Shown here one piece after another: positions 1-64,000 of a stretch of 64,000 nucleotides of DNA. Below the pieces are notes generated by a model. The model did not search any database. It was not told where the DNA came from and saw nothing but the letters and a program-made list of their open reading frames with translations. Every line of letters begins with the position of its first letter. Position 1 is the stretch's first letter. Source of the stretch: Stieleria maiorica. GTDB taxonomy: Bacteria > Planctomycetota > Planctomycetia > Pirellulales > Pirellulaceae. The position numbers and the translations under genes are program-made. The stretch is from the NCBI RefSeq assembly GCF_008035925.1, contig NZ_CP036264.1:5206402-5270401 (forward strand), written 5' to 3'.

Positions 1-2
1 AG

Positions 3-1304
3 GCCGCTGCCGAGACCAAAGCGGCGACTGAACTGGAGGCGCTTGCCGATGCCGACTACGAGCATCAACAGAAGCAGTGGGAAGAAAAGGTCGCCGCGCT
101 GAGAGCTGCCCACGAAGAGAAGCAAAGACTGGACCGTCAGAATCGGGCTCTCGTCGATGCTCAACTGCGCACCGAAACAACGCGTCAGTACCGGCGAATG
201 ATCACCGAGAAGAAGGAAAAAATCAAAATCATTCAGCGGCAACTCGACCAAGAGTCCGAGAAATTCACGACGTTGCTTGATGATTCTGCCAAGCTTCAAT
301 TTGCTCAAGACGACCTCCGTCGCGCGAGCTTGCTGCTGAACAAATTGGAAGACCGAAAGGCGGCGATCAAAACCGAACGCACACAGGCCGATGCGGTACG
401 CTCGGTCTCTCCGGCGACGCCGCCGGGACACCCGGTCGAAGATATCCCCGTCAAGAAACTGCTGGTCGCGTCCGGAGGTGCCTTTGCGATCCCACTGCTG
501 CTCGGTTTGTTGTGGGAGTTCAAGACGAACCGGGTGACCGACACCCATGTTTTGGACTCTTCGCAAGCGATTGCCCCGGTCATCGGCGAACTCGCGCGAT
601 CGCCCAGCACGACCGCCTCGCGTGGATCGAAAGGGCGGAGGATCTTTCAGGAAAGTGTGGACACGATGCGGGCAAATATCTTTCTGTCCAAGCATACCCA
701 GCACTCGCGATCGATCGCGATCGTCAGCTCGATGTCGGGCGAAGGCAAGAGCACCGCGGCGTCGCAATTGGCCATTTCACTCGCAAAATCGAGCGGAAAG
801 ACCGTGCTGTTGGTTGACGCAGACATGCGTTGCCCCGACCAGCACGACCACTTCGGGATCAGCCTGGAACCCGGACTTAGCGGCGTGCTGACCAATCAAG
901 CGACACTCGACGAAGCGATTCAGACGGAACTCGGTGACCTGATTCATATCTTGCCGGCAGGACGTCTGAAAGCCAGCCCGCACCGTTTGATGTCGCCCGA
1001 ATCGATGAAGAGTCTCGTCAGCGACATTCTGGATCGGTACGAGTACGTCATCTTCGACACCGCACCGGTCCTGTCAGCCGGCGAAACGCTCTCGGTTGCC
1101 GCGTCGGTCGACACCACGCTCGTCTGTGCGATGCGAGACGTGACGCGCATGGACAGCGTCATTCGCACGACGCATCGGCTCGAGTCTGCCGGAGCGAACG
1201 TGGCCGGAACCATCTTCAGCGGCGTTACCCCGCGACAATACGCCTACCGCTACGGCGACTACAACTATAGCAACTTCACCAATTTGCCCGGGAGCGCGAC
1301 TTAA
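3..1304 (+). CDS. Chain-length regulator / BY-kinase (Wzc-like), 5' truncated
   Basis: The reading frame is open from the first bases of the window, so the start lies upstream; 433 residues are visible. The first ~145 residues are a charged, heptad-rich coiled coil, as in the periplasmic part of Wzz/GumC-type proteins. A membrane segment follows (about residues 152-171). The cytoplasmic kinase has Walker A GEGKST (about 246-251), Walker A' VLLVDADMR (about 268-276) and Walker B VIFDTAP (about 349-355). It ends in a tyrosine cluster, YAYRYGDYNY (about 412-421), the usual autophosphorylation tail of bacterial tyrosine kinases. Known role of the family: control of polysaccharide polymerisation and export by cycles of tyrosine phosphorylation. 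The phosphatase partner may be the LMW-PTP domain encoded at 25.1-25.5 kb. The family is certain; assignment to the exosortase-A-associated chain-length subfamily is inferred from the neighbours. Confidence 0.93.
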   Translation, partial: AAAETKAATELEALADADYEHQQKQWEEKVAALRAAHEEKQRLDRQNRALVDAQLRTETTRQYRRMITEKKEKIKIIQRQLDQESEKFTTLLDDSAKLQFAQDDLRRASLLLNKLEDRKAAIKTERTQADAVRSVSPATPPGHPVEDIPVKKLLVASGGAFAIPLLLGLLWEFKTNRVTDTHVLDSSQAIAPVIGELARSPSTTASRGSKGRRIFQESVDTMRANIFLSKHTQHSRSIAIVSSMSGEGKSTAASQLAISLAKSSGKTVLLVDADMRCPDQHDHFGISLEPGLSGVLTNQATLDEAIQTELGDLIHILPAGRLKASPHRLMSPESMKSLVSDILDRYEYVIFDTAPVLSAGETLSVAASVDTTLVCAMRDVTRMDSVIRTTHRLESAGANVAGTIFSGVTPRQYAYRYGDYNYSNFTNLPGSAT

Positions 1305-1387
1305 TCAACTTTATTGCTGTCAGAAGTTGCGGTAGGGACTGTCGCACGCTTGATTTTTTGGTTCGACAAACACACCAGTCAGATTAG

Positions 1388-4300
1388 ATGCGAAATTCGG
1401 CGCGTACCGCAGTGGAAACTCATGACGAACATTCAGATCCGGATGCAGCGGAATCAGGGGCCGAGGATTCGGCAGCGAAATCCGCTGAGCCGGTGACTTC
1501 GACTGAGCGAGATTCGGTGGCCGATTCGAGTGATGCAATGGGAACATCAACGACTTCGCCGCCAACCCCCGACTCCATCTCGGAGTTTCACGAAAAAAAG
1601 TTGAAGAACCGCCGTGAAGAGTGGCAGGTCAACCAACGCTTGGCTGTGATTTCAGCGTTGACGTTCGCGGGCATCCTGCTGTTAGGAGCGGCATCGTATT
1701 TCTACAACTCCAGAGCGATCGCGGGGACGCTTCGGATGCAGGCGGAACAAGCTGCCGCCGATGGCGATCTGAAAGAGGAGCTTCGGTGGTGGTCGCGGTA
1801 TTTAATGATCGTCCCGGATGACACCGACGTGATCCTGAGACAGGCATTCGCAGCAGATGATGCCGCGGAGAAGGCCTCAAGCGACGATTTCCCCGATGCC
1901 CTGGCCGACGCACGTCGACAACTCTCCGAATCGCTCGCGCTCCTTCCCAAAAGTCTCGCTGACGAGCAATTGGAGATTCGCAAACGGCTCATTCGCCGTC
2001 TCGTTCAAGCCGGTGGCTATTGGTTTCGCGAAGCGGAACACCAAATCGTTGACGAACTCGATGCAGATCCCGACGATGCTTTTGCCAATAAGGCACTTGC
2101 GTTCGCCTTGTATGGGCAACACAAATCAGATCTCGCTGGGCGGAAAACTCCGCAGTCGCCCCGTGTGGACACGTACTGGCACTGGCTGGCCGACCAGAAC
2201 CCACTGTTGGTTCTGCGGCGGGCCGCTCCACTTTCATCCGAAGGCGAACTCGATTTGATCGGATGTCTGCTGGAGATGTCGCGTACCAATCCGGAGTTCA
2301 TTCGAGAAAACGATTCCATTGCTGCCATCGCTCGACGGCAACCGTCCCGTGTCCAACAATGGCTGCAGGAAATCGGAGACCGAGACCAGGTGATCCGCCA
2401 ATCCCTCGTCGCCCTGCGGACGCTGAACACGGGCCGCGCAAACCTGCTCCTCTACTCCTATGGGGTGCGAGGCGATGAAGCCGATCAAAAGGACGCCGAA
2501 TCCCTCCTGATGAGATCCGCGCCGGATGCAGCGGCAAGGTTGCAGAAATTGATCGCCGACGGCGACGCAACACCTGATTCTGAGACCTCCAGCGATGCCG
2601 TCACCGCGCCGGTCGACGAACGCAAATTGTTGCGGCAAGTACCATCTCAGTATTGGGATTACGAGTTGTTGATGAATGCAGCTCGTTTAGCCAGCTCCAA
2701 AGCCTTCGGTGAAACAACAGCGGAATCGAACGCGGAAAACGGTTCCGGTGGTCAAGCCGATCAAAACCGTTTGGGCGAACTCGCGAGCCAATGGTTTGAA
2801 ACGCTGATGGATTCCGATCTGCCCGAAGTCACCGCGGGAATGCGTGAGAGCACGTTCCATTTCGCCGGACTTCACGCCCTGACGATGGGCGACGACGGTC
2901 TTGCGCTACAGATCTGGCGTCGCGGATTGAAAGAAATCGATGGCAACAACTTGGATCTCAATAGCGTAATCGTGATGCAGTTGGCCCAGTCGGCTGGGAC
3001 CGATGCCGAGCTACAGGCCGCTCATGAGGCGGTCGATTCCTTTGGCCGCGCCATCGATGCCGAAAAAAACCGGCTGCTGCTGTCCACCACCAGAGAGCTC
3101 TCTCAGGCGAAGCGGAATCAGATGGTGCGCGAGATCGACATGGCCATGTGGCGTTACAACGTCGCCAGCGCTGAACTCAGCACTCGCGGTGCCCGTGGGA
3201 CAAAAGAGATCTCCGCGGCAATCGACCAGCTGGAACAAGCGCTCAAAAGTGACGCCGCCGTCACACCCCGAGAGAAGGCACTGGTGGCATCGAACCTCGC
3301 AGCGTTTTACACGCGGATGGAGATGTGGGATCAAGCGGCGCATGTCTTGTCGATCGCACTGGAATTGATGCCCAACGACCTCGAGCTGCGGGCACGCGCA
3401 GGGCAAGCCTGGGCGAAAGCGGGGAATCACCAGCGGGCTGCTGAAAACTGGCGTTTCGTCAGCGGAAGCAACCAACTTGATGTTCGCGTGCGAGCCGCGA
3501 AAGCCGAATTTGACGTCCAACTCCAGACTCCCCCTGACGCGCGGGACTTCTCCAGGCTGCGGACCATGACCAGTAGGCTCCAGCAGGACCTGGACAAAGT
3601 TCTGGCGGAAAAGAATTCGTCTACTGAAAACGCCGACGACGAAATCGCCGAGCTCGAATCAACGGTCCGACTTCTGGCATTGTCAGTGCCTCCGGAGGGT
3701 GGATCACTAGAGAAACACTTGGCGTCGCGAACACACGCACTGAATGTAGATCGATTGGCCGACGAGTTGCCCGACAGCGCCCAAGTCCAAGGCTATGCCG
3801 CCGAGCGATTAGCGGCGATCGACCTGGTGGACCGAGCGGAGCAACGGCTGGTGGAGATGGAGGCGATCCTGGGAATTGACGCTCTTCCTGTACTGATGGT
3901 GAGGGCTCGGATCGATGCCGCCCGCGGGAAACCCGCCGAGGCGGCGAAGCGACTATTGGGAAAGGCCGGCAGTAGCCCCCAAGAGCAGGTGAGGATCGCA
4001 CACGCAGCGTCCGCGTTGTTCCTCATGGCCAACGACATGAAGAACTCGTACGAGGCGCTGCAGCGAGTTCCCGAGGACCATCGGCTTCCTGTCGACTTTT
4101 ACCGCTTGTACCGATTGGCGGATCAGCTCGCATCATCCGCACCTGAAGCTTCCGAGGCCGCATCTTATCGGAAGCAAGCAGAGCAATGGACCGACAAATT
4201 GCGACTGATGAAAAGCACCGGGGACGAGGGATCACGGTCGGCTGACCCGGGATCGTATTGGCGAATGATCGTGGTTGAGCAGGAAATGAGTGAATTGCGA

Positions 4301-6571
4301 GACGTCGACGGAACGATTTCGCGGAATGACCCCAAGGTGCGAGAACTGACGGAATTGCTCGACGAAATCTTGGTTCAACGGCCGCATTGGGGGCGAGCCC
4401 TTTCAATGCAGGGCCAACTCTTGGCAGTCTTGGGCCGTTCCGAAGAGGCTGTCGAGCAACTTCGCACGGGCATCGCGGCCGGTGATAGGACTTACGAGAC
4501 GCGTCAATTGCTGCTTGAGCAGTTGGTGAAACTGGGAAGAGGTGACGAGGTCTACGGCGAGTTAAAAAAATTGGCCAATCCGTTGCCTGCCGTCGCCAGT
4601 TTGTACTCGACCAGCGACATCCGGGAAGACCTCGGACGCGGAGATTTGCTGGCCGCCGTGGATCGTGCGCGCAAGAGTATCGAAGACCATCCCAACGACA
4701 TGTTTCCCCTCGCGGTGTTCGCTCAGGTCTCATCTGCCGCTGTGGATTTGCACCGGCAAGCGAGGTCATTGGGTAACGAAAGCGAAATGCTGAGCAAAGA
4801 ACAGGAAATCGCGTTGATCGACGAAGCGCGAGAGGCGCTGAAAAAAGCGGAGTCACTCTCCCAGGAGAATGAGTTCGTCATCGCCGAGGCCGCATTGCAA
4901 CTTGAGTTTCGCCACGGGACGCCCGAAGCGATTGACGCGACCTGGGCAAGAATCGAGCAGTCGTCTCTGCCCTCACATCAACGAGCAGTACTACATGCCC
5001 GGTACTTGCTCTCCAAGGGTGACCTTGATGGTGCAATCGAGAAGCTGGACTTGTCCAATCAAATGATGCCATCGATCTCAAAATTGCTTCAGTTGGCTCA
5101 GTTGTATCAAACACAAAACCGATCGTCCGAGCTTATCGAAACGCTTCGCCGTGCGGTTCGACTGGCCCCTGATCGTGAAGATGTGCGGACCGAACTGGCC
5201 AAAGCACTTGTGATTCATGCGGCAGCAGACACCGACTGGGACGAAGTGGAAAGTCTGTTGCAGGACGGGAGTCGAAGCATTGCCAACAGCCGCTTCCTCT
5301 ATGCGGTCCTCTTGAGCGCACGTGGCGGAGAGGAAGAACTACAGCAGGCCCTTGCGATTTCTCGTGAACTTTCTGCTGACGAACAGGTTTCCAATCATGG
5401 TGCCGACGCACTTCAGTTTTCGGTACTGCATAAATTGATCGAGCAATTGGATTCCAGTGACACCACGGAGGAATCGACGCTCCGCGATCGATACCTCGAT
5501 GAGATGCGCCAAGTAGCTCGGCATTTGTCGGAAGCCGAAAACGCGTCTTCGGTGGACCTCCATCGGTATGCCGCGTTCTTATTGCAGTACGGGAACGATG
5601 ACGATCTTGAATCGGTAAAGTCCATCGCGATTCGGTTGCGTGCGGTCCCGGACGGAATCGTTGCATCACTCGATTTGTTGATCCGATACAGCCAGCGTTC
5701 CGGTAATTTTGATGACGTTTCGCGTGTCGTCCAGGATTGGGCGACAAAGGTAAAAAGCGAACAGTCCGGCCTCCGCCCCGGTGAGGTCGAGTCGACCGCG
5801 GGACGTGTTTTGATGAGATTCGAATTAAATGAGGAAGCTCTGGATTGGTATAAGAACGCCTACGAATTGAATCCGGACGCGGTGGGAAGCTATGTGATTG
5901 CGTTGGGGGCATCTCAGCAACATCACAAAGCCGCCGAAATCGCCGCGGCACACTATGAAAAGCACGGTGATGTAACATCCGCTCGATTGTTGGTCGAAAC
6001 GCTGTTGGCGGCTAATTCGATTCGGTCGATCACGAAACACTCCGCCTTGGTGATTTCATCGATCAAACGGCATGATCGGGATGCTCCCTTGCTGGAAGGT
6101 GTCGCAACGCTGCTGACGCAGCAAGGTAAACCCGAAGAAGCAGTCAAGCTGTACCACCGAGTTTTGGCGCTGGATCCGCTACGCGTCCGATCGCTTAACA
6201 ACATTGCGATGGCGTACGCGGAAATCCCGGGGATGGCTGTCGAAGGAATCACACCGATCGATCGAGCTTTGAAACTGACGCGACGCAATCCCGAACTGTT
6301 GGACACCAAAGGCTTCGTTCTGATGAAAGCCGGTCGCGTCAACGAAGCGTTGGAAGTATTCGACGAGGCCATCCAATCCGTCGGCGGTTCCGAGCCGCGT
6401 TATCAGTTTCACAAGATTCTGGCCTTCAAGGCCTTGGGCCGCGACAAGGACGCGCAGCAGTTGTGGAAACAACTTGATGTCAAAGCCCTTGATTTGAATG
6501 GACTCACCAAGGAAGAACAAAAACAGCTTCAAGAGATGGTGGATAACTCCCAAACACTACAAGTCAACTGA
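1388..6571 (+). CDS. Giant membrane-anchored TPR-repeat protein (1727 aa)
   Basis: The first ~79 residues are an acidic Ser/Thr-rich cytoplasmic segment. One membrane helix follows (about residues 85-105), then over 1600 residues of helical-hairpin repeats on the far side of the membrane. Recognisable TPR units are clearest at the C-terminus, for example around residues 1575-1690 (EEAVKLYHRVLALDPLRVRS; NEALEVFDEAIQ). TPR proteins with an N-terminal anchor occur in exosortase-associated EPS loci (PrsT-like) and in AlgK/BcsC-like secretion scaffolds, where they bridge inner-membrane synthase and outer-membrane export parts. No enzymatic motif is visible. It lies 83 bases after the BY-kinase and probably shares its transcript. 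The ATG at 1388 is the first in-frame ATG. The precise role is inferred from position. Confidence 0.9.
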   Translation: MRNSARTAVETHDEHSDPDAAESGAEDSAAKSAEPVTSTERDSVADSSDAMGTSTTSPPTPDSISEFHEKKLKNRREEWQVNQRLAVISALTFAGILLLGAASYFYNSRAIAGTLRMQAEQAAADGDLKEELRWWSRYLMIVPDDTDVILRQAFAADDAAEKASSDDFPDALADARRQLSESLALLPKSLADEQLEIRKRLIRRLVQAGGYWFREAEHQIVDELDADPDDAFANKALAFALYGQHKSDLAGRKTPQSPRVDTYWHWLADQNPLLVLRRAAPLSSEGELDLIGCLLEMSRTNPEFIRENDSIAAIARRQPSRVQQWLQEIGDRDQVIRQSLVALRTLNTGRANLLLYSYGVRGDEADQKDAESLLMRSAPDAAARLQKLIADGDATPDSETSSDAVTAPVDERKLLRQVPSQYWDYELLMNAARLASSKAFGETTAESNAENGSGGQADQNRLGELASQWFETLMDSDLPEVTAGMRESTFHFAGLHALTMGDDGLALQIWRRGLKEIDGNNLDLNSVIVMQLAQSAGTDAELQAAHEAVDSFGRAIDAEKNRLLLSTTRELSQAKRNQMVREIDMAMWRYNVASAELSTRGARGTKEISAAIDQLEQALKSDAAVTPREKALVASNLAAFYTRMEMWDQAAHVLSIALELMPNDLELRARAGQAWAKAGNHQRAAENWRFVSGSNQLDVRVRAAKAEFDVQLQTPPDARDFSRLRTMTSRLQQDLDKVLAEKNSSTENADDEIAELESTVRLLALSVPPEGGSLEKHLASRTHALNVDRLADELPDSAQVQGYAAERLAAIDLVDRAEQRLVEMEAILGIDALPVLMVRARIDAARGKPAEAAKRLLGKAGSSPQEQVRIAHAASALFLMANDMKNSYEALQRVPEDHRLPVDFYRLYRLADQLASSAPEASEAASYRKQAEQWTDKLRLMKSTGDEGSRSADPGSYWRMIVVEQEMSELRDVDGTISRNDPKVRELTELLDEILVQRPHWGRALSMQGQLLAVLGRSEEAVEQLRTGIAAGDRTYETRQLLLEQLVKLGRGDEVYGELKKLANPLPAVASLYSTSDIREDLGRGDLLAAVDRARKSIEDHPNDMFPLAVFAQVSSAAVDLHRQARSLGNESEMLSKEQEIALIDEAREALKKAESLSQENEFVIAEAALQLEFRHGTPEAIDATWARIEQSSLPSHQRAVLHARYLLSKGDLDGAIEKLDLSNQMMPSISKLLQLAQLYQTQNRSSELIETLRRAVRLAPDREDVRTELAKALVIHAAADTDWDEVESLLQDGSRSIANSRFLYAVLLSARGGEEELQQALAISRELSADEQVSNHGADALQFSVLHKLIEQLDSSDTTEESTLRDRYLDEMRQVARHLSEAENASSVDLHRYAAFLLQYGNDDDLESVKSIAIRLRAVPDGIVASLDLLIRYSQRSGNFDDVSRVVQDWATKVKSEQSGLRPGEVESTAGRVLMRFELNEEALDWYKNAYELNPDAVGSYVIALGASQQHHKAAEIAAAHYEKHGDVTSARLLVETLLAANSIRSITKHSALVISSIKRHDRDAPLLEGVATLLTQQGKPEEAVKLYHRVLALDPLRVRSLNNIAMAYAEIPGMAVEGITPIDRALKLTRRNPELLDTKGFVLMKAGRVNEALEVFDEAIQSVGGSEPRYQFHKILAFKALGRDKDAQQLWKQLDVKALDLNGLTKEEQKQLQEMVDNSQTLQVN

Positions 6572-6587
6572 CCCGAGATTCCATACC

Positions 6588-6613
6588 AAGGGTGATCAAG
6601 ACCTATCACTTTT
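6588..6613 (+). terminator. Possible weak intrinsic terminator/attenuator
   Basis: Just after the TPR gene, AAGGGTGAT and ATCACTTTT can form a 9-bp stem (two G-U pairs) with an 8-base loop, the 3' arm running into T residues. The stem is AT/GU rich, so it may act only as an attenuator between the TPR gene and the EpsI-like gene. Only the inverted repeat is directly visible. Confidence 0.35.
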
Positions 6614-6665
6614 ACGTGCAAGCTGGATGCTTCCGAACCCCATTCATGATTAATGTCGCATATTG

Positions 6666-7313
6666 ATGCCTAGTACAACTGCACCTCAAATCGGATCGCG
6701 CCGGCAGGTCTTTGCTTCGCTGTTGGTATTAACGCTGTTGTCCGGCGTCGTTCACGGCGTGCTGGATGGCCGCTGGAGCGTCCATGAAGATAAAGTTGCC
6801 CATGGCAACTTGCTCAATGACCTGCCGGAGTCCTTCGGTGAGTGGACACTCGTCGAACACGGGGATATTCACGAAGGTGCGTTGCAACAATTGAGGTGCT
6901 ACGGGTCGGTCAGGAACGTGTACCGCCACGGACCGACCAACACGCTACTGAATGTTGCCGTGATGTACGGGCCGCGCGGGCCGATCGCGGTTCACACGCC
7001 CGAAGTTTGTTACAGTTCCGAAGGAACCGAACAGACGCGTAAACGATCCAAGGAGACCGTTGAAACGGACAGCGGTCCGAATCAGTTTTGGTCCGTGGAA
7101 TTTGCCCGTAGGGATGACCCGAGTTCAAGATTCGAAGTCTGGTACGGCTGGACGAGTGGTGCCAATTGGACGGCAGCTGAACATCCTCGCTTTTGGTTGA
7201 CTGACGACTTGTACAAAATTCAGTTGTCGGGGCCGTCAACCTATTCATCCTTTTCTCCCTGCAAGTCATTTTTGACTGATTTTTTGCCCCACCTTGAGCA
7301 ACACATCAAGTGA
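6666..7313 (+). CDS. EpsI-domain (exosortase-associated) protein
   Basis: A 215-residue protein with an N-terminal hydrophobic signal/anchor (about residues 14-32), then a globular domain with the EpsI/DUF3485 signature: a conserved Gly-rich strand (MYGPRGPIAVHTPEVCY) containing the His...Cys motif, and a later W-Y-x-W element (EVWYGWTSG). EpsI domains are normally fused to, or encoded beside, the exosortase EpsH/XrtA and are thought to work in the periplasm in EPS assembly or in handling PEP-CTERM proteins. No exosortase is in this window; it would have to be upstream. An in-frame TTG lies directly before the ATG chosen here. The stop overlaps the start region of the sugar transferase. Confidence 0.85.
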   Translation: MPSTTAPQIGSRRQVFASLLVLTLLSGVVHGVLDGRWSVHEDKVAHGNLLNDLPESFGEWTLVEHGDIHEGALQQLRCYGSVRNVYRHGPTNTLLNVAVMYGPRGPIAVHTPEVCYSSEGTEQTRKRSKETVETDSGPNQFWSVEFARRDDPSSRFEVWYGWTSGANWTAAEHPRFWLTDDLYKIQLSGPSTYSSFSPCKSFLTDFLPHLEQHIK

Positions 7314-7324
7314 AGGACGCTACC

Positions 7325-8263
7325 GTGTTTGAATTCAACGATTCCGATTCCGACAGCTCGGTTGCCACCGAGCCCAAGGAACCCGCGCTGCATCGCCCCG
7401 ATCCAACGACCTATCGTGCGTCTGAACCCAGCGCGGTCGCCCGTCGTGGTCGACTGGCGATGAACGCCACGCCAAAAGCCATTCACCCGATCTACTTTCC
7501 CGTCAAATACTTTTGCGAGCGGGTTCTGGCACTGGGTGCTCTGGTGATTGTCGCGCCGGTCATCTTGATTCTGGTGATCCTGGTTCGGGCCACTTCCAAG
7601 GGACCAGGCATCTACCGTCAAGAACGTGTCGGACTGGGACGCAAATCGTTTGATGTGTTTAAGCTTCGCACCATGTACCAGGATGCGGAAGCTGATGGTC
7701 GGGCGAAGTGGAGTCAAAAAGGTGACCCGAGGATTACCCCCTTGGGACGATTCTTGCGGCGAACACACCTCGACGAACTCCCCCAACTATGGAACGTTGT
7801 CATTGGCGACATGTCGCTAACCGGGCCGCGTCCCGAGCGACCATCGATTTGCGAAAAACTCAAGCAACACATTCCAAATTATTACGCGCGCACCGAGGTT
7901 AAACCTGGCATCACCGGACTGGCACAGATCAACCTGGAACCCGATTGCACGATTGACGATGTGCGACGCAAGCAATGCCTGGACCTGCACTACATCCATC
8001 ACGCAAACCTTTGGCTCGACTTACGAATGCTCTTCGCCACCGTGCTTCGGATGATCGGCATTCGGGGGTCGGTCGTAACGCGCTGGATGGGACTTTGCCG
8101 GAAACACGTCATCGAAGCACAGGGCCTGCAGGTCGTGAAAATGCACAGTCGCAGAGAGCCCGATGCGATCGAGGTCGATTTAGCAGTATCGGGTTCGCGA
8201 TCCTCCGAACCATGTTGTGCCGACAAGCGTTTGAGAGTCGATCGGGCCCCCCGCCCCAAGTAG
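7325..8263 (+). CDS. Polyprenyl-phosphate sugar-1-phosphate transferase
   Basis: About 312 residues. A ~60-residue variable N-terminus precedes one re-entrant hydrophobic helix (ERVLALGALVIVAPVILILV) and the bacterial sugar-transferase domain: GxGRKSFDVFKLRTM, the catalytic Asp-Glu in RRTHLDELPQLWNV, SLTGPRPE and KPGITGLAQI. This is the PglC/WcaJ-core type, which moves a sugar-1-phosphate from a nucleotide sugar to undecaprenyl phosphate and so starts the repeat unit. GTG 7325 is preferred because GAAGGA lies 7 bases upstream; GTG 7310, overlapping the previous stop, is an alternative. The sugar used (Glc, Gal or GlcNAc) cannot be read from the sequence. Confidence 0.93.
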   Translation: MFEFNDSDSDSSVATEPKEPALHRPDPTTYRASEPSAVARRGRLAMNATPKAIHPIYFPVKYFCERVLALGALVIVAPVILILVILVRATSKGPGIYRQERVGLGRKSFDVFKLRTMYQDAEADGRAKWSQKGDPRITPLGRFLRRTHLDELPQLWNVVIGDMSLTGPRPERPSICEKLKQHIPNYYARTEVKPGITGLAQINLEPDCTIDDVRRKQCLDLHYIHHANLWLDLRMLFATVLRMIGIRGSVVTRWMGLCRKHVIEAQGLQVVKMHSRREPDAIEVDLAVSGSRSSEPCCADKRLRVDRAPRPK

Positions 8264-8937
8264 TGCGAACGGTCGTTTAGCGAATCGCTGCGGTCGCAGT
8301 GTGCAACATCTGTTAACGTGAGCGCAAGAGCGTCGCCTAAAATAGTGGCCGCCCCAATATGGTCACTCACCGAGCCTGCCGGCCGCCACCGCGCGTCGGT
8401 CTTATCAAAAGGGTTTCAAGCTTTTCCGGATTAGTTGTTTGTGCTCGAGCAATTGATGTTCGGCATCTCATCGCAATGGAATGAAGTTTTGCTGGCTGCA
8501 GCAAGCGATCTGTGCAGCCCACCGTCCGGAGCAATTCGGCGGAAGTTGACGGAAGCCGAAACCCAACGGGTGTGGTCCCTCACTGCAAGACGTTTCAATC
8601 TCCGCCAGGTCTGACTTGAGTCGCAGTAACTGGCGAAATTGGCGTGATCACTGCATCCCGACCAAGCCTACGGCGCTTCACGAAGAAGTCGCATTGAGAG
8701 CGGAATCTGCTTTCTCATGATGAACGGATGCACTATTTTAGCAATCGTTTCGGGGGGCTTGAACATCACTGCCACCCACGTGGACGAAGTCCGCGCATTT
8801 GAGAGCGGTGTTCACTCGGTAAGAAGAAATCGGTTGCCAACGGGCAACGGTTGCCATGCGGTCAACCGCTGCTATTGTTCGTCTTGAAGCCTGCCATTGA
8901 GATGGCGTTGTTCTCCCCACCATCAGTCGATTCAACA
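8264..8937 (+). other. Gene-free stretch with small palindromes
   Basis: No ORF with coding character lies here. Two short perfect hairpins are visible: TTGCTG-GCTG-CAGCAA at 8489-8504 and GTTGCC-AACG-GGCAAC at 8833-8848, the second followed at once by another GTTGCC (8850-8855) that could pair alternatively. The stretch probably carries the promoter of the operon starting with the deacetylase, but I could not identify a convincing -35/-10 pair or a sigma-54 element. Confidence 0.5.
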
Positions 8938-9801
8938 ATGCTTAGCGCGTTCACCGTCGATGTCGAAGACTATTTCCAAGTTTCGGCCTTTGCTGATCGT
9001 GTCTGTCGCAAGGATTGGGACAAATATGAGTGTCGTGTCGAGGCAAACACCGACCGGCTGCTCTCGATTCTGGACACACACAATGTTCGCGGCACATTCT
9101 TCATTCTCGGCTGGGTCGCCGAACGCTATCCAAATCTGGTGAGACGAATTGCACACGCAGGCCATGAGCTGGCCTCTCATGGCTATTGGCATCAGCTGGT
9201 GTATGAACTCTCACCGGCTGAATTCGCCAAAGACATCACCGACAGCAAAGACGCCATCGCGTCTGCCTGCGGCATCGAAGTCAACGCCTATCGGGCCCCC
9301 AGTTTTTCCATCGTGGAAGAATCCCTGTGGGCGTTGGACATCCTTGCCGAATACGACTTTCGGATCGATTCGAGTATCTTTCCGATCGGCGGCCACGACC
9401 GCTACGGTTTGGCCGATGCCCCCAAGGAAATTCATGACATCGAGACGCCGCACGGAACGGTCCGGGAATTCCCACCGTCGGCCTGGAGTCAGGGACGGAT
9501 CCACATTCCGATCGGCGGCGGATACTTTCGACTTTTCCCGTTTCAGTTGACACAGCGTGCCATACAAGCGGTTTGCTCGGCCGGGCGGCCGGCGATGTTC
9601 TACACGCACCCTTGGGAATTTGATCCCGATCAACCCAAATTGTCGGGACTCGGGCATGCGACCCGTTTTCGCCATTACGTCGGTCTCAAACGCACGCAAG
9701 CCAGATTGATTCGATTGCTCGATAGCTTTGAATTTGGAACGATGTCGGACGTGTTGGGCATGGACGTGGCACGCGAAACTCTGGCCTGCCGCGCGGTCTA
9801 G
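8938..9801 (+). CDS. XrtA-type polysaccharide deacetylase (NodB fold, DUF3473 tail)
   Basis: The protein begins with the family's typical start (FTVDVEDYFQV, Asp8 and Asp11), followed by the NodB core TFFILGWVAERYPNLV and the metal-binding H-x3-H in SHGYWH (His81, His85). A YRAPSFSI strand and the DUF3473 tail (REFPPSAW, PIGGGYFR, FYTHPWEFDPDQPK) follow. This matches the deacetylase found in exosortase-A EPS loci, predicted to remove N- or O-acetyl groups from the polymer. ATG 8938 is chosen because it abuts the conserved domain; ATG 8902 or TTG 8851 would add 12 or 29 unconserved residues. No signal peptide is visible, as is usual in the family. Confidence 0.9.
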   Translation: MLSAFTVDVEDYFQVSAFADRVCRKDWDKYECRVEANTDRLLSILDTHNVRGTFFILGWVAERYPNLVRRIAHAGHELASHGYWHQLVYELSPAEFAKDITDSKDAIASACGIEVNAYRAPSFSIVEESLWALDILAEYDFRIDSSIFPIGGHDRYGLADAPKEIHDIETPHGTVREFPPSAWSQGRIHIPIGGGYFRLFPFQLTQRAIQAVCSAGRPAMFYTHPWEFDPDQPKLSGLGHATRFRHYVGLKRTQARLIRLLDSFEFGTMSDVLGMDVARETLACRAV

Positions 9802-9865
9802 CAGGACAGCGCCACTTTGCACAACAACGACTGCAAATCGTCGGTCAAACGTAGCTACCAATTGA

Positions 9866-11296
9866 ATGCCTAACTGTCTGATTGTCGCATCGCATTTCCC
9901 GCCGTTTCGGTCCGCGGGGGTGTTTCGGACGATTCGCGTCGCTCGGTACCTTCCAGAACACGAATGGTCGATCGAGGTTTTGACCGTCGACCCAAAGTCG
10001 TATCTCGCCGGTTCGAGCCAATCACCGGAACTGCTTCGGCGGATTCCCGAAGACGTCAAGATACATCGCGCGATGGCGGTCCATCCGCTGCAAGTCATGA
10101 CCGCGATCAAGTCCTGGAAGGGCGGCAAAAGCGACTCACGCAACGGCCAGTCCGTCGGCACTGCAACGCCCAAGGGCGAAACGGCCAAACGCCCCCCCGA
10201 ATTGCAATCGGTCTCGCTTCCGCAGCGAGTGAAAGATGCCATCACGGTCCCACTGATGACACCGGATCGTTGGATCGGCTGGTTGCCGTTCGCGGTTCGA
10301 AAGGGCCGACGAATCCTGAACACGCGGCCTGCGGACGTGATCTACAGTTCGGGGCCTCCTTGGACAAATCATTTGGTCGCCGAAAAGTTGCGTCGACATG
10401 CCATGATCCCTTGGGTTGCCGATTTTCGTGACCCATGGCTTGGCAACAACTTCCGTCCACGTCGCCAGGGCGACGATTGGGTCGGAAGACGTCACCAGAT
10501 GCTTGAAAAGCGGGTCATTGAATCGGCGAACATTGTGATCCTTAACACCGATCGCGCACGTCAATCGGTGCTCGAGCGTTATCGCGAGCTTCCGCCGGAG
10601 AAGTTCGTGGTCATCAACAATGGGTTTGACCCCGCTGATTTCGAGGACCTGAATGGGGATCCGTCTGCGTCCCCCGCTCTTCCGGACGGAAACCGTCCCC
10701 TGCGTCTGGTGCATACGGGTGCGTTCTACGGCAAACGCAATGTCGATGCGTTGATCCGAGCGATTGGCAGACTGGTGCAGGAGGGCAAAGTTTCGTCGTC
10801 AGATTTGCAAGTCGATTTGATCGGAGCGCAACGGCCTGGTCGGACGCATGAGAGGAATGTCGCCGAATCATCGGGGGCGGCCGACATGATCAACATCTTG
10901 CCATCGTTGCCGCATGCCCAATGCCTGGCACAGATGAGTGCGGCCGACGCATTGCTGCTGGTCCAAACCGAAGCTCCGCTGTGCATTCCGGGAAAAGTGT
11001 TCGAATACATTGCGGTCAAAAAACCTGTGCTGACGTTGGCCGGGGAGGGAGCGACCGCCGATCTGGTCGCGAAGGAACAGCTTGGTCCTTGCGTCGATCC
11101 GGAAAACAGCGACCAGCTCGCAACTTGCCTGCAACAATTCGTTCACCAATTCCGTGAAAACCGGATGCCATTGCCCGACGGGTCAGCGGCCGAACGCTAC
11201 GACGGGCGCAAGCAAATCAGGCAATTCGACACGGCACTTCGGGCGGCCATAGAAAACCATGCGAATGCGTCTTCCATCAACGGGGACGTTCGATGA
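9866..11296 (+). CDS. GT4-family glycosyltransferase
   Basis: A 476-residue GT-B enzyme. The N-terminus (LIVASHFPPFRSAGVFRTIR) is the acceptor-side Rossmann domain with the flexible loop typical of this group. The C-terminal half contains LVHTGAFYGKRNVDALIRAI and the donor-binding region ending in PGKVFEYIAVKKPVLTLAGE. It shares a 4-base ATGA overlap with the next glycosyltransferase, so the two are translationally coupled. A hydrophilic insert near residues 85-125 is not typical of the fold. Likely cytoplasmic, adding one sugar to the lipid-linked repeat; sugar specificity unknown. Confidence 0.9.
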   Translation: MPNCLIVASHFPPFRSAGVFRTIRVARYLPEHEWSIEVLTVDPKSYLAGSSQSPELLRRIPEDVKIHRAMAVHPLQVMTAIKSWKGGKSDSRNGQSVGTATPKGETAKRPPELQSVSLPQRVKDAITVPLMTPDRWIGWLPFAVRKGRRILNTRPADVIYSSGPPWTNHLVAEKLRRHAMIPWVADFRDPWLGNNFRPRRQGDDWVGRRHQMLEKRVIESANIVILNTDRARQSVLERYRELPPEKFVVINNGFDPADFEDLNGDPSASPALPDGNRPLRLVHTGAFYGKRNVDALIRAIGRLVQEGKVSSSDLQVDLIGAQRPGRTHERNVAESSGAADMINILPSLPHAQCLAQMSAADALLLVQTEAPLCIPGKVFEYIAVKKPVLTLAGEGATADLVAKEQLGPCVDPENSDQLATCLQQFVHQFRENRMPLPDGSAAERYDGRKQIRQFDTALRAAIENHANASSINGDVR

Positions 11297-12507
11297 TTCG
11301 CATCGCGCTGGTCGTCCATGGATTTCAAAATGGCGGGATCGAAAGATCGATCACGCGGATCGTCAATGGATTGGACGCCCAGCGTTTTGAACCTGTCATC
11401 ATTTGCTTAGACACGACAGGTCCCGCCGCAGACTGGCTCGAACGTGACGTTCCAGTGATTGAGATCGGAAAACGTTCCGGAAACGATGTCTTGGCCGTCA
11501 AACGGCTTGCCGACTGCTTGCGTCAACACCAAATCGATCTCGTTCAATCGCACAACTGGGGCACACTCGTCGAATCGGTCATTGCGAGAAAGCTGGCACG
11601 AACGCCCGTGCACATCCACGCCGAACGCGGAACCGTCGCGGGGATGGTCGAGGCGAGCGGATTGCGTTATTGGTGCCGAGCGAAGGTCATGTCGATGGCC
11701 CTGGGGAGCGTCGATCAAGTGATCAGTAACGCACACGCCGTTGCCGAGCGGATCGAATCGCGGTGCGGATTCAAGGCGGAGAATATCCAGATCATCCCGA
11801 ATGGCGTTCCCAATCCGGTCAACACCGATCACGCCCAGAATCGGCAACAAATTCGTTCGGAGCTTGGCTTGCCGACCGACGCGATCGTCGTCGGCAGTGC
11901 CGGACGTTTGGTCGATGTCAAAGGATTCGATTTGGCGATCACCGCGATCCAGCAAGTCTTGCAGTCCGAACCCAATGTTCATCTTGTCATCTTGGGTGAC
12001 GGACCGGAGGAACAGCGATTGAATTCGATCGCGGGCCGATGCGGCATCTCCGATCATATCCATTTTGTCGGTCGACGGGAGGATGTTCCCGCTTGGCTAG
12101 ACTCCTTCGACATCTACTTGAATTCCAGCCGCAGCGAAGGGATGAGCCAATCGGTGATCGAGGCAATGTCGGTCGGGTTGCCGATCATTGCAACCGACGT
12201 CGGAGACAATGCTTTGTTGGTTCAAGGTTCCCAATTTCAATGCGGACTCGTCTGCGAACCTGGCAGCGTCGAATCAATCGCAGGACAAATCGTAAAACTT
12301 GCCAGTGATTCAGGTTTGCGAGCTCGATGTGCGAATTCGGCTCGTTCGTGCCATCGTCAATTCTACAGTGACGAGACGTTCAATCGTCGAATCAGCGACT
12401 TGTACATTCGGCTGATGGGCCATCACAAAGGCACGACCGCACCTTGTGATGCACAACGACTTGCCGACCTGTCGATGCAAAAGCGACCTCAACAGTCAGA
12501 AGTTTAG
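11293..12507 (+). CDS. GT4-family glycosyltransferase
   Basis: A 404-residue GT-B protein beginning IALVVHGFQNGGIERSI, the Gly-rich loop of GT4 enzymes. The C-terminal half shows GSAGRLVDVKGFDLAI, HLVILGDGPEEQRL and the donor-binding SRSEGMSQSVIEAMSVGLP with the E-x7-E type arrangement of retaining GT4 enzymes. It overlaps the preceding gene by ATGA and is followed after 9 bases by the APH-like kinase gene. Sugar specificity cannot be read. Confidence 0.92.
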   Translation: MIRIALVVHGFQNGGIERSITRIVNGLDAQRFEPVIICLDTTGPAADWLERDVPVIEIGKRSGNDVLAVKRLADCLRQHQIDLVQSHNWGTLVESVIARKLARTPVHIHAERGTVAGMVEASGLRYWCRAKVMSMALGSVDQVISNAHAVAERIESRCGFKAENIQIIPNGVPNPVNTDHAQNRQQIRSELGLPTDAIVVGSAGRLVDVKGFDLAITAIQQVLQSEPNVHLVILGDGPEEQRLNSIAGRCGISDHIHFVGRREDVPAWLDSFDIYLNSSRSEGMSQSVIEAMSVGLPIIATDVGDNALLVQGSQFQCGLVCEPGSVESIAGQIVKLASDSGLRARCANSARSCHRQFYSDETFNRRISDLYIRLMGHHKGTTAPCDAQRLADLSMQKRPQQSEV

Positions 12508-12516
12508 TAATCGCCT

Positions 12517-13449
12517 ATGTCAGCCGTCGTCCAACACCGCACCAGCAGCCGCCTGTGCAAGCGAACTTGGGATGGAGCCGTTGTTTACGAAAAACACTAC
12601 GTCACCAATGATTGGGACGACGACATGGATGTCATCCGGCGTCGTGCGGCCGACGAGTTAACGTTATTGAATCAGCTCGCCGCGAGTGGTCTGTTCAAAG
12701 GGCGATTAGGATTGCTACAAATTGCGGCGTCGGATCCTGATGCGGCGATGATCGCCACGCACGAGATTCCTGGCGCGTCCTTGGATCAATATGTGATGCA
12801 GGGTGGCGACGTTGTGCACAATCTTGCCCCGTGGTTTCTTGCCGGACGCTGGTTGAAAGCATTTCACTCGATCCCGCTGACCGAGCGGGCCACGGAAGCC
12901 ACGTCACGACGTGATCCGACGGACATGGTCGAGTATTGCGGGCTCCGATTGGATTCACTCGCAGAGTATGGATACAACTGGCCGAAGACATCGCTCCGTC
13001 ATTCGTTTTTGGAGACGATTGCCGAATTGCAACGTCAGGTGAACGCCACGCGATATCAGCGTGTTTGGGTTCATTCTGATTTCTCTCCCGGCAACCTGAT
13101 GTGGGACGGTCGCACACTCACCCCGATCGACTTTGCGATGGTTTCCGACGGCCACCCGTTGGCCGATGCGACCTATTTGATCCATCGCATTGAAATGCAC
13201 CGCGTGTACCGCCCGTGGCTGCGGCTTCCGTCCCATGCCATCCGCCGGGCGGTGCTTCGGGGCTTGGGACTGACCGAATCGGACCATGCCGCTGCCTACC
13301 GCATGCTGATGATCAAGCATCTCATCTGCCGGCTTCACACGTATGTCCGCCGACCTGCCAACAGCGTCAAACAGGCAGTTCACGACCGATGGGTCCGAGG
13401 CATGATTCGCCGGCGGTTACTGCGACTCAACTCCGCAGACATCGCCTAA
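12517..13449 (+). CDS. APH/choline-kinase-fold phosphotransferase
   Basis: A 310-residue protein with the kinase catalytic loop HSDFSPGN (His186, Asp188, Asn193) and the metal-binding Asp of PIDFAM (Asp205). A short N-terminal lobe (residues 1-80) precedes a helical C-lobe. In polysaccharide loci such proteins are thought to phosphorylate a sugar or a lipid-linked glycan (compare the WaaP/Kdo-kinase group). It lies between GT4 genes and sulfotransferase genes, so a role in adding phosphate to the repeat unit or salvaging a sugar is possible. The substrate is unknown; no antibiotic-resistance role is implied. Confidence 0.75.
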   Translation: MSAVVQHRTSSRLCKRTWDGAVVYEKHYVTNDWDDDMDVIRRRAADELTLLNQLAASGLFKGRLGLLQIAASDPDAAMIATHEIPGASLDQYVMQGGDVVHNLAPWFLAGRWLKAFHSIPLTERATEATSRRDPTDMVEYCGLRLDSLAEYGYNWPKTSLRHSFLETIAELQRQVNATRYQRVWVHSDFSPGNLMWDGRTLTPIDFAMVSDGHPLADATYLIHRIEMHRVYRPWLRLPSHAIRRAVLRGLGLTESDHAAAYRMLMIKHLICRLHTYVRRPANSVKQAVHDRWVRGMIRRRLLRLNSADIA

Positions 13450-13508
13450 CGCCGCCTCCCCAATTCAAGTTTCTGCTTCCTTTCAGTCCACTTACACTGG
13501 CAATTGCG

Positions 13509-14486
13509 ATGACGTCTCACCCGACCGATGAATCGCCGAACTTTGACGCCTATTACGAGAGAATCAAGAACGAACCGACGTACATCATTCTCGGTGCCCA
13601 GGGATCGGGAACAAATTTCCTGTCTCGGATTCTTGGACGAACGCTCGACTTTTCCGTCACGCTCGATCGCTCGCTGATCGTCAATGCTGCGGCGAATCTT
13701 TGTCGTGATCGTTCGCAGTCGCGAGCTCAAGTGGAAGCCAAACGCATCGTCCAATCGCTATTCCCGGGTCCCATTCGAAAGCGTCTGTTGTCCAAACGGT
13801 TCTTCAACAAGAACCGCAAATACACGGGGATCGAAAAACACTTGCGGCACGCGATCACGGATTCGCCGGCCGATTTTGCCAACTTCTTCTACAGCTACCA
13901 TGCGTTCGTAGATGGAAAATCGCACAAGGGTATCAAGAGCGACGACATCTGGGAGAACATCGATCTTCTGCACGAGATCATTCCCAACTATCGCGTGTTG
14001 CTGTTGATTCGGGATCCCCGAGACAACACGATTTCCATCATGAAGAAGAACTTCGGACCACGAGAGATCTACAACGCCTCTCGATACGTCCGCAACCGAA
14101 TGGACCACTACATTTCGTTTGCCGATCGAGACCCGCAACGAACGCTCCTGGTCAAGTACGAAGACTTGTTAACCAATCCGTATCAATGCGCGATGAGGGT
14201 TGCCAAATTCGCCGACTGCGCGATCCCCGACACACTCCAGCAACAGATTGCCAATCTGAACATACGGCCGAACAAGCACCGTAAGTGGAAAAAACTTTCC
14301 GAGCGTGATTTGGCGACGACGGAAACGGTATTCGCAGATTTGCTGGATCGATTCGATTACGAACGCGGTGCCAGCTACGAGTACACGCCGACAGGATTGC
14401 AGTGTGCCGCACGCAATTTCAAAGATCTGTTGCTGCGGATTCCTCAAAAAGCGGCAGTCAAGACCCGTCGCTATGTTCGCGGCTGA
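13509..14486 (+). CDS. Sulfotransferase-family protein
   Basis: A 325-residue P-loop protein. The 5'-phosphosulfate-binding loop is IILGAQGSGTNFLSRIL (about residues 26-42). The 3'-phosphate-binding region is LLLIRDPRDNTISI, with the RDPRD motif typical of PAPS-dependent enzymes, and LLVKYEDLLTNP matches the later conserved helix. The ATG at 13509 is used because the frame upstream overlaps the kinase gene. Together with the next gene it suggests the exported glycan is sulfated, using PAPS in the cytoplasm. The target sugar and position are unknown. Confidence 0.85.
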   Translation: MTSHPTDESPNFDAYYERIKNEPTYIILGAQGSGTNFLSRILGRTLDFSVTLDRSLIVNAAANLCRDRSQSRAQVEAKRIVQSLFPGPIRKRLLSKRFFNKNRKYTGIEKHLRHAITDSPADFANFFYSYHAFVDGKSHKGIKSDDIWENIDLLHEIIPNYRVLLLIRDPRDNTISIMKKNFGPREIYNASRYVRNRMDHYISFADRDPQRTLLVKYEDLLTNPYQCAMRVAKFADCAIPDTLQQQIANLNIRPNKHRKWKKLSERDLATTETVFADLLDRFDYERGASYEYTPTGLQCAARNFKDLLLRIPQKAAVKTRRYVRG

Positions 14487-14533
14487 ATCGGCCCGAGATT
14501 CATCCAATCAGAACCTGCAGCATCTAGCTTCGC

Positions 14534-15382
14534 ATGAGCATCGTCCAGCGCGTCGTCAGTCGTCAACGCAAGATCACCAAATCGATCCGCTGGCGTGCTT
14601 TTTCTTCACTTGAACAATACCAGCAGATCGTATTTGTTGTCGGTTGCCAACGCTCCGGAACGACGCTGGTGATGAATTGTTTCGACAATGATGCTCGGGC
14701 GATTGTGTTTCGAGATGACAGCGTTTTATCGGGACATCAAGGCAATCGTCTTCGCATCAAACCGTACGCCGAAGTGAAGGCAATACTGGCGAAAACTCGT
14801 TGCCCGTTGGTCGTTGCAAAACCACTCCTGGACAGTCAACGGACTGACGAACTCCTTGACGACTACCCGCGGTCAAAGGCGATTTGGATGTTCCGTCACT
14901 TTCGTGGCGTGGTGGGATCCAATCTCCGCAAATTCAAGGGGCAAGTTGAAAACATCCGCAGGGTCTTGGAGATGCCCGAAGATTGGAGGGGCGAGCGGGT
15001 ATCCGATGAAACACGCGACTTCATTCGTCCCTTCGTGAACCCCGAGATGAGGCGTGAAGATGCGGCGGCCCTTGTCTGGATCGCTCGTAACAACCTCTTT
15101 TTTGAACAGTCGCTGCAGAACTGCGATCGAACGTTCCTGCTGCCCTACGAGGATCTCGTCAAGTCCAGTCGCGATACAGTGAAAGGAATCTACCGGTTCT
15201 TGGGGATCAGTCAGCCGACCAAACCGGTCGACCGATCCATTCATCAGCGAGCACTCGGTCGCGGACAAGACCTTGACATTCATCCCGAGATTCTGGCGCG
15301 TTGTGAAAACATCCAGCAGAAGTTGGTCGAGTGTGCCGCACAGAAGACGCGAGCAGTACGAATCGAGGAAGAACAGGTCTAG
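14534..15382 (+). CDS. Sulfotransferase-family protein
   Basis: A 282-residue protein with the P-loop GCQRSGTT (about residues 37-44) and the 3'-PAPS region KAIWMFRHFRGVVGSNLRKF, then LLPYEDLVKSSRDTVKGIYR, the conserved Tyr-Glu-Asp-Leu helix. It differs clearly from the neighbouring sulfotransferase at 13.5-14.5 kb, so it is not a recent duplicate. Its TAG stop overlaps the GTG start of the following deacetylase (TAGTG), suggesting coupled translation. It probably acts on the same glycan at a different position. Confidence 0.82.
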   Translation: MSIVQRVVSRQRKITKSIRWRAFSSLEQYQQIVFVVGCQRSGTTLVMNCFDNDARAIVFRDDSVLSGHQGNRLRIKPYAEVKAILAKTRCPLVVAKPLLDSQRTDELLDDYPRSKAIWMFRHFRGVVGSNLRKFKGQVENIRRVLEMPEDWRGERVSDETRDFIRPFVNPEMRREDAAALVWIARNNLFFEQSLQNCDRTFLLPYEDLVKSSRDTVKGIYRFLGISQPTKPVDRSIHQRALGRGQDLDIHPEILARCENIQQKLVECAAQKTRAVRIEEEQV

Positions 15383-16479
15383 TGGCCAGACGGATTAAAC
15401 CAGCACTCAAGCACTTCATGCTGTTCGTATTGAAGTACTCCGGTGTATTGCGCTGTTCACGACGTTGGACCACCCGCAAGGGGTTTCTGATCATTGGGTG
15501 GCACGGCGTCAGCCTTGAAGATGAACACAAGTATTTCCACACCCTTTTTATCTCGCCGGAGCAGTTCGAGCAACGAATCAAGTTTCTAAAGAACACGTTT
15601 CAGATCGCTTCGCTTGAGGAGTGCCTTGCGCAAAAGGAAGCCGGAACGATCAAGCCGGGGCAGGTGGTGCTAACGTTTGATGATGGGTACTACAACTTTT
15701 TACAGCGGGCCGTGCCGATCCTTGATCGATACGACGCACCGGCGGTTAATTATGTTGTATCGGCGCGGATGCTCGATGCGAGAAGCAAACCCAACCTTGT
15801 CCTCCGCGATTGTATCTACCGCACGAATTGCACGGAATTGGTCGCGGACGGCATCGGCTGTGAGCGGGCTCTGCCGCTGAGAAGCTCTTCGGATCGACGC
15901 CGTGCGGAGAAGCAAGTTCTCAAATGCTTGGATCAAACCCCAGCTGCCGATAAAGACGCGTTTGTGAATCGAGTCGGCGAGGCTCTGGGAATTGATGTCG
16001 GCGAGATTCGTCGACGCAGATTTTGGACCAGCATGACTGAAGACGAAGTTGCCGAGTTGGCAAACCGCAACGGGAAGTTCTCGTTGCAGTTGCACTCACA
16101 CGAACACATCAACGCGGTCGCGTTGGGCGACAAGTTGAGCGAAGATCTTCGTCTTTGTCGGTCAGCCATCGAAAAGGCGACGGGACGTCCGGCACGCGAC
16201 TTTTGCTTTCCCACCGGGCTCTGGTCCCATAGCACATGGGATGCGTTGCAGGAAAACGGAATTCGAAGTGCCGTCACCACGAGGCGGGGGCCCAACTTCG
16301 TCGAAACACACAATTACAACTTACGGCGGGTCATGGACGGCGGGGCGAACACCCAGTTGGAGTTTGAGTTCGAAGTCAGCGGCATCAAGTGGTTACTTCA
16401 CAGTTGGTTGCACCCCAAGGCGAAATACAACCCGAGTGAGAAACTCGCCCGATATCGGGATGACAAGGTGCGGTATTGA
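15382..16479 (+). CDS. Polysaccharide deacetylase (NodB family)
   Basis: About 365 residues. The NodB core has VLTFDDGYYNF (TFDDGY at 98-103) and the metal-binding His pair in LQLHSHEH, then CFPTGLWSHSTWDALQ. Unlike the XrtA-type enzyme at 8.9 kb it lacks the DUF3473 tail and has a longer insert between the motifs. GTG 15382 is chosen because it overlaps the previous stop and GAGGAA lies upstream; an earlier in-frame start would put ~50 bases inside the sulfotransferase gene. It may deacetylate a sugar before or after sulfation (N-deacetylation followed by N-sulfation is one possibility, an inference only). Confidence 0.85.
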   Translation: MARRIKPALKHFMLFVLKYSGVLRCSRRWTTRKGFLIIGWHGVSLEDEHKYFHTLFISPEQFEQRIKFLKNTFQIASLEECLAQKEAGTIKPGQVVLTFDDGYYNFLQRAVPILDRYDAPAVNYVVSARMLDARSKPNLVLRDCIYRTNCTELVADGIGCERALPLRSSSDRRRAEKQVLKCLDQTPAADKDAFVNRVGEALGIDVGEIRRRRFWTSMTEDEVAELANRNGKFSLQLHSHEHINAVALGDKLSEDLRLCRSAIEKATGRPARDFCFPTGLWSHSTWDALQENGIRSAVTTRRGPNFVETHNYNLRRVMDGGANTQLEFEFEVSGIKWLLHSWLHPKAKYNPSEKLARYRDDKVRY

Positions 16480-16552
16480 TTCTTCGAATGGTTCGCCGGA
16501 GATCACTTGCACATCGCAGATGCGACATGAATACAACGGATAGTGTGTTATC

Positions 16553-18703
16553 GTGAGTTTGATTGGAAAAATCCGAAAACTGCGACGCATGGGGCCCGCG
16601 GAAGTCGGCGGTCGTGTGCTGAGTGAGTTGCAAGTAAAAAAACTGCACTGGGCGGCTCGGCAAAACGGATCCAGTAATCGAGAGTTCGCCGTCCCAGTTG
16701 AAACTGCGATCCAGCGTTGCATCGACCTGGTTCCCGGTTCGGGCCAATCGGAGCTTGCGCGTCTAAGGACGCAGTATCCGCAATACTTCCAGTCACTTCA
16801 GAAGAAATCCGAATCGATCGGCGGTCGAATCGCATCTGGCTCCTACTCGCTGTTGGGCAAGCCTTTTTCGGCAGACCCCAAAATTTGCTGGAACACGGAC
16901 CCCACCACCGGGCATACTTGGTCCGATGACTTTTTCAAACAGGTGGCATATCACAAGTCGCCCGGGCACGTCGATTTCAAAAACATTTGGGAGTTGGGAC
17001 GACAGCAGTATGCTGTCGAATTATCACGTTCGTGGCTGCTTAATGGGAATCGCCAGCACGGTGAACTTGCCCGCGACATGGTGCTAAGTTGGATCTTCCA
17101 CAATCCGTTTTGCCGTGGGATCCACTGGACCAGCGGACTCGAGGTGGCGATGCGAGCGATCTCGTGGATTTGGACGCTTGCCAACCTGAGAGATTTTCCC
17201 TTTTGGGCGACACAGCAGAGAGAACGTGTGATTTCCAGCCTGGGGCAACACGCCTACTACCTGGAGAATCATTTTTCGTTCTACAGCAGCCCATACAACC
17301 ATGTCATCGGCGAGGCATCCGGACTCTGCTTGATTGCCTGCGTGTTGCGAGAGTCGAAGCATGCCAATCGCTGGAAGCGACGGGCGATCCAAGTTCTCAA
17401 GGATTTCGCCCCAAGGCAGTTTTACGCCGATGGATTTTGCGTGGAACAGGCGATGGGCTACCACTACTACACGCTCGGGTTCCTGGTGTTGGCGGAGTCG
17501 GCGATGCGCATCGACAACGGCGCGGGGCTGGGGATGGACGATCTGATGGTCCAGGCGTTTCGCACCGGGGTTGCGTTTCGACAATCCGACGGCAGTTGGC
17601 CGGCAATCGGCGACGTTGATTCGGCGCAGTCGATTCCAGTTGCTCGTGACGAATACTGGGATTTTTCGCCGATGCACCAGTTGGCCGCCGTCCTTTTCGA
17701 GGATCCACTGATCGCGGTCGAGTCGGATGCCGGCACGCAAGAGGAAGACGGTTTCGGGTTGGGTGACGAGCTGTATTGGTTGACCGGTTGCAACGGTCTC
17801 AGACGCAGGACAGAACTCTCGGCTCGGCCGACAAACCCCATCAGCGTCTTCCCCGATGCAGGCTACTTCGTCGCAGGGAACGGCAGCGATCATGTCGTGT
17901 TTGACGCCGGGCCGATCTCTCACGGATTGCATCGGGATTCGACACCCTCGGCGGCCCACGGACATGCCGATACGCTGCAATTGCTTTATCAATTCGACGG
18001 CAAGCCCGTTTTGATCGACAGCGGCATGCCCAACTACGCCGGCAACCCGCAACGTGCCGCCCATTTTCGTTCACCTCAGGCGCACAACACCGTCAGCCTG
18101 TCGGACGCAGAATTGGTTCGTTCCAGGGGCGTTTTGGATTGGTCAAATGAAGTCCAGACACCGACATTAAGACATTCGGGCGATTCCGACCGCTGGATCG
18201 CATTTGGCGAAATTCAATGGCCCGATTGCCGCATCGCTCGGCATATTCTTGCGATTCCCGGACGGGGCCTCTGGGTCGCCGACTTGCTGCACAGCGAACA
18301 TCCCCGGACCGCAACATGGCACTGGCAGTTTCCTCCCGGTTCGGACCTGACAATGCTCGCGTCGGAACCGGCGATTCACGTTCGGGGAACACCCCGATCG
18401 GTCCGCGCGGTCGGATCGGTGCCCCTGTCGACGGGTGAATTGTGTGATGGCGATGAGAACAAGCAACGTGGCTGGACCAGTCCTGGTTACGGGGTGATAG
18501 AACGCGGCTGCACATTGACCTATCAGGCGCACGTCGAATCCGCGGCGGTCGTTCTGACGCACTTTGGGGATTGCGCTGAAAACGTTGGCTTCGATGTCGA
18601 CGGCTGTCGCGTGCAGTTTTCAGCGACAGAAGACGATTCCAAGGCAGAATCGTGCGACAGCGCCGGCCGAGGCAACTGGTTCATTCTTCCTACGACGGCA
18701 TGA
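16553..18703 (+). CDS. Heparinase II/III (alginate-lyase) family protein
   Basis: A 716-residue protein. The N-terminal (alpha/alpha) toroid (about residues 60-370) contains the conserved PYNHVIGEASGLCLIACVL and FCVEQAMGYHYYTLGFLVLA segments. The C-terminal beta-sandwich includes the heparinase II/III signature SAAHGHADTLQLLY (about 460-475) and LIDSGMPNYAG. Families of this type cleave uronic-acid-containing chains by beta-elimination. No signal peptide is visible, which is common for the homologues in EPS loci, where they are thought to edit or release the polymer. The nearby AlgD-like dehydrogenase makes a uronic acid, consistent with a uronate-containing substrate. Start GTG 16553; the stop overlaps the ATG of the next gene. 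Confidence 0.88.
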   Translation: MSLIGKIRKLRRMGPAEVGGRVLSELQVKKLHWAARQNGSSNREFAVPVETAIQRCIDLVPGSGQSELARLRTQYPQYFQSLQKKSESIGGRIASGSYSLLGKPFSADPKICWNTDPTTGHTWSDDFFKQVAYHKSPGHVDFKNIWELGRQQYAVELSRSWLLNGNRQHGELARDMVLSWIFHNPFCRGIHWTSGLEVAMRAISWIWTLANLRDFPFWATQQRERVISSLGQHAYYLENHFSFYSSPYNHVIGEASGLCLIACVLRESKHANRWKRRAIQVLKDFAPRQFYADGFCVEQAMGYHYYTLGFLVLAESAMRIDNGAGLGMDDLMVQAFRTGVAFRQSDGSWPAIGDVDSAQSIPVARDEYWDFSPMHQLAAVLFEDPLIAVESDAGTQEEDGFGLGDELYWLTGCNGLRRRTELSARPTNPISVFPDAGYFVAGNGSDHVVFDAGPISHGLHRDSTPSAAHGHADTLQLLYQFDGKPVLIDSGMPNYAGNPQRAAHFRSPQAHNTVSLSDAELVRSRGVLDWSNEVQTPTLRHSGDSDRWIAFGEIQWPDCRIARHILAIPGRGLWVADLLHSEHPRTATWHWQFPPGSDLTMLASEPAIHVRGTPRSVRAVGSVPLSTGELCDGDENKQRGWTSPGYGVIERGCTLTYQAHVESAAVVLTHFGDCAENVGFDVDGCRVQFSATEDDSKAESCDSAGRGNWFILPTTA

Positions 18704-19947
18704 CCAACAACGACTTGAAAGTACTGGTAGTTAGTGCGGCGTTCCCGTCAACGGTCGACCCGACGCGGGGAATCTTCGTCTACGAACGAATTCGAGCGCT
18801 TTCGAATTTGCCGGGTGTGTCGGTCCGTGTGATCTCGCCCACCCCATGGGCACCGGGAATTCGATCAATTCCAAAATTCGAATACTTTTCCAAGCTTCCC
18901 AATTCGGAAGTATTTCATGGGATCACCGTTGATCGTCCACGCTATCCGCTGCCGCCTAAGATCGGTGGATACTTTCATCCCCAGCTGATGTCTGGTTCGT
19001 TGCTGTCGGCGGCTCGCAGAATTCACACGCAGTTCCAATTTGATTTAGTCGACGCGCACTGGGTGTACCCCTCGGGAGCTGCGGCTGCCAAAGTCGCCCG
19101 GCAATTCAACGTGCCAGTTTGCATGACGGGGCGGGGTGAAGACATGACGCGTTTCCCCTCGATGCCGATGAAAGGCAAAAGCATCAGGCGGGCATTAAGA
19201 GCGGCCGACGCGTTGATCGGGGTGAGTCGTCAAATCTCACAAGCAATGATTCAACACGGAGCTGAAGCAGAGCGTGTGACAACGATCGCCAACGGCGTGG
19301 ATATCGAGAAGTTTCGCCCCCTTTCATCGCGAGCGTCTCGCCAACGTCTCGGTTTACCTACCGATCGCAAGATACTGTTGACTGTTGGAGATCGGTTGGC
19401 ATTAAAAGGTTTTCACGTCGTGATCGAATCGCTACCGCAGATTCTGCAGCAGCATCCCGACGCGATGTACGTTTGTGTCGGGGGGCCGGGACGGCACGGT
19501 CGTGATTATTCGGATCAAATTCAGGCGCTGATCCAACGTTTAGGACTGCAGGACCGGGTGATGATCGCCGGACCACAGGACCACGACTCCCTGGTTGACT
19601 GGTACAATTCGGCCGACCTGTACGTGCTCGCCTCATCGCGAGAAGGTTCGCCCAATGTCCTGCTGGAAGCCTTGGCGTGTGGCACACCGGCCGTTGCCAC
19701 GACCGTTGGCGGCGCAACCGATGAAGTCATTGACGGGGTGACGGGTTTCCTGATGGAACAACGAACCTCGGAAACTGCCGCAAATGTCATCACAAAGGCT
19801 CTGGGGAGAACATGGGATCGTCAGGCGATTCGGGCCGGAATGGAACAGAGGTCTTGGGCGCACACCGCGCACAAGGTGATGAAGCATTGGGAATTCGCGT
19901 TGGCTCATCCGACGTCACGCGATGAGCAAGTTGTGACAAATGGATAA
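18700..19947 (+). CDS. GT4-family glycosyltransferase
   Basis: A 415-residue GT-B enzyme beginning DLKVLVVSAAFPSTVDPTRG, with HWVYPSGAAAAKVAR in the acceptor domain and the donor site GDRLALKGFHVVIESLP ... SSREGSPNVLLEALACGTP. ATG 18700 is used: it overlaps the lyase stop as ATGA, and an upstream in-frame ATG would lie entirely within that gene. Its own stop is overlapped by 8 bases by the next gene. Architecture resembles teichuronate/colanate-type GT4 enzymes; specificity unknown. Confidence 0.92.
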   Translation: MTNNDLKVLVVSAAFPSTVDPTRGIFVYERIRALSNLPGVSVRVISPTPWAPGIRSIPKFEYFSKLPNSEVFHGITVDRPRYPLPPKIGGYFHPQLMSGSLLSAARRIHTQFQFDLVDAHWVYPSGAAAAKVARQFNVPVCMTGRGEDMTRFPSMPMKGKSIRRALRAADALIGVSRQISQAMIQHGAEAERVTTIANGVDIEKFRPLSSRASRQRLGLPTDRKILLTVGDRLALKGFHVVIESLPQILQQHPDAMYVCVGGPGRHGRDYSDQIQALIQRLGLQDRVMIAGPQDHDSLVDWYNSADLYVLASSREGSPNVLLEALACGTPAVATTVGGATDEVIDGVTGFLMEQRTSETAANVITKALGRTWDRQAIRAGMEQRSWAHTAHKVMKHWEFALAHPTSRDEQVVTNG

Positions 19948-20914
19948 GCGAATTCTTTACATCTCTTGGGCAGAATCCTGCAGCCGCAGTGATCAAACGG
20001 CACGAGAATTAGGCGGTGTTTCCGAAATGGTTTACCTGGGGTGGTTGGGAAGCCATCCATTGACCATTTTGCCCAAGTACTTGGGTCAGACGGTGATGAC
20101 GTTTTGGCAGCTTGCCCGCCATCGTCCCGGAGCAGTGTTTGTCATGTCCCCGCCGCTCTTTGCGGCGCTACCGGCCCTGCTTTGGAAATGGATCTTCCGC
20201 ACCCCTTTCGTGCTCGATTGCCACACGGGCGCTTATACCAATCGGCGTTGGCGTCATTTCCAGTGGCTGCAACATTTCCTGGGCAGGCAGGCGGCGGCGA
20301 ACATCGTCACCAATAACCACCTAAAAGAATTGGTCGAGGAACACGGTGGCACGGCCGTCATCGTCCGTGATGTTCCAGTCGTTTTCGAGACGACTGAGAA
20401 CTATCCCCTGTCCGACGGATTCAATGTCGCTGCGGTTTGCTCGTTCAACTATGACGAACCGATTTCCGAGATGTTCAAGGCGGCCGAGCAATTGGATGAC
20501 ACGAGCTTTTATTTTACGGGCAACCCCAAACACTTGTCCGCCGAGGTGGCGTCACAAAAGCCCGACAACGTTCGCCTGACCGGGTTTCTATCCGACCAGG
20601 AGTACGGGAGCCTGCTCCAGCAAGCCGACGTCGTTCTGACACTGACCACTCAGGATCACACGATGTTGCGTGGTGCGTGGGAATCGATTTACCAGGGAAC
20701 GCCCGTGATTGTCTCGGACTGGGGGATCCTAAAAACCTCCTTTGACCGGGGCGCCGTTCACGTCGACAATACCTGCCAGTCCATCGTCAACGCCATTCGG
20801 TACGCTCAGTCCCATCGCGACGATCTGCGCAACGGTGCCATCAGCGCCCGAAATCAGCGGATCGAACGTTGGCAAGAAGTCAAACGCGTGCTGATCGAAA
20901 AGACCAACTCCTAG
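19940..20914 (+). CDS. GT4-like glycosyltransferase
   Basis: A 324-residue protein, short for GT-B. The N-terminal half has a partly hydrophobic segment (HRPGAVFVMSPPLFAALPAL) and FVLDCHTGAY. The C-terminal half has NVRLTGFLSDQEYGSLLQQADVV and GAWESIYQGTPVIVSDW, equivalent to the donor-binding helix of GT-B enzymes. The E-x7-E pattern is degenerate, so the donor site differs from ordinary GT4 members. It overlaps the preceding GT4 by 8 bases, so the two are probably coupled and act in the same pathway. Confidence 0.8.
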   Translation: MDKRILYISWAESCSRSDQTARELGGVSEMVYLGWLGSHPLTILPKYLGQTVMTFWQLARHRPGAVFVMSPPLFAALPALLWKWIFRTPFVLDCHTGAYTNRRWRHFQWLQHFLGRQAAANIVTNNHLKELVEEHGGTAVIVRDVPVVFETTENYPLSDGFNVAAVCSFNYDEPISEMFKAAEQLDDTSFYFTGNPKHLSAEVASQKPDNVRLTGFLSDQEYGSLLQQADVVLTLTTQDHTMLRGAWESIYQGTPVIVSDWGILKTSFDRGAVHVDNTCQSIVNAIRYAQSHRDDLRNGAISARNQRIERWQEVKRVLIEKTNS

Positions 20915-20972
20915 CGTCATCGATCATGTGCAATGCCGATCACCGCCAGTTTCCCCTCAGCAGAGTCGGACC

Positions 20973-22325
20973 ATGAAGTTTTCGCAGCATCGACTCGACC
21001 AAACGCGACGAATCTACTCCTCCATCGACGGAGAGGTCCATGTCCGTGATGGCACTCCGATCTCGCGACCGACTCCCACTCCTGACGCGGTCAATCCTCA
21101 AGCGCTCGCGACGTTGTTGTATGCCGGCACCGTTTTTCCGCCGGACACCCTGTTCCGCAATTTCTACGCGATCGGCCCTGGAGGGACGCTATCGGTTGAC
21201 GGAGCAGAACCCGACTACGATGAGCCCAGCGATCTGTTCAAAGAAGACATCGGTCAACCGGAACCGTTTGACCCGATCACTTGTTTGGCCGAGTCGATGG
21301 ATGCATCCGATGTCGATCTTTCGCAGTGCAAATTGCTCCTTAGTGAGGGAAAAGATTCCACCGGAATTGCGATCGCACTGGCCGAACTGGGAGTGAAGGT
21401 CGACTGCGTTACGTTTGCCAACTCCGATTCCAACGTGGACATGGTGACCGACGTCGCCCATCGCTTTGGTCATCGTTTAGAGGTGGTGCGTTATGACGAC
21501 CTGAAAATTCCCGATGATCACTTACAGACGCTTTCCCAGGTCTTTGAACCGACGGTCGACCAGGCGTTCCTGTCCTATTTGCTTTTGCCCGCGAGCGTCT
21601 TTCAGGGATCGGTGATCATCGACGGCATGGGCAACGATTTTTACATGGGGCACTTGCCGACCAAAGATCAATTCAAGGCGACAAATTGGTGTGCCGTGGC
21701 GAATCGAATCGTGCCCCGCGGCCTGCGTGATCGCATCAAAAGGCGTCTATTTCCCAACCGCGATTACTGCGGAATTCCGCTGCGAACGTTCAGCGAGTGT
21801 CAGGGGCTCTACAACGGCTTTGATCGTGGCGTGTTGCGAAACGAGATCGCAGAGCCGCGGTCGTTGGACGAATTAGATCGTCGCTGGCAGGAATTTGGGT
21901 TTCAAAAAGGACGCGCCCTGTCGCGCGGTCGCTATTTGGATACCTACAGTTTTTGTGGAAAATCGATCGCCCTGGCCGAAATGGCCGGAGCCAAGATCTT
22001 CTTTCCCTGGGCAGACCCGAAAATTGCGGAACGTTTCGAAGGCTTGCCGCCGGAATCAAAATACCAGTGGCCGACGGTCAATAAGCTGCCGCTGCGCGAA
22101 GCGATCAACAAACGATTCCATTACGAGCAGGCAAAAGTCGGATTCCGCGCCCCGATCGACGGAATCCTGGATAGCAATCGTCAATCGTTCGATCAGGCGG
22201 TCAAGGCATCAAAGCTGATCCCCGAGCGTCTGAAGCGGGAGGTCTATCATCCCTCACCGTACAAAAATCGGTCGGTTGCCTGTCTGCTGGTGGCGCTCTG
22301 GGAAAAGTACTCCGGGGCGGCTTGA
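20973..22325 (+). CDS. Asparagine-synthase-like PP-loop amidotransferase without glutaminase
   Basis: About 450 residues. The PP-loop ATP-pyrophosphatase motif is LLLSEGKDSTGIA (SEGKDST at about 124-130), followed by the synthetase fold (FANSDSNVDMVTDVAHRFGH; IDGMGNDFYMGH). The N-terminal ~100 residues recall only the end of a glutaminase domain (NFYAIGPGGTLSVDG), and there is no Cys at position 2, so glutamine hydrolysis is not expected. In O-antigen loci such proteins amidate uronic acids (WbpS-like) or aminate sugars with a separate ammonia source. The AlgD-like gene follows at once, making a mannuronic-acid-derived acceptor plausible. GTG 20928 is an alternative start. Confidence 0.8.
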   Translation: MKFSQHRLDQTRRIYSSIDGEVHVRDGTPISRPTPTPDAVNPQALATLLYAGTVFPPDTLFRNFYAIGPGGTLSVDGAEPDYDEPSDLFKEDIGQPEPFDPITCLAESMDASDVDLSQCKLLLSEGKDSTGIAIALAELGVKVDCVTFANSDSNVDMVTDVAHRFGHRLEVVRYDDLKIPDDHLQTLSQVFEPTVDQAFLSYLLLPASVFQGSVIIDGMGNDFYMGHLPTKDQFKATNWCAVANRIVPRGLRDRIKRRLFPNRDYCGIPLRTFSECQGLYNGFDRGVLRNEIAEPRSLDELDRRWQEFGFQKGRALSRGRYLDTYSFCGKSIALAEMAGAKIFFPWADPKIAERFEGLPPESKYQWPTVNKLPLREAINKRFHYEQAKVGFRAPIDGILDSNRQSFDQAVKASKLIPERLKREVYHPSPYKNRSVACLLVALWEKYSGAA

Positions 22326-22456
22326 ATAATCGCTAAAGCTCGCGTTACACCGTCCAAAGCGACAGAACACACGGAGTTTGGGCGAACCGGTTTGGACAGG
22401 GGTGATCAAGCAATCAATATGACGCACAACAGTTTTTCTCCCGCGGAGCGTTTACA

Positions 22457-23755
22457 GTGACTCGAGTCGCAGTTTTTGGAATGGGATACGTCGGCTGCGT
22501 CAGTGCGGCGTGTCTCAGCCGAGATGGCCACAGCGTCATCGGCGTGGATATCGACCCCGGCAAAGTTGAATCGATCGCGTCGGGACGTTCACCGATTTTT
22601 GAACCCGGCTTGGACGAATTGCTGAAACAGCAGGTCGATTCCGGCCGGTTGCGGGCGACGACGGACGTTGCGGAGGCGGTTTCGCAATCGGACGTCGCGA
22701 TGATCGCCGTCGGGACGCCGTCCGAACAGGACGGCATGGTTTCGCTCAAGGCGGTCCGTGCGGTGCTCACGTCGATCGGACAAACGCTGGCCGACCAAGA
22801 CGACCGAGATTACACGATCGTTCTTCGCTCCACGCTGCTTCCCGGCATCCTGGAGGACCAGTTGATTTCGTGCCTGGAATCGACCGGGTGCGCGTTGGGC
22901 GCTCACGTCCGGGTGTGCAACAACCCCGAATTCTTGCGTGAAACGACCGCCATCAAAGACTATGACTGCCCACCGTTCATCGTCGTCGGGTGCCAGAATC
23001 CCGCCGATGCCGATGCCGTGCTGGATCTATACGCCGACCTGCCCGGCGAACGTGTGGTCACCGATTGCAGAACCGCGGCCATGGTCAAATATGTTTGCAA
23101 CGCGTTTCACGCCGCCAAGATCGTGTTCGCCAATGAGGTCGGTGCGTTGGCCAGTTCGATGGGCGCTGATGGTCAAGAGGTCATGAAAATCGCCTGCAAA
23201 GACACTCAATTGAATATCTCGCCGGCTTACCTGCGTCCTGGGTTTGCGTTCGGCGGTTCCTGTTTGCCCAAAGATGTCCGGGCACTGAACCGCTATGCTC
23301 AAGCTCAGGCGTTGGAGACAAACCTGTTGTCATCACTTTTACCGTCCAATGAGGCTCACATTCGCCGTGCCTTGAACGTGATCAAAAGCCAAGGCTGTCG
23401 CAGGATCGGGCTGGTCGGGCTGAGCTTCAAAGCGGGAACCGACGATCTGAGGGAAAGTCCGCTGGTTACACTCGCCGAGACACTGCTGGGACAAGGATAC
23501 GAGTTGCGCATCTATGATCCCGGCGTGCGTGTCGCCAAGCTGATGGGTACGAACTTGGCCTACGTGGACACTCGCCTTCCCCACTTGGCAGCGCTGCTGG
23601 TGTCCGAATTCGAGGAAGTCTGCTCGCATGCGGAATACTTGATCTTGGGAACCGATGTCGCCAACGAGGTTGACGTTCCGCTGGCGCTGCAGAACCAAGT
23701 GTTCGACTTGAGGCGAGATCTGGTTGTCGCAAACCCGCAACCGGTCACACCGTAA
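22457..23755 (+). CDS. algD: GDP-mannose 6-dehydrogenase (AlgD-like)
   Basis: A 432-residue nucleotide-sugar dehydrogenase that oxidises the C6 hydroxyl of a nucleotide hexose to a carboxylate with two NAD+. Visible parts: Rossmann motif VFGMGYVGCVSAACLSRDGH, SPIFEPGL, RSTLLPG, NNPEFLRETTAIKDYDCPP, the substrate-binding NAFHAAKIVFANEVG and the active-site FAFGGSCLPKDVRAL (Cys269). Several stretches (NPEFLRE-TAIKDYD, GLSFKAGTDDLRESPL, LGQGYELRIYD) match Pseudomonas AlgD more closely than UDP-glucose dehydrogenases as I recall them, so GDP-mannuronate is the likely product; this rests on remembered motifs. GTG start at 22457. It feeds a mannuronic-acid-type sugar to the pathway. Confidence 0.85.
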   Translation: MTRVAVFGMGYVGCVSAACLSRDGHSVIGVDIDPGKVESIASGRSPIFEPGLDELLKQQVDSGRLRATTDVAEAVSQSDVAMIAVGTPSEQDGMVSLKAVRAVLTSIGQTLADQDDRDYTIVLRSTLLPGILEDQLISCLESTGCALGAHVRVCNNPEFLRETTAIKDYDCPPFIVVGCQNPADADAVLDLYADLPGERVVTDCRTAAMVKYVCNAFHAAKIVFANEVGALASSMGADGQEVMKIACKDTQLNISPAYLRPGFAFGGSCLPKDVRALNRYAQAQALETNLLSSLLPSNEAHIRRALNVIKSQGCRRIGLVGLSFKAGTDDLRESPLVTLAETLLGQGYELRIYDPGVRVAKLMGTNLAYVDTRLPHLAALLVSEFEEVCSHAEYLILGTDVANEVDVPLALQNQVFDLRRDLVVANPQPVTP

Positions 23756-23824
23756 ATCATGCGGACGGCAGCACGACCAAGACATCGCAGTGGTAATTCA
23801 ACGACCGCTAAATCGCGTCGGTAA

Positions 23825-25525
23825 TTGGACGTGACCGAAGATCGCCCCAAAGCCTTGGTCCTCGGCTCCGACACCCGCAGTTTTCTGTCGACCATTCGGT
23901 CCCTCGGACGACGTGGCGTCGAAGTCCACGTGGCGTGGTGTGCACGCGACAGTGTTTCCGTCCGATCGAAGTACGTTCATTCGGTGCACAGCCCCCTTCG
24001 CCCACCGTCAGGCGGTTGGGTCGAGGAGTTCGAAGCGTTACTGCAGCGCGAGCAGTTCGATTTGGTCATTCCTTGCAATGACCCCAGTATTCTGCCTCTG
24101 CACCAAGAACGCCAACGCTTTTCCGACCATCGAATCTATCTGATCGATGAAGGAATCTTTGACACGGTGATGGATAAAGCGGAAGTAAACCGAATCGCAT
24201 CGGCCGCAGGTTTGCGATTGCCAAGGGAAGCTGCAATTCGTGGCAAGGAAGACTTCGATGCCCTCAACCAGATCACACCGCCCTATGTGCTGAAGCCGAC
24301 ACAATCGTATGTCTCCAGCAACCTTGGGCAAAAGAACCACGTCGCCATTCTTCCGGAAAAACAGAGTGCAGTTGCGGCGATCGACAGAATGCTCCGCAGC
24401 ACCCCGGTCGCGGTGCAAGAGTATTTTGAAGGCGTCGGTGTCGGTGTTGAGTTCATCGCCCGAGACGGTCGAGTTCTCTCGGCATTCCAGCACCAACGAC
24501 TGCACGAACCGCCCGGTGGAGGCGGCAGTTCCTACCGAAAAAGTTGCAAACTTGACCCGGAGCTTGCCGAGGCGACCGAAGCCCTTGTTGGGGCACTCGG
24601 TTACACCGGGATCGGGATGGCCGAATTCAAATACAACCCGACCAGTCGCGACTGGATCTTCGTCGAATTGAATTCGCGGTTTTGGGGATCGCTGCCGCTT
24701 GCCGTCAATTGCGGCGCCGACTTTCCGGCCTATCTGTTCGACATGCTCTGCAATGGTCGAGAGGACTTTCCACGGGACTGCCGCGAAAACCAGACGTGCA
24801 GAAACTGGTTGTTGGACCTGAAATGGCTGCAGAAAACCGCATCCGCAAACGGCACATCGCTACGTCGACATGCGGCGCTGGCTTGGCAATTGATCTGCGA
24901 GTTGCGTTATCCGATGACGCTGCGTGAATCGTCCGACACTTTCAACTGGGATGACCCCCAGCCGGCGATCCGGGAGTTGACGGATTCGGCCGGAGCGATC
25001 CCGCGTCGGATTCGCCGCAAGCTGAGCAAGAAAGCGCTCCAAGTCCCAGCGCTACGCCGCCGTGCCCGGCGACACCTTCTCGGTCGAATCTCTGCGGCCC
25101 AGCATGTCTTATTCGTTTGCAAAGGCAACATCTGCCGTAGCCCGTTTGCCCAACGTTATGCACTGACGAAACTCCGACATGTGCGGCACATTCGATCCTC
25201 GGGGTATTATCCCAAACAAAGTCGCCCCTCACCGGAAAACGCACAGACCGCCGCATCGCAGTTCGGTGTCGATCTGGGCGATCATCGATCCAGCGTACTT
25301 TCGCAGGAAATGGTCGACGATGCGGACCTGATCCTCGTTTTTGACGAAGAGAATCGCGACGAAATCGGATCACGCTATCCACGGGCCAAGGCGAAAACCT
25401 ACTTGCTGGGAACATTGCTCGACGACGCCGACGCAGTCATCACCGATCCCTACGGCGGATCCGTCGAAGGATTCCACTCGATCTACACCAAGATCACGCG
25501 GGCACTGGACGGTGTCCCAAACTAG
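23825..25525 (+). CDS. ATP-grasp ligase fused to low-molecular-weight protein tyrosine phosphatase
   Basis: A 566-residue two-domain protein. Residues 1-~350 form an ATP-grasp carboxylate-amine ligase: a pre-ATP-grasp Rossmann start (KALVLGSDTRSFLSTIRSLG), PYVLKPTQSY, AVQEYFEGVGVGVEFIA and the metal-binding MAEFKYNP...FVELNSRFWGS. After a basic linker, residues ~424-566 are a full LMW-PTP: P-loop HVLFVCKGNICRSPFAQ (Cys about 432, Arg about 438), FDEENRDEI and the general-acid DPYGG (Asp about 541). LMW-PTPs such as Wzb reverse BY-kinase phosphorylation, and such a kinase is at the left end of the window. The ligase substrate is unknown. The start is TTG 23825 or GTG 23831; no ATG is near. Confidence 0.88.
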   Translation: MDVTEDRPKALVLGSDTRSFLSTIRSLGRRGVEVHVAWCARDSVSVRSKYVHSVHSPLRPPSGGWVEEFEALLQREQFDLVIPCNDPSILPLHQERQRFSDHRIYLIDEGIFDTVMDKAEVNRIASAAGLRLPREAAIRGKEDFDALNQITPPYVLKPTQSYVSSNLGQKNHVAILPEKQSAVAAIDRMLRSTPVAVQEYFEGVGVGVEFIARDGRVLSAFQHQRLHEPPGGGGSSYRKSCKLDPELAEATEALVGALGYTGIGMAEFKYNPTSRDWIFVELNSRFWGSLPLAVNCGADFPAYLFDMLCNGREDFPRDCRENQTCRNWLLDLKWLQKTASANGTSLRRHAALAWQLICELRYPMTLRESSDTFNWDDPQPAIRELTDSAGAIPRRIRRKLSKKALQVPALRRRARRHLLGRISAAQHVLFVCKGNICRSPFAQRYALTKLRHVRHIRSSGYYPKQSRPSPENAQTAASQFGVDLGDHRSSVLSQEMVDDADLILVFDEENRDEIGSRYPRAKAKTYLLGTLLDDADAVITDPYGGSVEGFHSIYTKITRALDGVPN

Positions 25526-25538
25526 CCGGCATCAGGAA

Positions 25539-26795
25539 GTGAGAAGGCAAAAGATCCTTTTTCTCCAGAAGCGTCTGCTTTTTCCGACAGACACCGGAGG
25601 CAAGATTCGGACGTTGAACATCCTGCGGCATCTTGCGTGTTGGCACGACATCACGTACCTGTGCAACATCCTCCCGTCGGAAGAACCCTACCTGGACGAG
25701 ATGAAGAACCTGGGATTGAAAATGGAAACGATCCCATGGACAGAAACGCCGCGCACGAGTTGGCGATTCTATGTCGATCTGGCGAAGAACCTGTTCTCGA
25801 GCTATCCCTTCAATGTCAACAAGGACCACGATCCCCGGCTAAGGCAAAGAGCCGCCGAACTGTTGCAGCAACAGGACTTTGACCTGCTTGTCTGCGACTT
25901 TGTGCAAATGGCGCGCAACTGCATCGGTTTTGACCAGATTCCCAAGCTGTTGTTCCAGCACAACGTCGAAGCGCAAATCTTCCAGCGTCAAGCCAAGCGG
26001 GGCGGCGGCCCGCTGCGGCGGTTGTACATGTGGCTGCAATGGAAGAAAATGCAGCGGTTCGAAGCACATGCGGGGAATGACTTCGACCGCGTCGTCGCGG
26101 TCAGCGATCGCGACCGCGAGACCTTTCAGGAAAGCTACGGTTGGACGCACGTTGAGGTGATCGACACCGCTGTCGACACCGATTATTTCCACCCTTTGGA
26201 TCTTGCCCCGATACCGCGGCGTTGCGTTTTTGTGGGATCGATGGACTGGCTTCCCAACGAGGATGGCGTGCTCTACTTTGTCCAAGCGATATGGCCACTG
26301 ATCAGGAAACAACTGCCCGACGCCACCTTTTCCATCGTCGGTCGAAATCCGTCGCACGCAATTCGTGCTCTCAACGGGAATCACGGGATCCACGTGACCG
26401 GAAGTGTCGCCGATGTTCGCCCGTTTCTTTCCGAATCCGATATTGTCGTCGTTCCGCTTCGGGTCGGTGGCGGGACCCGATTGAAGGTCTACGAGGCGAT
26501 GGCGATGAGAAAACCTGTGGTAAGTACATCGATCGGGATCGAGGGCTTGAACGTCACGCACCGCGAGAACGTTTTGATCGCCGACGATCCGGCAACATTT
26601 GCCGAGCACGTCGTCGGTTTAGCCAACGACCCCGGATTCCGAACCGAATTAGCGAACAACGGATTGGCCATGGTCCACCGATCGCACACGCCGGTCGTGG
26701 CGGCAAAACAATTTGAGTGCGCGTGTCTGGACGCGTTAGGGAACCGATCAATTTCCCCGACGGACGACATGGCGACGACAAGTACGGCAAATTGA
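25539..26795 (+). CDS. GT4-family sugar transferase (PEP-CTERM/EpsH1-associated type)
   Basis: About 418 residues. The N-terminus (KILFLQKRLLFPTDTGGKIR) has the pattern of the exosortase-system-associated sugar transferases, followed by LLVCDFVQMARN and LLFQHNVEAQIFQRQAK. The C-terminal donor domain has VFVGSMDWLPNEDGVLYFV, SDIVVVPLRVGGGTRLKVYE and AMAMRKPVVSTSIGIEGL. GTG 25539 is the likely start; GTG 25512, overlapping the previous gene by 14 bases, is an alternative. Sugar specificity is not readable. Confidence 0.88.
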   Translation: MRRQKILFLQKRLLFPTDTGGKIRTLNILRHLACWHDITYLCNILPSEEPYLDEMKNLGLKMETIPWTETPRTSWRFYVDLAKNLFSSYPFNVNKDHDPRLRQRAAELLQQQDFDLLVCDFVQMARNCIGFDQIPKLLFQHNVEAQIFQRQAKRGGGPLRRLYMWLQWKKMQRFEAHAGNDFDRVVAVSDRDRETFQESYGWTHVEVIDTAVDTDYFHPLDLAPIPRRCVFVGSMDWLPNEDGVLYFVQAIWPLIRKQLPDATFSIVGRNPSHAIRALNGNHGIHVTGSVADVRPFLSESDIVVVPLRVGGGTRLKVYEAMAMRKPVVSTSIGIEGLNVTHRENVLIADDPATFAEHVVGLANDPGFRTELANNGLAMVHRSHTPVVAAKQFECACLDALGNRSISPTDDMATTSTAN

Positions 26796-26832
26796 TGCGG
26801 CAGGCACTGAATCGCGCTGACGAGCCTTGGAC

Positions 26833-27780
26833 ATGAGAATCGTAGTACTTGGGAACGGGCAATTCGCATCGAATTGCTTGAACGTTTTTTGCAAGTTCGA
26901 CGATGTGGACGTTGCACTGGTACTGATCGACCCTGACGTCAGTGCATTACACGGGTTGTTGGAAGCGACGTGCGATCGCCACGCGATTCCATGGAAACAG
27001 ACGAGAGCCGTCAACTCTCCCAAGATCGTGCGTGAAATCCGGGATCTGGAGCCGGATTATCTGTTCAGCATCTATAACATGAGGATCTTGCGAAACGCTC
27101 TGCTCGACACGCCCCGTCTTGGGACGATCAATTTTCACAACGGTCCGCTTCCGCGTTACCGCGGACTGAATGTCTACAGTTGGGCGATCGTCAATGGTGA
27201 ATCGGAATACGGAGTGACATGGCATTTTGTGGATCAGGGTATCGACACCGGCGACGTCATCCTGCAAAAGCACTTTCCGTTGGATTGCGATGAATCACCG
27301 TTATCCTTGTCAAAAAAGGGATTTTCTGCGGGCGTCGCGCTTCTCGAAGACCTTGTCCCACAACTGCTCGACGGCAGTTTCCGTCGGATTCCCCAAGACG
27401 CTTCGAAAGCAGTCACCTACACCGGCAAAGACATTCCGAATTCGGGCTGGATTGACCTGACTTGGCCCTGGCAACGGGTAGAGCGATTTGTCCGTGGTCT
27501 AAATTACCTGCCGTTGCCGAACCCGATTTCGATGCCGACACTTAGCCATCAGGGCAAACAGTTTCATCCACATCTTGTTCAGTGGTGTCGTCAAAACGCC
27601 GACGGGGAAATGCCCGGGCAGGTCGTCGGATTCGATCGCAGTTCGTTAGAAATATGTGTGGCGGATGCGGTCGTTCGCATGTCCGACATCGTCGACGCGG
27701 ACCAGAATCCGGTTGATCTACCAGATCTTCTCTGCGACCTCGATCTGGGCGTTGGCACACGACTTTCCAGCGAATCCTGA
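26833..27780 (+). CDS. Formyltransferase-family protein
   Basis: A 315-residue protein with the 10-formyltetrahydrofolate-dependent catalytic triad: INFHNGPLPRYRG (Asn100, His102) and HFVDQGIDTGDVI (Asp138), as in methionyl-tRNA formyltransferase and sugar N-formyltransferases. The C-terminal OB-like part (residues ~210-310) is present but diverged. It is the first gene of the MBOAT cassette, 10 bases before the next gene, and is too far from tRNA-related genes to be the housekeeping Fmt. A role in N-formylating an amino sugar or the free amine of the transferred acyl group is an inference. ATG 26833 is used rather than the TTG six bases upstream. Confidence 0.87.
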   Translation: MRIVVLGNGQFASNCLNVFCKFDDVDVALVLIDPDVSALHGLLEATCDRHAIPWKQTRAVNSPKIVREIRDLEPDYLFSIYNMRILRNALLDTPRLGTINFHNGPLPRYRGLNVYSWAIVNGESEYGVTWHFVDQGIDTGDVILQKHFPLDCDESPLSLSKKGFSAGVALLEDLVPQLLDGSFRRIPQDASKAVTYTGKDIPNSGWIDLTWPWQRVERFVRGLNYLPLPNPISMPTLSHQGKQFHPHLVQWCRQNADGEMPGQVVGFDRSSLEICVADAVVRMSDIVDADQNPVDLPDLLCDLDLGVGTRLSSES

Positions 27781-27790
27781 TTCATGTGTG

Positions 27791-28894
27791 ATGTCTCCCG
27801 AGAGTTCGATTGCGATGCGTAACGCATCAGATTCGCCACCTTCGAATGCGGTGAAGGAATTCTGGCTAGGCGCTACCACGCCGTCCTTGTTAGCCGTAAC
27901 ACTCGCCTTTTTCATCCCGGCAAGCTTGTTATTGACCGCCTTGCTGCTGATCACTCCGGAATTCATGGTCTCGGAGAACTTTCGGTACCTTTACGACCGA
28001 CGCAGCAACGACACCGACAACTTCGTGACGCACAAAGTCTTGTCGTTCGTGCCTCCAAAGGGACAGGCAGTCTACCTTTTCGGTTCCTCGTCCACACGCG
28101 AAGCGATCCATACGGAAAAACAACTTGAGCGGGCGATAGCCGCGCACTCCGATCAACGCGTGAACGTGTACAACTTTGCGAATGCCGGTGCATCGTTCTG
28201 GGAAACGTTTCAGGTTGTCGATCGGTTGCCGAAACTGACCAACGGCATCGTTGTCATCGAGGTTCGCCCACTGCACTTCTGCAGAGGTGTCGATCGACTG
28301 CGTGAGGTCATCGAATCGCCACGTCTAGGCGTGACGTCACCGATGATCGATTCGACAGCGAGAGCGAATGGGATCCAGGTTCCCAGGCGCCTGGGAATTT
28401 ACGCCTGGGACAATCGTCGCTTCTTTTTGGCCCGGATCCCTTCGATTCCGAAAAACCTGATGGATCCAATCGTCGTTTCACAATCACGACATCTTGCCGC
28501 GGAACAGGTAGACCAGGTGACTTGGACCGACCACATCGAAAAGCGGACGGATTTGCTCGCATCATTCCAGCAGAATGTTGCGGATACGTCAAAATTCCTG
28601 AAGGCATCGATCCGCCGGTTGAAACAGAACGACAACGTCCAGGTCGTCTTGTTGGAGGCGACGATGAGTCCTCGAATGAAACGCCATGACATCGATCGCG
28701 GTTTCTGGCCTATTTACCAAAATGTCATCGCCGACGTTAGCAACGAGTGCGACGTGATGTACTGGGACATCAATGATTCAGTTCCGGAGTCTGGCTATTT
28801 GGATTGGGCACATCTCCGAAACCTCGACGCGAAATCCCGGTTCGCCGACGCGCTCGCCAAAAAGGTTGCCGAGCAACTGGACGCGACACGATGA
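27791..28894 (+). CDS. Membrane-anchored SGNH-like/DltD-like protein
   Basis: A 367-residue protein with a long N-terminal membrane helix (about residues 30-60) and a periplasmic domain. It has the SGNH-type block I strand followed by Ser (VYLFGSSSTREAI), block III-like NVYNFANAGASFWE, and a C-terminal DxxH-like WDINDSVPESGYLDWAHL. Proteins of this type (DltD, AlgJ/AlgX, PatB) partner MBOAT transferases in passing acyl groups to envelope polymers. It overlaps the 43-residue gene downstream by ATGA. I see the fold signals but did not verify the full catalytic triad. Confidence 0.75.
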   Translation: MSPESSIAMRNASDSPPSNAVKEFWLGATTPSLLAVTLAFFIPASLLLTALLLITPEFMVSENFRYLYDRRSNDTDNFVTHKVLSFVPPKGQAVYLFGSSSTREAIHTEKQLERAIAAHSDQRVNVYNFANAGASFWETFQVVDRLPKLTNGIVVIEVRPLHFCRGVDRLREVIESPRLGVTSPMIDSTARANGIQVPRRLGIYAWDNRRFFLARIPSIPKNLMDPIVVSQSRHLAAEQVDQVTWTDHIEKRTDLLASFQQNVADTSKFLKASIRRLKQNDNVQVVLLEATMSPRMKRHDIDRGFWPIYQNVIADVSNECDVMYWDINDSVPESGYLDWAHLRNLDAKSRFADALAKKVAEQLDATR

Positions 28895-29022
28895 AGCGAA
28901 CCTTTAGAACCGTCGGCTCCATCGTGCAAGGCATTGTACTTGGCGTTCTATTAAGTGTTGCCCTGTGGAAAATGCTTTCCATTGCCTCTGGCGCCCGGGT
29001 ATTTGATTACCAGGGTTTTTGA
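28891..29022 (+). CDS. 43-residue DltX-like membrane protein
   Basis: A tiny gene starting with ATG overlapping the SGNH stop (ATGA) and ending 16 bases before the MBOAT gene. It has a basic N-terminus (MKRTFRT), one hydrophobic helix (about residues 10-31) and an extracytoplasmic tail ending VFDYQGF. The final six residues have the pattern F-x-Y-x-x-F. To my knowledge Gram-positive DltX proteins have the same size, topology and a C-terminal FIYNEF-type motif whose Tyr accepts D-alanine before it passes to teichoic acid. Position next to an MBOAT fits. It is short enough that gene finders may skip it. Coding status is supported by overlap, motif and spacing. Confidence 0.72.
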   Translation: MKRTFRTVGSIVQGIVLGVLLSVALWKMLSIASGARVFDYQGF

Positions 29023-29038
29023 TGGCGGATAAGTCACC

Positions 29039-30217
29039 GTGATTCAGTCGATCTGGTTTTGGGCGGTCATCCTGCTTTCGGTCCCGATATTCTGGTTGTT
29101 GGCCAAGGGATTTCGACTGTCGTTCCTATCCATCGTCTCATTTGGCTACCTGCTATGGATCGCACCACTGAGCGTCGTGTGTTTGCTGGGATTCAGCATT
29201 GCGATCTACGCGATTGCGAAGACCGTGCCGCGAGAGCGTTCCGGAACACTCTACGTCGCGTTCGCCGTCGCGATCGTTGCATTTCTCGCGGCCTTCAAAT
29301 ATGCGGGCCCGATCTTACAGAGTTTCAATTCAGCCGAACTTCAATCCGCGCAGTATCTGATACCGCTTGGAATCAGCTATTACGTTTTCAAGCTGTTGCA
29401 TCTGGCAATCGAATTGAACCGTGGCTCGATAGGGGACCTCACACTGCCGAGCCTATTGTCCTACGCCTTTCTTTTCACGACGTTTTCATCCGGCCCGATC
29501 GAACGATACGATCATTACGTGGCGAACCAGGAGACGACTCCCAGTCGCGCGATGTTTGCCGAAGGCTTGTGGCGGATTGCCATCGGGTTGATCAAGAAAT
29601 TTGTCGTCGCGGATATTTTAGTTGAAATGCTCTTCGGCAGCATTTCCCGGTCTCAACTGATGCACTTCTTACCGGGCATGTCTCCGCTACGAACGTGGGT
29701 CTTCTTGGCGACCGCGTTCTTACGAGCGTACATCGACTTCAGTGCCTACTCCGACATTGCCATTGGTGCCAGTCGACTTTTCGGTCTTCGCATCATGGAA
29801 AACTTTCGGTTTCCGATTTTCGCGATCAACCTGTCCGAGTTCTGGAAACGTTGGCACATGACGTTGACCGGATGGTGCACGTCGTACATCTACATGCCGA
29901 CGATGGGACGGACTCGAAGTCCCTACGTGGCGGCTTATGCGTCATTCATCGTGATGGGCATCTGGCACGGAGCAAGTCTCAATTGGGTTGCGTGGGGTGT
30001 TCACCACGCAACGGGAATCTGTATTTATGGCATGTGGAGTCGATTCAAACGGCAACGCTACCGGGATTCACTGAACGGTCCGGCGTTTCGGGCCGGGGGG
30101 TGGTTGCTGACCATGGCATTCGTATCGATGGGTTTTGCATTCATCGAGACGGCTTCCTCTTTGGACGCTCTACGGGTGATCGCAAAGCTTTTCTTCATCA
30201 CGCTACCAGTTTCTTGA
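29039..30217 (+). CDS. MBOAT-family O-acyltransferase (DltB/AlgI-like)
   Basis: A 392-residue polytopic protein with the MBOAT core: PLGISYYVFKLLH (about 109-121), IDFSAYSDIAIGASRLFG, NFRFPIFAINLSEFWKRWH and the catalytic His in VMGIWHGASLNW (His310). The length is that of DltB (about 400), shorter than AlgI (about 520). MBOAT proteins of this branch move an acyl group from a cytoplasmic carrier across the membrane to an extracellular acceptor. Here the carrier and its ligase are encoded directly downstream, pointing to a carrier-bound acyl donor instead of acetyl-CoA. GTG start at 29039; the last codons are 1 base before the ligase gene. Confidence 0.92.
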   Translation: MIQSIWFWAVILLSVPIFWLLAKGFRLSFLSIVSFGYLLWIAPLSVVCLLGFSIAIYAIAKTVPRERSGTLYVAFAVAIVAFLAAFKYAGPILQSFNSAELQSAQYLIPLGISYYVFKLLHLAIELNRGSIGDLTLPSLLSYAFLFTTFSSGPIERYDHYVANQETTPSRAMFAEGLWRIAIGLIKKFVVADILVEMLFGSISRSQLMHFLPGMSPLRTWVFLATAFLRAYIDFSAYSDIAIGASRLFGLRIMENFRFPIFAINLSEFWKRWHMTLTGWCTSYIYMPTMGRTRSPYVAAYASFIVMGIWHGASLNWVAWGVHHATGICIYGMWSRFKRQRYRDSLNGPAFRAGGWLLTMAFVSMGFAFIETASSLDALRVIAKLFFITLPVS

Positions 30218-30218
30218 A

Positions 30219-31781
30219 ATGTTTCGTTTCACACTGCATGACCTTCTGTCTGCCAATCTCCGCGACAATGCAGACTCGATCGCGATTGTTTCTGGCGACC
30301 AGGAGATCAGCTACCAAACGCTTGCCCGACGCGTTGACGTTTTAGCAGCGTGGCTTCATCGCCACGGGGCGGGCCGAGGGATGCGAGTTGGCATCCACAT
30401 GCGAAAGAGCCCCGAAGAGATCATTGCCACGCTTGCTTGTGCACGTGTCGGCGCAACCTTCGTCAACATCAGCGAAACGTGGACGCCCGCACAATTAAGC
30501 TACATCGTTGAGGACTGCCAGATCCGCATCCTGCTGACCGATTACCAGCGAGCGAAGCGGGCTCATCAGGCCGACGTGCTGTCGGGTTTAGAGCACATCG
30601 GATTGACTTCCGCGGGAAAAACGCCGGTACCGGGAACCACCGAGTTGCCGAACGACGGGGACGCAATCGATGCTTCAGTCGATCTCCCCATCGACGCCGA
30701 TCTCGCAGCCTTGCTTTATACCTCAGGCTCGACCGGCAAGCCGAAAGGCGTGATGGTGACGCATCGCAACTTGATTGACGGAGCCCGTAGCGTCGCGTCC
30801 TACCTGAACAACACGTCCAATGACAGGATCCTTGGGCTACTTCCGTTGTGTTTTGACTACGGCTTGAGCCAGTTGACTACTTCGTTGCTGGTCGGAGCAA
30901 CGAATGTCCTGCAGCCCGTGGCGATGGCAACGGAAATCGTAAAGACGATACAGGAAGCGAAAGTGACCGGACTTGCCGCGGTCCCTCCGATCTGGATTCA
31001 ATTGGTACGGTACCTGGAAGATTCCGGTGTCCGGCTTCCATCCTTGCGATACGTCACCAACTCCGGGGGGAAGATCCCCGACGCGATCCTGCGTGCAATG
31101 CCCGACGTCTTTCCGGATGTGGACTTGTATTTGATGTACGGGCTGACGGAAGCATTTCGTTCGACGTACCTCGAACCGTCTCGATTCGCAGAAAAAAGAG
31201 GCTCGATGGGACGGGCGATCCCCAACGTCAATGTCTTCGTCGTCGATGAAGAACGCGGACTTTGCGATCCCGGGCAAAAAGGGGAACTGATTCACCGTGG
31301 CAGCCTGATCAGCCAAGGCTACTGGGGCAATCCCGAAGCGACCGACAAAAAAATCAGGGTTTGCGATCACTTGCGACACTTGCTGGGCGACGAAAAAGTG
31401 CTCTTCAGCGGTGACATCGTCACGATGGACGAAGACGGGGATCTTTGGTTCGTGGGCAGGAATGATGAGCTGATGAAATGTAGTGGCTTTCGCGTCAGTC
31501 CGACAGAAGTGGAAGAACTGGTCTTCGCGAGTGGGCTTGTCGGTGACGTTGTCGCATTCGCCGCCAGCGATGAGGAATTGGGGCAGATCATCTGCGTCGC
31601 CGTGTCCGCGCGAGATGGGGACGAGCTGGTGGATGTCGCGGCGATTCGTCGGCATTGCCAAAAGAACATGCCCAATTACATGGTCCCTAAACAAATCCAC
31701 CGTTGGTCAGGGAAAATGCCGCGGACGGGCTCCGGTAAGATTGACCGGTCACTCGTTCGAACTGCCTACCTTGATGGTTGA
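30219..31781 (+). CDS. AMP-forming acyl/aminoacyl-carrier ligase (DltA-like, exosortase-A associated)
   Basis: A 520-residue ANL-superfamily enzyme. Motifs: LLYTSGSTGKPKGVMVTH (A3, about 165-182), FDYGLSQLTTSLL, YVTNSGGKIP, YLMYGLTEAFRS (A5), LFSGDIVTMDEDGDL (A7), FVGRNDELMKCSGFRVSP (A8) and the catalytic Lys in PRTGSGKIDRS. Length and lack of extra domains match DltA and the exosortase-A-associated acyl-CoA ligase family. It would adenylate a carboxylic or amino acid and load it on the carrier protein encoded 33 bases downstream. The typical Asp that fixes an alpha-amino group in adenylation domains could not be aligned with confidence, so the substrate is open. Confidence 0.9.
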   Translation: MFRFTLHDLLSANLRDNADSIAIVSGDQEISYQTLARRVDVLAAWLHRHGAGRGMRVGIHMRKSPEEIIATLACARVGATFVNISETWTPAQLSYIVEDCQIRILLTDYQRAKRAHQADVLSGLEHIGLTSAGKTPVPGTTELPNDGDAIDASVDLPIDADLAALLYTSGSTGKPKGVMVTHRNLIDGARSVASYLNNTSNDRILGLLPLCFDYGLSQLTTSLLVGATNVLQPVAMATEIVKTIQEAKVTGLAAVPPIWIQLVRYLEDSGVRLPSLRYVTNSGGKIPDAILRAMPDVFPDVDLYLMYGLTEAFRSTYLEPSRFAEKRGSMGRAIPNVNVFVVDEERGLCDPGQKGELIHRGSLISQGYWGNPEATDKKIRVCDHLRHLLGDEKVLFSGDIVTMDEDGDLWFVGRNDELMKCSGFRVSPTEVEELVFASGLVGDVVAFAASDEELGQIICVAVSARDGDELVDVAAIRRHCQKNMPNYMVPKQIHRWSGKMPRTGSGKIDRSLVRTAYLDG

Positions 31782-31814
31782 GATCACTTTTCACCTCCTT
31801 CTCCGAGTAGAAAC

Positions 31815-32060
31815 ATGCAAATCGATCGAAACGAATTCCTGAAGTACCTTGATGAAAAGATGGGCGTTGACACCTCCGAAATCGAGGGTGATACAGCGCT
31901 CTTCTCGAGCGGAATCCTGGACTCATTTAGCATGGTTGACGTGGTGATGTTTATCGAAAAATCAGCTCAGACAAAGTTGCGCCCCGGTGAAGTGAATCTC
32001 GAAAACCTTGACTCCGTCGATCGAATCATCAACTTCATCGAGACGCGGCAAGACGATTGA
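31815..32060 (+). CDS. Acyl/aminoacyl carrier protein (DltC-like)
   Basis: An 81-residue four-helix carrier protein. The phosphopantetheine attachment site is GILDSFSMVDVVMFIE (Ser37), in the usual position at the start of helix 2. The sequence after Ser is Phe instead of the common Leu/Met. Sited between the ligase and decarboxylase genes, it is the obvious carrier for the activated acid and donor to the MBOAT protein. A phosphopantetheinyl transferase is not in the window and must come from elsewhere. The stop overlaps a TTG in front of the next gene. Confidence 0.92.
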   Translation: MQIDRNEFLKYLDEKMGVDTSEIEGDTALFSSGILDSFSMVDVVMFIEKSAQTKLRPGEVNLENLDSVDRIINFIETRQDD

Positions 32061-32065
32061 ACAAC

Positions 32066-33298
32066 ATGAACGAACTCTTGCAGCAGGTGGCAACCGAATT
32101 CGGAACACCCTGCTATGTATACTGCATCGATCAGATCCGTTCGCGCTGCCAACTCGTCAAAGACGTGTTCGGGTCGCGCTTTCAAATCTCGTATGCGGTG
32201 AAATGCAATCCCAACCGGGGCCTGCTGGAACGGTTGCGCGAGTGCGTCGATCTGCTCGACATTTCATCGGTCGGCGAATTGCATCGTGCGATTGATGCGG
32301 GCTGGAGTGCATCGTCGCTTAGTTTTACGGGACCGGGCAAACGCCCCCATGAGATTGAAGAGGCGGTCAGGGTGGGCATCGGCGAAATGGTCGTCGAATC
32401 CGTCCCGGAAGCGATCGCCTTGAATCGGTACGCCGAACAACTCGGCCGCGTCCAGCCCGTTCTGGTCCGGATCTCTCCCGCCAAGTTGCCTCGAGGGTTC
32501 GGTGTCCGCATGGCGGGGCGACCGAGCCAGTTCGGGATCGACGAAGAAGACATCGACCTGGAGATGCCTCGAATCCAGAGCCTATCAAACCTGGAGATAC
32601 GCGGGTTGCATATCTATTCGGGGACCCAGTGCCTGAACACACAATCAGTCATCGAAAACTACTCGATCATGATTGATCTTTTCCGTCGGGTTGCCCACAC
32701 CCATGATCTGTCGCCCCAACGATTGGTCTTCGGATCCGGCCTGGGGATTCCCTATTACCAAGAACACGAACCCATTGACTTGAATGAGGTTGCCAGCGAA
32801 ACCTGCCCCATGCTGGACGCGCTTCGGGGCGAGCAACGATTTTCCGAAGCCAAGTGTGTCCTGGAAACGGGCCGATTCATCGTCGGTGAAGCCGGCTATT
32901 TCTTGACCGGTGTGGTGGCGAGAAAACATTCACGCGGCACCGAGTTTGCCATCCTTGATGGTGGCATGAACCATCATCTCGGTGCCTGTGGCCACTTGGG
33001 GACGGTGATCCACCAAAACCACCGCATGTTCAAAGTGTCCCCCGACGGAGCAGGAGAATCCGCGACCCAGAAATATGACTTGGTTGGTCCTCTTTGCACG
33101 ACGATCGATACCGTCGGCCACGATGTTGAATTGACGGAACTTGAGATCGGCGATGTGATCGCAATTCAAAGCAGTGGAGCATACGGGCGCAGCGCCAGTC
33201 CGCTCGGTTTTATCAGCCACAAGGCTCCCAAAGAGATTCTTCTGGATGTGACAGGAACCGGCCCGGATTTGCACGATGTGACCGAGAGCTGGCCATAG
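32066..33298 (+). CDS. PLP-dependent decarboxylase (LysA fold; exosortase-A associated / BtrK-like)
   Basis: A 410-residue fold-III PLP enzyme. The Schiff-base Lys is in YAVKCNPN (Lys46), then DISSVGELHRAIDAG, GLHIYSGTQ, FGSGLGIPYY and LETGRFIVGEAG, and a C-terminal beta-barrel with VGPLCTTIDTV (Cys of the active site). The GRF-VGEAG pattern is that of exosortase-A-associated decarboxylases and of BtrK, which decarboxylates glutamate while it is bound to a carrier protein. The gene is 5 bases after the carrier gene. A diaminopimelate decarboxylase in lysine synthesis is less likely here, since LysA is normally elsewhere. ATG 32066 is used; TTG 32057 is possible. Confidence 0.88.
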   Translation: MNELLQQVATEFGTPCYVYCIDQIRSRCQLVKDVFGSRFQISYAVKCNPNRGLLERLRECVDLLDISSVGELHRAIDAGWSASSLSFTGPGKRPHEIEEAVRVGIGEMVVESVPEAIALNRYAEQLGRVQPVLVRISPAKLPRGFGVRMAGRPSQFGIDEEDIDLEMPRIQSLSNLEIRGLHIYSGTQCLNTQSVIENYSIMIDLFRRVAHTHDLSPQRLVFGSGLGIPYYQEHEPIDLNEVASETCPMLDALRGEQRFSEAKCVLETGRFIVGEAGYFLTGVVARKHSRGTEFAILDGGMNHHLGACGHLGTVIHQNHRMFKVSPDGAGESATQKYDLVGPLCTTIDTVGHDVELTELEIGDVIAIQSSGAYGRSASPLGFISHKAPKEILLDVTGTGPDLHDVTESWP

Positions 33299-33313
33299 CG
33301 ACGGGACGCAACC

Positions 33314-33361
33314 GACACGCCGGGGCCAGGACACGCCGGGGCCAGGACACGCCGGGGCCAG
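33314..33361 (+). repeat. Three perfect 16-bp tandem repeats
   Basis: Three head-to-tail copies of GACACGCCGGGGCCAG occur at 33314-33329, 33330-33345 and 33346-33361 without a mismatch, starting 15 bases after the decarboxylase stop. The perfect identity suggests recent expansion; copy number may vary between strains. They are too short and unspaced to be CRISPR repeats. Confidence 0.95.
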
Positions 33362-33395
33362 CGCCGTATAAATTTCCCCCGCATGATCCCCCCGA

Positions 33396-33526
33396 CGCTT
33401 AACGGCCTGTTGATTTTCGAGTTTGCGATGAGTTAGCGGGAGCCCACCAGCCCGAAACGCAAGGGAACGGGCCCGACTCGCCCTTTGCTCGCGCTGCGGG
33501 CTAGTAAATCAACCGGCCGTTACGCG
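33396..33526 (+). repeat. Palindromic REP/MITE-like element
   Basis: The arms TAACGGCCTGTTGATT (33400-33415) and AATCAACCGGCCGTTA (33507-33522) are inverted repeats with one mismatch in 16, extendable by an inner A-T pair and an outer CGC/GCG. The 91-base interior holds a second imperfect inverted repeat (AGCCCG-AACGCAAGGG against CCCTTTGCTCGCGCTGCGGGCT). No coding capacity. It looks like a dispersed intergenic palindrome of planctomycete genomes; confirmation needs a genome-wide copy count. Confidence 0.7.
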
Positions 33527-33546
33527 GCCCGATCGGCCGCCGCAAG

Positions 33547-33575
33547 TTGAAGCCCCTGCCCGCCCCCGCTACAAT
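33547..33575 (+). promoter_or_regulatory. Sigma-70-type promoter candidate
   Basis: TTGAAG (33547-33552) and TACAAT (33570-33575) are separated by exactly 17 bases and lie 55 bases upstream of the ATG of the DUF1549 gene. Matches to consensus are 4/6 and 5/6. This would start a transcript independent of the upstream acylation cassette. Confidence 0.5.
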
Positions 33576-33630
33576 TTAAGCCGGTCGGACACTTTCGCAC
33601 GAAGCATTCTTGCACCTTGGAAGATCTTTG

Positions 33631-35202
33631 ATGGGTCCCGAACAGTCTCAAATTTGGAGGCTCTTCGCGTTTGTGCTTGCCAGCCTTGTCGCGGGGACGA
33701 CGAATGGCCAGTTCGACGCATTGATCGATCGTGAGGTTGCCAGGCAGCATGGCGAACGCGAGACCGCCTTGATTTCGCGGTGTTCCGACGAGGTCTTCTT
33801 GCGGCGTGTGTACCTGGATCTTTCTGGTCGAAATCCTACCGCAGCGCAAGCGAGGGAGTTTCTTGACAGCGAAGCACCCAACAAACGCGATGCGCTGATC
33901 GACGAACTGATTGAACGGCCCAGTTTTGGGGTCAACTTGGCGGATCGGTGGGATACCGAATTGACGTACGGGGACTCACAGTGGCCGCTCATCCCCTTCA
34001 CACGATGGCTGCAACGTCAATTCAATGAGGATCGTCCGTGGGACGAGACGGCCCGCGAATTGCTCACTGCGACGGGAGCACAGTTTTCCAATCCGGCCGT
34101 TACGATGTTCTTTGGCGCGGGAAAGAACCAAACGCTTTCACCGGAACAGGCGACCGATCTGGTTGGTCGGGCATTCATGGGAATCACCCTGGAGTGCGCC
34201 CAGTGTCACGATCACCCCAATTCCGAATGGACCCACCGACAATATTGGGGCATTGCGGGTTTTTTAGGCAATACAACACTCACTTCAAAATGGCCCAACC
34301 GCGCCCTGGCACCATCCCGTGAGGTCCATGAGGTCGAAGGGGTTGTCGTCGGGGTTGCCGACGCAGCCGCCCCGGATTGGCGTTACGAATCGCCGGATCG
34401 CGCGCTTAATGTGGTGGCATCACTTCCCGACCAAGAGACCGGAACGGAAGGTCGTGCCGCTGCGTACCGGAGGGTTCGCTACCGAGCGGAGTTTGCCGAC
34501 TGGCTTTTGCAGTGCGAAACGCCCTACCTGGCCCGATCCTTCGTCAATCGCGTTTGGCATCACCTGTTCGGCTGCGGCTTGGTCGACCCCGTGGATGACC
34601 ACCGCACCAACAATCCGCCGCGATACACTGAGCTGCACAATGAGCTGGTGAAAAAATTCCGCGAAGACGGTTACAAGATCAAGAAGCTGTACCGTGAGAT
34701 CTGTCAGTCTGCGACTTACCAACAGGAGGGTGTGTCGCACGACGACCCGAGAGATTTGGCGGGTACCAATCTCCGCGTTCTCTCACCCAACCAACTGTTT
34801 GATTGTTTTCACTCGATTCTGGGTGAAGAGGCGGTGACGTATACGCGGGGCATCTATGGGGCGCGAGGCGCACGTCGCGGATTTATTCGAGGATTCGGCG
34901 ACGAGGCGTCCATCGGGAAACCGACCAGTTTTTCCAAAGGAATGCGCGACTTTCTCAAGGTCCTAAACTCACAAAAGATCGAAGGCGGAACGCGATGGCG
35001 GATCGAACAGCACCGGGACCTTTGGGACACGCCCCCGGCGATAGTTGAAGAGCTGTTCCTTCTGACACTCTCACGTCGCCCCAGTCCGAATGAGTTGTCA
35101 ACGATGCTCCAGTTCATCCAGGAAAGTGAATCGGCGGATCAGGGGTATGAAGGCGTGCTGTGGACACTCTTGAATAGCGGCGAATTTTTCGTTATTCCCT
35201 AA
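33631..35202 (+). CDS. DUF1549/DUF1553-domain protein
   Basis: A 523-residue protein with a signal peptide (about residues 1-26). The DUF1549 part (about 28-230) has FLRRVYLDLSGRNPTAAQAR, LADRW and a CAQCHDHPNSEW motif (Cys189-x-x-Cys192-His193) of the heme-binding type. The DUF1553 part (about 285-520) has ARSFVNRVWHHLFGCGLVDP and YKIKKLYREICQSATYQ. Such proteins are abundant in Planctomycetes, usually paired with DUF1501 genes as here; their function is not established. At ~520 residues it lacks the N-terminal PSCyt1 cytochrome domain seen in larger members. ATG 33631 is preferred over TTG 33610. Confidence 0.92.
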   Translation: MGPEQSQIWRLFAFVLASLVAGTTNGQFDALIDREVARQHGERETALISRCSDEVFLRRVYLDLSGRNPTAAQAREFLDSEAPNKRDALIDELIERPSFGVNLADRWDTELTYGDSQWPLIPFTRWLQRQFNEDRPWDETARELLTATGAQFSNPAVTMFFGAGKNQTLSPEQATDLVGRAFMGITLECAQCHDHPNSEWTHRQYWGIAGFLGNTTLTSKWPNRALAPSREVHEVEGVVVGVADAAAPDWRYESPDRALNVVASLPDQETGTEGRAAAYRRVRYRAEFADWLLQCETPYLARSFVNRVWHHLFGCGLVDPVDDHRTNNPPRYTELHNELVKKFREDGYKIKKLYREICQSATYQQEGVSHDDPRDLAGTNLRVLSPNQLFDCFHSILGEEAVTYTRGIYGARGARRGFIRGFGDEASIGKPTSFSKGMRDFLKVLNSQKIEGGTRWRIEQHRDLWDTPPAIVEELFLLTLSRRPSPNELSTMLQFIQESESADQGYEGVLWTLLNSGEFFVIP

Positions 35203-35232
35203 CGGTGCGATTGGCCAGGAGGTGGACGAATC

Positions 35233-36498
35233 ATGATCTCACGACGCAATTGGTTGCTCTCCTCGGGCTTGGCCGGATTTTCGGCGGGGTTCTCTGGTGG
35301 AAGCTGGCTGAAGGCGAGCGCCGAAGAGGCCGCCACCAAACGAAAAAAGTGTATTTTGATCTGGCTTGACGGTGGCCCGAGCCACATCGACACGCTTGAT
35401 CCAAAACCTGACGCTCCGGATGGGCACGGCGGACCGCTTCGACCGATCCAAACCTCGGTTGCCGGTATTCACCTCGCCGAATCCATGCCGGCCATCGCCA
35501 AGCTGATCGATCGTGGTGCGATCATCCGCGGGATGAGCACTCAAGAGCGCCAACATGCCGTTGGTCGGAAACACCTGCACACCGGCTACCTGACATCGCA
35601 GGCGCTCGATTTTCCCAGCATCGGGTCAGTCGTTTCATACTTTCACAGCGAAAGTGAAGGTGGGCCACCTCGCTACGTCCATCTGGGCGGCGGCGATTCG
35701 AGCGGCTGTTCCTCCGGTTTTCTGGGTGCCAGTCACAACCCGTTGAAGGTGGTGGAACAGATCGACCATCTCCGGTCCAAAGTACGTCCGAACGAGTATT
35801 CACGCAGAATGAAGCTACTGCTGGACTGGGAGCAGACTCACCCTAAGAAAGACGAAGCACTGTTCACGGCTCACCGTCAAACGCTCCGCAAGACGCTAGA
35901 CTTTATGCATAGCGACTACCCCGGTGCGTTCGATCTGGCGAATGAGCCCGACTCGATTCGTCAGCAATACGGGAAAACAAAAATCGGCAATGCGTGCCTG
36001 CAGGCTCGCCGACTTGTCGAACGCGACGTCTCATTTGTCGAAGTCAATTCGCCACATTGGGATATGCATAGCGGTATCTATAGTGAAGACACGTCTGGAA
36101 TCAAATACAGAACACTTGAACTGGACCAAGCGGTTGCGGCATTAACACTTGACCTGGACAGCCGGGGACTACTCAACGACACCCTGATCGTCTGGATGGG
36201 GGAATTTGGAAGAACCCCCGAGCTTCGTGACGGTAATCGAAATGGCCGCGATCATTATCCGACCGCTTGGTCAACGCTTTTGATCGGTGGTGGAATCCCC
36301 GGCGGGCAAGTGATCGGTAAAACGGACGAACGAGGTGCAACCGTGCTCGACCGTCCGGTCAGTGCGGCCGATTTCCTTGCAACGGTTTACCAGATCATCG
36401 GGCTGGATCACCGTTTGGAAGTGATCGCACCCGGCAATCGCCCGATGCAGCTGGTCGACCGCCTTGCGACCCCGGTCCCCATCGAAAGTCTGGTCTGA
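35233..36498 (+). CDS. DUF1501-domain protein with Tat signal
   Basis: A 421-residue protein. The N-terminus has a twin-arginine signal (SRRNWLLSSGLAGFSAG). The mature part is a DUF1501 domain, a sulfatase/alkaline-phosphatase-like fold: CILIWLDGGPSHIDTLDP, MSTQERQHAVGRKHLHTGY, VNSPHWDMHS, and WMGEFGRTPELRDGNGRDHYP-type C-terminal metal-site segments (about residues 320-345). Such genes accompany DUF1549/DUF1553 genes across planctomycetes. The role is unknown; hydrolysis of an ester on an extracellular sugar polymer has been speculated. It lies 30 bases after its partner gene. Confidence 0.92.
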   Translation: MISRRNWLLSSGLAGFSAGFSGGSWLKASAEEAATKRKKCILIWLDGGPSHIDTLDPKPDAPDGHGGPLRPIQTSVAGIHLAESMPAIAKLIDRGAIIRGMSTQERQHAVGRKHLHTGYLTSQALDFPSIGSVVSYFHSESEGGPPRYVHLGGGDSSGCSSGFLGASHNPLKVVEQIDHLRSKVRPNEYSRRMKLLLDWEQTHPKKDEALFTAHRQTLRKTLDFMHSDYPGAFDLANEPDSIRQQYGKTKIGNACLQARRLVERDVSFVEVNSPHWDMHSGIYSEDTSGIKYRTLELDQAVAALTLDLDSRGLLNDTLIVWMGEFGRTPELRDGNRNGRDHYPTAWSTLLIGGGIPGGQVIGKTDERGATVLDRPVSAADFLATVYQIIGLDHRLEVIAPGNRPMQLVDRLATPVPIESLV

Positions 36499-36525
36499 GG
36501 TCTCCCAATCCGCAATCTCGGAGCT

Positions 36526-36540
36526 GCCGTTACAAACGGC
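36526..36540 (+). terminator. Short hairpin after the DUF1501 gene
   Basis: GCCGTT-ACA-AACGGC forms a perfect 6-bp stem with a 3-base loop, 27 bases after the stop. No T-run follows, so rho-independent termination is doubtful, but it marks the end of the two-gene unit. Confidence 0.35.
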
Positions 36541-36661
36541 CGAGCCTGCCGGAATTGCCTGCGGTTGCCCCGTCTCTGGACGGTCGCCGCAAGCATAATG
36601 GGCGGTTGCTAGTACACTCTCGTTCACATCACATTGGATCGATCGGAAGATGAGCGGCGAC

Positions 36662-36682
36662 GTATCGCTATTGAAGTGATAC
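36662..36682 (+). promoter_or_regulatory. Inverted repeat before the GT2 gene
   Basis: GTATCGCT-ATTGA-AGTGATAC is an 8-bp stem with one G-T pair and a 5-base loop, 42 bases upstream of the next start codon. It may be an operator or an mRNA leader hairpin; no protein can be assigned. Confidence 0.35.
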
Positions 36683-36724
36683 AGCGTCTGCCAACAAACC
36701 GTTCCCCAGCCAATACGGAAACCC

Positions 36725-37405
36725 ATGTTTAAGATTACCGTTGGTGTCTGTTGCTATCGCCAAAAACAATGGCTTTATCGTTGCCTGCGAAGCCTTTCCA
36801 GCCAAACCCTGCCGCACGATCAGTTCGAAGTGCTGTTGGTCAACGATGAACCAGACGAAGACCTGAGTGACGTCCAGGAGTGTTTCGAAGAGGACTCCGC
36901 CTTCAACATTCGCCTGATCAACAACAAGCAGAATCTTGGACTGCCCGGATCGCTCAATCAAATCTTGCGTCGATCCCGCGGCCAGTACTTCGTTCGCGTC
37001 GATGCCGACGATTACGTCTCAAGACATTTCCTTTTTGTCTTGTCGCTGTTTTTGGATATGAACCGCACCTACCAAGCGGTGACCTGTGACTATCGAAAAG
37101 TCAATGAGGTGGGAACACCGCTGGAAACGTTGAAATTCCAGGACGAGCCGATCGCCTGCGGCATCATGTACACCTACGAGGCACTTTGCAATCTGAATTT
37201 CTACAACGAGGAATTCAAAATGCGCGAAGGACATGATCTGTTGAATCGGTTCTCGGAGAAGTATTGCGTGATGCATCTGCCGTTCCCCCTGTATCGCTAC
37301 CGGATCCACGATTCCAATCGGACGCACAACGCCGATGAAGTACGTCGGTATGACTCGCAGCTTGAAGCAGCCAGTTCCGCAAAGGACCAGGGTGTCAGTT
37401 CGTAG
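36725..37405 (+). CDS. GT2-family glycosyltransferase (short)
   Basis: A 226-residue GT-A enzyme, near the minimum length for the family. It starts FKITVGVCCYRQKQWLYRCL and has EVLLVNDEPDED (nucleotide-binding), NLGLPGSLNQ and the metal-binding VRVDADDYVSRHF (the DxD-type DAD). The C-terminal part KMREGHDLLNRFSEKYCVMH contains the typical catalytic-base region. No membrane segment. It may add a single sugar or a backbone branch. Confidence 0.85.
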   Translation: MFKITVGVCCYRQKQWLYRCLRSLSSQTLPHDQFEVLLVNDEPDEDLSDVQECFEEDSAFNIRLINNKQNLGLPGSLNQILRRSRGQYFVRVDADDYVSRHFLFVLSLFLDMNRTYQAVTCDYRKVNEVGTPLETLKFQDEPIACGIMYTYEALCNLNFYNEEFKMREGHDLLNRFSEKYCVMHLPFPLYRYRIHDSNRTHNADEVRRYDSQLEAASSAKDQGVSS

Positions 37406-37497
37406 CGACTATTTCACCGGACCGTACTGCCCTTCCGTTGCGTGCTGCGATCGCACCGACAATCCACTGCCACTCATAACACTTCTATCAAACCTCG

Positions 37498-38520
37498 ATG
37501 AGTTCAGAATTTCGAATCGGGATTGTCGGTTGCGGGAAGATTTCGCGGCGTCATGTCGAAGCCTGCTTGATGTCGACCAAGGTTGCCATCACGGCTCTTG
37601 TTGACCCAGCGATCGACAACGCCGTGGCTCTTTCAAAAGAATTCGGTGTCACTGCGAATATCGCAGCGAACATTGATCAGTGCATCAATGAGCTGGACGG
37701 CGTGATCATTGCGGCACCGAACAATTTCCATCGCGAGATCGCAATCACCTGTGCCGGCGCCGGCGTTCATGTTTTGATTGAGAAACCTATCGCGGGGAAC
37801 AGCGAAGACGCGGAAGCGATCTGCCTGGCACACGAGCGGGCGGGAACGGTGTGTTCGGTGGGGTTCGTGACGCGTTACCGGAGCAACAACCGCCAAATGC
37901 ATCGCTTGATTCAATCAGGCTACTTTGGTGAGATCACTGAATTCGCTTACCAATTCGGATCCCGCGGTGGCTGGGCGCCACTTTCAGCGTACAACCTGGA
38001 CAAAGAAGCCACCGGTGGTGGCGTGCTGGTCGTCACGGGATCGCATTTTCTGGATCGAATGATTCACTGGTTCGGGATTCCTACAGAATCGTGTCTATGG
38101 ACCGATTCCGAAGGCGGTCCGGAAGCGAACTCATTCGCCGCCTTTCGATTTGACCGAGAAGAAGACGCATCCATCCACGGATCGGCGAGGTTCTCCAAAA
38201 CCGTTGCACTGCCTGCGGGATTTGTGATGAAAACGAGCAAGGGGATTGTCAGTCTGGTGGATTCCCCGGATGCCCGCATCAAGATTCGTACCGGTGACGA
38301 CTCGCCAACATTGGCGATCGAACCCGACGATGAGTCTGGAAACATCTTTCACGCACAGGTGGAAGACTTCGTCCGTGCATGTCGGGGACAAGAATCATCC
38401 GTGGTCAGCGGTCGCGATGCGCTGCAGTCCGTGCTCCTTACCGAAGAACTCTATCGCAACAGCGGGGCCTTGGGCGAAGCACCTTCAACCGGCGTCTTGC
38501 GTCAGAGCGTTTCTCACTGA
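37498..38520 (+). CDS. Gfo/Idh/MocA-family oxidoreductase
   Basis: A 340-residue NAD(P)-dependent oxidoreductase: Rossmann motif RIGIVGCGKISRRH, IIAAPNNFHREIA, the catalytic EKPIAG (Lys-Pro) and the substrate-side GGGVLVVTGSHFLDRMIHWFG with its active-site His. Members in glycan loci oxidise or reduce nucleotide sugars, for example at C3, as in the WlbA step toward diacetamido-uronates. An SDR gene follows after 26 bases, so the pair may form a nucleotide-sugar module. Substrate unknown. Confidence 0.88.
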   Translation: MSSEFRIGIVGCGKISRRHVEACLMSTKVAITALVDPAIDNAVALSKEFGVTANIAANIDQCINELDGVIIAAPNNFHREIAITCAGAGVHVLIEKPIAGNSEDAEAICLAHERAGTVCSVGFVTRYRSNNRQMHRLIQSGYFGEITEFAYQFGSRGGWAPLSAYNLDKEATGGGVLVVTGSHFLDRMIHWFGIPTESCLWTDSEGGPEANSFAAFRFDREEDASIHGSARFSKTVALPAGFVMKTSKGIVSLVDSPDARIKIRTGDDSPTLAIEPDDESGNIFHAQVEDFVRACRGQESSVVSGRDALQSVLLTEELYRNSGALGEAPSTGVLRQSVSH

Positions 38521-38546
38521 AAATCATCAGCATTGGATAAATAGGC

Positions 38547-39701
38547 ATGAACAAAATTGCGATTTTCGGTGCATCGGGATTTGTCGGCAGCACGCTTGCA
38601 GAAGAGTTGCTAGCCGAAGGAGTGCCTGTCCGCTGCCTGATCCATTCCTCGGGCAATGCGTGGCGATTGTCGCGGCATCGCATTGATTTGCAAATGGTCG
38701 ATTTGCTCGATCCCGCGTCGGTCCGCAGAGCGATTGCCGATTGCAGCCATGTCGTCAATTGCTCACGCGGAAAAGGCGAGGCGATGACGGTCGGGGCGAA
38801 AAACCTGATTGATGTATGCGCCGAGGCGAACGTTGAGCGTTTTGTTCACATCAGCAGTGTGGCGGTGTACGGCGATGCGTTTTCTGTTCCCGTCATCAGC
38901 GAGGACCATGCCACCACTCCCGAACACGGATCGTACGGATGGAAGAAACTGAAACAGGACGAAATGGTCCAGCGGGCGTTTCGGCGGGGATTGAATTCGG
39001 TGGTGGTGTGCCCGCCAAATATTTCGGGTCCCTATTCGATGTTTCTGGAGGAAATCTGCCGTGAACTGAAAGCGGGGACCTTTGCCTTTGTCGATGAAGG
39101 CCGTTTCCCCTGTCCGCTGATTGATGTCGGAAACCTGACTCATGCACTGCGCCAAGGACTGAATGCGTCCGAGGGCGACGGGCAACGTCGCTTGGTCTGC
39201 GACGAACCCACGGCGACGTGGCGAGAAGTGGTCACTGCGTTGAGCGAGATGCTGGAGATTTCGAATCCAATCCCCAGCGTGACGTCGGCCGAGGCGGAGG
39301 AATTGACGCGGTCGAAACGGCCCCAAAAAGGGTCGATCAAGAAGTCGATGGGGCACCTTGTTTCATCAGGGGTGCGGATGTCCCTGCGGCAAGACCCGTA
39401 CATCGGAAGCCTGGAAAAGTTTGCGGTCAATTGTGCGAAGCGGCTTCCCAAGACGATCCAGGATCAGTTGCGAGATGATCAAAAGAGAATCTCACCAGTC
39501 GTGGCCAAACCAAATGTTTCCGTGCGTTTGTTGAGTCAACAGTTACGGAACGTCACCTATTCCTGTGACGCGGCCAAGAAGGCATGGGGCTACGATCCGC
39601 CGATCGATTTTGCCGAGAGCATGGATCGATTTCAGCAGTGGGCGAAACTGCATTGGGGGCTGGGCAGCGCACCGTATCAACTACTCGCGGAACTGCGTTG
39701 A
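38547..39701 (+). CDS. Extended SDR (NAD-dependent epimerase/dehydratase-like)
   Basis: A 384-residue protein with the nucleotide motif KIAIFGASGFVGSTLAEELL, HISSVAVYGD, and YGWKKLKQDE supplying Tyr-x3-Lys. A longer C-terminal region (residues ~250-384) is not typical of standard epimerases and contains basic stretches. Directly followed by the O-antigen-ligase-like gene with no gap (TGA then ATG). It likely modifies a nucleotide sugar for this glycan; a reductase or epimerase cannot be distinguished. Confidence 0.85.
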   Translation: MNKIAIFGASGFVGSTLAEELLAEGVPVRCLIHSSGNAWRLSRHRIDLQMVDLLDPASVRRAIADCSHVVNCSRGKGEAMTVGAKNLIDVCAEANVERFVHISSVAVYGDAFSVPVISEDHATTPEHGSYGWKKLKQDEMVQRAFRRGLNSVVVCPPNISGPYSMFLEEICRELKAGTFAFVDEGRFPCPLIDVGNLTHALRQGLNASEGDGQRRLVCDEPTATWREVVTALSEMLEISNPIPSVTSAEAEELTRSKRPQKGSIKKSMGHLVSSGVRMSLRQDPYIGSLEKFAVNCAKRLPKTIQDQLRDDQKRISPVVAKPNVSVRLLSQQLRNVTYSCDAAKKAWGYDPPIDFAESMDRFQQWAKLHWGLGSAPYQLLAELR

Positions 39702-40982
39702 ATGCTCAAATCGCTCATCTACTTGTTGCTGTTTGTGATCGGGATCGGTGCTACGATCTCCAGTTCGCTGTGGGGTGGCGTGACGGTCATCCTGGCGTAC
39801 CTGTTGAACCCACACCTGGTCGCCCGCGAAATCCCGCTGCAACGCTATCAGTTCTACGCCACCGCAGCATTCGTTCTCTCGACGATGATGTATCCGGCGA
39901 GCCGCTTGCGCTCGGTCGGTGTGGACAAATGGGTTTTTACCTTCCTTTGGTTCTATGTAGCTGACTGCTGTGTCGTATCACTTTTGCTGTCGCGAGATCC
40001 CCTTTGGGCGATCGACCACGCAATCGAATTTGGCAAAACGATTTTGGTCGCATGGCTGTTAACCAAAATCGTCCACTCGGAGCGGGACATTCGGATCTTG
40101 CTGATCGCTTGTGTGATCGGTGGGTTCCATGCGGCGTTCATGCACACCGTTGGAATCGACCTGGACTGGGTCTCCGAGAAATACAAGGCGGAATACGGCG
40201 TGTTGCCAGAAGCGCAGGCGCCGACCAACCTTTTGTTGTTGCCTTTGTTTGTGCTGATCGCAATGTTGGGCAGCACCCGCTATGAAAAGTTATTGGGATG
40301 GATGGGGCTTCCAATCGTATTGAACAGCATCGTCGAGTCTTACCAGCGTGCCTATTTTGTTGGGTTGCTTGCCGAAAGCGTCTTTTTGCTGCTGTTCTTA
40401 CCCAAGCGGATCGCGATTCGCTTGATCCCCGTCCTGGCCGTTGCGATCGTTCTTTACGTCTCTGTATTGACGCCAGAAAACTATTGGTCGTGGATGGACA
40501 CCATCAACGAGCCGACAAAGGAGGGTTCGGCAGCCAGCAGGTATGATCTCTACAAGGCTAGTGGTGAGATGCTTGCCGATCACCCGCTTGGCGTGGGCTA
40601 CCGCAGTTTTATCCTTGAGTCGAAAAAGTATTATGGGGCCAGTAAAGCCGCGCACAGCACGATCTGTACAGTCGCTTGCGAAACGGGCGTGCAAGGATTT
40701 TGCTTGTGGCTGGGAGCCGTTCTGACCACGTTTTGGATTTTGCGTCGAATCAGAAAAGCTGCCGATCCAAGCAATCCGCATCAACTTGAAGTCTACGCCA
40801 TGGGGATCGAGATCGGACTTATCGGTTGGCTGGTCGGCGGACTGTTCCACTCTGACCACCAAACCGATCCCGCATACTGGTTTCTCGCTTTCGCGGTCGT
40901 TCTACATCGGCTGCGGTTTGCGCCTCCTGAAATAGAACTCGATCCCAACGCGCCCGACGCTGCCGGTTCGACATTTGGCTGA
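39702..40982 (+). CDS. O-antigen ligase / polymerase-like membrane protein
   Basis: A 426-residue polytopic protein with about 10-11 membrane segments and a large periplasmic loop (about residues 255-320) with SAASRYDLYKASGEMLADHP and LGVGYRSF, the Wzy_C/WaaL signature arrangement. The N-terminal MLKSLIYLLLFVIGIGATIS and AYLLNPH resemble the exosortase-A-associated O-glycosylation-ligase group as I recall it. It either polymerises repeat units (Wzy) or transfers glycan to an acceptor. It starts immediately after the SDR stop, so translation is coupled. Confidence 0.85.
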   Translation: MLKSLIYLLLFVIGIGATISSSLWGGVTVILAYLLNPHLVAREIPLQRYQFYATAAFVLSTMMYPASRLRSVGVDKWVFTFLWFYVADCCVVSLLLSRDPLWAIDHAIEFGKTILVAWLLTKIVHSERDIRILLIACVIGGFHAAFMHTVGIDLDWVSEKYKAEYGVLPEAQAPTNLLLLPLFVLIAMLGSTRYEKLLGWMGLPIVLNSIVESYQRAYFVGLLAESVFLLLFLPKRIAIRLIPVLAVAIVLYVSVLTPENYWSWMDTINEPTKEGSAASRYDLYKASGEMLADHPLGVGYRSFILESKKYYGASKAAHSTICTVACETGVQGFCLWLGAVLTTFWILRRIRKAADPSNPHQLEVYAMGIEIGLIGWLVGGLFHSDHQTDPAYWFLAFAVVLHRLRFAPPEIELDPNAPDAAGSTFG

Positions 40983-41111
40983 CGCCGATCGGCATCCCCC
41001 CCAACTTCTCACACGTCAGCCGCCACTTTGTTGGTCGCTAGCGTCGTCACGAATCCCAAGCCTCACGTTCCCCCCATCGAAGATTGAATCGTCGTTTCAA
41101 GAGAGCGAGCC

Positions 41112-42332
41112 ATGAAAACAGAGCAACTGAATTCGGACTTGACGGCTGCAAACACAGAATCTGACAGGGATGGGGGGGATGACCGCGGACTGGAGTTGTC
41201 GGTCGTCATGCCCTGCTTGAATGAAGCAGAAACGTTGCAGATCTGCATTGAGAAATCACTCGACACGATGCAAGCGCACGGCATCGATGGAGAGGTGGTA
41301 ATCGCCGACAATGGAAGCACGGATGGCTCTCAAGAAATCGCGCGTCGCTCGGGAGCCCGAGTCGTGCCTGTCGAATCAAAAGGATACGGCAGTGCATTGC
41401 GAGGCGGAATCGCAGCGGCGAAGGGAAAATTCGTGATCATGGGTGACGCCGACGACAGCTACGATTTCACCCATATTCCTAGAATCCTGGAAAAACTGAG
41501 GGATGGAAATGATCTGGTGATGGGCAACCGATTTAAAGGCGGGATCGAACCGGGCGCGATGCCGCCTCTGCACCGCTATTTGGGGAATCCTGTGCTCTCC
41601 GGGATCGGGCGTTTGTTCTTTTCTGCCCCTTGCGGAGATTTTCACTGCGGACTCCGCGGTTTTCGCCAGGACTTGGTCGAGCGATTGGACCTCCGCACGA
41701 CCGGGATGGAATTCGCCAGTGAAATGGTCGTCAAGTCAACCTTGCACAAAGTCCGCATCGCGGAGGTTCCGACTACGCTTTCTCCGGATGGACGATCGCG
41801 GGCACCACACTTGCGGAGTTTCCGGGACGGCTGGCGGCACCTCCGATTTATGATGCTGTACAGCCCGCGCTGGCTATTCCTCTACCCGGGACTGTTGGTT
41901 TTTCTGATCGGCGTCGTGGGGATGCTGTGGCTGCTTCCTGGCAGCCGATTTGTCGGGAATATCGTTCTGGACATCAACACACTGCTCTATGCCGCCGGGG
42001 CCGTCCTGATCGGTTTCCAGGCGGTCCTGTTTTCGGTCCTGACAAAGGTCTTTGCCGTGACCTCCGGCCTGATCCCCAAACCGGTATCGTGGGAAAAATG
42101 GTTTCAGATTGCGAAGCTGGAAACGGGGCTGATTCTTGGCGGCGTGCTCATGGTGGGCGGAGTGATCGGGTCCGTCTTTGCGGTGACCCAGTGGGGGCAA
42201 GAATCATTTGGCGAGCTTGATCCGTCTCAGATGATGCGTTTGGTCATCCCGAGTGTGCTCGCGATGGCGTTAGGTTGCCAAATCGCCCTTTTCAGTTTCT
42301 TTTTCAGCGTCTTGGGATTAGCCCGAGACTAG
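41112..42332 (+). CDS. Membrane GT2 (DPM1/GtrB-like polyprenyl-phosphate glycosyltransferase)
   Basis: A 406-residue protein. The cytoplasmic GT-A domain (residues ~30-260) has LSVVMPCLNEAETLQ, VVIADNGSTDGSQEI, GKFVIMGDADDSYDF (the DAD metal site), and DFHCGLRGFRQDL. Four membrane helices follow (~265-400). It probably makes an undecaprenyl-phosphate-sugar donor that the GT-C-like protein encoded directly downstream uses on the periplasmic side, a standard pairing. Donor sugar unknown. Confidence 0.88.
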   Translation: MKTEQLNSDLTAANTESDRDGGDDRGLELSVVMPCLNEAETLQICIEKSLDTMQAHGIDGEVVIADNGSTDGSQEIARRSGARVVPVESKGYGSALRGGIAAAKGKFVIMGDADDSYDFTHIPRILEKLRDGNDLVMGNRFKGGIEPGAMPPLHRYLGNPVLSGIGRLFFSAPCGDFHCGLRGFRQDLVERLDLRTTGMEFASEMVVKSTLHKVRIAEVPTTLSPDGRSRAPHLRSFRDGWRHLRFMMLYSPRWLFLYPGLLVFLIGVVGMLWLLPGSRFVGNIVLDINTLLYAAGAVLIGFQAVLFSVLTKVFAVTSGLIPKPVSWEKWFQIAKLETGLILGGVLMVGGVIGSVFAVTQWGQESFGELDPSQMMRLVIPSVLAMALGCQIALFSFFFSVLGLARD

Positions 42333-42380
42333 GCGTCGTGATTGCATTGGATCGTTAAGCACCGCGTGAGAGGCATTTCG

Positions 42381-43835
42381 ATGTCGTTCTTGTTCATCCC
42401 GAAACATCCACGCGTGGCCGTGTTTGTCGTCTGTATGGCCATCAATTTGGTGGTTCAGATAACCGTGCTTGTCAGAAATCCTGAGTACATGAAGGATTAT
42501 GCTGTCGCCGGCGCGAAAGATGGAAAAGGTTATGTTCGAATTGGCGAAAATCTATTGTTGCGGGGTGAATACAGTCGGCATACCGAGCCACCCTACACAC
42601 CGAACATGCACCGCCCTCCCGTGTTTCCCGTCATTGCGGGATCCCTAAATCTGGTCTTCGGGGCGTTCGGGATTTATCTGACGCAGGCGATCTTTCATTC
42701 GCTGTCGTGTGTGTTGTTATTTGATATTGGGTCGAGTTGTTTCACACCTCGAACTGGTTTCCTCGCCGCGTTGCTGTTCGCACTGAACTTCATTTTTGTC
42801 TTTGCAAATCTTCGGCCGCTGTCAGAGGTTACCTTTACGCTTCTCGCTTTGGGCGGCGTGCGATACGTGCTGGTCTCACTCGATTCATCCGGGGATGATC
42901 GCAGGCTTTCAGCCAGTCTTTTGATCGCGGCGATACTCTTTGCACTCTGTATCTTGACTCGGCCTGCCGGCTTGTATCTGCCATTGCTTTGCATCGCCGC
43001 TGTTGCCGTCAATGGTATCAGCCGTCGAAAGTATTTTGCGACCGCCGTTCAAGTGACGTTATTCGCACTGGTCGTGTACCTGCCGGCATATGCGTGGACT
43101 TGGCGGAATCATCGCGCGACCGGGCTTGCCAAACTCACGTCAACGGATGTCGGGATGCCCGTGTACTACCTGGGGGCGGCCGCATATCAGATTCATCACG
43201 GGGTGGACCGCGAGGAAGCCCTTCAGATGATCCAAAACGAGTTCCAGATTCCGTCCAACCATGAGCTTCACAATCATGATTTCGTGGGGGGGAATCTGTC
43301 GGAGAAGTACTTCAGTGTGAAGCAAGCGGTCCGACCGGTCCTGAAAAAATATCCCATCGCGACGATTCAAGCGGGCACCACCGGAATCCTGCGGGCGGTC
43401 GGATCGCATACGGCGGCGAACTCGGCACTCGCGCTCGCGATGGAATGGAATCCCCCGGGATTCGGTCGACTGGTCAAAGGCGACCAACAGGCGTTTCGCG
43501 ACGTCTTTAAGAACTCATTGGCCCTGGTGGGAATTGTCGTCTGGCAGCTCATGCTGAGCGGAATGACGCTCGCTTTTGCCGCACTGACAGCCCTGTTGAT
43601 GCTCCGGCATCCAATGCGTTACCGACTGTCGGCCTGGTTGGTCCTTTTGGCGGCCGGCCACTTTCTTGTGATGCCCGCCCTTTCCGCATTTGTCGCGTCG
43701 TCTCGTGCTGCGGTTCCCTTGTGGCCATTTGCACTTGTCTTGGCTGCGGACACGATGTCGAGGTTTGTGTTCGATAGGCGTCATCACGAGGATCCCGACG
43801 TCCTTGAGTCTCCTGGGACGCCCAACTCCGTTTAG
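42381..43835 (+). CDS. GT-C family (ArnT/PMT-like) membrane glycosyltransferase
   Basis: About 484 residues with roughly 11 membrane segments. The first extracytoplasmic loop has a charged D-x-x-Y pattern (AKDGKGYVRIGENLLLRGEY) followed by MHRPPVFPVIAG, the layout of ArnT/PMT-type transferases, whose loop aspartate is catalytic. Such enzymes use polyprenyl-phosphate sugars, supplied here perhaps by the GT2 encoded 50 bases upstream. ATG 42381 is chosen; TTG 42342 and GTG 42366 are alternatives. Confidence 0.78.
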   Translation: MSFLFIPKHPRVAVFVVCMAINLVVQITVLVRNPEYMKDYAVAGAKDGKGYVRIGENLLLRGEYSRHTEPPYTPNMHRPPVFPVIAGSLNLVFGAFGIYLTQAIFHSLSCVLLFDIGSSCFTPRTGFLAALLFALNFIFVFANLRPLSEVTFTLLALGGVRYVLVSLDSSGDDRRLSASLLIAAILFALCILTRPAGLYLPLLCIAAVAVNGISRRKYFATAVQVTLFALVVYLPAYAWTWRNHRATGLAKLTSTDVGMPVYYLGAAAYQIHHGVDREEALQMIQNEFQIPSNHELHNHDFVGGNLSEKYFSVKQAVRPVLKKYPIATIQAGTTGILRAVGSHTAANSALALAMEWNPPGFGRLVKGDQQAFRDVFKNSLALVGIVVWQLMLSGMTLAFAALTALLMLRHPMRYRLSAWLVLLAAGHFLVMPALSAFVASSRAAVPLWPFALVLAADTMSRFVFDRRHHEDPDVLESPGTPNSV

Positions 43836-44059
43836 CGACCACCCTTCGCAAATCGCCTGCTGTCGCTACGCCACGGAACGCACCTCTTCGATTAATCGCT
43901 ACAATTGGCAAACGCCTTTCGTCTCCCCTGCGAAGTTGAACCACGGTTCTGACTACCGATTGCATCCGATCCGACGGCTCGCAAAATGAGCGTTTCACTT
44001 GAGGCGCGTGATCAACAAACAGAGTGAATTCGCGACGTGAAAAAACGCATAGAGAAAAC

Positions 44060-44968
44060 ATGTCAAGCAACAACGTAGCAAACGCGTCGGCAATGCCTCA
44101 GGACGCTGAACGCCCAGTTGAACGCGAGAATCAAACTGCGATCGATGATTTGACCGTCACAGTCATTGAGCCGCGCAACGGACTGCGGCTGCTTGACCTG
44201 GCTGAGCTGTTGCAGTACCGCGACCTGTTCATGTTTCTCGTCTGGCGTTCGGTAAAGGTGCGGTACGCCCAGTCGGCGATCGGGATCGGATGGGCAGTCA
44301 TCCAACCGGTTTTTTCGATGCTCGTTTTCAATATCGTCTTTGGCAAGCTGGCCAACATGGAATCGGACGGTGTGCCCTATGCGATCTTCAGTTTTACAGC
44401 ACTGGTCCCCTGGACGTATTTTTCAAACGCAGTCAATGACGGAACCAACAGTCTGGTCACGGGCGCAAACATCATCAGCAAGGTCTACTTTCCCCGGTTG
44501 ATTCTGCCGCTTTCGGCCGTCACGGCGAAACTGATCGATTTCGCGATCGCGATGGGGGTGCTAGCGTTGATGATGGTATGGTTTCAGGTCGTTCCTACGT
44601 GGGGCATCTTAGCATCGCCCCTGCTGATCGTGATGATGATTTTGACGGCGTCCGGCTTGGGGACATGGTTAACCGCACTGGCTGTCCAGTATCGCGACGT
44701 TAAACATGCGATGTCGTTTGTCGTGCAGTTGTTGATGTACGCGGCACCGGTCGTCTACCCAACCTCACTGGTTCCTGAACGATTCCAATACCTTTACGCT
44801 CTCAACCCGATGGTGGGAGTGATCGAGGGCTTCCGTGCGGCGTTGCTGGGGACTAGAGATATGCCATGGGATTTCATCGCGATCGGATTTGCAACCAGCA
44901 TCTTGATCGCCGCGACGGGGTTGGTGTATTTCCGAAACCGAGAACGCTTGTTCGCTGACGTCGCGTAA
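44060..44968 (+). CDS. wzm: ABC-2 polysaccharide exporter permease (Wzm-like)
   Basis: A 302-residue permease with a cytoplasmic N-terminal arm (LLDLAELLQYRDLFMFLVWR), the start of TM1 marked by VRYAQSAIGIGWAVIQPVFS, and six membrane segments in all, ending with a C-terminal FRNRERLFADVA. RLILPLSAVTAKLIDF and QYRDVKHAMSFVVQLLMYA are the ABC-2 family signature helices. It pairs with the ATPase encoded next to export a lipid-linked glycan across the inner membrane. ATG 44060 is preferred over GTG 44024. Confidence 0.94.
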   Translation: MSSNNVANASAMPQDAERPVERENQTAIDDLTVTVIEPRNGLRLLDLAELLQYRDLFMFLVWRSVKVRYAQSAIGIGWAVIQPVFSMLVFNIVFGKLANMESDGVPYAIFSFTALVPWTYFSNAVNDGTNSLVTGANIISKVYFPRLILPLSAVTAKLIDFAIAMGVLALMMVWFQVVPTWGILASPLLIVMMILTASGLGTWLTALAVQYRDVKHAMSFVVQLLMYAAPVVYPTSLVPERFQYLYALNPMVGVIEGFRAALLGTRDMPWDFIAIGFATSILIAATGLVYFRNRERLFADVA

Positions 44969-45016
44969 GGTTGCACGATTCAGTCGGTGCCCCAACACTC
45001 CATCCAGACAAACAGA

Positions 45017-46387
45017 ATGTCAACTCCACTGATCACTGTCGAAGGGCTGTCAAAGGCGTATCGCATTGGGTTAAAAGACGAGATTCCCGATACGTTCATG
45101 GGCGCATTGACCGGCTGGCTGCAGTCCCCGCTTCGCAACCTGAATCGTCTCCGTCGTCTCAACACCTTTCACAAAGAGGTCGCCACGGCGCGAAGTGCGG
45201 GCAACCGCAGCCAACAAGGGTCGATGGCGGCCCCGGACGATGGCGGATTGTCGACCGACATCGAAACAGACATTGTGTGGGCGTTGCAGGACATCTCGTT
45301 TGAGATCAACCAGGGGGAGGTGGTTGGTGTGATCGGGCACAACGGCGCGGGCAAGAGCACGTTGCTCAAGGTGCTTTCCCGCATCACCGATCCGACGACC
45401 GGCCGAGCGGTGATTCGGGGGCGCGTCAGCAGCCTGCTCGAGGTCGGAACGGGATTCCATGCGGAACTGACCGGTCGCGAAAATGTTTACATGAACGGAA
45501 CGATTCTCGGGATGACCAAACGGGAAATCGATCGAAAGTTTGACGACATCGTCGAATTCAGCGGTGTCAATAAGTTTCTTGACACGCCCGTCAAACGCTA
45601 CTCATCGGGCATGAAGGTGCGGCTGGCATTTGCCGTCGCCGCACACCTTGATCCCGAAATCCTTATCATCGACGAAGTCCTGGCCGTCGGCGATGCAGGG
45701 TTTCAACGAAAGTGTATCGGAAAGATGCAGGACGTGGCCCAGAGTGGCCGCACGGTCCTATTCGTCAGTCACAATGCGGTCGCGCTTCGGAGCCTGTGCC
45801 AACGCGGAATCTTGCTGCAAGGAGGACGAAGCGTGATGGACGGCCCGCTACCAGAAGTCCTCGATTTCTACCTTTCATCGCTGAACTCCGTCGCCGCCCA
45901 GGAAGACCTCGCGACGCGCACCGATCGTGGCGGAAAAGGTGACTTCAGGGTGCAGGCGATCGAAATACGCGACGAACAAGACGTTGCGATCAACACCGTC
46001 GCGACCGGTCAACCGACAACCGTTGCCGTCCAGATTTCCGATTCGGTCAACTGTCCCCAGTGCGCCTTGCGTGTTTATGACGACAAGGGACATTTCATCA
46101 CTCAATTTGACTCTCGCCTCAACTCGCTCGAGGATGACTTGCCAAATGTGTCGACCGATGTGATTCGATGCAGCGTTCCCGAGGTTCTGCTGATGCCCGG
46201 GCACTACCGAGTGGATGTAGAACTCTTTGCCGAAGGCGTGCGACAAGATCAGGTCAAAGCGGCGTGTGCGATCGAAGTCATTAGTGGTCGATTGCATGGG
46301 CGTCCGCTCAAGGATCGCAACAACCTTCCATCCATTGCCCATCCACATCGTTGGGTCTACCAGACTCCGTGTCAAAAAGAAGCATAG
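45017..46387 (+). CDS. wzt: ABC exporter ATPase with C-terminal glycan-binding domain (Wzt-like)
   Basis: About 456 residues. The nucleotide-binding domain has GHNGAGKSTLLK (Walker A, about 108-119), signature KRYSSGMKVRLAFAVA, Walker B ILIIDEVLAVGDAGFQ and H-loop VLFVSHN. A long segment (~residues 28-86) precedes the conserved ALQDISFEI. The C-terminal ~150 residues form a beta-rich Wzt-C domain (VAVQISDSVNCPQCALRVYD). In O9a-type systems this domain recognises a methyl/phosphate cap on the finished chain. Such a cap could come from the methyltransferase/P-loop fusions at 54.0-56.6 kb (inference). Confidence 0.94.
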   Translation: MSTPLITVEGLSKAYRIGLKDEIPDTFMGALTGWLQSPLRNLNRLRRLNTFHKEVATARSAGNRSQQGSMAAPDDGGLSTDIETDIVWALQDISFEINQGEVVGVIGHNGAGKSTLLKVLSRITDPTTGRAVIRGRVSSLLEVGTGFHAELTGRENVYMNGTILGMTKREIDRKFDDIVEFSGVNKFLDTPVKRYSSGMKVRLAFAVAAHLDPEILIIDEVLAVGDAGFQRKCIGKMQDVAQSGRTVLFVSHNAVALRSLCQRGILLQGGRSVMDGPLPEVLDFYLSSLNSVAAQEDLATRTDRGGKGDFRVQAIEIRDEQDVAINTVATGQPTTVAVQISDSVNCPQCALRVYDDKGHFITQFDSRLNSLEDDLPNVSTDVIRCSVPEVLLMPGHYRVDVELFAEGVRQDQVKAACAIEVISGRLHGRPLKDRNNLPSIAHPHRWVYQTPCQKEA

Positions 46388-46474
46388 TGGCCGATTCGAT
46401 TCGTGTCGAAAACGATTGTCAAGCCATGTCGCTTGCGTCTGAGATCATTTGTGCATGGGGATTGTAGGTTGAGC

Positions 46475-47146
46475 ATGGACAATACCAATTTGATTACCGC
46501 TTTCATCCAGGCTCGCATGTCATCGAGTCGCTTTCCCGGCAAAGTGCTGACGCCGTTTCTCGGACGACCGCTGATCAGTCACGTCATCGATGCGGTCCAG
46601 ACGGTTCACCTGATCGATCAGACCGTGGTCGTGACCAGCGATGAACCTTCGGACGATCCGCTGGTCGACTACTTGGATTCGATCGGTTGCGATGTCTTTC
46701 GCGGTCCATTGGATGACGTGTTCGGGCGTTTCCTGGCGGCGATGAAGCGGTTCCCGTCCGACTGGGTGCTGCGATTGTGCGCCGACAGCCCTCTGCTCAG
46801 TCCGAATGTTCTGAACGAAGTTTGCCGACATGCGATGCCCGACGCCAACTGGGATATCGTTACAACTCGTTTTGCCCCGAAGTACCCCAAGGGACAGAAT
46901 GCGGAATTGATCCGGGCCGATGCGATGAAATCAATCGACGCGGAGCATTTGACCGACCATGACCGCGAGCACGTTACACCGTGGTTCTACCGCCACCGGG
47001 ACCAATACCGCATCGCCAATGCTCGCGGAGTCACGATCGACCTGGCCGGTGGCGACTATACGGTCGACACGCCAGACGATCTTGTTCGATTGGAAGCGAT
47101 GCGCTCCAGCACCGGCAATCCCTCCCAAACGGATGAAGCGACGTGA
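46475..47146 (+). CDS. SpsF-like cytidylyltransferase-family protein
   Basis: A 223-residue nucleotidyltransferase: ITAFIQARMSSSRFPGKVL (the nucleotide-binding loop of CMP-sugar synthetases), FRGPLDDVFGRFLAA and LRLCADSPLLSP with the metal-binding Asp. SpsF-type proteins are encoded with SpsE/NeuB-type synthases in spore-coat and flagellar glycan loci. It probably activates the sugar acid made by the next gene's product with CTP. ATG 46475 is preferred over the upstream GTG 46403. The stop overlaps the next start (GTGA). Confidence 0.86.
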   Translation: MDNTNLITAFIQARMSSSRFPGKVLTPFLGRPLISHVIDAVQTVHLIDQTVVVTSDEPSDDPLVDYLDSIGCDVFRGPLDDVFGRFLAAMKRFPSDWVLRLCADSPLLSPNVLNEVCRHAMPDANWDIVTTRFAPKYPKGQNAELIRADAMKSIDAEHLTDHDREHVTPWFYRHRDQYRIANARGVTIDLAGGDYTVDTPDDLVRLEAMRSSTGNPSQTDEAT

Positions 47147-48171
47147 AATCATTCCATCATCTAGATCGCCCGTTTGTGATCGCCGAAATCGGCGGCAATC
47201 ACGAAGGTGATTTTAACTATGCGATCAAGCTGCTCAATGACGCAGTCGAAGCTGGTGCCGATGCGGTCAAGTTTCAGACCTACACTCCGGACCGAATTGT
47301 CAGCAAGGTCGAATCGCCGGAACGCCACCGGCACTTTGGAAAGTTTGCACTGACCTCTGATCAATACGTGACGTTGGCGCACGAGTGCCACGAGCGGAAC
47401 GTTCAATTCATGAGTTCCCTTTGGGACCTGGAATCGATCGAAGTGCTGGACCGTTTTATCAGCGTGCACAAGGTGGGATCGGGGGACCTGACCAACTATC
47501 CGCTATTAAAGCGATTGGTGGAAACGCGAAAGCCACTCTGCATCGCGACGGCGATGAGCAACTTGGGCGAAGTGCAGGAAACGGTCGACTTCCTCGATTC
47601 AATCGATCCCACGCTGATCCCTGAAGGCAGGCTCTGCGTGATGCACTGTGTCGCAATGTACGGCGATTCATTAGACGAATACACCAATCTGCGTGCCATC
47701 GAGACGATGCGTGACGCCCTGGATGATCGAATCGTGATGGGATACTCCGACCACACGACGGGAAATGTCGCCGTCAAAGCTGCGGTCTGCATGGGCGCTC
47801 GCGTGATCGAAACTCACTTTACCGATGACAACTCTCGCGAGTTTCGAGATCATCATTTCGCCCACACCAAGGAGTCACTCGCCGATTTCATCGAATTTTG
47901 TGCGCGCCGTGAAGCGATGCTCGGAGACGGCGTCAAACGCCCCGTTCATCGCGTCGAGACCCCGCGTCGTATTTGGGAGTTTCGCCGAGCCTGCTACTTC
48001 AAGCAAGACATGTGTGCCGGTGACGTGGCATCGCTGGACAATTTGACGACTCTGCGGCCTCACGAAGGAATCGATGCCCGGAACTATTTTGATTTGATCG
48101 GCAAGAAACTGGTGCGCGACATAAAAGCATTTGAACGGTTGCGGTGGGACGATTTTGAGGGGGCAAGTTAG
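47143..48171 (+). CDS. NeuB-family nonulosonic acid synthase
   Basis: A 342-residue protein. The TIM barrel starts RPFVIAEIGGNHEGDFNYAI and has AGADAVKFQTYTPDRI, SLWDLESIEVLDR, HKVGSGDLTNYPLL and MGYSDHTTG, all standard for NeuB. The C-terminal SAF/antifreeze-like domain (about 285-342: FKQDMCAGDVASLDNL) is complete. It condenses phosphoenolpyruvate with an N-acyl hexosamine to form a sialic, legionaminic or pseudaminic-type acid. GTG start overlapping the SpsF-like gene. No other nonulosonate-pathway enzymes are obvious in the window. Confidence 0.9.
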   Translation: MKSFHHLDRPFVIAEIGGNHEGDFNYAIKLLNDAVEAGADAVKFQTYTPDRIVSKVESPERHRHFGKFALTSDQYVTLAHECHERNVQFMSSLWDLESIEVLDRFISVHKVGSGDLTNYPLLKRLVETRKPLCIATAMSNLGEVQETVDFLDSIDPTLIPEGRLCVMHCVAMYGDSLDEYTNLRAIETMRDALDDRIVMGYSDHTTGNVAVKAAVCMGARVIETHFTDDNSREFRDHHFAHTKESLADFIEFCARREAMLGDGVKRPVHRVETPRRIWEFRRACYFKQDMCAGDVASLDNLTTLRPHEGIDARNYFDLIGKKLVRDIKAFERLRWDDFEGAS

Positions 48172-48252
48172 GTTTACCCCACGCGCCCATTCGTCTGATC
48201 CAATATTCCTCGCCGCACGGCGTCCGGTTACTCCTGTCCCTTTCGATCGATT

Positions 48253-49398
48253 GTGAACTCGGTAGACACCTCATGCTCCCCGCTGGTCTCGGTTGTTATG
48301 CCGGTCCATAACGGCCAAGTCTATCTGGCCGAGGCGGTCGACAGTATCCTGCGGCAATCGTTTTCGGATTTCGAGCTGATCGTTGTCAATGATGCGTCGA
48401 CCGATCAAACGGCGTCAATCCTGGACGGGATCCGAGACGCCCGTCTGGTCCGGCTGACCAACGAATCACAACTCGGTGTGGCGGCATCGTTGAACCGAGG
48501 ACTCGCCGAATCGAGAGGCCGGCTGATCGCCCGCATGGACGCCGACGACCTCTCAGTCGATAGTCGACTTCAACGCCAGGTCGACTTCATGCAGACCCAT
48601 CCCTCCGTGGTCTTGTGCGGCAGCGAAGCGGAACGGATCGACGCCCAAGGACAGCACCTGCGGGACATCAAGCGTCTGCACCACAACATTGAAATTCGCT
48701 GGCACCTGCTGTCAGCCAACCCATTTATTCACCCCAGCGTCATCTTCCGGGCCGACGCGGTAAAACGGGTCGGAGGGTATGACCCGAATCTTCGTTGTGC
48801 GCAGGACTACGATCTGTGGTGCCGGCTGGCTTTGGAAGGGGAATGTGCCAATCTTCCGGAACGTTTAGTACGCTATCGATTGCACGCCAATGCGATTTCG
48901 GCGACGAAGCGTTCCGAACAAATGCGAGTGACGCGTCAAAAGAGTATGGCGCACTTGGTGGATTCAGGCGTTGCCGGTTGCCAAGATCAGTCAGAACTAT
49001 TCCTGGCCTTTGCCGCCCGCTCCGGTGAACCCCACAGAATCTGGGACTATCCCAGGCCACAATGGAACCAGTTCCCCGAAATGGTCGATCGTTTTTTCCA
49101 TTGTTTCGATGATCCGGCGGACGACGCGACAGCGGCGTGCCGCCGCTGTCGCCAAACGATCCGACGAATGGTACTTCGACATGTCAACCACGTCGGACTG
49201 AATTGGGGAGCAGCGTATCAGCTCTTTCGACTGGCGCGACGAGTTGATCCGGAAGGAATGGGGATGCGACAGATCACGTCGCGGTCACTGCGAAGAGCGC
49301 TTCGACGCTTACCGTTAAGGGGATCCCACAAGGGCAACAAAGCCGCATCATTGGACGAATTCGCCTCCCGACACGATCCATCAAGAATGGTGATTTGA
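48253..49398 (+). CDS. GT2-family glycosyltransferase
   Basis: A 381-residue GT-A enzyme: PLVSVVMPVHNGQVYLAEAV, ELIVVNDASTDQTASIL, LIARMDADDLSVDSRL (DAD metal site) and GGYDPNLRCAQDYDLWCRLA with the catalytic-base region. The C-terminal ~150 residues are helical and diverged. GTG start. Its stop overlaps the next GT2 start (TGATG), so both probably act in one pathway. Specificity unknown. Confidence 0.9.
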   Translation: MNSVDTSCSPLVSVVMPVHNGQVYLAEAVDSILRQSFSDFELIVVNDASTDQTASILDGIRDARLVRLTNESQLGVAASLNRGLAESRGRLIARMDADDLSVDSRLQRQVDFMQTHPSVVLCGSEAERIDAQGQHLRDIKRLHHNIEIRWHLLSANPFIHPSVIFRADAVKRVGGYDPNLRCAQDYDLWCRLALEGECANLPERLVRYRLHANAISATKRSEQMRVTRQKSMAHLVDSGVAGCQDQSELFLAFAARSGEPHRIWDYPRPQWNQFPEMVDRFFHCFDDPADDATAACRRCRQTIRRMVLRHVNHVGLNWGAAYQLFRLARRVDPEGMGMRQITSRSLRRALRRLPLRGSHKGNKAASLDEFASRHDPSRMVI

Positions 49399-50387
49399 TG
49401 ACAACCAGCTTCAAAATCTGTGCGGTGATCCCCGCCTACAACCGCGCCCATCTGATTGGTGAAGCGTTGGACAGCGTGGCATGCCAAACCAGGGTTCCCG
49501 ATGAAGTGATTGTCGTCGACGACGGTTCAACGGATGACACCGTTCAGGTGGTTCAACGATGGGCAGACCGGAACTCGTTTCCGATCAAGATCATCCAGCA
49601 ATCCAACGGCGGCGCCGCGTCGGCACGCAATACGGCGATCCGCCAGACCGACGCAGACCTGATCGCCCCGTTGGATTCCGATGACGTATGGGTCCCGGAT
49701 CACGTTCAGATTCTGCTGCAAGCGTTTCACAATCATCCCAATCTCGTTGTCAGCGCCGGCAACACGAAACGTCTGGACGATCTGCCCCAATTTAAACGAG
49801 AGGCTTACGGAGAAGAACTATTTAAGAAATTCGAGTATGATTGCGATGATGCTGGCCTGCGGATTATTCGAGGGTCCGCATTCAAGAGCCTTTTGAAGGG
49901 TGCCTATATTCAGACTTCTAGCTGTATATTCCAAAGGGCGGCAGCGGTCGAAGTTGGATTGTTTGACGAATCACTCCGCTCATACGAAGATCAGCTGTTC
50001 TTCCTTCGCTTATCGCGTCTTGGGACCTTCGGTCTTTACATGGCACCGGTCACACTGCTCCGCAAACACGACGACAACACGACTCACCGACGCCATATTG
50101 CCAGCCATATCGTTTGTGCGATCGATGCACTCACGATAGCGCTGGGAGATGCAGACAAAATGAAGCTGAGCGACGACGAGGTGGCGGCGGTGCGCGGTGA
50201 ACTCACCAGGAGAACCGGCCGCGCGATGGAGAGGGCGTCGCGATATGGCATTCGCCCCTACTGGACCGTTTGCCGTGAACTGACGCGCCGTGGGCTTGTC
50301 GCCTCACTCATTCGCCCCAAGCCATTGCTGAGAGCATTGATCCACCCCAAAGGCGACACCGATAAGCTGCAACAGATTTCCAATTAG
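49398..50387 (+). CDS. GT2-family glycosyltransferase
   Basis: A 329-residue GT-A enzyme: KICAVIPAYNRAHLIGEAL, EVIVVDDGSTDDTVQVV, LIAPLDSDDVWVPDHV (DSD metal site) and VGLFDESLRSYEDQLFFLRL. ATG 49398 overlaps the preceding stop; a TTG three bases upstream is unlikely to be used. From about 49.8 kb onward the sequence becomes AT-richer than its surroundings, so this gene straddles a composition change. Confidence 0.9.
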   Translation: MTTSFKICAVIPAYNRAHLIGEALDSVACQTRVPDEVIVVDDGSTDDTVQVVQRWADRNSFPIKIIQQSNGGAASARNTAIRQTDADLIAPLDSDDVWVPDHVQILLQAFHNHPNLVVSAGNTKRLDDLPQFKREAYGEELFKKFEYDCDDAGLRIIRGSAFKSLLKGAYIQTSSCIFQRAAAVEVGLFDESLRSYEDQLFFLRLSRLGTFGLYMAPVTLLRKHDDNTTHRRHIASHIVCAIDALTIALGDADKMKLSDDEVAAVRGELTRRTGRAMERASRYGIRPYWTVCRELTRRGLVASLIRPKPLLRALIHPKGDTDKLQQISN

Positions 50388-50425
50388 CAGCGGTTGATTC
50401 GGACGACAGTCCTGTCCTGCGCAAA

Positions 50426-52408
50426 ATGAACACACTTCTCTACGTCACACTCGATAAGACGGAACGAATTCCGCCGGAGACTATCCGTAATCTTCACGAT
50501 GTTCACGTGCTCTTTCTTGACCTATCAGAGAGTGGGATCCAAAGCGAACTCCCGGATAGCTGGAAACGGCTGAATAGCAGCGAACTATTCGACCCAGATA
50601 TGTTTCGTCGCGACTTTCTTCGGTTTCTTGAAGAATGGCCTAAAAAAGCCATCTTCAAACAACAATGCTTCGACGAGCTATTTCGTTTGCGAGACGGATA
50701 TTCAGTCTGGTGGACCAGTGTGGGCGCCGTTCGAACACCGAGCAACTCAAATGTCAAGATGCTAAAACAACTTTGGGTTCTCGATCGGGCATTGCAGCAT
50801 ACCAAGGTCGAACGAGTCGTGCTCAATGGTCGCTCACGCGAGCTCGACAATGCGATTACGTTGCGCTGTCAACGCGATTCAATCTTGGTCGAGCGAAATG
50901 GCAGAACGCTCAGCACGAAAGCGACGTCCGGGGTTGTCGGAGCCAAGTGGCTGGCAATGCAGCTTGTGCAGCTCACCGCAGTCCCCTTTAAGATCACGAC
51001 TCTGGCCCTTTTCGTTCGAATTCTGACTCGAGGCCACCAGGAATCTCGGAGTACGCGGTCCGCCCCGGCCATCCTCCTGAGCCCGAATCTTTCACGACTG
51101 GTGAAAATGACAGATGCAGGCGTCGAGATCCCGTTTTGGGACGCCTTTCTCAATGAATTAAAAAAGCAGTTTCCGGACGTGAGGCAGAAATTCCTGCTGT
51201 TCCCTAAGCAAGCGAAAAAGGGTCACTGGAACATGGTTCGATGGCTGCGAGATTCCGGAGCCGAATTGCTTGATAAACTGGACGGGGCGTTGCCTCCTGC
51301 TGAACGCTCTACAGGACTAATCAGCTGGGGCATCGCGTTGCCCAAACAAATCGCTGCCCTCCTGCGGTTTTACCGAATTGATAAGTCGGCTGATTTTCGA
51401 TCCTCGTTTACCTTCGCGAATGCAAACATCTATGAATTGATCATTCCGGCGTTAGGTAAGGCTGTTTCAAATATGGCTGAATGGGAACGTGAAGTAGGTG
51501 TTCTCACAACAACGTTCTCTCGCGCGGGGAACATTAAAGCCGTCTTGCTGTTGGCGGAGTTTTATCGGCCTTCGATGCGATACATTGCCGCGGCAAAACG
51601 GTTGAACATCCCTGCCATCGGTGTTCAACACGGAGGGATCATGCCAATGCATCTTGTTTACACAGTTCCTCAAGGCCATGTTGGCGGCGCTCCAATCCCC
51701 AGTTACTTCGCGGTGTACGGCGAGTACGTGAAGGACATTGTTTGCAAATTAGGCGCCTATCCAGAAGACAGGGTCTGGATCGCCGGATGCCCCAGAATGG
51801 ACGTTCTTGTCAACAACGTGGCTGGTCGGGCGAGCGCGCGGGCGAAGCTGGACCTTCCTACGGACAAAAAAATCATACTGCTTGCGACCCACACGTACCG
51901 CACCTACCCGTGGTTCATTCAAGTGATCAAATCGGTATTCCAGGCGACGGCCGATCAAGACGACTGCGTCGTTTGTGTGAAAACACATCCCGGAGACGTG
52001 GGAATGTTGAATACCTACCGAGAGGCCGCGAAGCATTCCGGCAATGCGTCGGTGAAATTCTTCGGCGACCACTTTGAAACGCTTCTGATCGCCTGCGACT
52101 TTCTGATCAGCGGTTCTTCGACAACGGTATTGGAAGCCACGTTACTGGGAAGACCGACGATTTGCGCAAATTTTTCCGAAGAACCAGATCGCTTTCCCTA
52201 CGTTGATGATGGTGCTTCCTTGCCAGCCAGGGATGATCAAGAACTTCGTCGCTCCATAGAGACGCTACTGAGTGACCAGGGGTCTGACCAGCGAAAAATG
52301 CGACGAGAGGCATTTGTCCGCAGGCACCTCGGGCCCACCGCAGAAGGCCGTGGGGCAGAAGCGATGGTGCAATTCATCAGCCCGCTTTTGTCGTCACATG
52401 TGAACTGA
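50426..52408 (+). CDS. GT-B-like surface carbohydrate biosynthesis protein
   Basis: A 660-residue protein of no single recognised family. The first ~350 residues carry no motif I know. The C-terminal half looks like a GT-B/CDP-glycerol-transferase fold: AIGVQHGGIMPMHLV, YFAVYGEYVKDIVCKLGA, WIAGCPRMD, CVVCVKTHPGD and LISGSSTTVLEATLLGRPT, typical of the donor site in capsule and polysialyl/glycerophosphate transferases. It sits in a lower-GC stretch (about 40% GC in sampled 60-base lines against ~58% elsewhere), suggesting transfer. It may add a sugar or polyol-phosphate to a glycan. Assignment is moderate. Confidence 0.7.
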   Translation: MNTLLYVTLDKTERIPPETIRNLHDVHVLFLDLSESGIQSELPDSWKRLNSSELFDPDMFRRDFLRFLEEWPKKAIFKQQCFDELFRLRDGYSVWWTSVGAVRTPSNSNVKMLKQLWVLDRALQHTKVERVVLNGRSRELDNAITLRCQRDSILVERNGRTLSTKATSGVVGAKWLAMQLVQLTAVPFKITTLALFVRILTRGHQESRSTRSAPAILLSPNLSRLVKMTDAGVEIPFWDAFLNELKKQFPDVRQKFLLFPKQAKKGHWNMVRWLRDSGAELLDKLDGALPPAERSTGLISWGIALPKQIAALLRFYRIDKSADFRSSFTFANANIYELIIPALGKAVSNMAEWEREVGVLTTTFSRAGNIKAVLLLAEFYRPSMRYIAAAKRLNIPAIGVQHGGIMPMHLVYTVPQGHVGGAPIPSYFAVYGEYVKDIVCKLGAYPEDRVWIAGCPRMDVLVNNVAGRASARAKLDLPTDKKIILLATHTYRTYPWFIQVIKSVFQATADQDDCVVCVKTHPGDVGMLNTYREAAKHSGNASVKFFGDHFETLLIACDFLISGSSTTVLEATLLGRPTICANFSEEPDRFPYVDDGASLPARDDQELRRSIETLLSDQGSDQRKMRREAFVRRHLGPTAEGRGAEAMVQFISPLLSSHVN

Positions 52409-52615
52409 CCCCCAAACAACAACACCCAGTATTATTACGGATCATCGACGGAACCTTCGATGCTAGCCGGCGATTGCCGAGACGATTGCCGTCTTCATCA
52501 CAGGGCAGTGAACGACCGGCTCGGCCGAACCTATTGGCAGAACGATTCGTCAGAACAATGCTTTGACGAATACCGAGAGCAGCTTTCCTGCGGTCGTCGT
52601 GCACATGAAGCGAGG

Positions 52616-53269
52616 CTACTTCTTGCTCTTCACATGCGGGAATTCCACATCCGGAATCTGCTTGCCGAGAAAAGGACACAACTTTTCCCAGCCATCACCT
52701 TCGAAGATGTTGATCACCAGAAGGTCATCCGGCCGGTTCTCAAAATATTTCAGAACGTTGCGATGATGCTGATCGTAGACTTCTGCTAGTTTTTCCTCGT
52801 CTTCGAATGCCAAGACGCCATAAGTAGATTTGCGAATAAACCGTATCGCCTCGTCATCTCGTGTTCGACGCCATGCCCTTTTCAGGGCCTTCCGGAATCC
52901 AGTTCTACGCAATTCGTCCTGAAGCGTCATGGCGAAGACCTGGAAACGACTCTTATTCAGATACCTCTGCCAATCCACCCGATTCACATGACTCATGCTT
53001 CTAAGCCATGCGTCCTTGTCACGCATGGTTAAAATGAATTTGCTGCCTGGGTATTCCTTGTCCAGTTGAGGGTAAATCGGAATAGTGTTGATGTCTGTAA
53101 TCGACTGATATTGCTCGAGAATACTCAACCGGTAATTCCCGCTGGACACCTCTTTGAACGTCTGCTTGTCGGTGGGCCAATGGATCGATCGAATCCCTAA
53201 AAGCCAAAGCGATCGATCAAGGCTTCGGGTCCCTGTGTGGCTCAGGCCTAGAGTGAAGAGTTTGTTCAT
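52616..53269 (-). CDS. Sulfotransferase-family protein (minus strand)
   Basis: A 217-residue protein with the 5'-phosphosulfate loop LFTLGLSHTGTRSLDRSL (about residues 4-21) and the 3'-binding SKFILTMRDKDAWLRSMSHV. The C-terminus has the LVINIFEGDGWEKLCPFLG helix common to this group. It is oriented against the surrounding genes and converges with the preceding GT-B-like gene. It lies in the AT-richer patch. Resembles the short sulfotransferase branch found in many bacterial capsule loci; the substrate is unknown. Confidence 0.85.
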   Translation of the reverse strand: MNKLFTLGLSHTGTRSLDRSLWLLGIRSIHWPTDKQTFKEVSSGNYRLSILEQYQSITDINTIPIYPQLDKEYPGSKFILTMRDKDAWLRSMSHVNRVDWQRYLNKSRFQVFAMTLQDELRRTGFRKALKRAWRRTRDDEAIRFIRKSTYGVLAFEDEEKLAEVYDQHHRNVLKYFENRPDDLLVINIFEGDGWEKLCPFLGKQIPDVEFPHVKSKK

Positions 53270-54015
53270 CCGATTGGTGACGTTGTATCAGTATTGTGGA
53301 AGAGCCGAATACCCAGTTGTTCGAACCGTTCCCCGCACCGGTTTTTTCGCGATTGTGAAACCCGCGTTCGTTGAACATCATAATTGCGACTTTCTGCCAT
53401 CAAAGCTCCAGGTATCATGCCTGAGCGACATTGAAGTTTTCAGTTCGTCGCCAAATCCCCCCCAGGAAAATCGAGCCCTCTTGATCTCAACACGGCCAGT
53501 TTTTGGGATCAAGAGTGGCTTACCCGCGGTACGCAAATGATCCGCCGAATGGAATCCCGCGGGGTCGCTGACGTATGACGTCGCCTTTTGGCGGGCGTCT
53601 ACAGCGGGGAGTTCCATGATATCTTGCTCGGACGGAGATCGCCATGCGTGGCATTGGGACGGGGCTGAACCGAGGCCACATTCCAGCTCGCTTTCGCGCA
53701 GATGAGACGACTGGCCGGGCACAGCAGTGAACATTACCGTGCGAAACCAAGTTCCGGCTAAGAGGCACTCAAAAAAACAGGATTGGATGGCTCGCGGATC
53801 CGCCTCGCAACTCAGCGAATTGCCAACGCATGGCCAACCGTTACAATCGCCAGGATGCATCCACATGTCCAGAGCAACGCAGCGTCCCTGGCACAACGAA
53901 TTGCATTCGCGTGCATTGTCAAATAATGTGCAATCCAACCACATCCCCTTCCGTCCTAATCGTCTTTTTCTGCTGCTCGACGCCTGAAACCGTCTTCTGA
54001 TTGATCGAGAATCCG
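53270..54015 (+). other. Gene-free divergent intergenic region with inverted repeat
   Basis: The region separates the - strand sulfotransferase from the + strand methyltransferase fusion, so promoters for both directions are expected. No ORF here shows convincing coding character. One strong inverted repeat is present: CTCTTGATCTC (53478-53488) and GGGATCAAGAG (53505-53515), an 11-bp stem with one G-T pair. The DNA may hold decayed genes. Confidence 0.55.
53478..53515 (+). promoter_or_regulatory. 11-bp inverted repeat
   Basis: CTCTTGATCTC and GGGATCAAGAG form an 11-bp stem (one G-T pair) with a 16-base spacer ending in T residues. Located in a divergent promoter region, it could be an operator or a remnant end of a mobile element; nothing further can be told. 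Confidence 0.35.
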
Positions 54016-55272
54016 ATGTCAAATGAATTGCAAGCGACAAAATCTGCGTCGACTCTAAGAAAGAACGCCACGGCTTATCAAAAGATCGTGATGCCGGACG
54101 GTTCGGTGACCGGAGGCCGATTCGATCGCTCCATCACTTCCCAGGTGATTTTCCCGGACGATATGACCGGTCTCTCCTATCTGGATATCGGAACGATGGA
54201 GGGTTTCTTTCCGTTCGAAGCCTTGCGCCGCGGCGCCAGCCGAGTGGTTGGATTGGATATGAATGCCAACTACGTGCACAACGCGAACGTTCTGGCGCAG
54301 AAACAGGGACTGCCCGGTGAGTTCCATCAACTGGACATCGATTTCGAAACTCCGACGGGCCAGTTCGACTACGTTTCCTGCCTCAACGTGCTGCACCATT
54401 TGATCGACCCGCTGGAGGTGATCCAGAAGCTGATCTCGGTCACCAAGAAAAGGCTGATCTTGGAAGTCGCGGGGCTAGGATACCACGAGCGCAAGAAGCT
54501 GAAGATCCCCTGGGTGGCAGGCAAGTTGATCGAAAAGATGCCGCTGATCTATGTTCGGAAAAAGGCGTTGACCGGCAACCGGCAAAAGTTTTTCATCTCC
54601 GCGCCGGCGATGAAGAACTATTTGCTTGGGCACCGTTTTGTCTTTTCCGACGTGGAGATCATTCCGTCACCCTTCAAGGGGCGGTACATCGCGATCGGGC
54701 ACCGCCGGAACGTACGTCGGCTGGTCATCGTTGCGGGCCCGACCGCCGCGGGAAAGTCCACGCTGATCGACCGGATGTCCAAGGGGCAAGCGTCTGACGT
54801 CGCCGAACACCTGAATTTGTCAGATCCGTCGACCTGGAGCACGCAGGAGGTCGAAGACCTTTCTAAGTCCACCGTTGCCGATTACGGTGATATCGTGGTC
54901 CCGTTCGATTTCTTGTCGCGACTGAAGTGGAACATCACCGACTATCGAAAACTGCAATTGATGGATCTGATTCGTTGTGCCGAAGAGGTTCAAGTTCTCA
55001 CGGTTGGGGCGACGCCTGAGCTGCTTCGAGAACAATTCGAATCGAGTAAAATCCAGTCTTACGTCAAGAAGCACGGCAAACAGCCTAACAAAGGGCCACT
55101 GGTGGAGTTGAGAGACAGCTACCGCGACCCAGAAGCCGTGCGCAACTTCTATCAACACTGGTTCGATTTCGTTTCGACAGGCGGCTGGAAACACAGCGTG
55201 ATTGCGAATCAGGATCAGCCAGCGTTGTCGGACCCAATGCAATGGATCCAATCGGTGGATTGGCAAGGCTGA
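54016..55272 (+). CDS. Methyltransferase fused to P-loop kinase-like domain (copy 1)
   Basis: A 418-residue two-domain protein. Residues ~40-225 are a class I SAM-dependent methyltransferase: motif I YLDIGTMEGFFPFEALRRGA (about 55-74), GLDMN, and YVSCLNVLHHLIDP. Residues ~234-418 are a P-loop domain with RLVIVAGPTAAGKSTLIDRM (Walker A, 241-249), FDFLSRLKWNITDY and LTVGATPELLREQFE. The second domain is not a eukaryotic-like kinase. Methyltransferase-kinase fusions such as WbdD cap O-antigen chains to fix length. A related copy follows. ATG 54016 is chosen; TTG 54001 is less likely. The acceptor is unknown. Confidence 0.8.
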   Translation: MSNELQATKSASTLRKNATAYQKIVMPDGSVTGGRFDRSITSQVIFPDDMTGLSYLDIGTMEGFFPFEALRRGASRVVGLDMNANYVHNANVLAQKQGLPGEFHQLDIDFETPTGQFDYVSCLNVLHHLIDPLEVIQKLISVTKKRLILEVAGLGYHERKKLKIPWVAGKLIEKMPLIYVRKKALTGNRQKFFISAPAMKNYLLGHRFVFSDVEIIPSPFKGRYIAIGHRRNVRRLVIVAGPTAAGKSTLIDRMSKGQASDVAEHLNLSDPSTWSTQEVEDLSKSTVADYGDIVVPFDFLSRLKWNITDYRKLQLMDLIRCAEEVQVLTVGATPELLREQFESSKIQSYVKKHGKQPNKGPLVELRDSYRDPEAVRNFYQHWFDFVSTGGWKHSVIANQDQPALSDPMQWIQSVDWQG

Positions 55273-55304
55273 ACGGATGCTTCTCGAAGAACCGGGAGTT
55301 GAAG

Positions 55305-56588
55305 ATGGAGAGCATTGACCGAACGCAGTGCGGATCCAATGCGTCATCGAACACCCACGGCGGTTCAACGCAACTTGCTTCTGAGCGACGCAACCGTCAG
55401 TCGACAGGCAGCCTGGTTGACGCCATCCCCGATGACCTGACAGGACGCTCGGTGCTTTGCGTCGGCGCTGGTGATGGGACCTGTTGCTTTGAAGCGGTCC
55501 GACGCGGGGCGAGCCGCGTGGTCGGCATCGACGTGCGCCACGATCATATTGATGCTGCCCGACGACGCGCCGAATCGCTGGGGATGGCGGTCGATTTCCG
55601 ACAGCTTGATTTCGACGCGCGGTATCCTGAGGAGACGTTCGATGACGTCATCTGCCTGACAGGCTTGAGCCAATCGGTTGCACCGGTGGTGCTGCTAGAT
55701 CGTTTGGTGGATTCGTGCAGGGAGCGGCTGATCATCGGCGTCGAGCGGCTGAACAGGTCGATCCTGAAGGAATTGAAACTCAACTGGTGGCGACGCCTAC
55801 TCTTCGGCGCGTTCACCTCCACGCCGATCGCGTTCGTGAGCCCGAATGCGCCTCGCAGGCGACGCCGGCGATTCTATTTGTCGACCGAGGCCGTCCGTTG
55901 CATCTTGACGGAACGCCGACAAGTGTTTTCTCACGTGGAGACGGCCCATCCGTCGGATCGGCGGTATGATGTTTTGATCGGATACAAACGCCGGATCGAG
56001 AATCTGATCGTCATCGCCGGCCCGACTTCTGCGGGAAAGACGACTCTGAAAAACAAACTTGCCTCTGGGCAGGCCAACGAGCTTTGCAAGGAACTCGGCA
56101 TTGGTGACATCTCATGCTGGCAACAAATGGAGTTCTACGACCTGATCAACCATCCGCGGGCGGAACTCCCCAATGTGATCATGCACTACGATTTTCATGC
56201 CCGCTTGAAATGGAACCTGGAACATGAACAGATGTTCGAGTTCGTCGACATCGTCAACAGTGCCCGGAATCTGAAGATCGTGACATTGTGGACTGCGCCG
56301 GACCAATTACGAAAGCAGTTCGAGACGAGTGAGATCCAGGATCACATCCGTCGCACCGGCGTCGCGCCGAAGAGCGGCAAGACCCTTCGGCTGCGAGAAG
56401 ACTACAAGGACGCAAACAAGATCGTCCAGTACTACCGCTGCTGGCTCGACTTCGCGTCGTCGTTCGAATCAAAGCATTACATTCTGTCGAATACCGACGA
56501 GACACGAATGATGACGGTGGAACAATGGGAAAGCGAGTGCAGCGGGGGCTCACTGCAAAGCCAACCAGTCGACCGCGTCGCTGAATAG
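55305..56588 (+). CDS. Methyltransferase fused to P-loop kinase-like domain (copy 2)
   Basis: A 427-residue paralogue of the preceding gene. The methyltransferase half keeps LCVGAGDGTCCFEAVRRGAS (about 51-70) but its later motifs are changed (LTGLSQSVAP in place of the HHLIDP segment of copy 1). The P-loop domain is IVIAGPTSAGKTTLKNKLAS (Walker A, 239-247), with HYDFHARLKWNLEHEQMFEF and VTLWTAPDQLRKQFETSEIQ matching copy 1. The conserved kinase-like part and diverged methyltransferase part suggest division of labour. ATG 55305 has GGGAG about 10 bases upstream; ATG 55242 would overlap copy 1. The 3' end overlaps the - strand gene by 39 bases. Confidence 0.78.
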   Translation: MESIDRTQCGSNASSNTHGGSTQLASERRNRQSTGSLVDAIPDDLTGRSVLCVGAGDGTCCFEAVRRGASRVVGIDVRHDHIDAARRRAESLGMAVDFRQLDFDARYPEETFDDVICLTGLSQSVAPVVLLDRLVDSCRERLIIGVERLNRSILKELKLNWWRRLLFGAFTSTPIAFVSPNAPRRRRRRFYLSTEAVRCILTERRQVFSHVETAHPSDRRYDVLIGYKRRIENLIVIAGPTSAGKTTLKNKLASGQANELCKELGIGDISCWQQMEFYDLINHPRAELPNVIMHYDFHARLKWNLEHEQMFEFVDIVNSARNLKIVTLWTAPDQLRKQFETSEIQDHIRRTGVAPKSGKTLRLREDYKDANKIVQYYRCWLDFASSFESKHYILSNTDETRMMTVEQWESECSGGSLQSQPVDRVAE

Positions 56589-58973
56589 CTGGTCGTCGCC
56601 GTCTCCGCTGCGCAGCTTGTCACGCCCGAGCCCTCCGATCAAAATGTCAATCCCGTCACCACCATAGATGACGTCGTCACCGGATCGCCCATCGATGGTG
56701 TCATTTCCGTCGCCGCCATCGAGCTTGTCGTGCCCGGCACCACCGATCAGCGTGTCGTCGCCCTCGTTTCCGTAGAATCGAACCGTTTTTTGATCGGTAA
56801 GATTACTGGTCAGCACATCGTTTCCGCTGCGTCCCTGGACTGTCACGACCCGGACGCTGTCGTAATCGAACTGGAATGTTTCTTCGTTGAACTGCACGAC
56901 CAGTTGGTCACCGACTTGATCGATCGTGATCTGGTCGTCGCTGGAAGTTCCCTTGACAACCAGGATGCCGGTGTCGGACATGCGGACGAACAGGTCCGAA
57001 TCGTCCTGCACCACAGGTGGAGGAACACTATCGCTCAATTGCCCCGGCTGAATGATTCCAACCGCTTCGTGCCACAAATTGGCCGGTTGATCGGGGTAGG
57101 AACGAGCCAGCCTGATCGACTTGCTGGGCAAGTACGTAATGTTGTCTGTAACGATCGTGTCGGATTCGGCGTCACGATCGAACGCGATGTTGATGTAAGA
57201 TTCCAAAATGGCGTTTCGAAGAATGGTCCCCTCAACGCCCGCGTTGCCGGGGGCGCCGAATGCAACATTCACTCCGGACACGTAGAGTCCATCAAAAATC
57301 ATCGACCAGTTTTCGTAGGTGGACTTGAGCATGTTGATCCCGACGGTGGCGCGGAACTGTATGCTGCTGTTGGAGCCTTCGTTGGCGTTGCTGACCGCAG
57401 GGTCCCCGATCACCGTAAAGTTTTGAAATGTGTAGTTGGCATCATGATAGGATTCGACGCCGGCCGACCGCACGTGCCAAACCAACGTGTCTTCGATGAG
57501 AGTCCTTTCGTAGTTGCGGAACCGTGTTTGCCCCTGTGACCATGTCAGCCAAATTCCGCCGCGGCTCGATGCAACCTCATTGCCTTTGAAGGAATCAAAG
57601 GCGTCGAAGGTACCGCGATTGTCCGTGAATGACATGCCATAGCCGTTGGCGTTGTAGCCAAAGCCACGGGCGTCGTAGACCACGTTGTCTTCGACCGTTC
57701 CACTGGCGAGGCGAAACCAAAACCCTGATCCGTCGAGTGCAAAGTCCCTCGAACCGCCGCCACCGTTCCGGCTACCGACCGCAGCCCCGCCGTCGACTTT
57801 CGCGACGAGGTTCCCGATGAATCGATTTCGTTCTTCGGATCCATCTTCGGTGACAATTCCGCCACCGTCGACGTCATAGACGATGTTGTTGAGAATGTTC
57901 GCATCATCGGTTGCATGAATTGTGATCGACCACTTCAATCCATCGCGGACGACAGACGACTCGACATCGAACTGCCCAAGATTGTGATGGGCATGAATCG
58001 GATACCGGGCGGTGTGATTCGTGCCGATGTTGATGACGTTCCCGAATTCATCGACCATCGTGTCGTCCAAACGGTCGCCGGTCGTTCGCCCCATGCTGGT
58101 AAACGACGCGTCAACAATCTGAACGTTGGCGTGCCCGGTCGACAAAAAGTGTCCTCTTGTTCCGTCCGGATTCTCCGATCGCAACTCGATGTTTCTGGTC
58201 AAGTTGGCGATATGAGCAAACACTTCAACACCGAACGGGTTATCGGAAATCCCGTGGTGATCGTGAGTCACGGCATCTGACAGTACGATCCGATTTCCCT
58301 GGATATCAGCAATGAACGCCGTTTCCGTCGTCAATGACTGTTTGACGCCTGTTCGCTGATTCGTTCCCGGCAACAGGATTTCATCTCCGACTTGCCAATC
58401 GTTGGGAACCGACCCGACGACGATCTCGGTGTCCCCAGCGTTGATGTCGGTCGCGGCGCGGACATAGGGTGTCACATCGCGGCCGTTCGTTTCGAGCGAG
58501 CCGAACACGAGCAAGCCGTTACCGAATTGGAACGGATCGAAGTCGGTTTCGATCGGGGTGTCGGCAAAAACGATTTCGGCTGAGCCCACGATCGGCGACT
58601 CTTCCGACCCGATCTGCAACACGCCTGACGGCATCACGTGAATCGTGTTGACTTCGAGCGATGTCGCTCGGTCGGGGGCGAATCTCAGCGAGCCGAAGAT
58701 CTCCAAGTTTCCGATCCCGGTGATTTCGTCAAAAACGACATCGATTTCGGGAGCGATTCTTACGTTGTCGCCGGGCCCGGGTGCCCGACCTCCCCAAGTC
58801 GCCGGGTCCGACCAGGCGCCGTCTTGGATCGCGATGACATCTGCACCGACCATCCGAGGAATGGTATCGTGGGAGGTCACCACAGCAGTGTCCGTCACCA
58901 TTGCTGCTCCGTGCATGTGGGCAGCGAGCATCTGGCGATACTCAAGTTGCTGGAAAGTCGATTGACGCATCAT
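56550..58973 (-). CDS. Secreted G8-domain / beta-helix / RTX protein
   Basis: An 807-residue extracellular protein. The N-terminus (STFQQLEYRQMLAAH) fits the planctomycete 'LE-x-R-x-LLA' export motif instead of a normal signal peptide. A G8 domain follows (about 45-150: DGAWSDPATWGGRAPGPGD, NLEIFGSLRF), then right-handed parallel beta-helix repeats (about 250-600, NILNNIVYDVDGGGI). The C-terminus has hemolysin-type calcium-binding nonapeptides (GGAGHDKLDGGDGNDTIDG; about six units). G8 proteins bind or cleave polysaccharides. It may be cell-surface and act on the glycan made here. It converges with and overlaps the 3' end of the methyltransferase fusion. Confidence 0.88.
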   Translation of the reverse strand: MMRQSTFQQLEYRQMLAAHMHGAAMVTDTAVVTSHDTIPRMVGADVIAIQDGAWSDPATWGGRAPGPGDNVRIAPEIDVVFDEITGIGNLEIFGSLRFAPDRATSLEVNTIHVMPSGVLQIGSEESPIVGSAEIVFADTPIETDFDPFQFGNGLLVFGSLETNGRDVTPYVRAATDINAGDTEIVVGSVPNDWQVGDEILLPGTNQRTGVKQSLTTETAFIADIQGNRIVLSDAVTHDHHGISDNPFGVEVFAHIANLTRNIELRSENPDGTRGHFLSTGHANVQIVDASFTSMGRTTGDRLDDTMVDEFGNVINIGTNHTARYPIHAHHNLGQFDVESSVVRDGLKWSITIHATDDANILNNIVYDVDGGGIVTEDGSEERNRFIGNLVAKVDGGAAVGSRNGGGGSRDFALDGSGFWFRLASGTVEDNVVYDARGFGYNANGYGMSFTDNRGTFDAFDSFKGNEVASSRGGIWLTWSQGQTRFRNYERTLIEDTLVWHVRSAGVESYHDANYTFQNFTVIGDPAVSNANEGSNSSIQFRATVGINMLKSTYENWSMIFDGLYVSGVNVAFGAPGNAGVEGTILRNAILESYINIAFDRDAESDTIVTDNITYLPSKSIRLARSYPDQPANLWHEAVGIIQPGQLSDSVPPPVVQDDSDLFVRMSDTGILVVKGTSSDDQITIDQVGDQLVVQFNEETFQFDYDSVRVVTVQGRSGNDVLTSNLTDQKTVRFYGNEGDDTLIGGAGHDKLDGGDGNDTIDGRSGDDVIYGGDGIDILIGGLGRDKLRSGDGDDQLFSDAVDWLALQ

Positions 58974-59331
58974 GTCTGGATTACCGGTGCTCAGTCGTTG
59001 TGGTTGTGGGGCTCGATAGATTTGGGGCTTGATGGATCAAGAGCTCGTTCGGCCCGAGCGTCTTGTCGGTTCACAATGGATCGATGTCGATGAACTCAGC
59101 GGCGACCAACCGTCGGCTCGTCGATACAATTGCGCGGGGTCGCCAGTGCCATTTGCCGGTCAAACGTTTTGGTCTGACGAGGAGAAAGGTCGCGACGCGT
59201 ACGTACAAGAAAAACGCAGACGCTCTCCGTAGAAAACAGGCAGTGACCATGCCGCAGGGCCTCACGCGCAAGAATCGGTGACTCTGCCCCAGTCACGAAA
59301 TCTTCCATCAACTCTAATGCGTGAGTAATTT

Positions 59332-59376
59332 GCCTAGGCTGGGGAGTATATAGGGCCTGCTCGGATGCTCCTAGGC
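59332..59376 (+). promoter_or_regulatory. Inverted repeat GCCTAGG/CCTAGGC
   Basis: Two perfect 7-base arms separated by 31 bases, directly followed by another hairpin (59384-59400). The adjacency of two structures suggests an RNA leader or operator upstream of the cyclase gene, but the leader would be about 370 bases long. Confidence 0.4.
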
Positions 59377-59383
59377 GTATCTT

Positions 59384-59400
59384 CCGCAAAGGTTTTGCGG
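59384..59400 (+). promoter_or_regulatory. Perfect 7-bp hairpin
   Basis: CCGCAAA-GGT-TTTGCGG forms a perfect 7-bp stem with a 3-base loop. No T-run follows on the + strand. It may be part of the same structured leader as the preceding inverted repeat. Confidence 0.45.
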
Positions 59401-59742
59401 GGAGACCGAGGGACGGCGAAAGTGATTTGGCGATAGGACCATGGAAAATCTTTAGGCATGGGAACAACCGTTGGATAAGAACGAAAATCCAGCTTCGCGG
59501 TCATTGATGGTGACACAATGACCACTGGCTCCGTCGCGGTAGGTAGACCCGTGCTGCCTCAACTATAGGTTGGGTTTTCTAGGCAAGATGGGAGTTTTTC
59601 TATTTGTCAATGGAGATGTCGGAAGCCCCCATGCAGCCCGTCGCGGTTTCAGCCGTAGTATGTTTTCAACCCACCGCCAGCGACCGGGATCGCTGAAGCG
59701 AGTGGTGTGAAAAGAAGATTGAATTCTTGACGGAAAAACGAA

Positions 59743-60417
59743 ATGCCTGACGCGCAGAAAACTCACGACATTGGGATGCCGATTTACAAGGGGATGTGGC
59801 ACTATCGGCCGGGATGGGAAAACGAGGTCACGCCATTGGCGGAAACGGTCGCAGGCGACAACAGCACGGTGTATCGTTTCGGACTTTGCTCGCACACCGG
59901 CACGTATGTGGAGACGAGTCAGCACAAACTTGCCAACAATATTCTGCTGGACGATTTCAAACTCACCGACCTCGTTTGCACTTGCAAGGTTTTGTGTCTG
60001 GCGTCCGGTCAGCCAGGCAAAGAGGTCACGCTTGACGAGTTTCAATCCGCCATGGATCAATCGGGCCTCAGCGTAAATGCGGGGGACTCATTGCTAATCG
60101 CGACTGGTTGGGGGATGAATCACGCGGCGTCAGATTACCTGGACGCGTGCCCCTATTTTTCGAGACGACTTGTCGAATGGTTGTGTCAAACGCGACTGCA
60201 TCTTCTCGGTGTCGACGTCCCGATCATCGACCACCCGATCACGCCCTTTGGGGCGGTGAAAAACCTCTTTATGTCGAACCCGCGCCTGCTGCTGATCGCC
60301 CCGCTCGTCATTGATCTGGCGGTCGTCACAAGCGGCACGTACTTACTGGTCGCCGCACCGTTAAATATCCAGGGTGTTTCGGCCTCGCTGTGCCGTCCTT
60401 TGTTGATCGAGCTCTGA
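59743..60417 (+). CDS. Cyclase-family protein (KynB-like fold) with altered metal site
   Basis: A 224-residue protein with the cyclase-family fold: DIGMPIYKGMWHY, GLCSHTGTYVETSQHKL, LLIATGWGMN, LLGVDVPIIDHP and a C-terminal LLVAAPLNIQGVSASLCRPL. The canonical metal-binding signature is His-x-Gly-Thr-His-x-Asp-x-x-x-His; here it reads HTGTYVETSQH (His51, Tyr55, Glu57, His61), so one His is Tyr and the Asp is Glu. Members hydrolyse formamides, lactams or isatin. The changed ligands may mean a different metal, reaction or loss of activity. No glycan role is evident; it is separated from the operons on both sides. Confidence 0.82.
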   Translation: MPDAQKTHDIGMPIYKGMWHYRPGWENEVTPLAETVAGDNSTVYRFGLCSHTGTYVETSQHKLANNILLDDFKLTDLVCTCKVLCLASGQPGKEVTLDEFQSAMDQSGLSVNAGDSLLIATGWGMNHAASDYLDACPYFSRRLVEWLCQTRLHLLGVDVPIIDHPITPFGAVKNLFMSNPRLLLIAPLVIDLAVVTSGTYLLVAAPLNIQGVSASLCRPLLIEL

Positions 60418-60926
60418 TTATCCGGCAAATCTGGAGCATCACTCAAGACCGTTAAAACCAAGCGGTTTTGACTGCGACGAACCGTAGGCAACGGATGGGC
60501 AAGTAATCCGCCGCAGCTTGGTTTTCGGTTGGGCCGGACAGTCGCCGTCCTCTCCGAGGTCGGCACATGACAAAGCTTCGCTTTGTGGGCGCCGAGTTCG
60601 GAGAACACGGCGACTCTCCGAACGCTTCGGCTACCCGCAAATTAAGCTGCGGCGCAATACTAGGGATGGGGGCAGGCCGATCTTGATCGCCCCCTGAATA
60701 CGCAGCATAGGCTTCTCAGCAAAACGCTCGTTCCGACAGGAAGCCTCGCTCGAATGTCGCTTCGGCGATCGCTGCAACCACCAGCCAACGGGGGGGCGGG
60801 CGGCGGTATACATTGATCCGGGTTTGGATTATGGTATGCGGGTCGAATTCTCCAACGAGCCGTCTATTCCGCTGATTGGCGATTCCCCCTCTTGTGCCGC
60901 ATGTCCGGTTCTTGGCTAACAGCTCG
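60418..60926 (+). other. Gene-free stretch with compound palindrome
   Basis: No coding ORF. It holds the 76-base palindrome at 60540-60615, a following hairpin CCGAA-CGC-TTCGG (60618-60630) and a 6-bp inverted repeat GGGGGC/GCCCCC (60668-60673, 60689-60694). It ends just before the start of a membrane GT2 gene, whose promoter is presumably here but was not identified. Confidence 0.55.
60540..60615 (+). repeat. Compound palindrome (REP-like)
   Basis: Two 25-base arms (60540-60564 and 60591-60615) pair as an imperfect inverted repeat with 21 of 25 matches, surrounding a perfect inner hairpin ACAAAGC-TTC-GCTTTGT (60570-60586). The nested stem-in-stem layout is that of dispersed extragenic palindromes or structured-RNA elements. 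No transposase is adjacent. The arms lie near a smaller hairpin (60618-60630). Confidence 0.75.
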
Positions 60927-62087
60927 ATGATGACTGTCTTCTTGAGCGTCGTATTTTGGGTGTGCGTTTTGGGGGTGATCACGCCGTACGTGGTTTACCC
61001 GGCGTCGCTCTTTCTGCTTTCGCGTTTGCGTCAGCCACATGAACCGGGCTCCGCGACGCCGCGCGCCAGTGTGGTGATCAGCGCCTACAACGAGGCGGCG
61101 GTCATTCGCGAAAAACTGGAAAACGCGTGTGCCCTTGACTACCCGTCCGAACTGCTGGAAGTGATCGTGATTTCGGACGAATCGGACGACGGAACGGACG
61201 AGATCGTCAGGGAGTTCGCCGGGCGATCGGTCAAGTTGTTCCGCCAAGTTCCGCGTGAGGGCAAGTCGGCGGCACTGACGAAGTTTGTCCCCCGGTGCAA
61301 CGGCGATGTGATTGTTTTCAGCGACGCTAATTCGGTGTACCAGCCCGATGCCGTCGCCAAACTGGTCAGACACTTTTCCGACCCCAAGGTCGGTTACGTC
61401 GTCGGCCACCAGCGATATCACCAAGGCGACGGCGCGGCTTCGAAGTCGGAGAGCGCGTACTGGGACTTTGAAATCCGGCTGAAGTGCTGGGAAAGTCGTC
61501 TGAGCAGTGTGGTCGGAGGTGATGGAGCGATCATGGCGATGCGGCGAGAGCTGTTCTCTCCGCTTCAGAAAGATGACATCAATGATTTCCTGATTCCGCT
61601 TCGCATCGTGGTCGCCGGGTACCGGGGCCTGTTTGATCCCGAAGCCGTCTGTTATGAAGAGGCGGCACCCAGCTTCGGTGGAGAGTTCAAACGCAAGGTG
61701 CGGATCGTCAATCGCAGCTTCCGTGCCTTGACGCGTGCCCCCGGTGCGATGAATCCGCTGAAAGTAGGGGTGTTTGCCTGGCAGTTGATCTGTCACAAAG
61801 TTGTTCGCTGGCTGGCACCGGTTTTCCTGATCGGTTGCTTGGCGACCAGCACAGCGCTGGCGGCAAGCGGATCGACGTTCTTTCAGTTGACACTGGTCGT
61901 GCAGATCGCCTTTTACCTGCTTGCGGTGGCGCGGCTGATCCCCAAGGTCGGCGAGTTCAAGCTCATCTATCTGTGTTACTTTTTCTGTTTGTCGAACGTG
62001 GCGGCCGGGTTGGGCATCATCAATATTTTTCTGGGCCGAAAGTTCTCGACTTGGACGCCACAGCGGACCGAGATATCGAAATCGTAG
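60927..62087 (+). CDS. Membrane GT2-family glycosyltransferase
   Basis: A 386-residue protein with an N-terminal membrane helix (MMTVFLSVVFWVCVLGVITP), a cytoplasmic GT-A domain (ARASVVISAYNEAAVIREKL-type start, VIVISDESDDGTDEI, VIVFSDANSVYQPDAV, GGDGAIMAMRREL, DDINDFLIPLRIV) and C-terminal membrane helices (~305-380). It resembles processive hyaluronan/chitin-type enzymes in layout, with FKRKVRIVNRSFRAL in place of the classical QxxRW. ATG 60927 is used; TTG 60876 would extend it. A paralogue follows. Confidence 0.88.
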   Translation: MMTVFLSVVFWVCVLGVITPYVVYPASLFLLSRLRQPHEPGSATPRASVVISAYNEAAVIREKLENACALDYPSELLEVIVISDESDDGTDEIVREFAGRSVKLFRQVPREGKSAALTKFVPRCNGDVIVFSDANSVYQPDAVAKLVRHFSDPKVGYVVGHQRYHQGDGAASKSESAYWDFEIRLKCWESRLSSVVGGDGAIMAMRRELFSPLQKDDINDFLIPLRIVVAGYRGLFDPEAVCYEEAAPSFGGEFKRKVRIVNRSFRALTRAPGAMNPLKVGVFAWQLICHKVVRWLAPVFLIGCLATSTALAASGSTFFQLTLVVQIAFYLLAVARLIPKVGEFKLIYLCYFFCLSNVAAGLGIINIFLGRKFSTWTPQRTEISKS

Positions 62088-62139
62088 CGGGAGCGAAGGG
62101 GCCTATCCGATGAAGACACGGCAAACGGACGCCGATTGA

Positions 62140-63336
62140 ATGACGTATCACCAAGTTCTGCAACTTGTCTTGGCCTGCTGTGCGTTGGCGCTGGTGTACG
62201 TGTACGCACTGTTTCCGATCGCGATGAGTGTGATCGGAAATCGGGCCGGCAAGCGCGAACGTCAACCGAGCGGCAACGGCAGCGAGTCGAGTTCCGAGCT
62301 ACCGAGTGTCACGCTGGTGATCCCGGCACACAACGAGCAATCGGTCATCGAATCCAAGCTGGACAATTCGTTGAAGCTGGAATACCCGGACCAGCTTTTG
62401 AGAATCATCGTCGCTTGTGACGGAGTGGATGACGCGACCGCTGATCTTGCGAAAGCCTACGAATCGGAACGGATTCGGGTGTTGGCCTTTCCCGTCCGCC
62501 GCGGTAAGGCCAGCGTGATCAGCGATGCGGTTGCCGATGCCAACACCGAGCTGGTTTGTTTGTGCGACGCCAACGTGATGTTCGCTCCCGATGCGCTGCT
62601 TAGAATGGTGAAGCACTTCATCCAGAAAGACGTCGGGGCGGTCAGCGGCGATGTCCGGCTGGACAGCGAAAAATCGAGTTTCGGTGCGGCAGAATCACTC
62701 TATTATCGCATCGAGCGCAGCATTCATCGCGGCGAATCGCGAATCGGATCGATGATGGGTGTTGACGGAGGCATGTATGTCATCCGTCGAGAGTTGTTTG
62801 AGTCGCTGGACGAGAATACGATCCTGGATGATTTTACGGTTTCCATGGGAGTGATTCGCAGCGGAAAACGAATCGTGTACGAACCGGCCGCGATCGCGAC
62901 CGAGAGCGCGACCGAGGCTGCGACGACCGAATTCAATCGACGTGTTCGACTGAGCACCGGCGCGGCCCAAATCGTGTTGCGACGTCAGTTCCCGTCGATT
63001 TCACAACCCGTCGAACTGCTCACCTTTATTTCGCACAAACTGCTCCGTTGGCTTTCACCATTCATCATCCTGATTGCCATTGCGGCACTGTCGGTTTTGG
63101 CGATCTCCGATGGCTATTATCGGGCGATCGCATCGCTCTTGTTCGTGATAGGCATCTTGTCGATCATCGGCGCCGTTTCGGTCACGCTGCGACGTCTGAC
63201 GTTGTTTGCGGTGCCGTTCTATTTTTCGATGAGCCAGATCGCGATGGCATACGGGACATGCAAAGGAGTGTTCGGTCATCCCAACGCCCGGTGGCAACGG
63301 ACGGCTCGCGAAGTCAACAATGTTAGTCCGGAGTGA
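62140..63336 (+). CDS. Membrane GT2-family glycosyltransferase (paralogue)
   Basis: A 398-residue protein of the same layout as the preceding gene: N-terminal helix, SVTLVIPAHNEQSVIESKLD, RIIVACDGVDDATADLA, LVCLCDANVMFAPDAL, GVDGGMYVIRREL, DDFTVSMGVIRSG, NRRVRLSTGAAQI and four C-terminal membrane helices. The two are clearly homologous but diverged, suggesting different linkages or donors on one polymer. Only 52 bases separate them. No fused domains. Confidence 0.88.
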   Translation: MTYHQVLQLVLACCALALVYVYALFPIAMSVIGNRAGKRERQPSGNGSESSSELPSVTLVIPAHNEQSVIESKLDNSLKLEYPDQLLRIIVACDGVDDATADLAKAYESERIRVLAFPVRRGKASVISDAVADANTELVCLCDANVMFAPDALLRMVKHFIQKDVGAVSGDVRLDSEKSSFGAAESLYYRIERSIHRGESRIGSMMGVDGGMYVIRRELFESLDENTILDDFTVSMGVIRSGKRIVYEPAAIATESATEAATTEFNRRVRLSTGAAQIVLRRQFPSISQPVELLTFISHKLLRWLSPFIILIAIAALSVLAISDGYYRAIASLLFVIGILSIIGAVSVTLRRLTLFAVPFYFSMSQIAMAYGTCKGVFGHPNARWQRTAREVNNVSPE

Positions 63337-63339
63337 ATC

Positions 63340-64000
63340 GTGAACCCGCCCTCCGCCGAGCACAACGAGTTGCGATTGGTCGTCACGATTGATACCGAGG
63401 AGGAGGGTCTGTGGTCGGGCGACTATCCGTTAACCGGTGAAGTCACCAATATCCGAGGCGTACCGCGATTCCAGGAACTCTGCGATCGACATGGCGTGCG
63501 TCCAACCTATTTGATCGACGCACCGGTCGTCCAATCCGACGAGGCGGTGGGTATCTTGAGACCGATTCAAGATGACGATCGAGCGGAGATCGGGACGCAC
63601 GTTCACCCCTGGAATAATCCTCCGACGTCGGAAGAGCGTTCGCCAAGAAACTCTTACCTTTGCAATTTGCCCGAGCAACTGCAGCGAGAGAAAATTGCTT
63701 GGCTGACCGACATGATCGAATCACGTTTTGGGCGACGTCCGCGCTCGTTTCGTGCCGGCCGATACGGCCTGGACATTCATGGCGCACGGATCTTGCAAGA
63801 GTTGGGTTACCTGGTGGATTCTAGCGTGATTCCACTGACCGACTACACGCCGGCGGGCGGCCCTGATTTTCGCCGTGCACCGATGGCTCCCTATCACGTC
63901 GGCGGTGACGACTTGATCGAGCCGCATCGATCCGGCCAGTTGTACGAAGTCCCCGTCACCGTCGGGTTCACTCATCGGTGGTTCGAATTGGCCGGTTGGT
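63340..64000 (+). CDS. Polysaccharide-deacetylase-family protein, 3' truncated
   Basis: A GTG at 63340, three bases after the previous stop, opens a frame that stays open to the window end (220 residues). It reads LRLVVTIDTEEEGLWSGDYP, with acidic residues in place of the NodB TFDDG start, then GVPRFQELCDRHGVRPTYLI, EIGTHVHPWNNPP (the H-x3 His-metal segment) and RSFRAGRYGLDIHGARIL. The layout matches NodB-fold deacetylases of the WalW/polysaccharide-deacetylase-like type. Because it runs off the end, activity and length cannot be judged. It is probably co-transcribed with the two GT2 genes. Confidence 0.82.
   Translation, partial: MNPPSAEHNELRLVVTIDTEEEGLWSGDYPLTGEVTNIRGVPRFQELCDRHGVRPTYLIDAPVVQSDEAVGILRPIQDDDRAEIGTHVHPWNNPPTSEERSPRNSYLCNLPEQLQREKIAWLTDMIESRFGRRPRSFRAGRYGLDIHGARILQELGYLVDSSVIPLTDYTPAGGPDFRRAPMAPYHVGGDDLIEPHRSGQLYEVPVTVGFTHRWFELAGW

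Follow-up and report, generated by a model that had tools for sequence, protein, structure and literature searches.

A probable Dlt-like cassette for passing an amino-acid-derived group to an exported polymer in Stieleria maiorica

Described acylation systems and the gene row

The best-known case in which an activated group is carried to an envelope polymer is the Dlt pathway, which places D-alanine on the teichoic acids of Gram-positive bacteria. D-alanine is also placed on a Gram-negative surface by the Bordetella dra locus, an instance of Dlt-like genes outside Gram-positives. To our knowledge, the biological role of amino acid:carrier protein ligases is not known. The FXYXXF acyl-shuttle motif of DltX is described in a 2025 paper (PMC12148441), according to which neither a carrier protein nor a DltX-like microprotein is found in MBOAT/SGNH acylation pathways beyond Dlt. 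Among these, the PatA/PatB, AlgI and WssH O-acetylation systems would share an acyl-Tyr relay to an SGNH protein with the locus described here, but their MBOATs, by the same source, hold the motif in cis and lack both additional proteins, whereas our locus has the motif in trans and a carrier. A short-MBOAT family from Planctomycetota and Candidatus Parabeggiatoa appears to break both statements. One member lies in the window, the 64,000-nucleotide stretch of the S. maiorica genome analyzed in this study, where a Dlt-like machine probably loads an amino-acid-derived group on a carrier and passes it via a microprotein to an exported sugar polymer.

Seven close-packed plus-strand genes, which a preliminary description had placed here, were all recovered as open reading frames with family assignments that agree with it (Table 1). 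The formyltransferase gene comes first, 10 bases ahead of the SGNH gene; the first 4 nt of the microprotein gene are shared with the end of the SGNH gene, and a single base separates the MBOAT stop from the ligase start. The SGNH open frame extends further upstream of its ATG at 27791. The placement in a glycan locus held as well, with an exosortase gene (PF09721, 170 bits) at contig positions 5204212-5204967, ~1.4 kb before the window start (5206402). Sugar dehydrogenase and sulfotransferase genes are present in the surrounding locus, and judging by these the polymer of this exopolysaccharide (EPS) locus looks anionic.

Table 1. Genes of the cassette, with positions in the window
Gene product	Position	Strand	Remarks
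Formyltransferase (Formyl_trans_N)	26833-27780	+	315 aa; Pfam/NCBIfam family match
SGNH membrane protein	27791-28894	+	367 aa from ATG at 27791; identity by fold search
DltX-like membrane microprotein	28891-29022	+	43 aa; C-terminal FDYQGF
Short MBOAT	29039-30217	+	392 aa; GTG start; MBOAT family match
AMP-forming ligase (TIGR03098-like)	30219-31781	+	520 aa; AMP-binding match
Stand-alone carrier protein	31815-32060	+	81 aa; PP-binding; Ser37 phosphopantetheine site
PLP decarboxylase, BtrK type, TIGR03099-like	32066-33298	+	410 aa; Orn_Arg_deC match

The cassette resembles the Dlt pathway in uniting a ligase, a carrier, a short MBOAT, an FXYXXF microprotein and an SGNH protein in one gene row, and in that the best solved folds of its MBOAT and SGNH protein are DltB and DltD; it differs in a ligase that is not DltA, in the added BtrK-type decarboxylase and formyltransferase, in an MBOAT that belongs to its own clade, and in its setting in an exosortase EPS locus. 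The exosortase-A families TIGR03098 and TIGR03099 are the closest named families of the ligase and decarboxylase, and an exosortase gene is at hand, but both enzymes fall below the curated cut-offs and are joined to an MBOAT export core. The butirosin (BtrI/BtrK) and vicenistatin (VinN/VinL/VinO) pathways likewise employ a stand-alone carrier with a carrier-acting PLP decarboxylase, and VinN is an AMP ligase as here; BtrK is matched by sequence, VinO is likened by description, and the product of these pathways enters an antibiotic, whereas that of the window would go to an exported polymer. No ligase of the Bll0957 (amino acid:carrier protein ligase) type was found in the window cassette, although a homologue is the candidate loading enzyme of a sister locus, L050. 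In the literature searched we found no paper treating exosortase and MBOAT together, none joining planctomycetes, exopolysaccharide and MBOAT, and none combining exosortase, carrier and decarboxylase. The comparisons below draw on nine MBOAT loci: the window and eight others, from six other Planctomycetota genomes and one Candidatus Parabeggiatoa.

The export core

The 43-residue microprotein closes with FDYQGF, a match to the DltX motif, and by analogy Tyr40 is predicted to be the acyl-shuttle residue. The microprotein occurs in eight of the nine loci, and all eight copies end exactly in FXYXXF; in the seven loci besides the window the gene adjoins the MBOAT gene or stands one gene off (L052). 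L059 also has a second MBOAT, and no microprotein gene immediately precedes that one. In 77 control MBOAT loci not one ORF in the 30-130 aa range (9,509 in all) ends in this motif, and the pairing of microprotein and MBOAT therefore goes beyond chance. The window MBOAT itself ends in ITLPVS and has no FXYXXF of its own, which 80 of 82 control MBOATs carry at their C terminus.

Two MBOAT histidines, His273 and His310, are invariant in the alignment, and DltB takes ranks 1-3 in a Foldseek search with the MBOAT fold. The TIGR04091 score (about 178-179 bits; cut-off 375) was not accepted as showing that the protein belongs to DltB, because the model does not discriminate: it gives almost as much, 162 and 156 bits, to two long MBOATs encoded in the same genome. 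The preliminary description had counted a grouping with acetyl-only AlgI/PatA enzymes against its own reading. Nine short MBOATs make up a clade of their own (100/99) that excludes 30 long MBOATs chosen from the available loci, most of which have the motif in cis; these stand in for AlgI/PatA in a tree without named AlgI/PatA rows. DltB is represented by a single row, on a long branch of uncertain place, since none of 10 genomes behind other loci yielded a DltB sequence over the cut-off. Lacking the cis motif and standing apart from these stand-ins, the window protein does not match an AlgI/PatA-type acetyl MBOAT on either count.

The SGNH protein has an N-terminal TM helix and no confident Pfam or NCBIfam match, and its identity therefore comes from fold search. 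With its AlphaFold model (pLDDT 84), DltD fills the top three Foldseek places at modest TM-scores of 0.38-0.39, and other SGNH esterases follow close behind (2.5e-4 at rank 4). G98, S100, D338 and H341 are invariant in all eight aligned rows. We predict a DltD-like acyltransferase with catalytic Ser100, Asp338 and His341.

The loading module

The carrier scores 20.5 bits against PP-binding, just under the 20.8 cut-off, and stays under both curated DltC models (29.7 bits against 68; 18.9 against 52.35), while its phosphopantetheine Ser37 is invariant (10/10 rows). Its gene is found in eight of the nine MBOAT loci; in L050 it directly follows the MBOAT with a 4-nt overlap as called, and in L149 no carrier was found by BLAST or among the nearby ORFs listed.

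From its length of 520 aa the ligase had been read as Dlt-type, a suggestion that does not survive: its best NCBIfam family is TIGR03098 (561 bits, under the curated cut-off of 592), no DltA model appears among the best 25 of 108 families, and DltA identity was accordingly rejected. Its nearest PDB relatives are mostly NRPS-type amino-acid adenylation domains, with the Asp kept. The ligase has an FD...Q motif, and Asp213 and Arg314 fall in the predicted substrate pocket, the position of the arginine being one that we presume. The pair is expected from sequence to bind an amino acid, which is probably the substrate; it is kept in six of seven MBOAT-linked ligases, and the L149 enzyme lacks both residues. 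Six of the seven also form their own clade (91/95, below the tool's starred level), with the L059 ligase outside it. We consider it highly improbable that what is loaded is a fatty acyl or another simple acyl group: the NCBIfam name of TIGR03098, acyl-CoA ligase, and the fatty acyl-AMP-type ligases of L054 and L056, on a related short-MBOAT branch, would fit it, but the FD...Q motif with its Arg, the mostly NRPS-type PDB matches and the occurrence across the loci of an amino-acid decarboxylase, a PALP enzyme or an amino acid:carrier ligase homologue speak against it.

Searched against the PDB, the decarboxylase matches BtrK best (E 4.8e-70), ahead of the best diaminopimelate (DAP) decarboxylase (9.2e-42); its score against TIGR03099 is 368 bits, short of the curated 478. 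We take RPALY after (G/A)(G/A)M and C-E in the GP.C motif to be the signature of a functional DAP decarboxylase (LysA). The eight planctomycete decarboxylases and BtrK have no RPALY and show C-T against the C-E of two DAP decarboxylases; the window enzyme reads GGMNHHLGAC and GPLCTTIDT, thus GGMxHH and C-T. In an 11-row tree the BtrK-like enzymes split from DAP decarboxylases (100/100), and the three MBOAT-linked ones form a clade (99/99). Of the earlier label, a LysA-fold decarboxylase, the PLP decarboxylase part (Orn_Arg_deC) stands and the likeness to LysA gives way to BtrK; signature residues and tree rule out LysA-type lysine synthesis. By these marks the enzyme is of the BtrK type (L-glutamyl-carrier decarboxylase), which would act on the carrier.

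Direct, Dlt-like transfer of an intact alpha-amino acid, loaded through its alpha-carboxyl, seems quite unlikely; in this scheme the decarboxylase would use a free amino acid or have its role elsewhere. Such a scheme would suit the adenylation-domain relatives with the Asp kept, the amino acid:carrier ligase homologue in the ligase's place in L050, and the MBOAT loci, the majority, in which no decarboxylase was seen; against it, just five bases separate the carrier gene from the decarboxylase gene, the nearest solved relative of the decarboxylase uses a carrier-bound substrate, and the extra Arg, at its presumed pocket position, suits a second carboxylate.

Proposed pathway and variation among loci

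Taken together, the family assignments, folds, motifs, trees and conserved gene linkage lead us to favor, with moderate confidence, a Dlt-like machine that acylates a polymer and draws its substrate from amino-acid chemistry carried out on the carrier. In the first step that we posit, an amino acid bearing two carboxylates, most likely Asp, Glu or a related compound activated at its side-chain carboxyl, is adenylated by the ligase and attached to the phosphopantetheine arm at carrier Ser37; the BtrK-type decarboxylase would then strip the free alpha-carboxylate on the carrier, leaving, as its family suggests, an omega-aminoacyl thioester, for instance a beta-alanyl or gamma-aminobutyryl one. 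By homology to DltB/DltX, the MBOAT would next move this group through the membrane, from the carrier to Tyr40 in the FDYQGF tail, from which Ser100 of the SGNH protein would accept it and form an ester on the polymer of the exosortase EPS locus. The substrate, the acceptor and the part played by the formyltransferase are inferred: this last enzyme may cap the amine or modify an amino sugar, its substrate being either a carrier-bound amine or an NDP-amino sugar. A variant of the favored pathway, compatible with it and entertained only tentatively, has the amine N-formylated on the carrier before export, which would make the modification neutral and not cationic. The formyltransferase gene heads the row and has a homologue (30%) in L058, the Parabeggiatoa cassette, a GNAT gene follows the carrier gene in L148, and vicenistatin biosynthesis offers a precedent, the second aminoacylation of a carrier-bound amine by VinM (PMC11284099). 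Yet the gene is present in only two of the nine loci, the nearest families of its product include the amino-sugar formyltransferase ArnA (118 bits), and sugar genes in the locus could make use of it.

Among the nine loci the full seven-gene set occurs only in the window. The co-conservation expected in the preliminary description therefore applies to a core, with microprotein and carrier in eight loci each, but not to the decarboxylase (3/9) or the formyltransferase. Its joining of two modules fares similarly: a DltB/DltX/DltD-like export core does stand beside an exosortase-type ligase, carrier and decarboxylase, but not with a DltA or as a fixed set of seven. The loading modules differ between loci. 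The window, L052 and L059 pair an amino-acid ligase with an on-carrier-type decarboxylase; L058 has a ligase, a PLP enzyme and the formyltransferase; L050 has an aaRS-like amino acid:carrier ligase homologue (3MEY, 98 bits) and an AurF-type oxygenase, with no relative of the window ligase within the 19 kb fetched.

Five other genomes hold ligase-decarboxylase pairs, with the same Asp and Arg in the ligases and a carrier-like match nearby in four, while the stretches retrieved show no match to the MBOAT, the SGNH protein or the microprotein; the ligase/carrier/decarboxylase trio can therefore serve something else. Such pairs would agree with two separate, neighboring systems: one in which acetyl-CoA feeds O-acetylation of the EPS by the MBOAT, microprotein and SGNH protein, and one whose aminoacyl group, made by the trio, is consumed inside the cell, for instance in the N-acylation of a nucleotide sugar. 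The same holds for the GNAT gene of L148 and for L149, where MBOAT, microprotein and SGNH genes are present but a search nearby found no carrier. We nevertheless judge two separate systems unlikely: the MBOAT lies outside the clade of long MBOATs and lacks their C-terminal motif, the carrier accompanies the MBOAT even in L050 and L051, which have no close relative of the window ligase or decarboxylase, and the MBOAT-linked decarboxylases and most of the ligases form clades of their own.

Returning to the coupled pathway, we see an even chance that it exemplifies a general "Dlt chassis" outside Gram-positives, a short MBOAT, FXYXXF microprotein, SGNH protein and carrier with swappable loading modules, by which envelope glycans would receive omega-aminoacyl, modified aminoacyl or fatty acyl groups. 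The acyl-tyrosine relay would, as the loci suggest, be a chassis with exchangeable cargo; if true, amino acid:carrier ligases would gain a biological function, and a role is likewise suggested for exosortase-associated ligase and decarboxylase genes. The predicted polymer modification, an omega-aminoacyl ester arising from on-carrier decarboxylation, is one that EPS chemists could seek directly.

Simple vertical inheritance within the genus was rejected: a clear orthologue is missing from all 13 same-genus genomes, and among the matches listed for the 39 other relatives identity is at most 36%. Two further proteins were seen in the sister loci, one of 419 aa adjoining the amino acid:carrier ligase homologue of L050 and one of 259 aa in L059.

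Probable transport core and its microprotein

We posit, as the best reading of the cassette, a Dlt-like relay in which an acyl group, derived from an amino acid and probably decarboxylated, is handed to an exported glycan. The seven ORFs lie where the preliminary description placed them, all on the forward strand and tightly packed: the SGNH and 43-aa genes overlap at the stop of the first and the start of the second, 1 base separates the MBOAT and ligase genes, and 5 bases separate those for the carrier and decarboxylase. The family calls made there agree with our family scans except for the SGNH protein, for which the scans returned no confident sequence family.

A Dlt-like transport core is quite likely. 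The microprotein ends in MLSIASGARVFDYQGF. The account in PMC12148441 describes FXYXXF as the DltX acyl-shuttle hexapeptide, whose Tyr receives D-Ala from DltB and passes it to DltD, and places a very similar hexapeptide at the C-terminus of other such MBOATs. Our control set comprised 77 of the 80 MBOAT loci among the matches listed in a GTDB contig scan, close relatives being excluded. In these listed loci, 80 of 82 MBOAT frames end in exact FXYXXF; the exceptions are, in L073, a frame that the contig edge appears to truncate and, in L087, a frame with the terminus SIYAQF. None of the 9,509 ORFs of 30-130 aa in the same 77 listed loci (1.23 Mb) has this end. Neither the window MBOAT nor its relatives have FXYXXF at their own C-termini; a nearby microprotein supplies it. 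Q13, G18, F38, Y40 and F43 are invariant in an alignment of seven microproteins (window, L050, L051, L052, L058, L059 and L060); an eighth, from L149, ends FRYVGF.

Foldseek searches with AlphaFold models placed DltB at ranks 1-3 for the MBOAT (pLDDT 76; ~1e-12, with PORCN next at 2.7e-7) and DltD at ranks 1-3 for the SGNH protein (pLDDT 84; 5e-5 to 2e-4, TM 0.38-0.39, with an arylesterase fourth at 2.5e-4). In a 46-row MBOAT tree, which has no named AlgI or PatA row, one clade (100/99) unites the nine usable cassette-locus MBOATs, two from L059 and none from L148. Thirty long MBOATs, which we chose from the collected loci, form another (99/94), joined by the short MBOATs of L053 and L154 (Pelotomaculum; 100/98). 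The DltB core, three fatty-acyl-branch short MBOATs (L054-L056) and L057 fall outside both clades; DltB and L057 sit on long branches, so the deeper order is tentative. The TIGR04091 score alone was rejected as a DltB marker, since it leaves DltB and the long MBOATs unseparated. Although its proposed working mode is Dlt-like, the cassette is not classed as Dlt proper because the DltA and DltC tests fail.

Recurrence in distant genomes

Close relatives of the window MBOAT (E 3e-84 or better) occur in 4 of 392 phylum genomes, the window's own included, with one more among 397 class genomes (G593) and two more, G771 and G877, in a different class represented by 298 genomes; these scans scored no more than 4 to 6 preliminary candidates in each genome, so relatives may have been missed. 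G083 and G066 are the only genomes with one in their classes of 12 and 9 genomes, and all 13 same-genus genomes lack a close relative. Matches listed in the GTDB scan add a Candidatus Parabeggiatoa protein (45%); the Phycisphaerales and Planctomyces matches there seem to duplicate contigs of G877 and G593. Identity to the window MBOAT is ~38-47% across relatives.

The expected co-occurrence of all seven families held in part: core genes recur in the relatives' loci, and the full set is found only in the window among the nine loci. The microprotein is present in eight (L148 breaks off ahead of its position; no copy lies directly in front of the second L059 MBOAT), the carrier in eight (none found in L149), a TIGR03098-like ligase in seven (the L059 copy at only 30% identity), the decarboxylase in three (L060 ends before that point) and the formyltransferase in two.

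Gene orders and positions of features in the window and in loci of other genomes
Locus	Position	Content
Window	G000:C1:5206402-5270401	stretch of a 9.89-Mb, single-contig genome
Window		AAA/ParA-type ATPase; DUF3485 protein; initiating sugar transferase; DUF3473 polysaccharide deacetylase; two sulfotransferase-family ORFs; glycosyltransferases; UDP-glucose/GDP-mannose dehydrogenase
Window	13215-18703	the two sulfotransferase-family ORFs; weak PgaB-like deacetylase match; protein with weak heparin-sulfate lyase similarity
Window	33316-33362	16-base unit, acacgccggggccagg, repeated ~3 times in tandem, spotted by eye right after the decarboxylase gene
Window	44024-52408	Wzm/Wzt-like ABC transporter genes; cytidylyltransferase; NeuB; glycerophosphotransferase-like protein
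L050 (G066)		SGNH-X-MBOAT-ACP
L050	5261-8636	AurF-type N-oxygenase, amino acid:carrier ligase homologue, 419-aa protein; convergent with SGNH-X-MBOAT-ACP
L051 (G259)		SGNH-X-MBOAT-ACP; different AMP ligase nearby
L052 (G083)		X-SGNH-MBOAT-ligase-ACP-decarboxylase
L058 (Parabeggiatoa)		SGNH-X-MBOAT-FGE-ligase-ACP-PALP-formyltransferase
L059 (Phycisphaerales)		SGNH-X-MBOAT-ligase-ACP-unknown-decarboxylase-SGNH-MBOAT
L060 (G593)		X-MBOAT-ligase-ACP; contig ends both sides; apparent SGNH gene end before X
L148 (G593, second copy)		MBOAT(partial)-ligase-ACP-GNAT
L149 (G771)		ligase-SGNH-X-MBOAT
L053	6493-6666	57-aa protein ending FIYIDF, just downstream in a short-MBOAT locus
L054	8989-9150	small protein
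L055	4098-4259	small protein
L056	10707-10829	small protein

The small proteins of L054-L056 (40-53 aa) end FLYAVF or FLYGVF. These loci hold a second planctomycete short-MBOAT group, 28-31% identical to the window's, with a carrier match and an AMP ligase (fatty acyl-AMP type in L054 and L056, those scanned), and possibly encode a Dlt-like fatty-acyl exporter. The stretch examined around L053 gave no ligase or carrier match.

Proposed loading and on-carrier decarboxylation

A cargo derived from an amino acid is likely. The nearest PDB relatives of the window ligase are NRPS adenylation domains. Asp213 (FDYGLSQL) and Arg314 (YGLTEAFRST), which we take to be GrsA pocket positions 235 and 330, are kept in six of seven MBOAT-linked ligases and also in five ligases without an MBOAT. 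L149 departs from the pattern: its ligase residues differ and the carrier is missing. A class II aaRS-like protein in L050, adjoining an AurF-type oxygenase, matches the amino acid:carrier ligase Bll0957 (98 bits); such enzymes are described as loading amino acids onto the carrier's phosphopantetheine (PMC9437257).

Decarboxylation on the carrier is probable. In an 11-row tree, eight planctomycete decarboxylases and BtrK split from two diaminopimelate (DAP) decarboxylases (100/100); the nine lack RPALY and have C-T where the two have C-E, residues that presumably bind the distal end of DAP. In the PDB, the window enzyme's match to BtrK (4.8e-70) is much stronger than that to the best DAP decarboxylase (9.2e-42). 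BtrK is described as converting carrier-bound glutamate to carrier-bound GABA (PMC7857480). The closest worked-out parallel to the loading module is that of vicenistatin, in which, as PMC11284099 recounts, VinN attaches 3-methylaspartate to VinL, and VinO removes its carboxyl group only once the thioester has formed.

Telling against the union of loading and transport genes are the ligase-decarboxylase pairs in five of the six genomes with a strong decarboxylase match (198 searched; the sixth is the window's own). These pairs (L165-L169) have no MBOAT, SGNH or microprotein match within the stretches examined; four of the five have a carrier-like match nearby; of these matches, one is on the other strand and one lies within a 345-aa ORF. 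The MBOAT-linked decarboxylases (3/3; 99/99) and ligases (6/7, L059 outside; 91/95, under the tool's starred level) nevertheless form their own clades, and a stable partnership is therefore favoured.

Surrounding polysaccharide locus

An exosortase (PF09721, 170 bits), the strongest of the genome's four exosortase-family matches above the Pfam cut-off, ends ~1.4 kb before the window. We infer that the exported polymer of the locus is anionic. Judged by their predicted products, the genes at 44024-52408 could belong to another polymer or to a sugar resembling sialic acid, and those at 13215-18703 may perhaps make a sulfated polymer.
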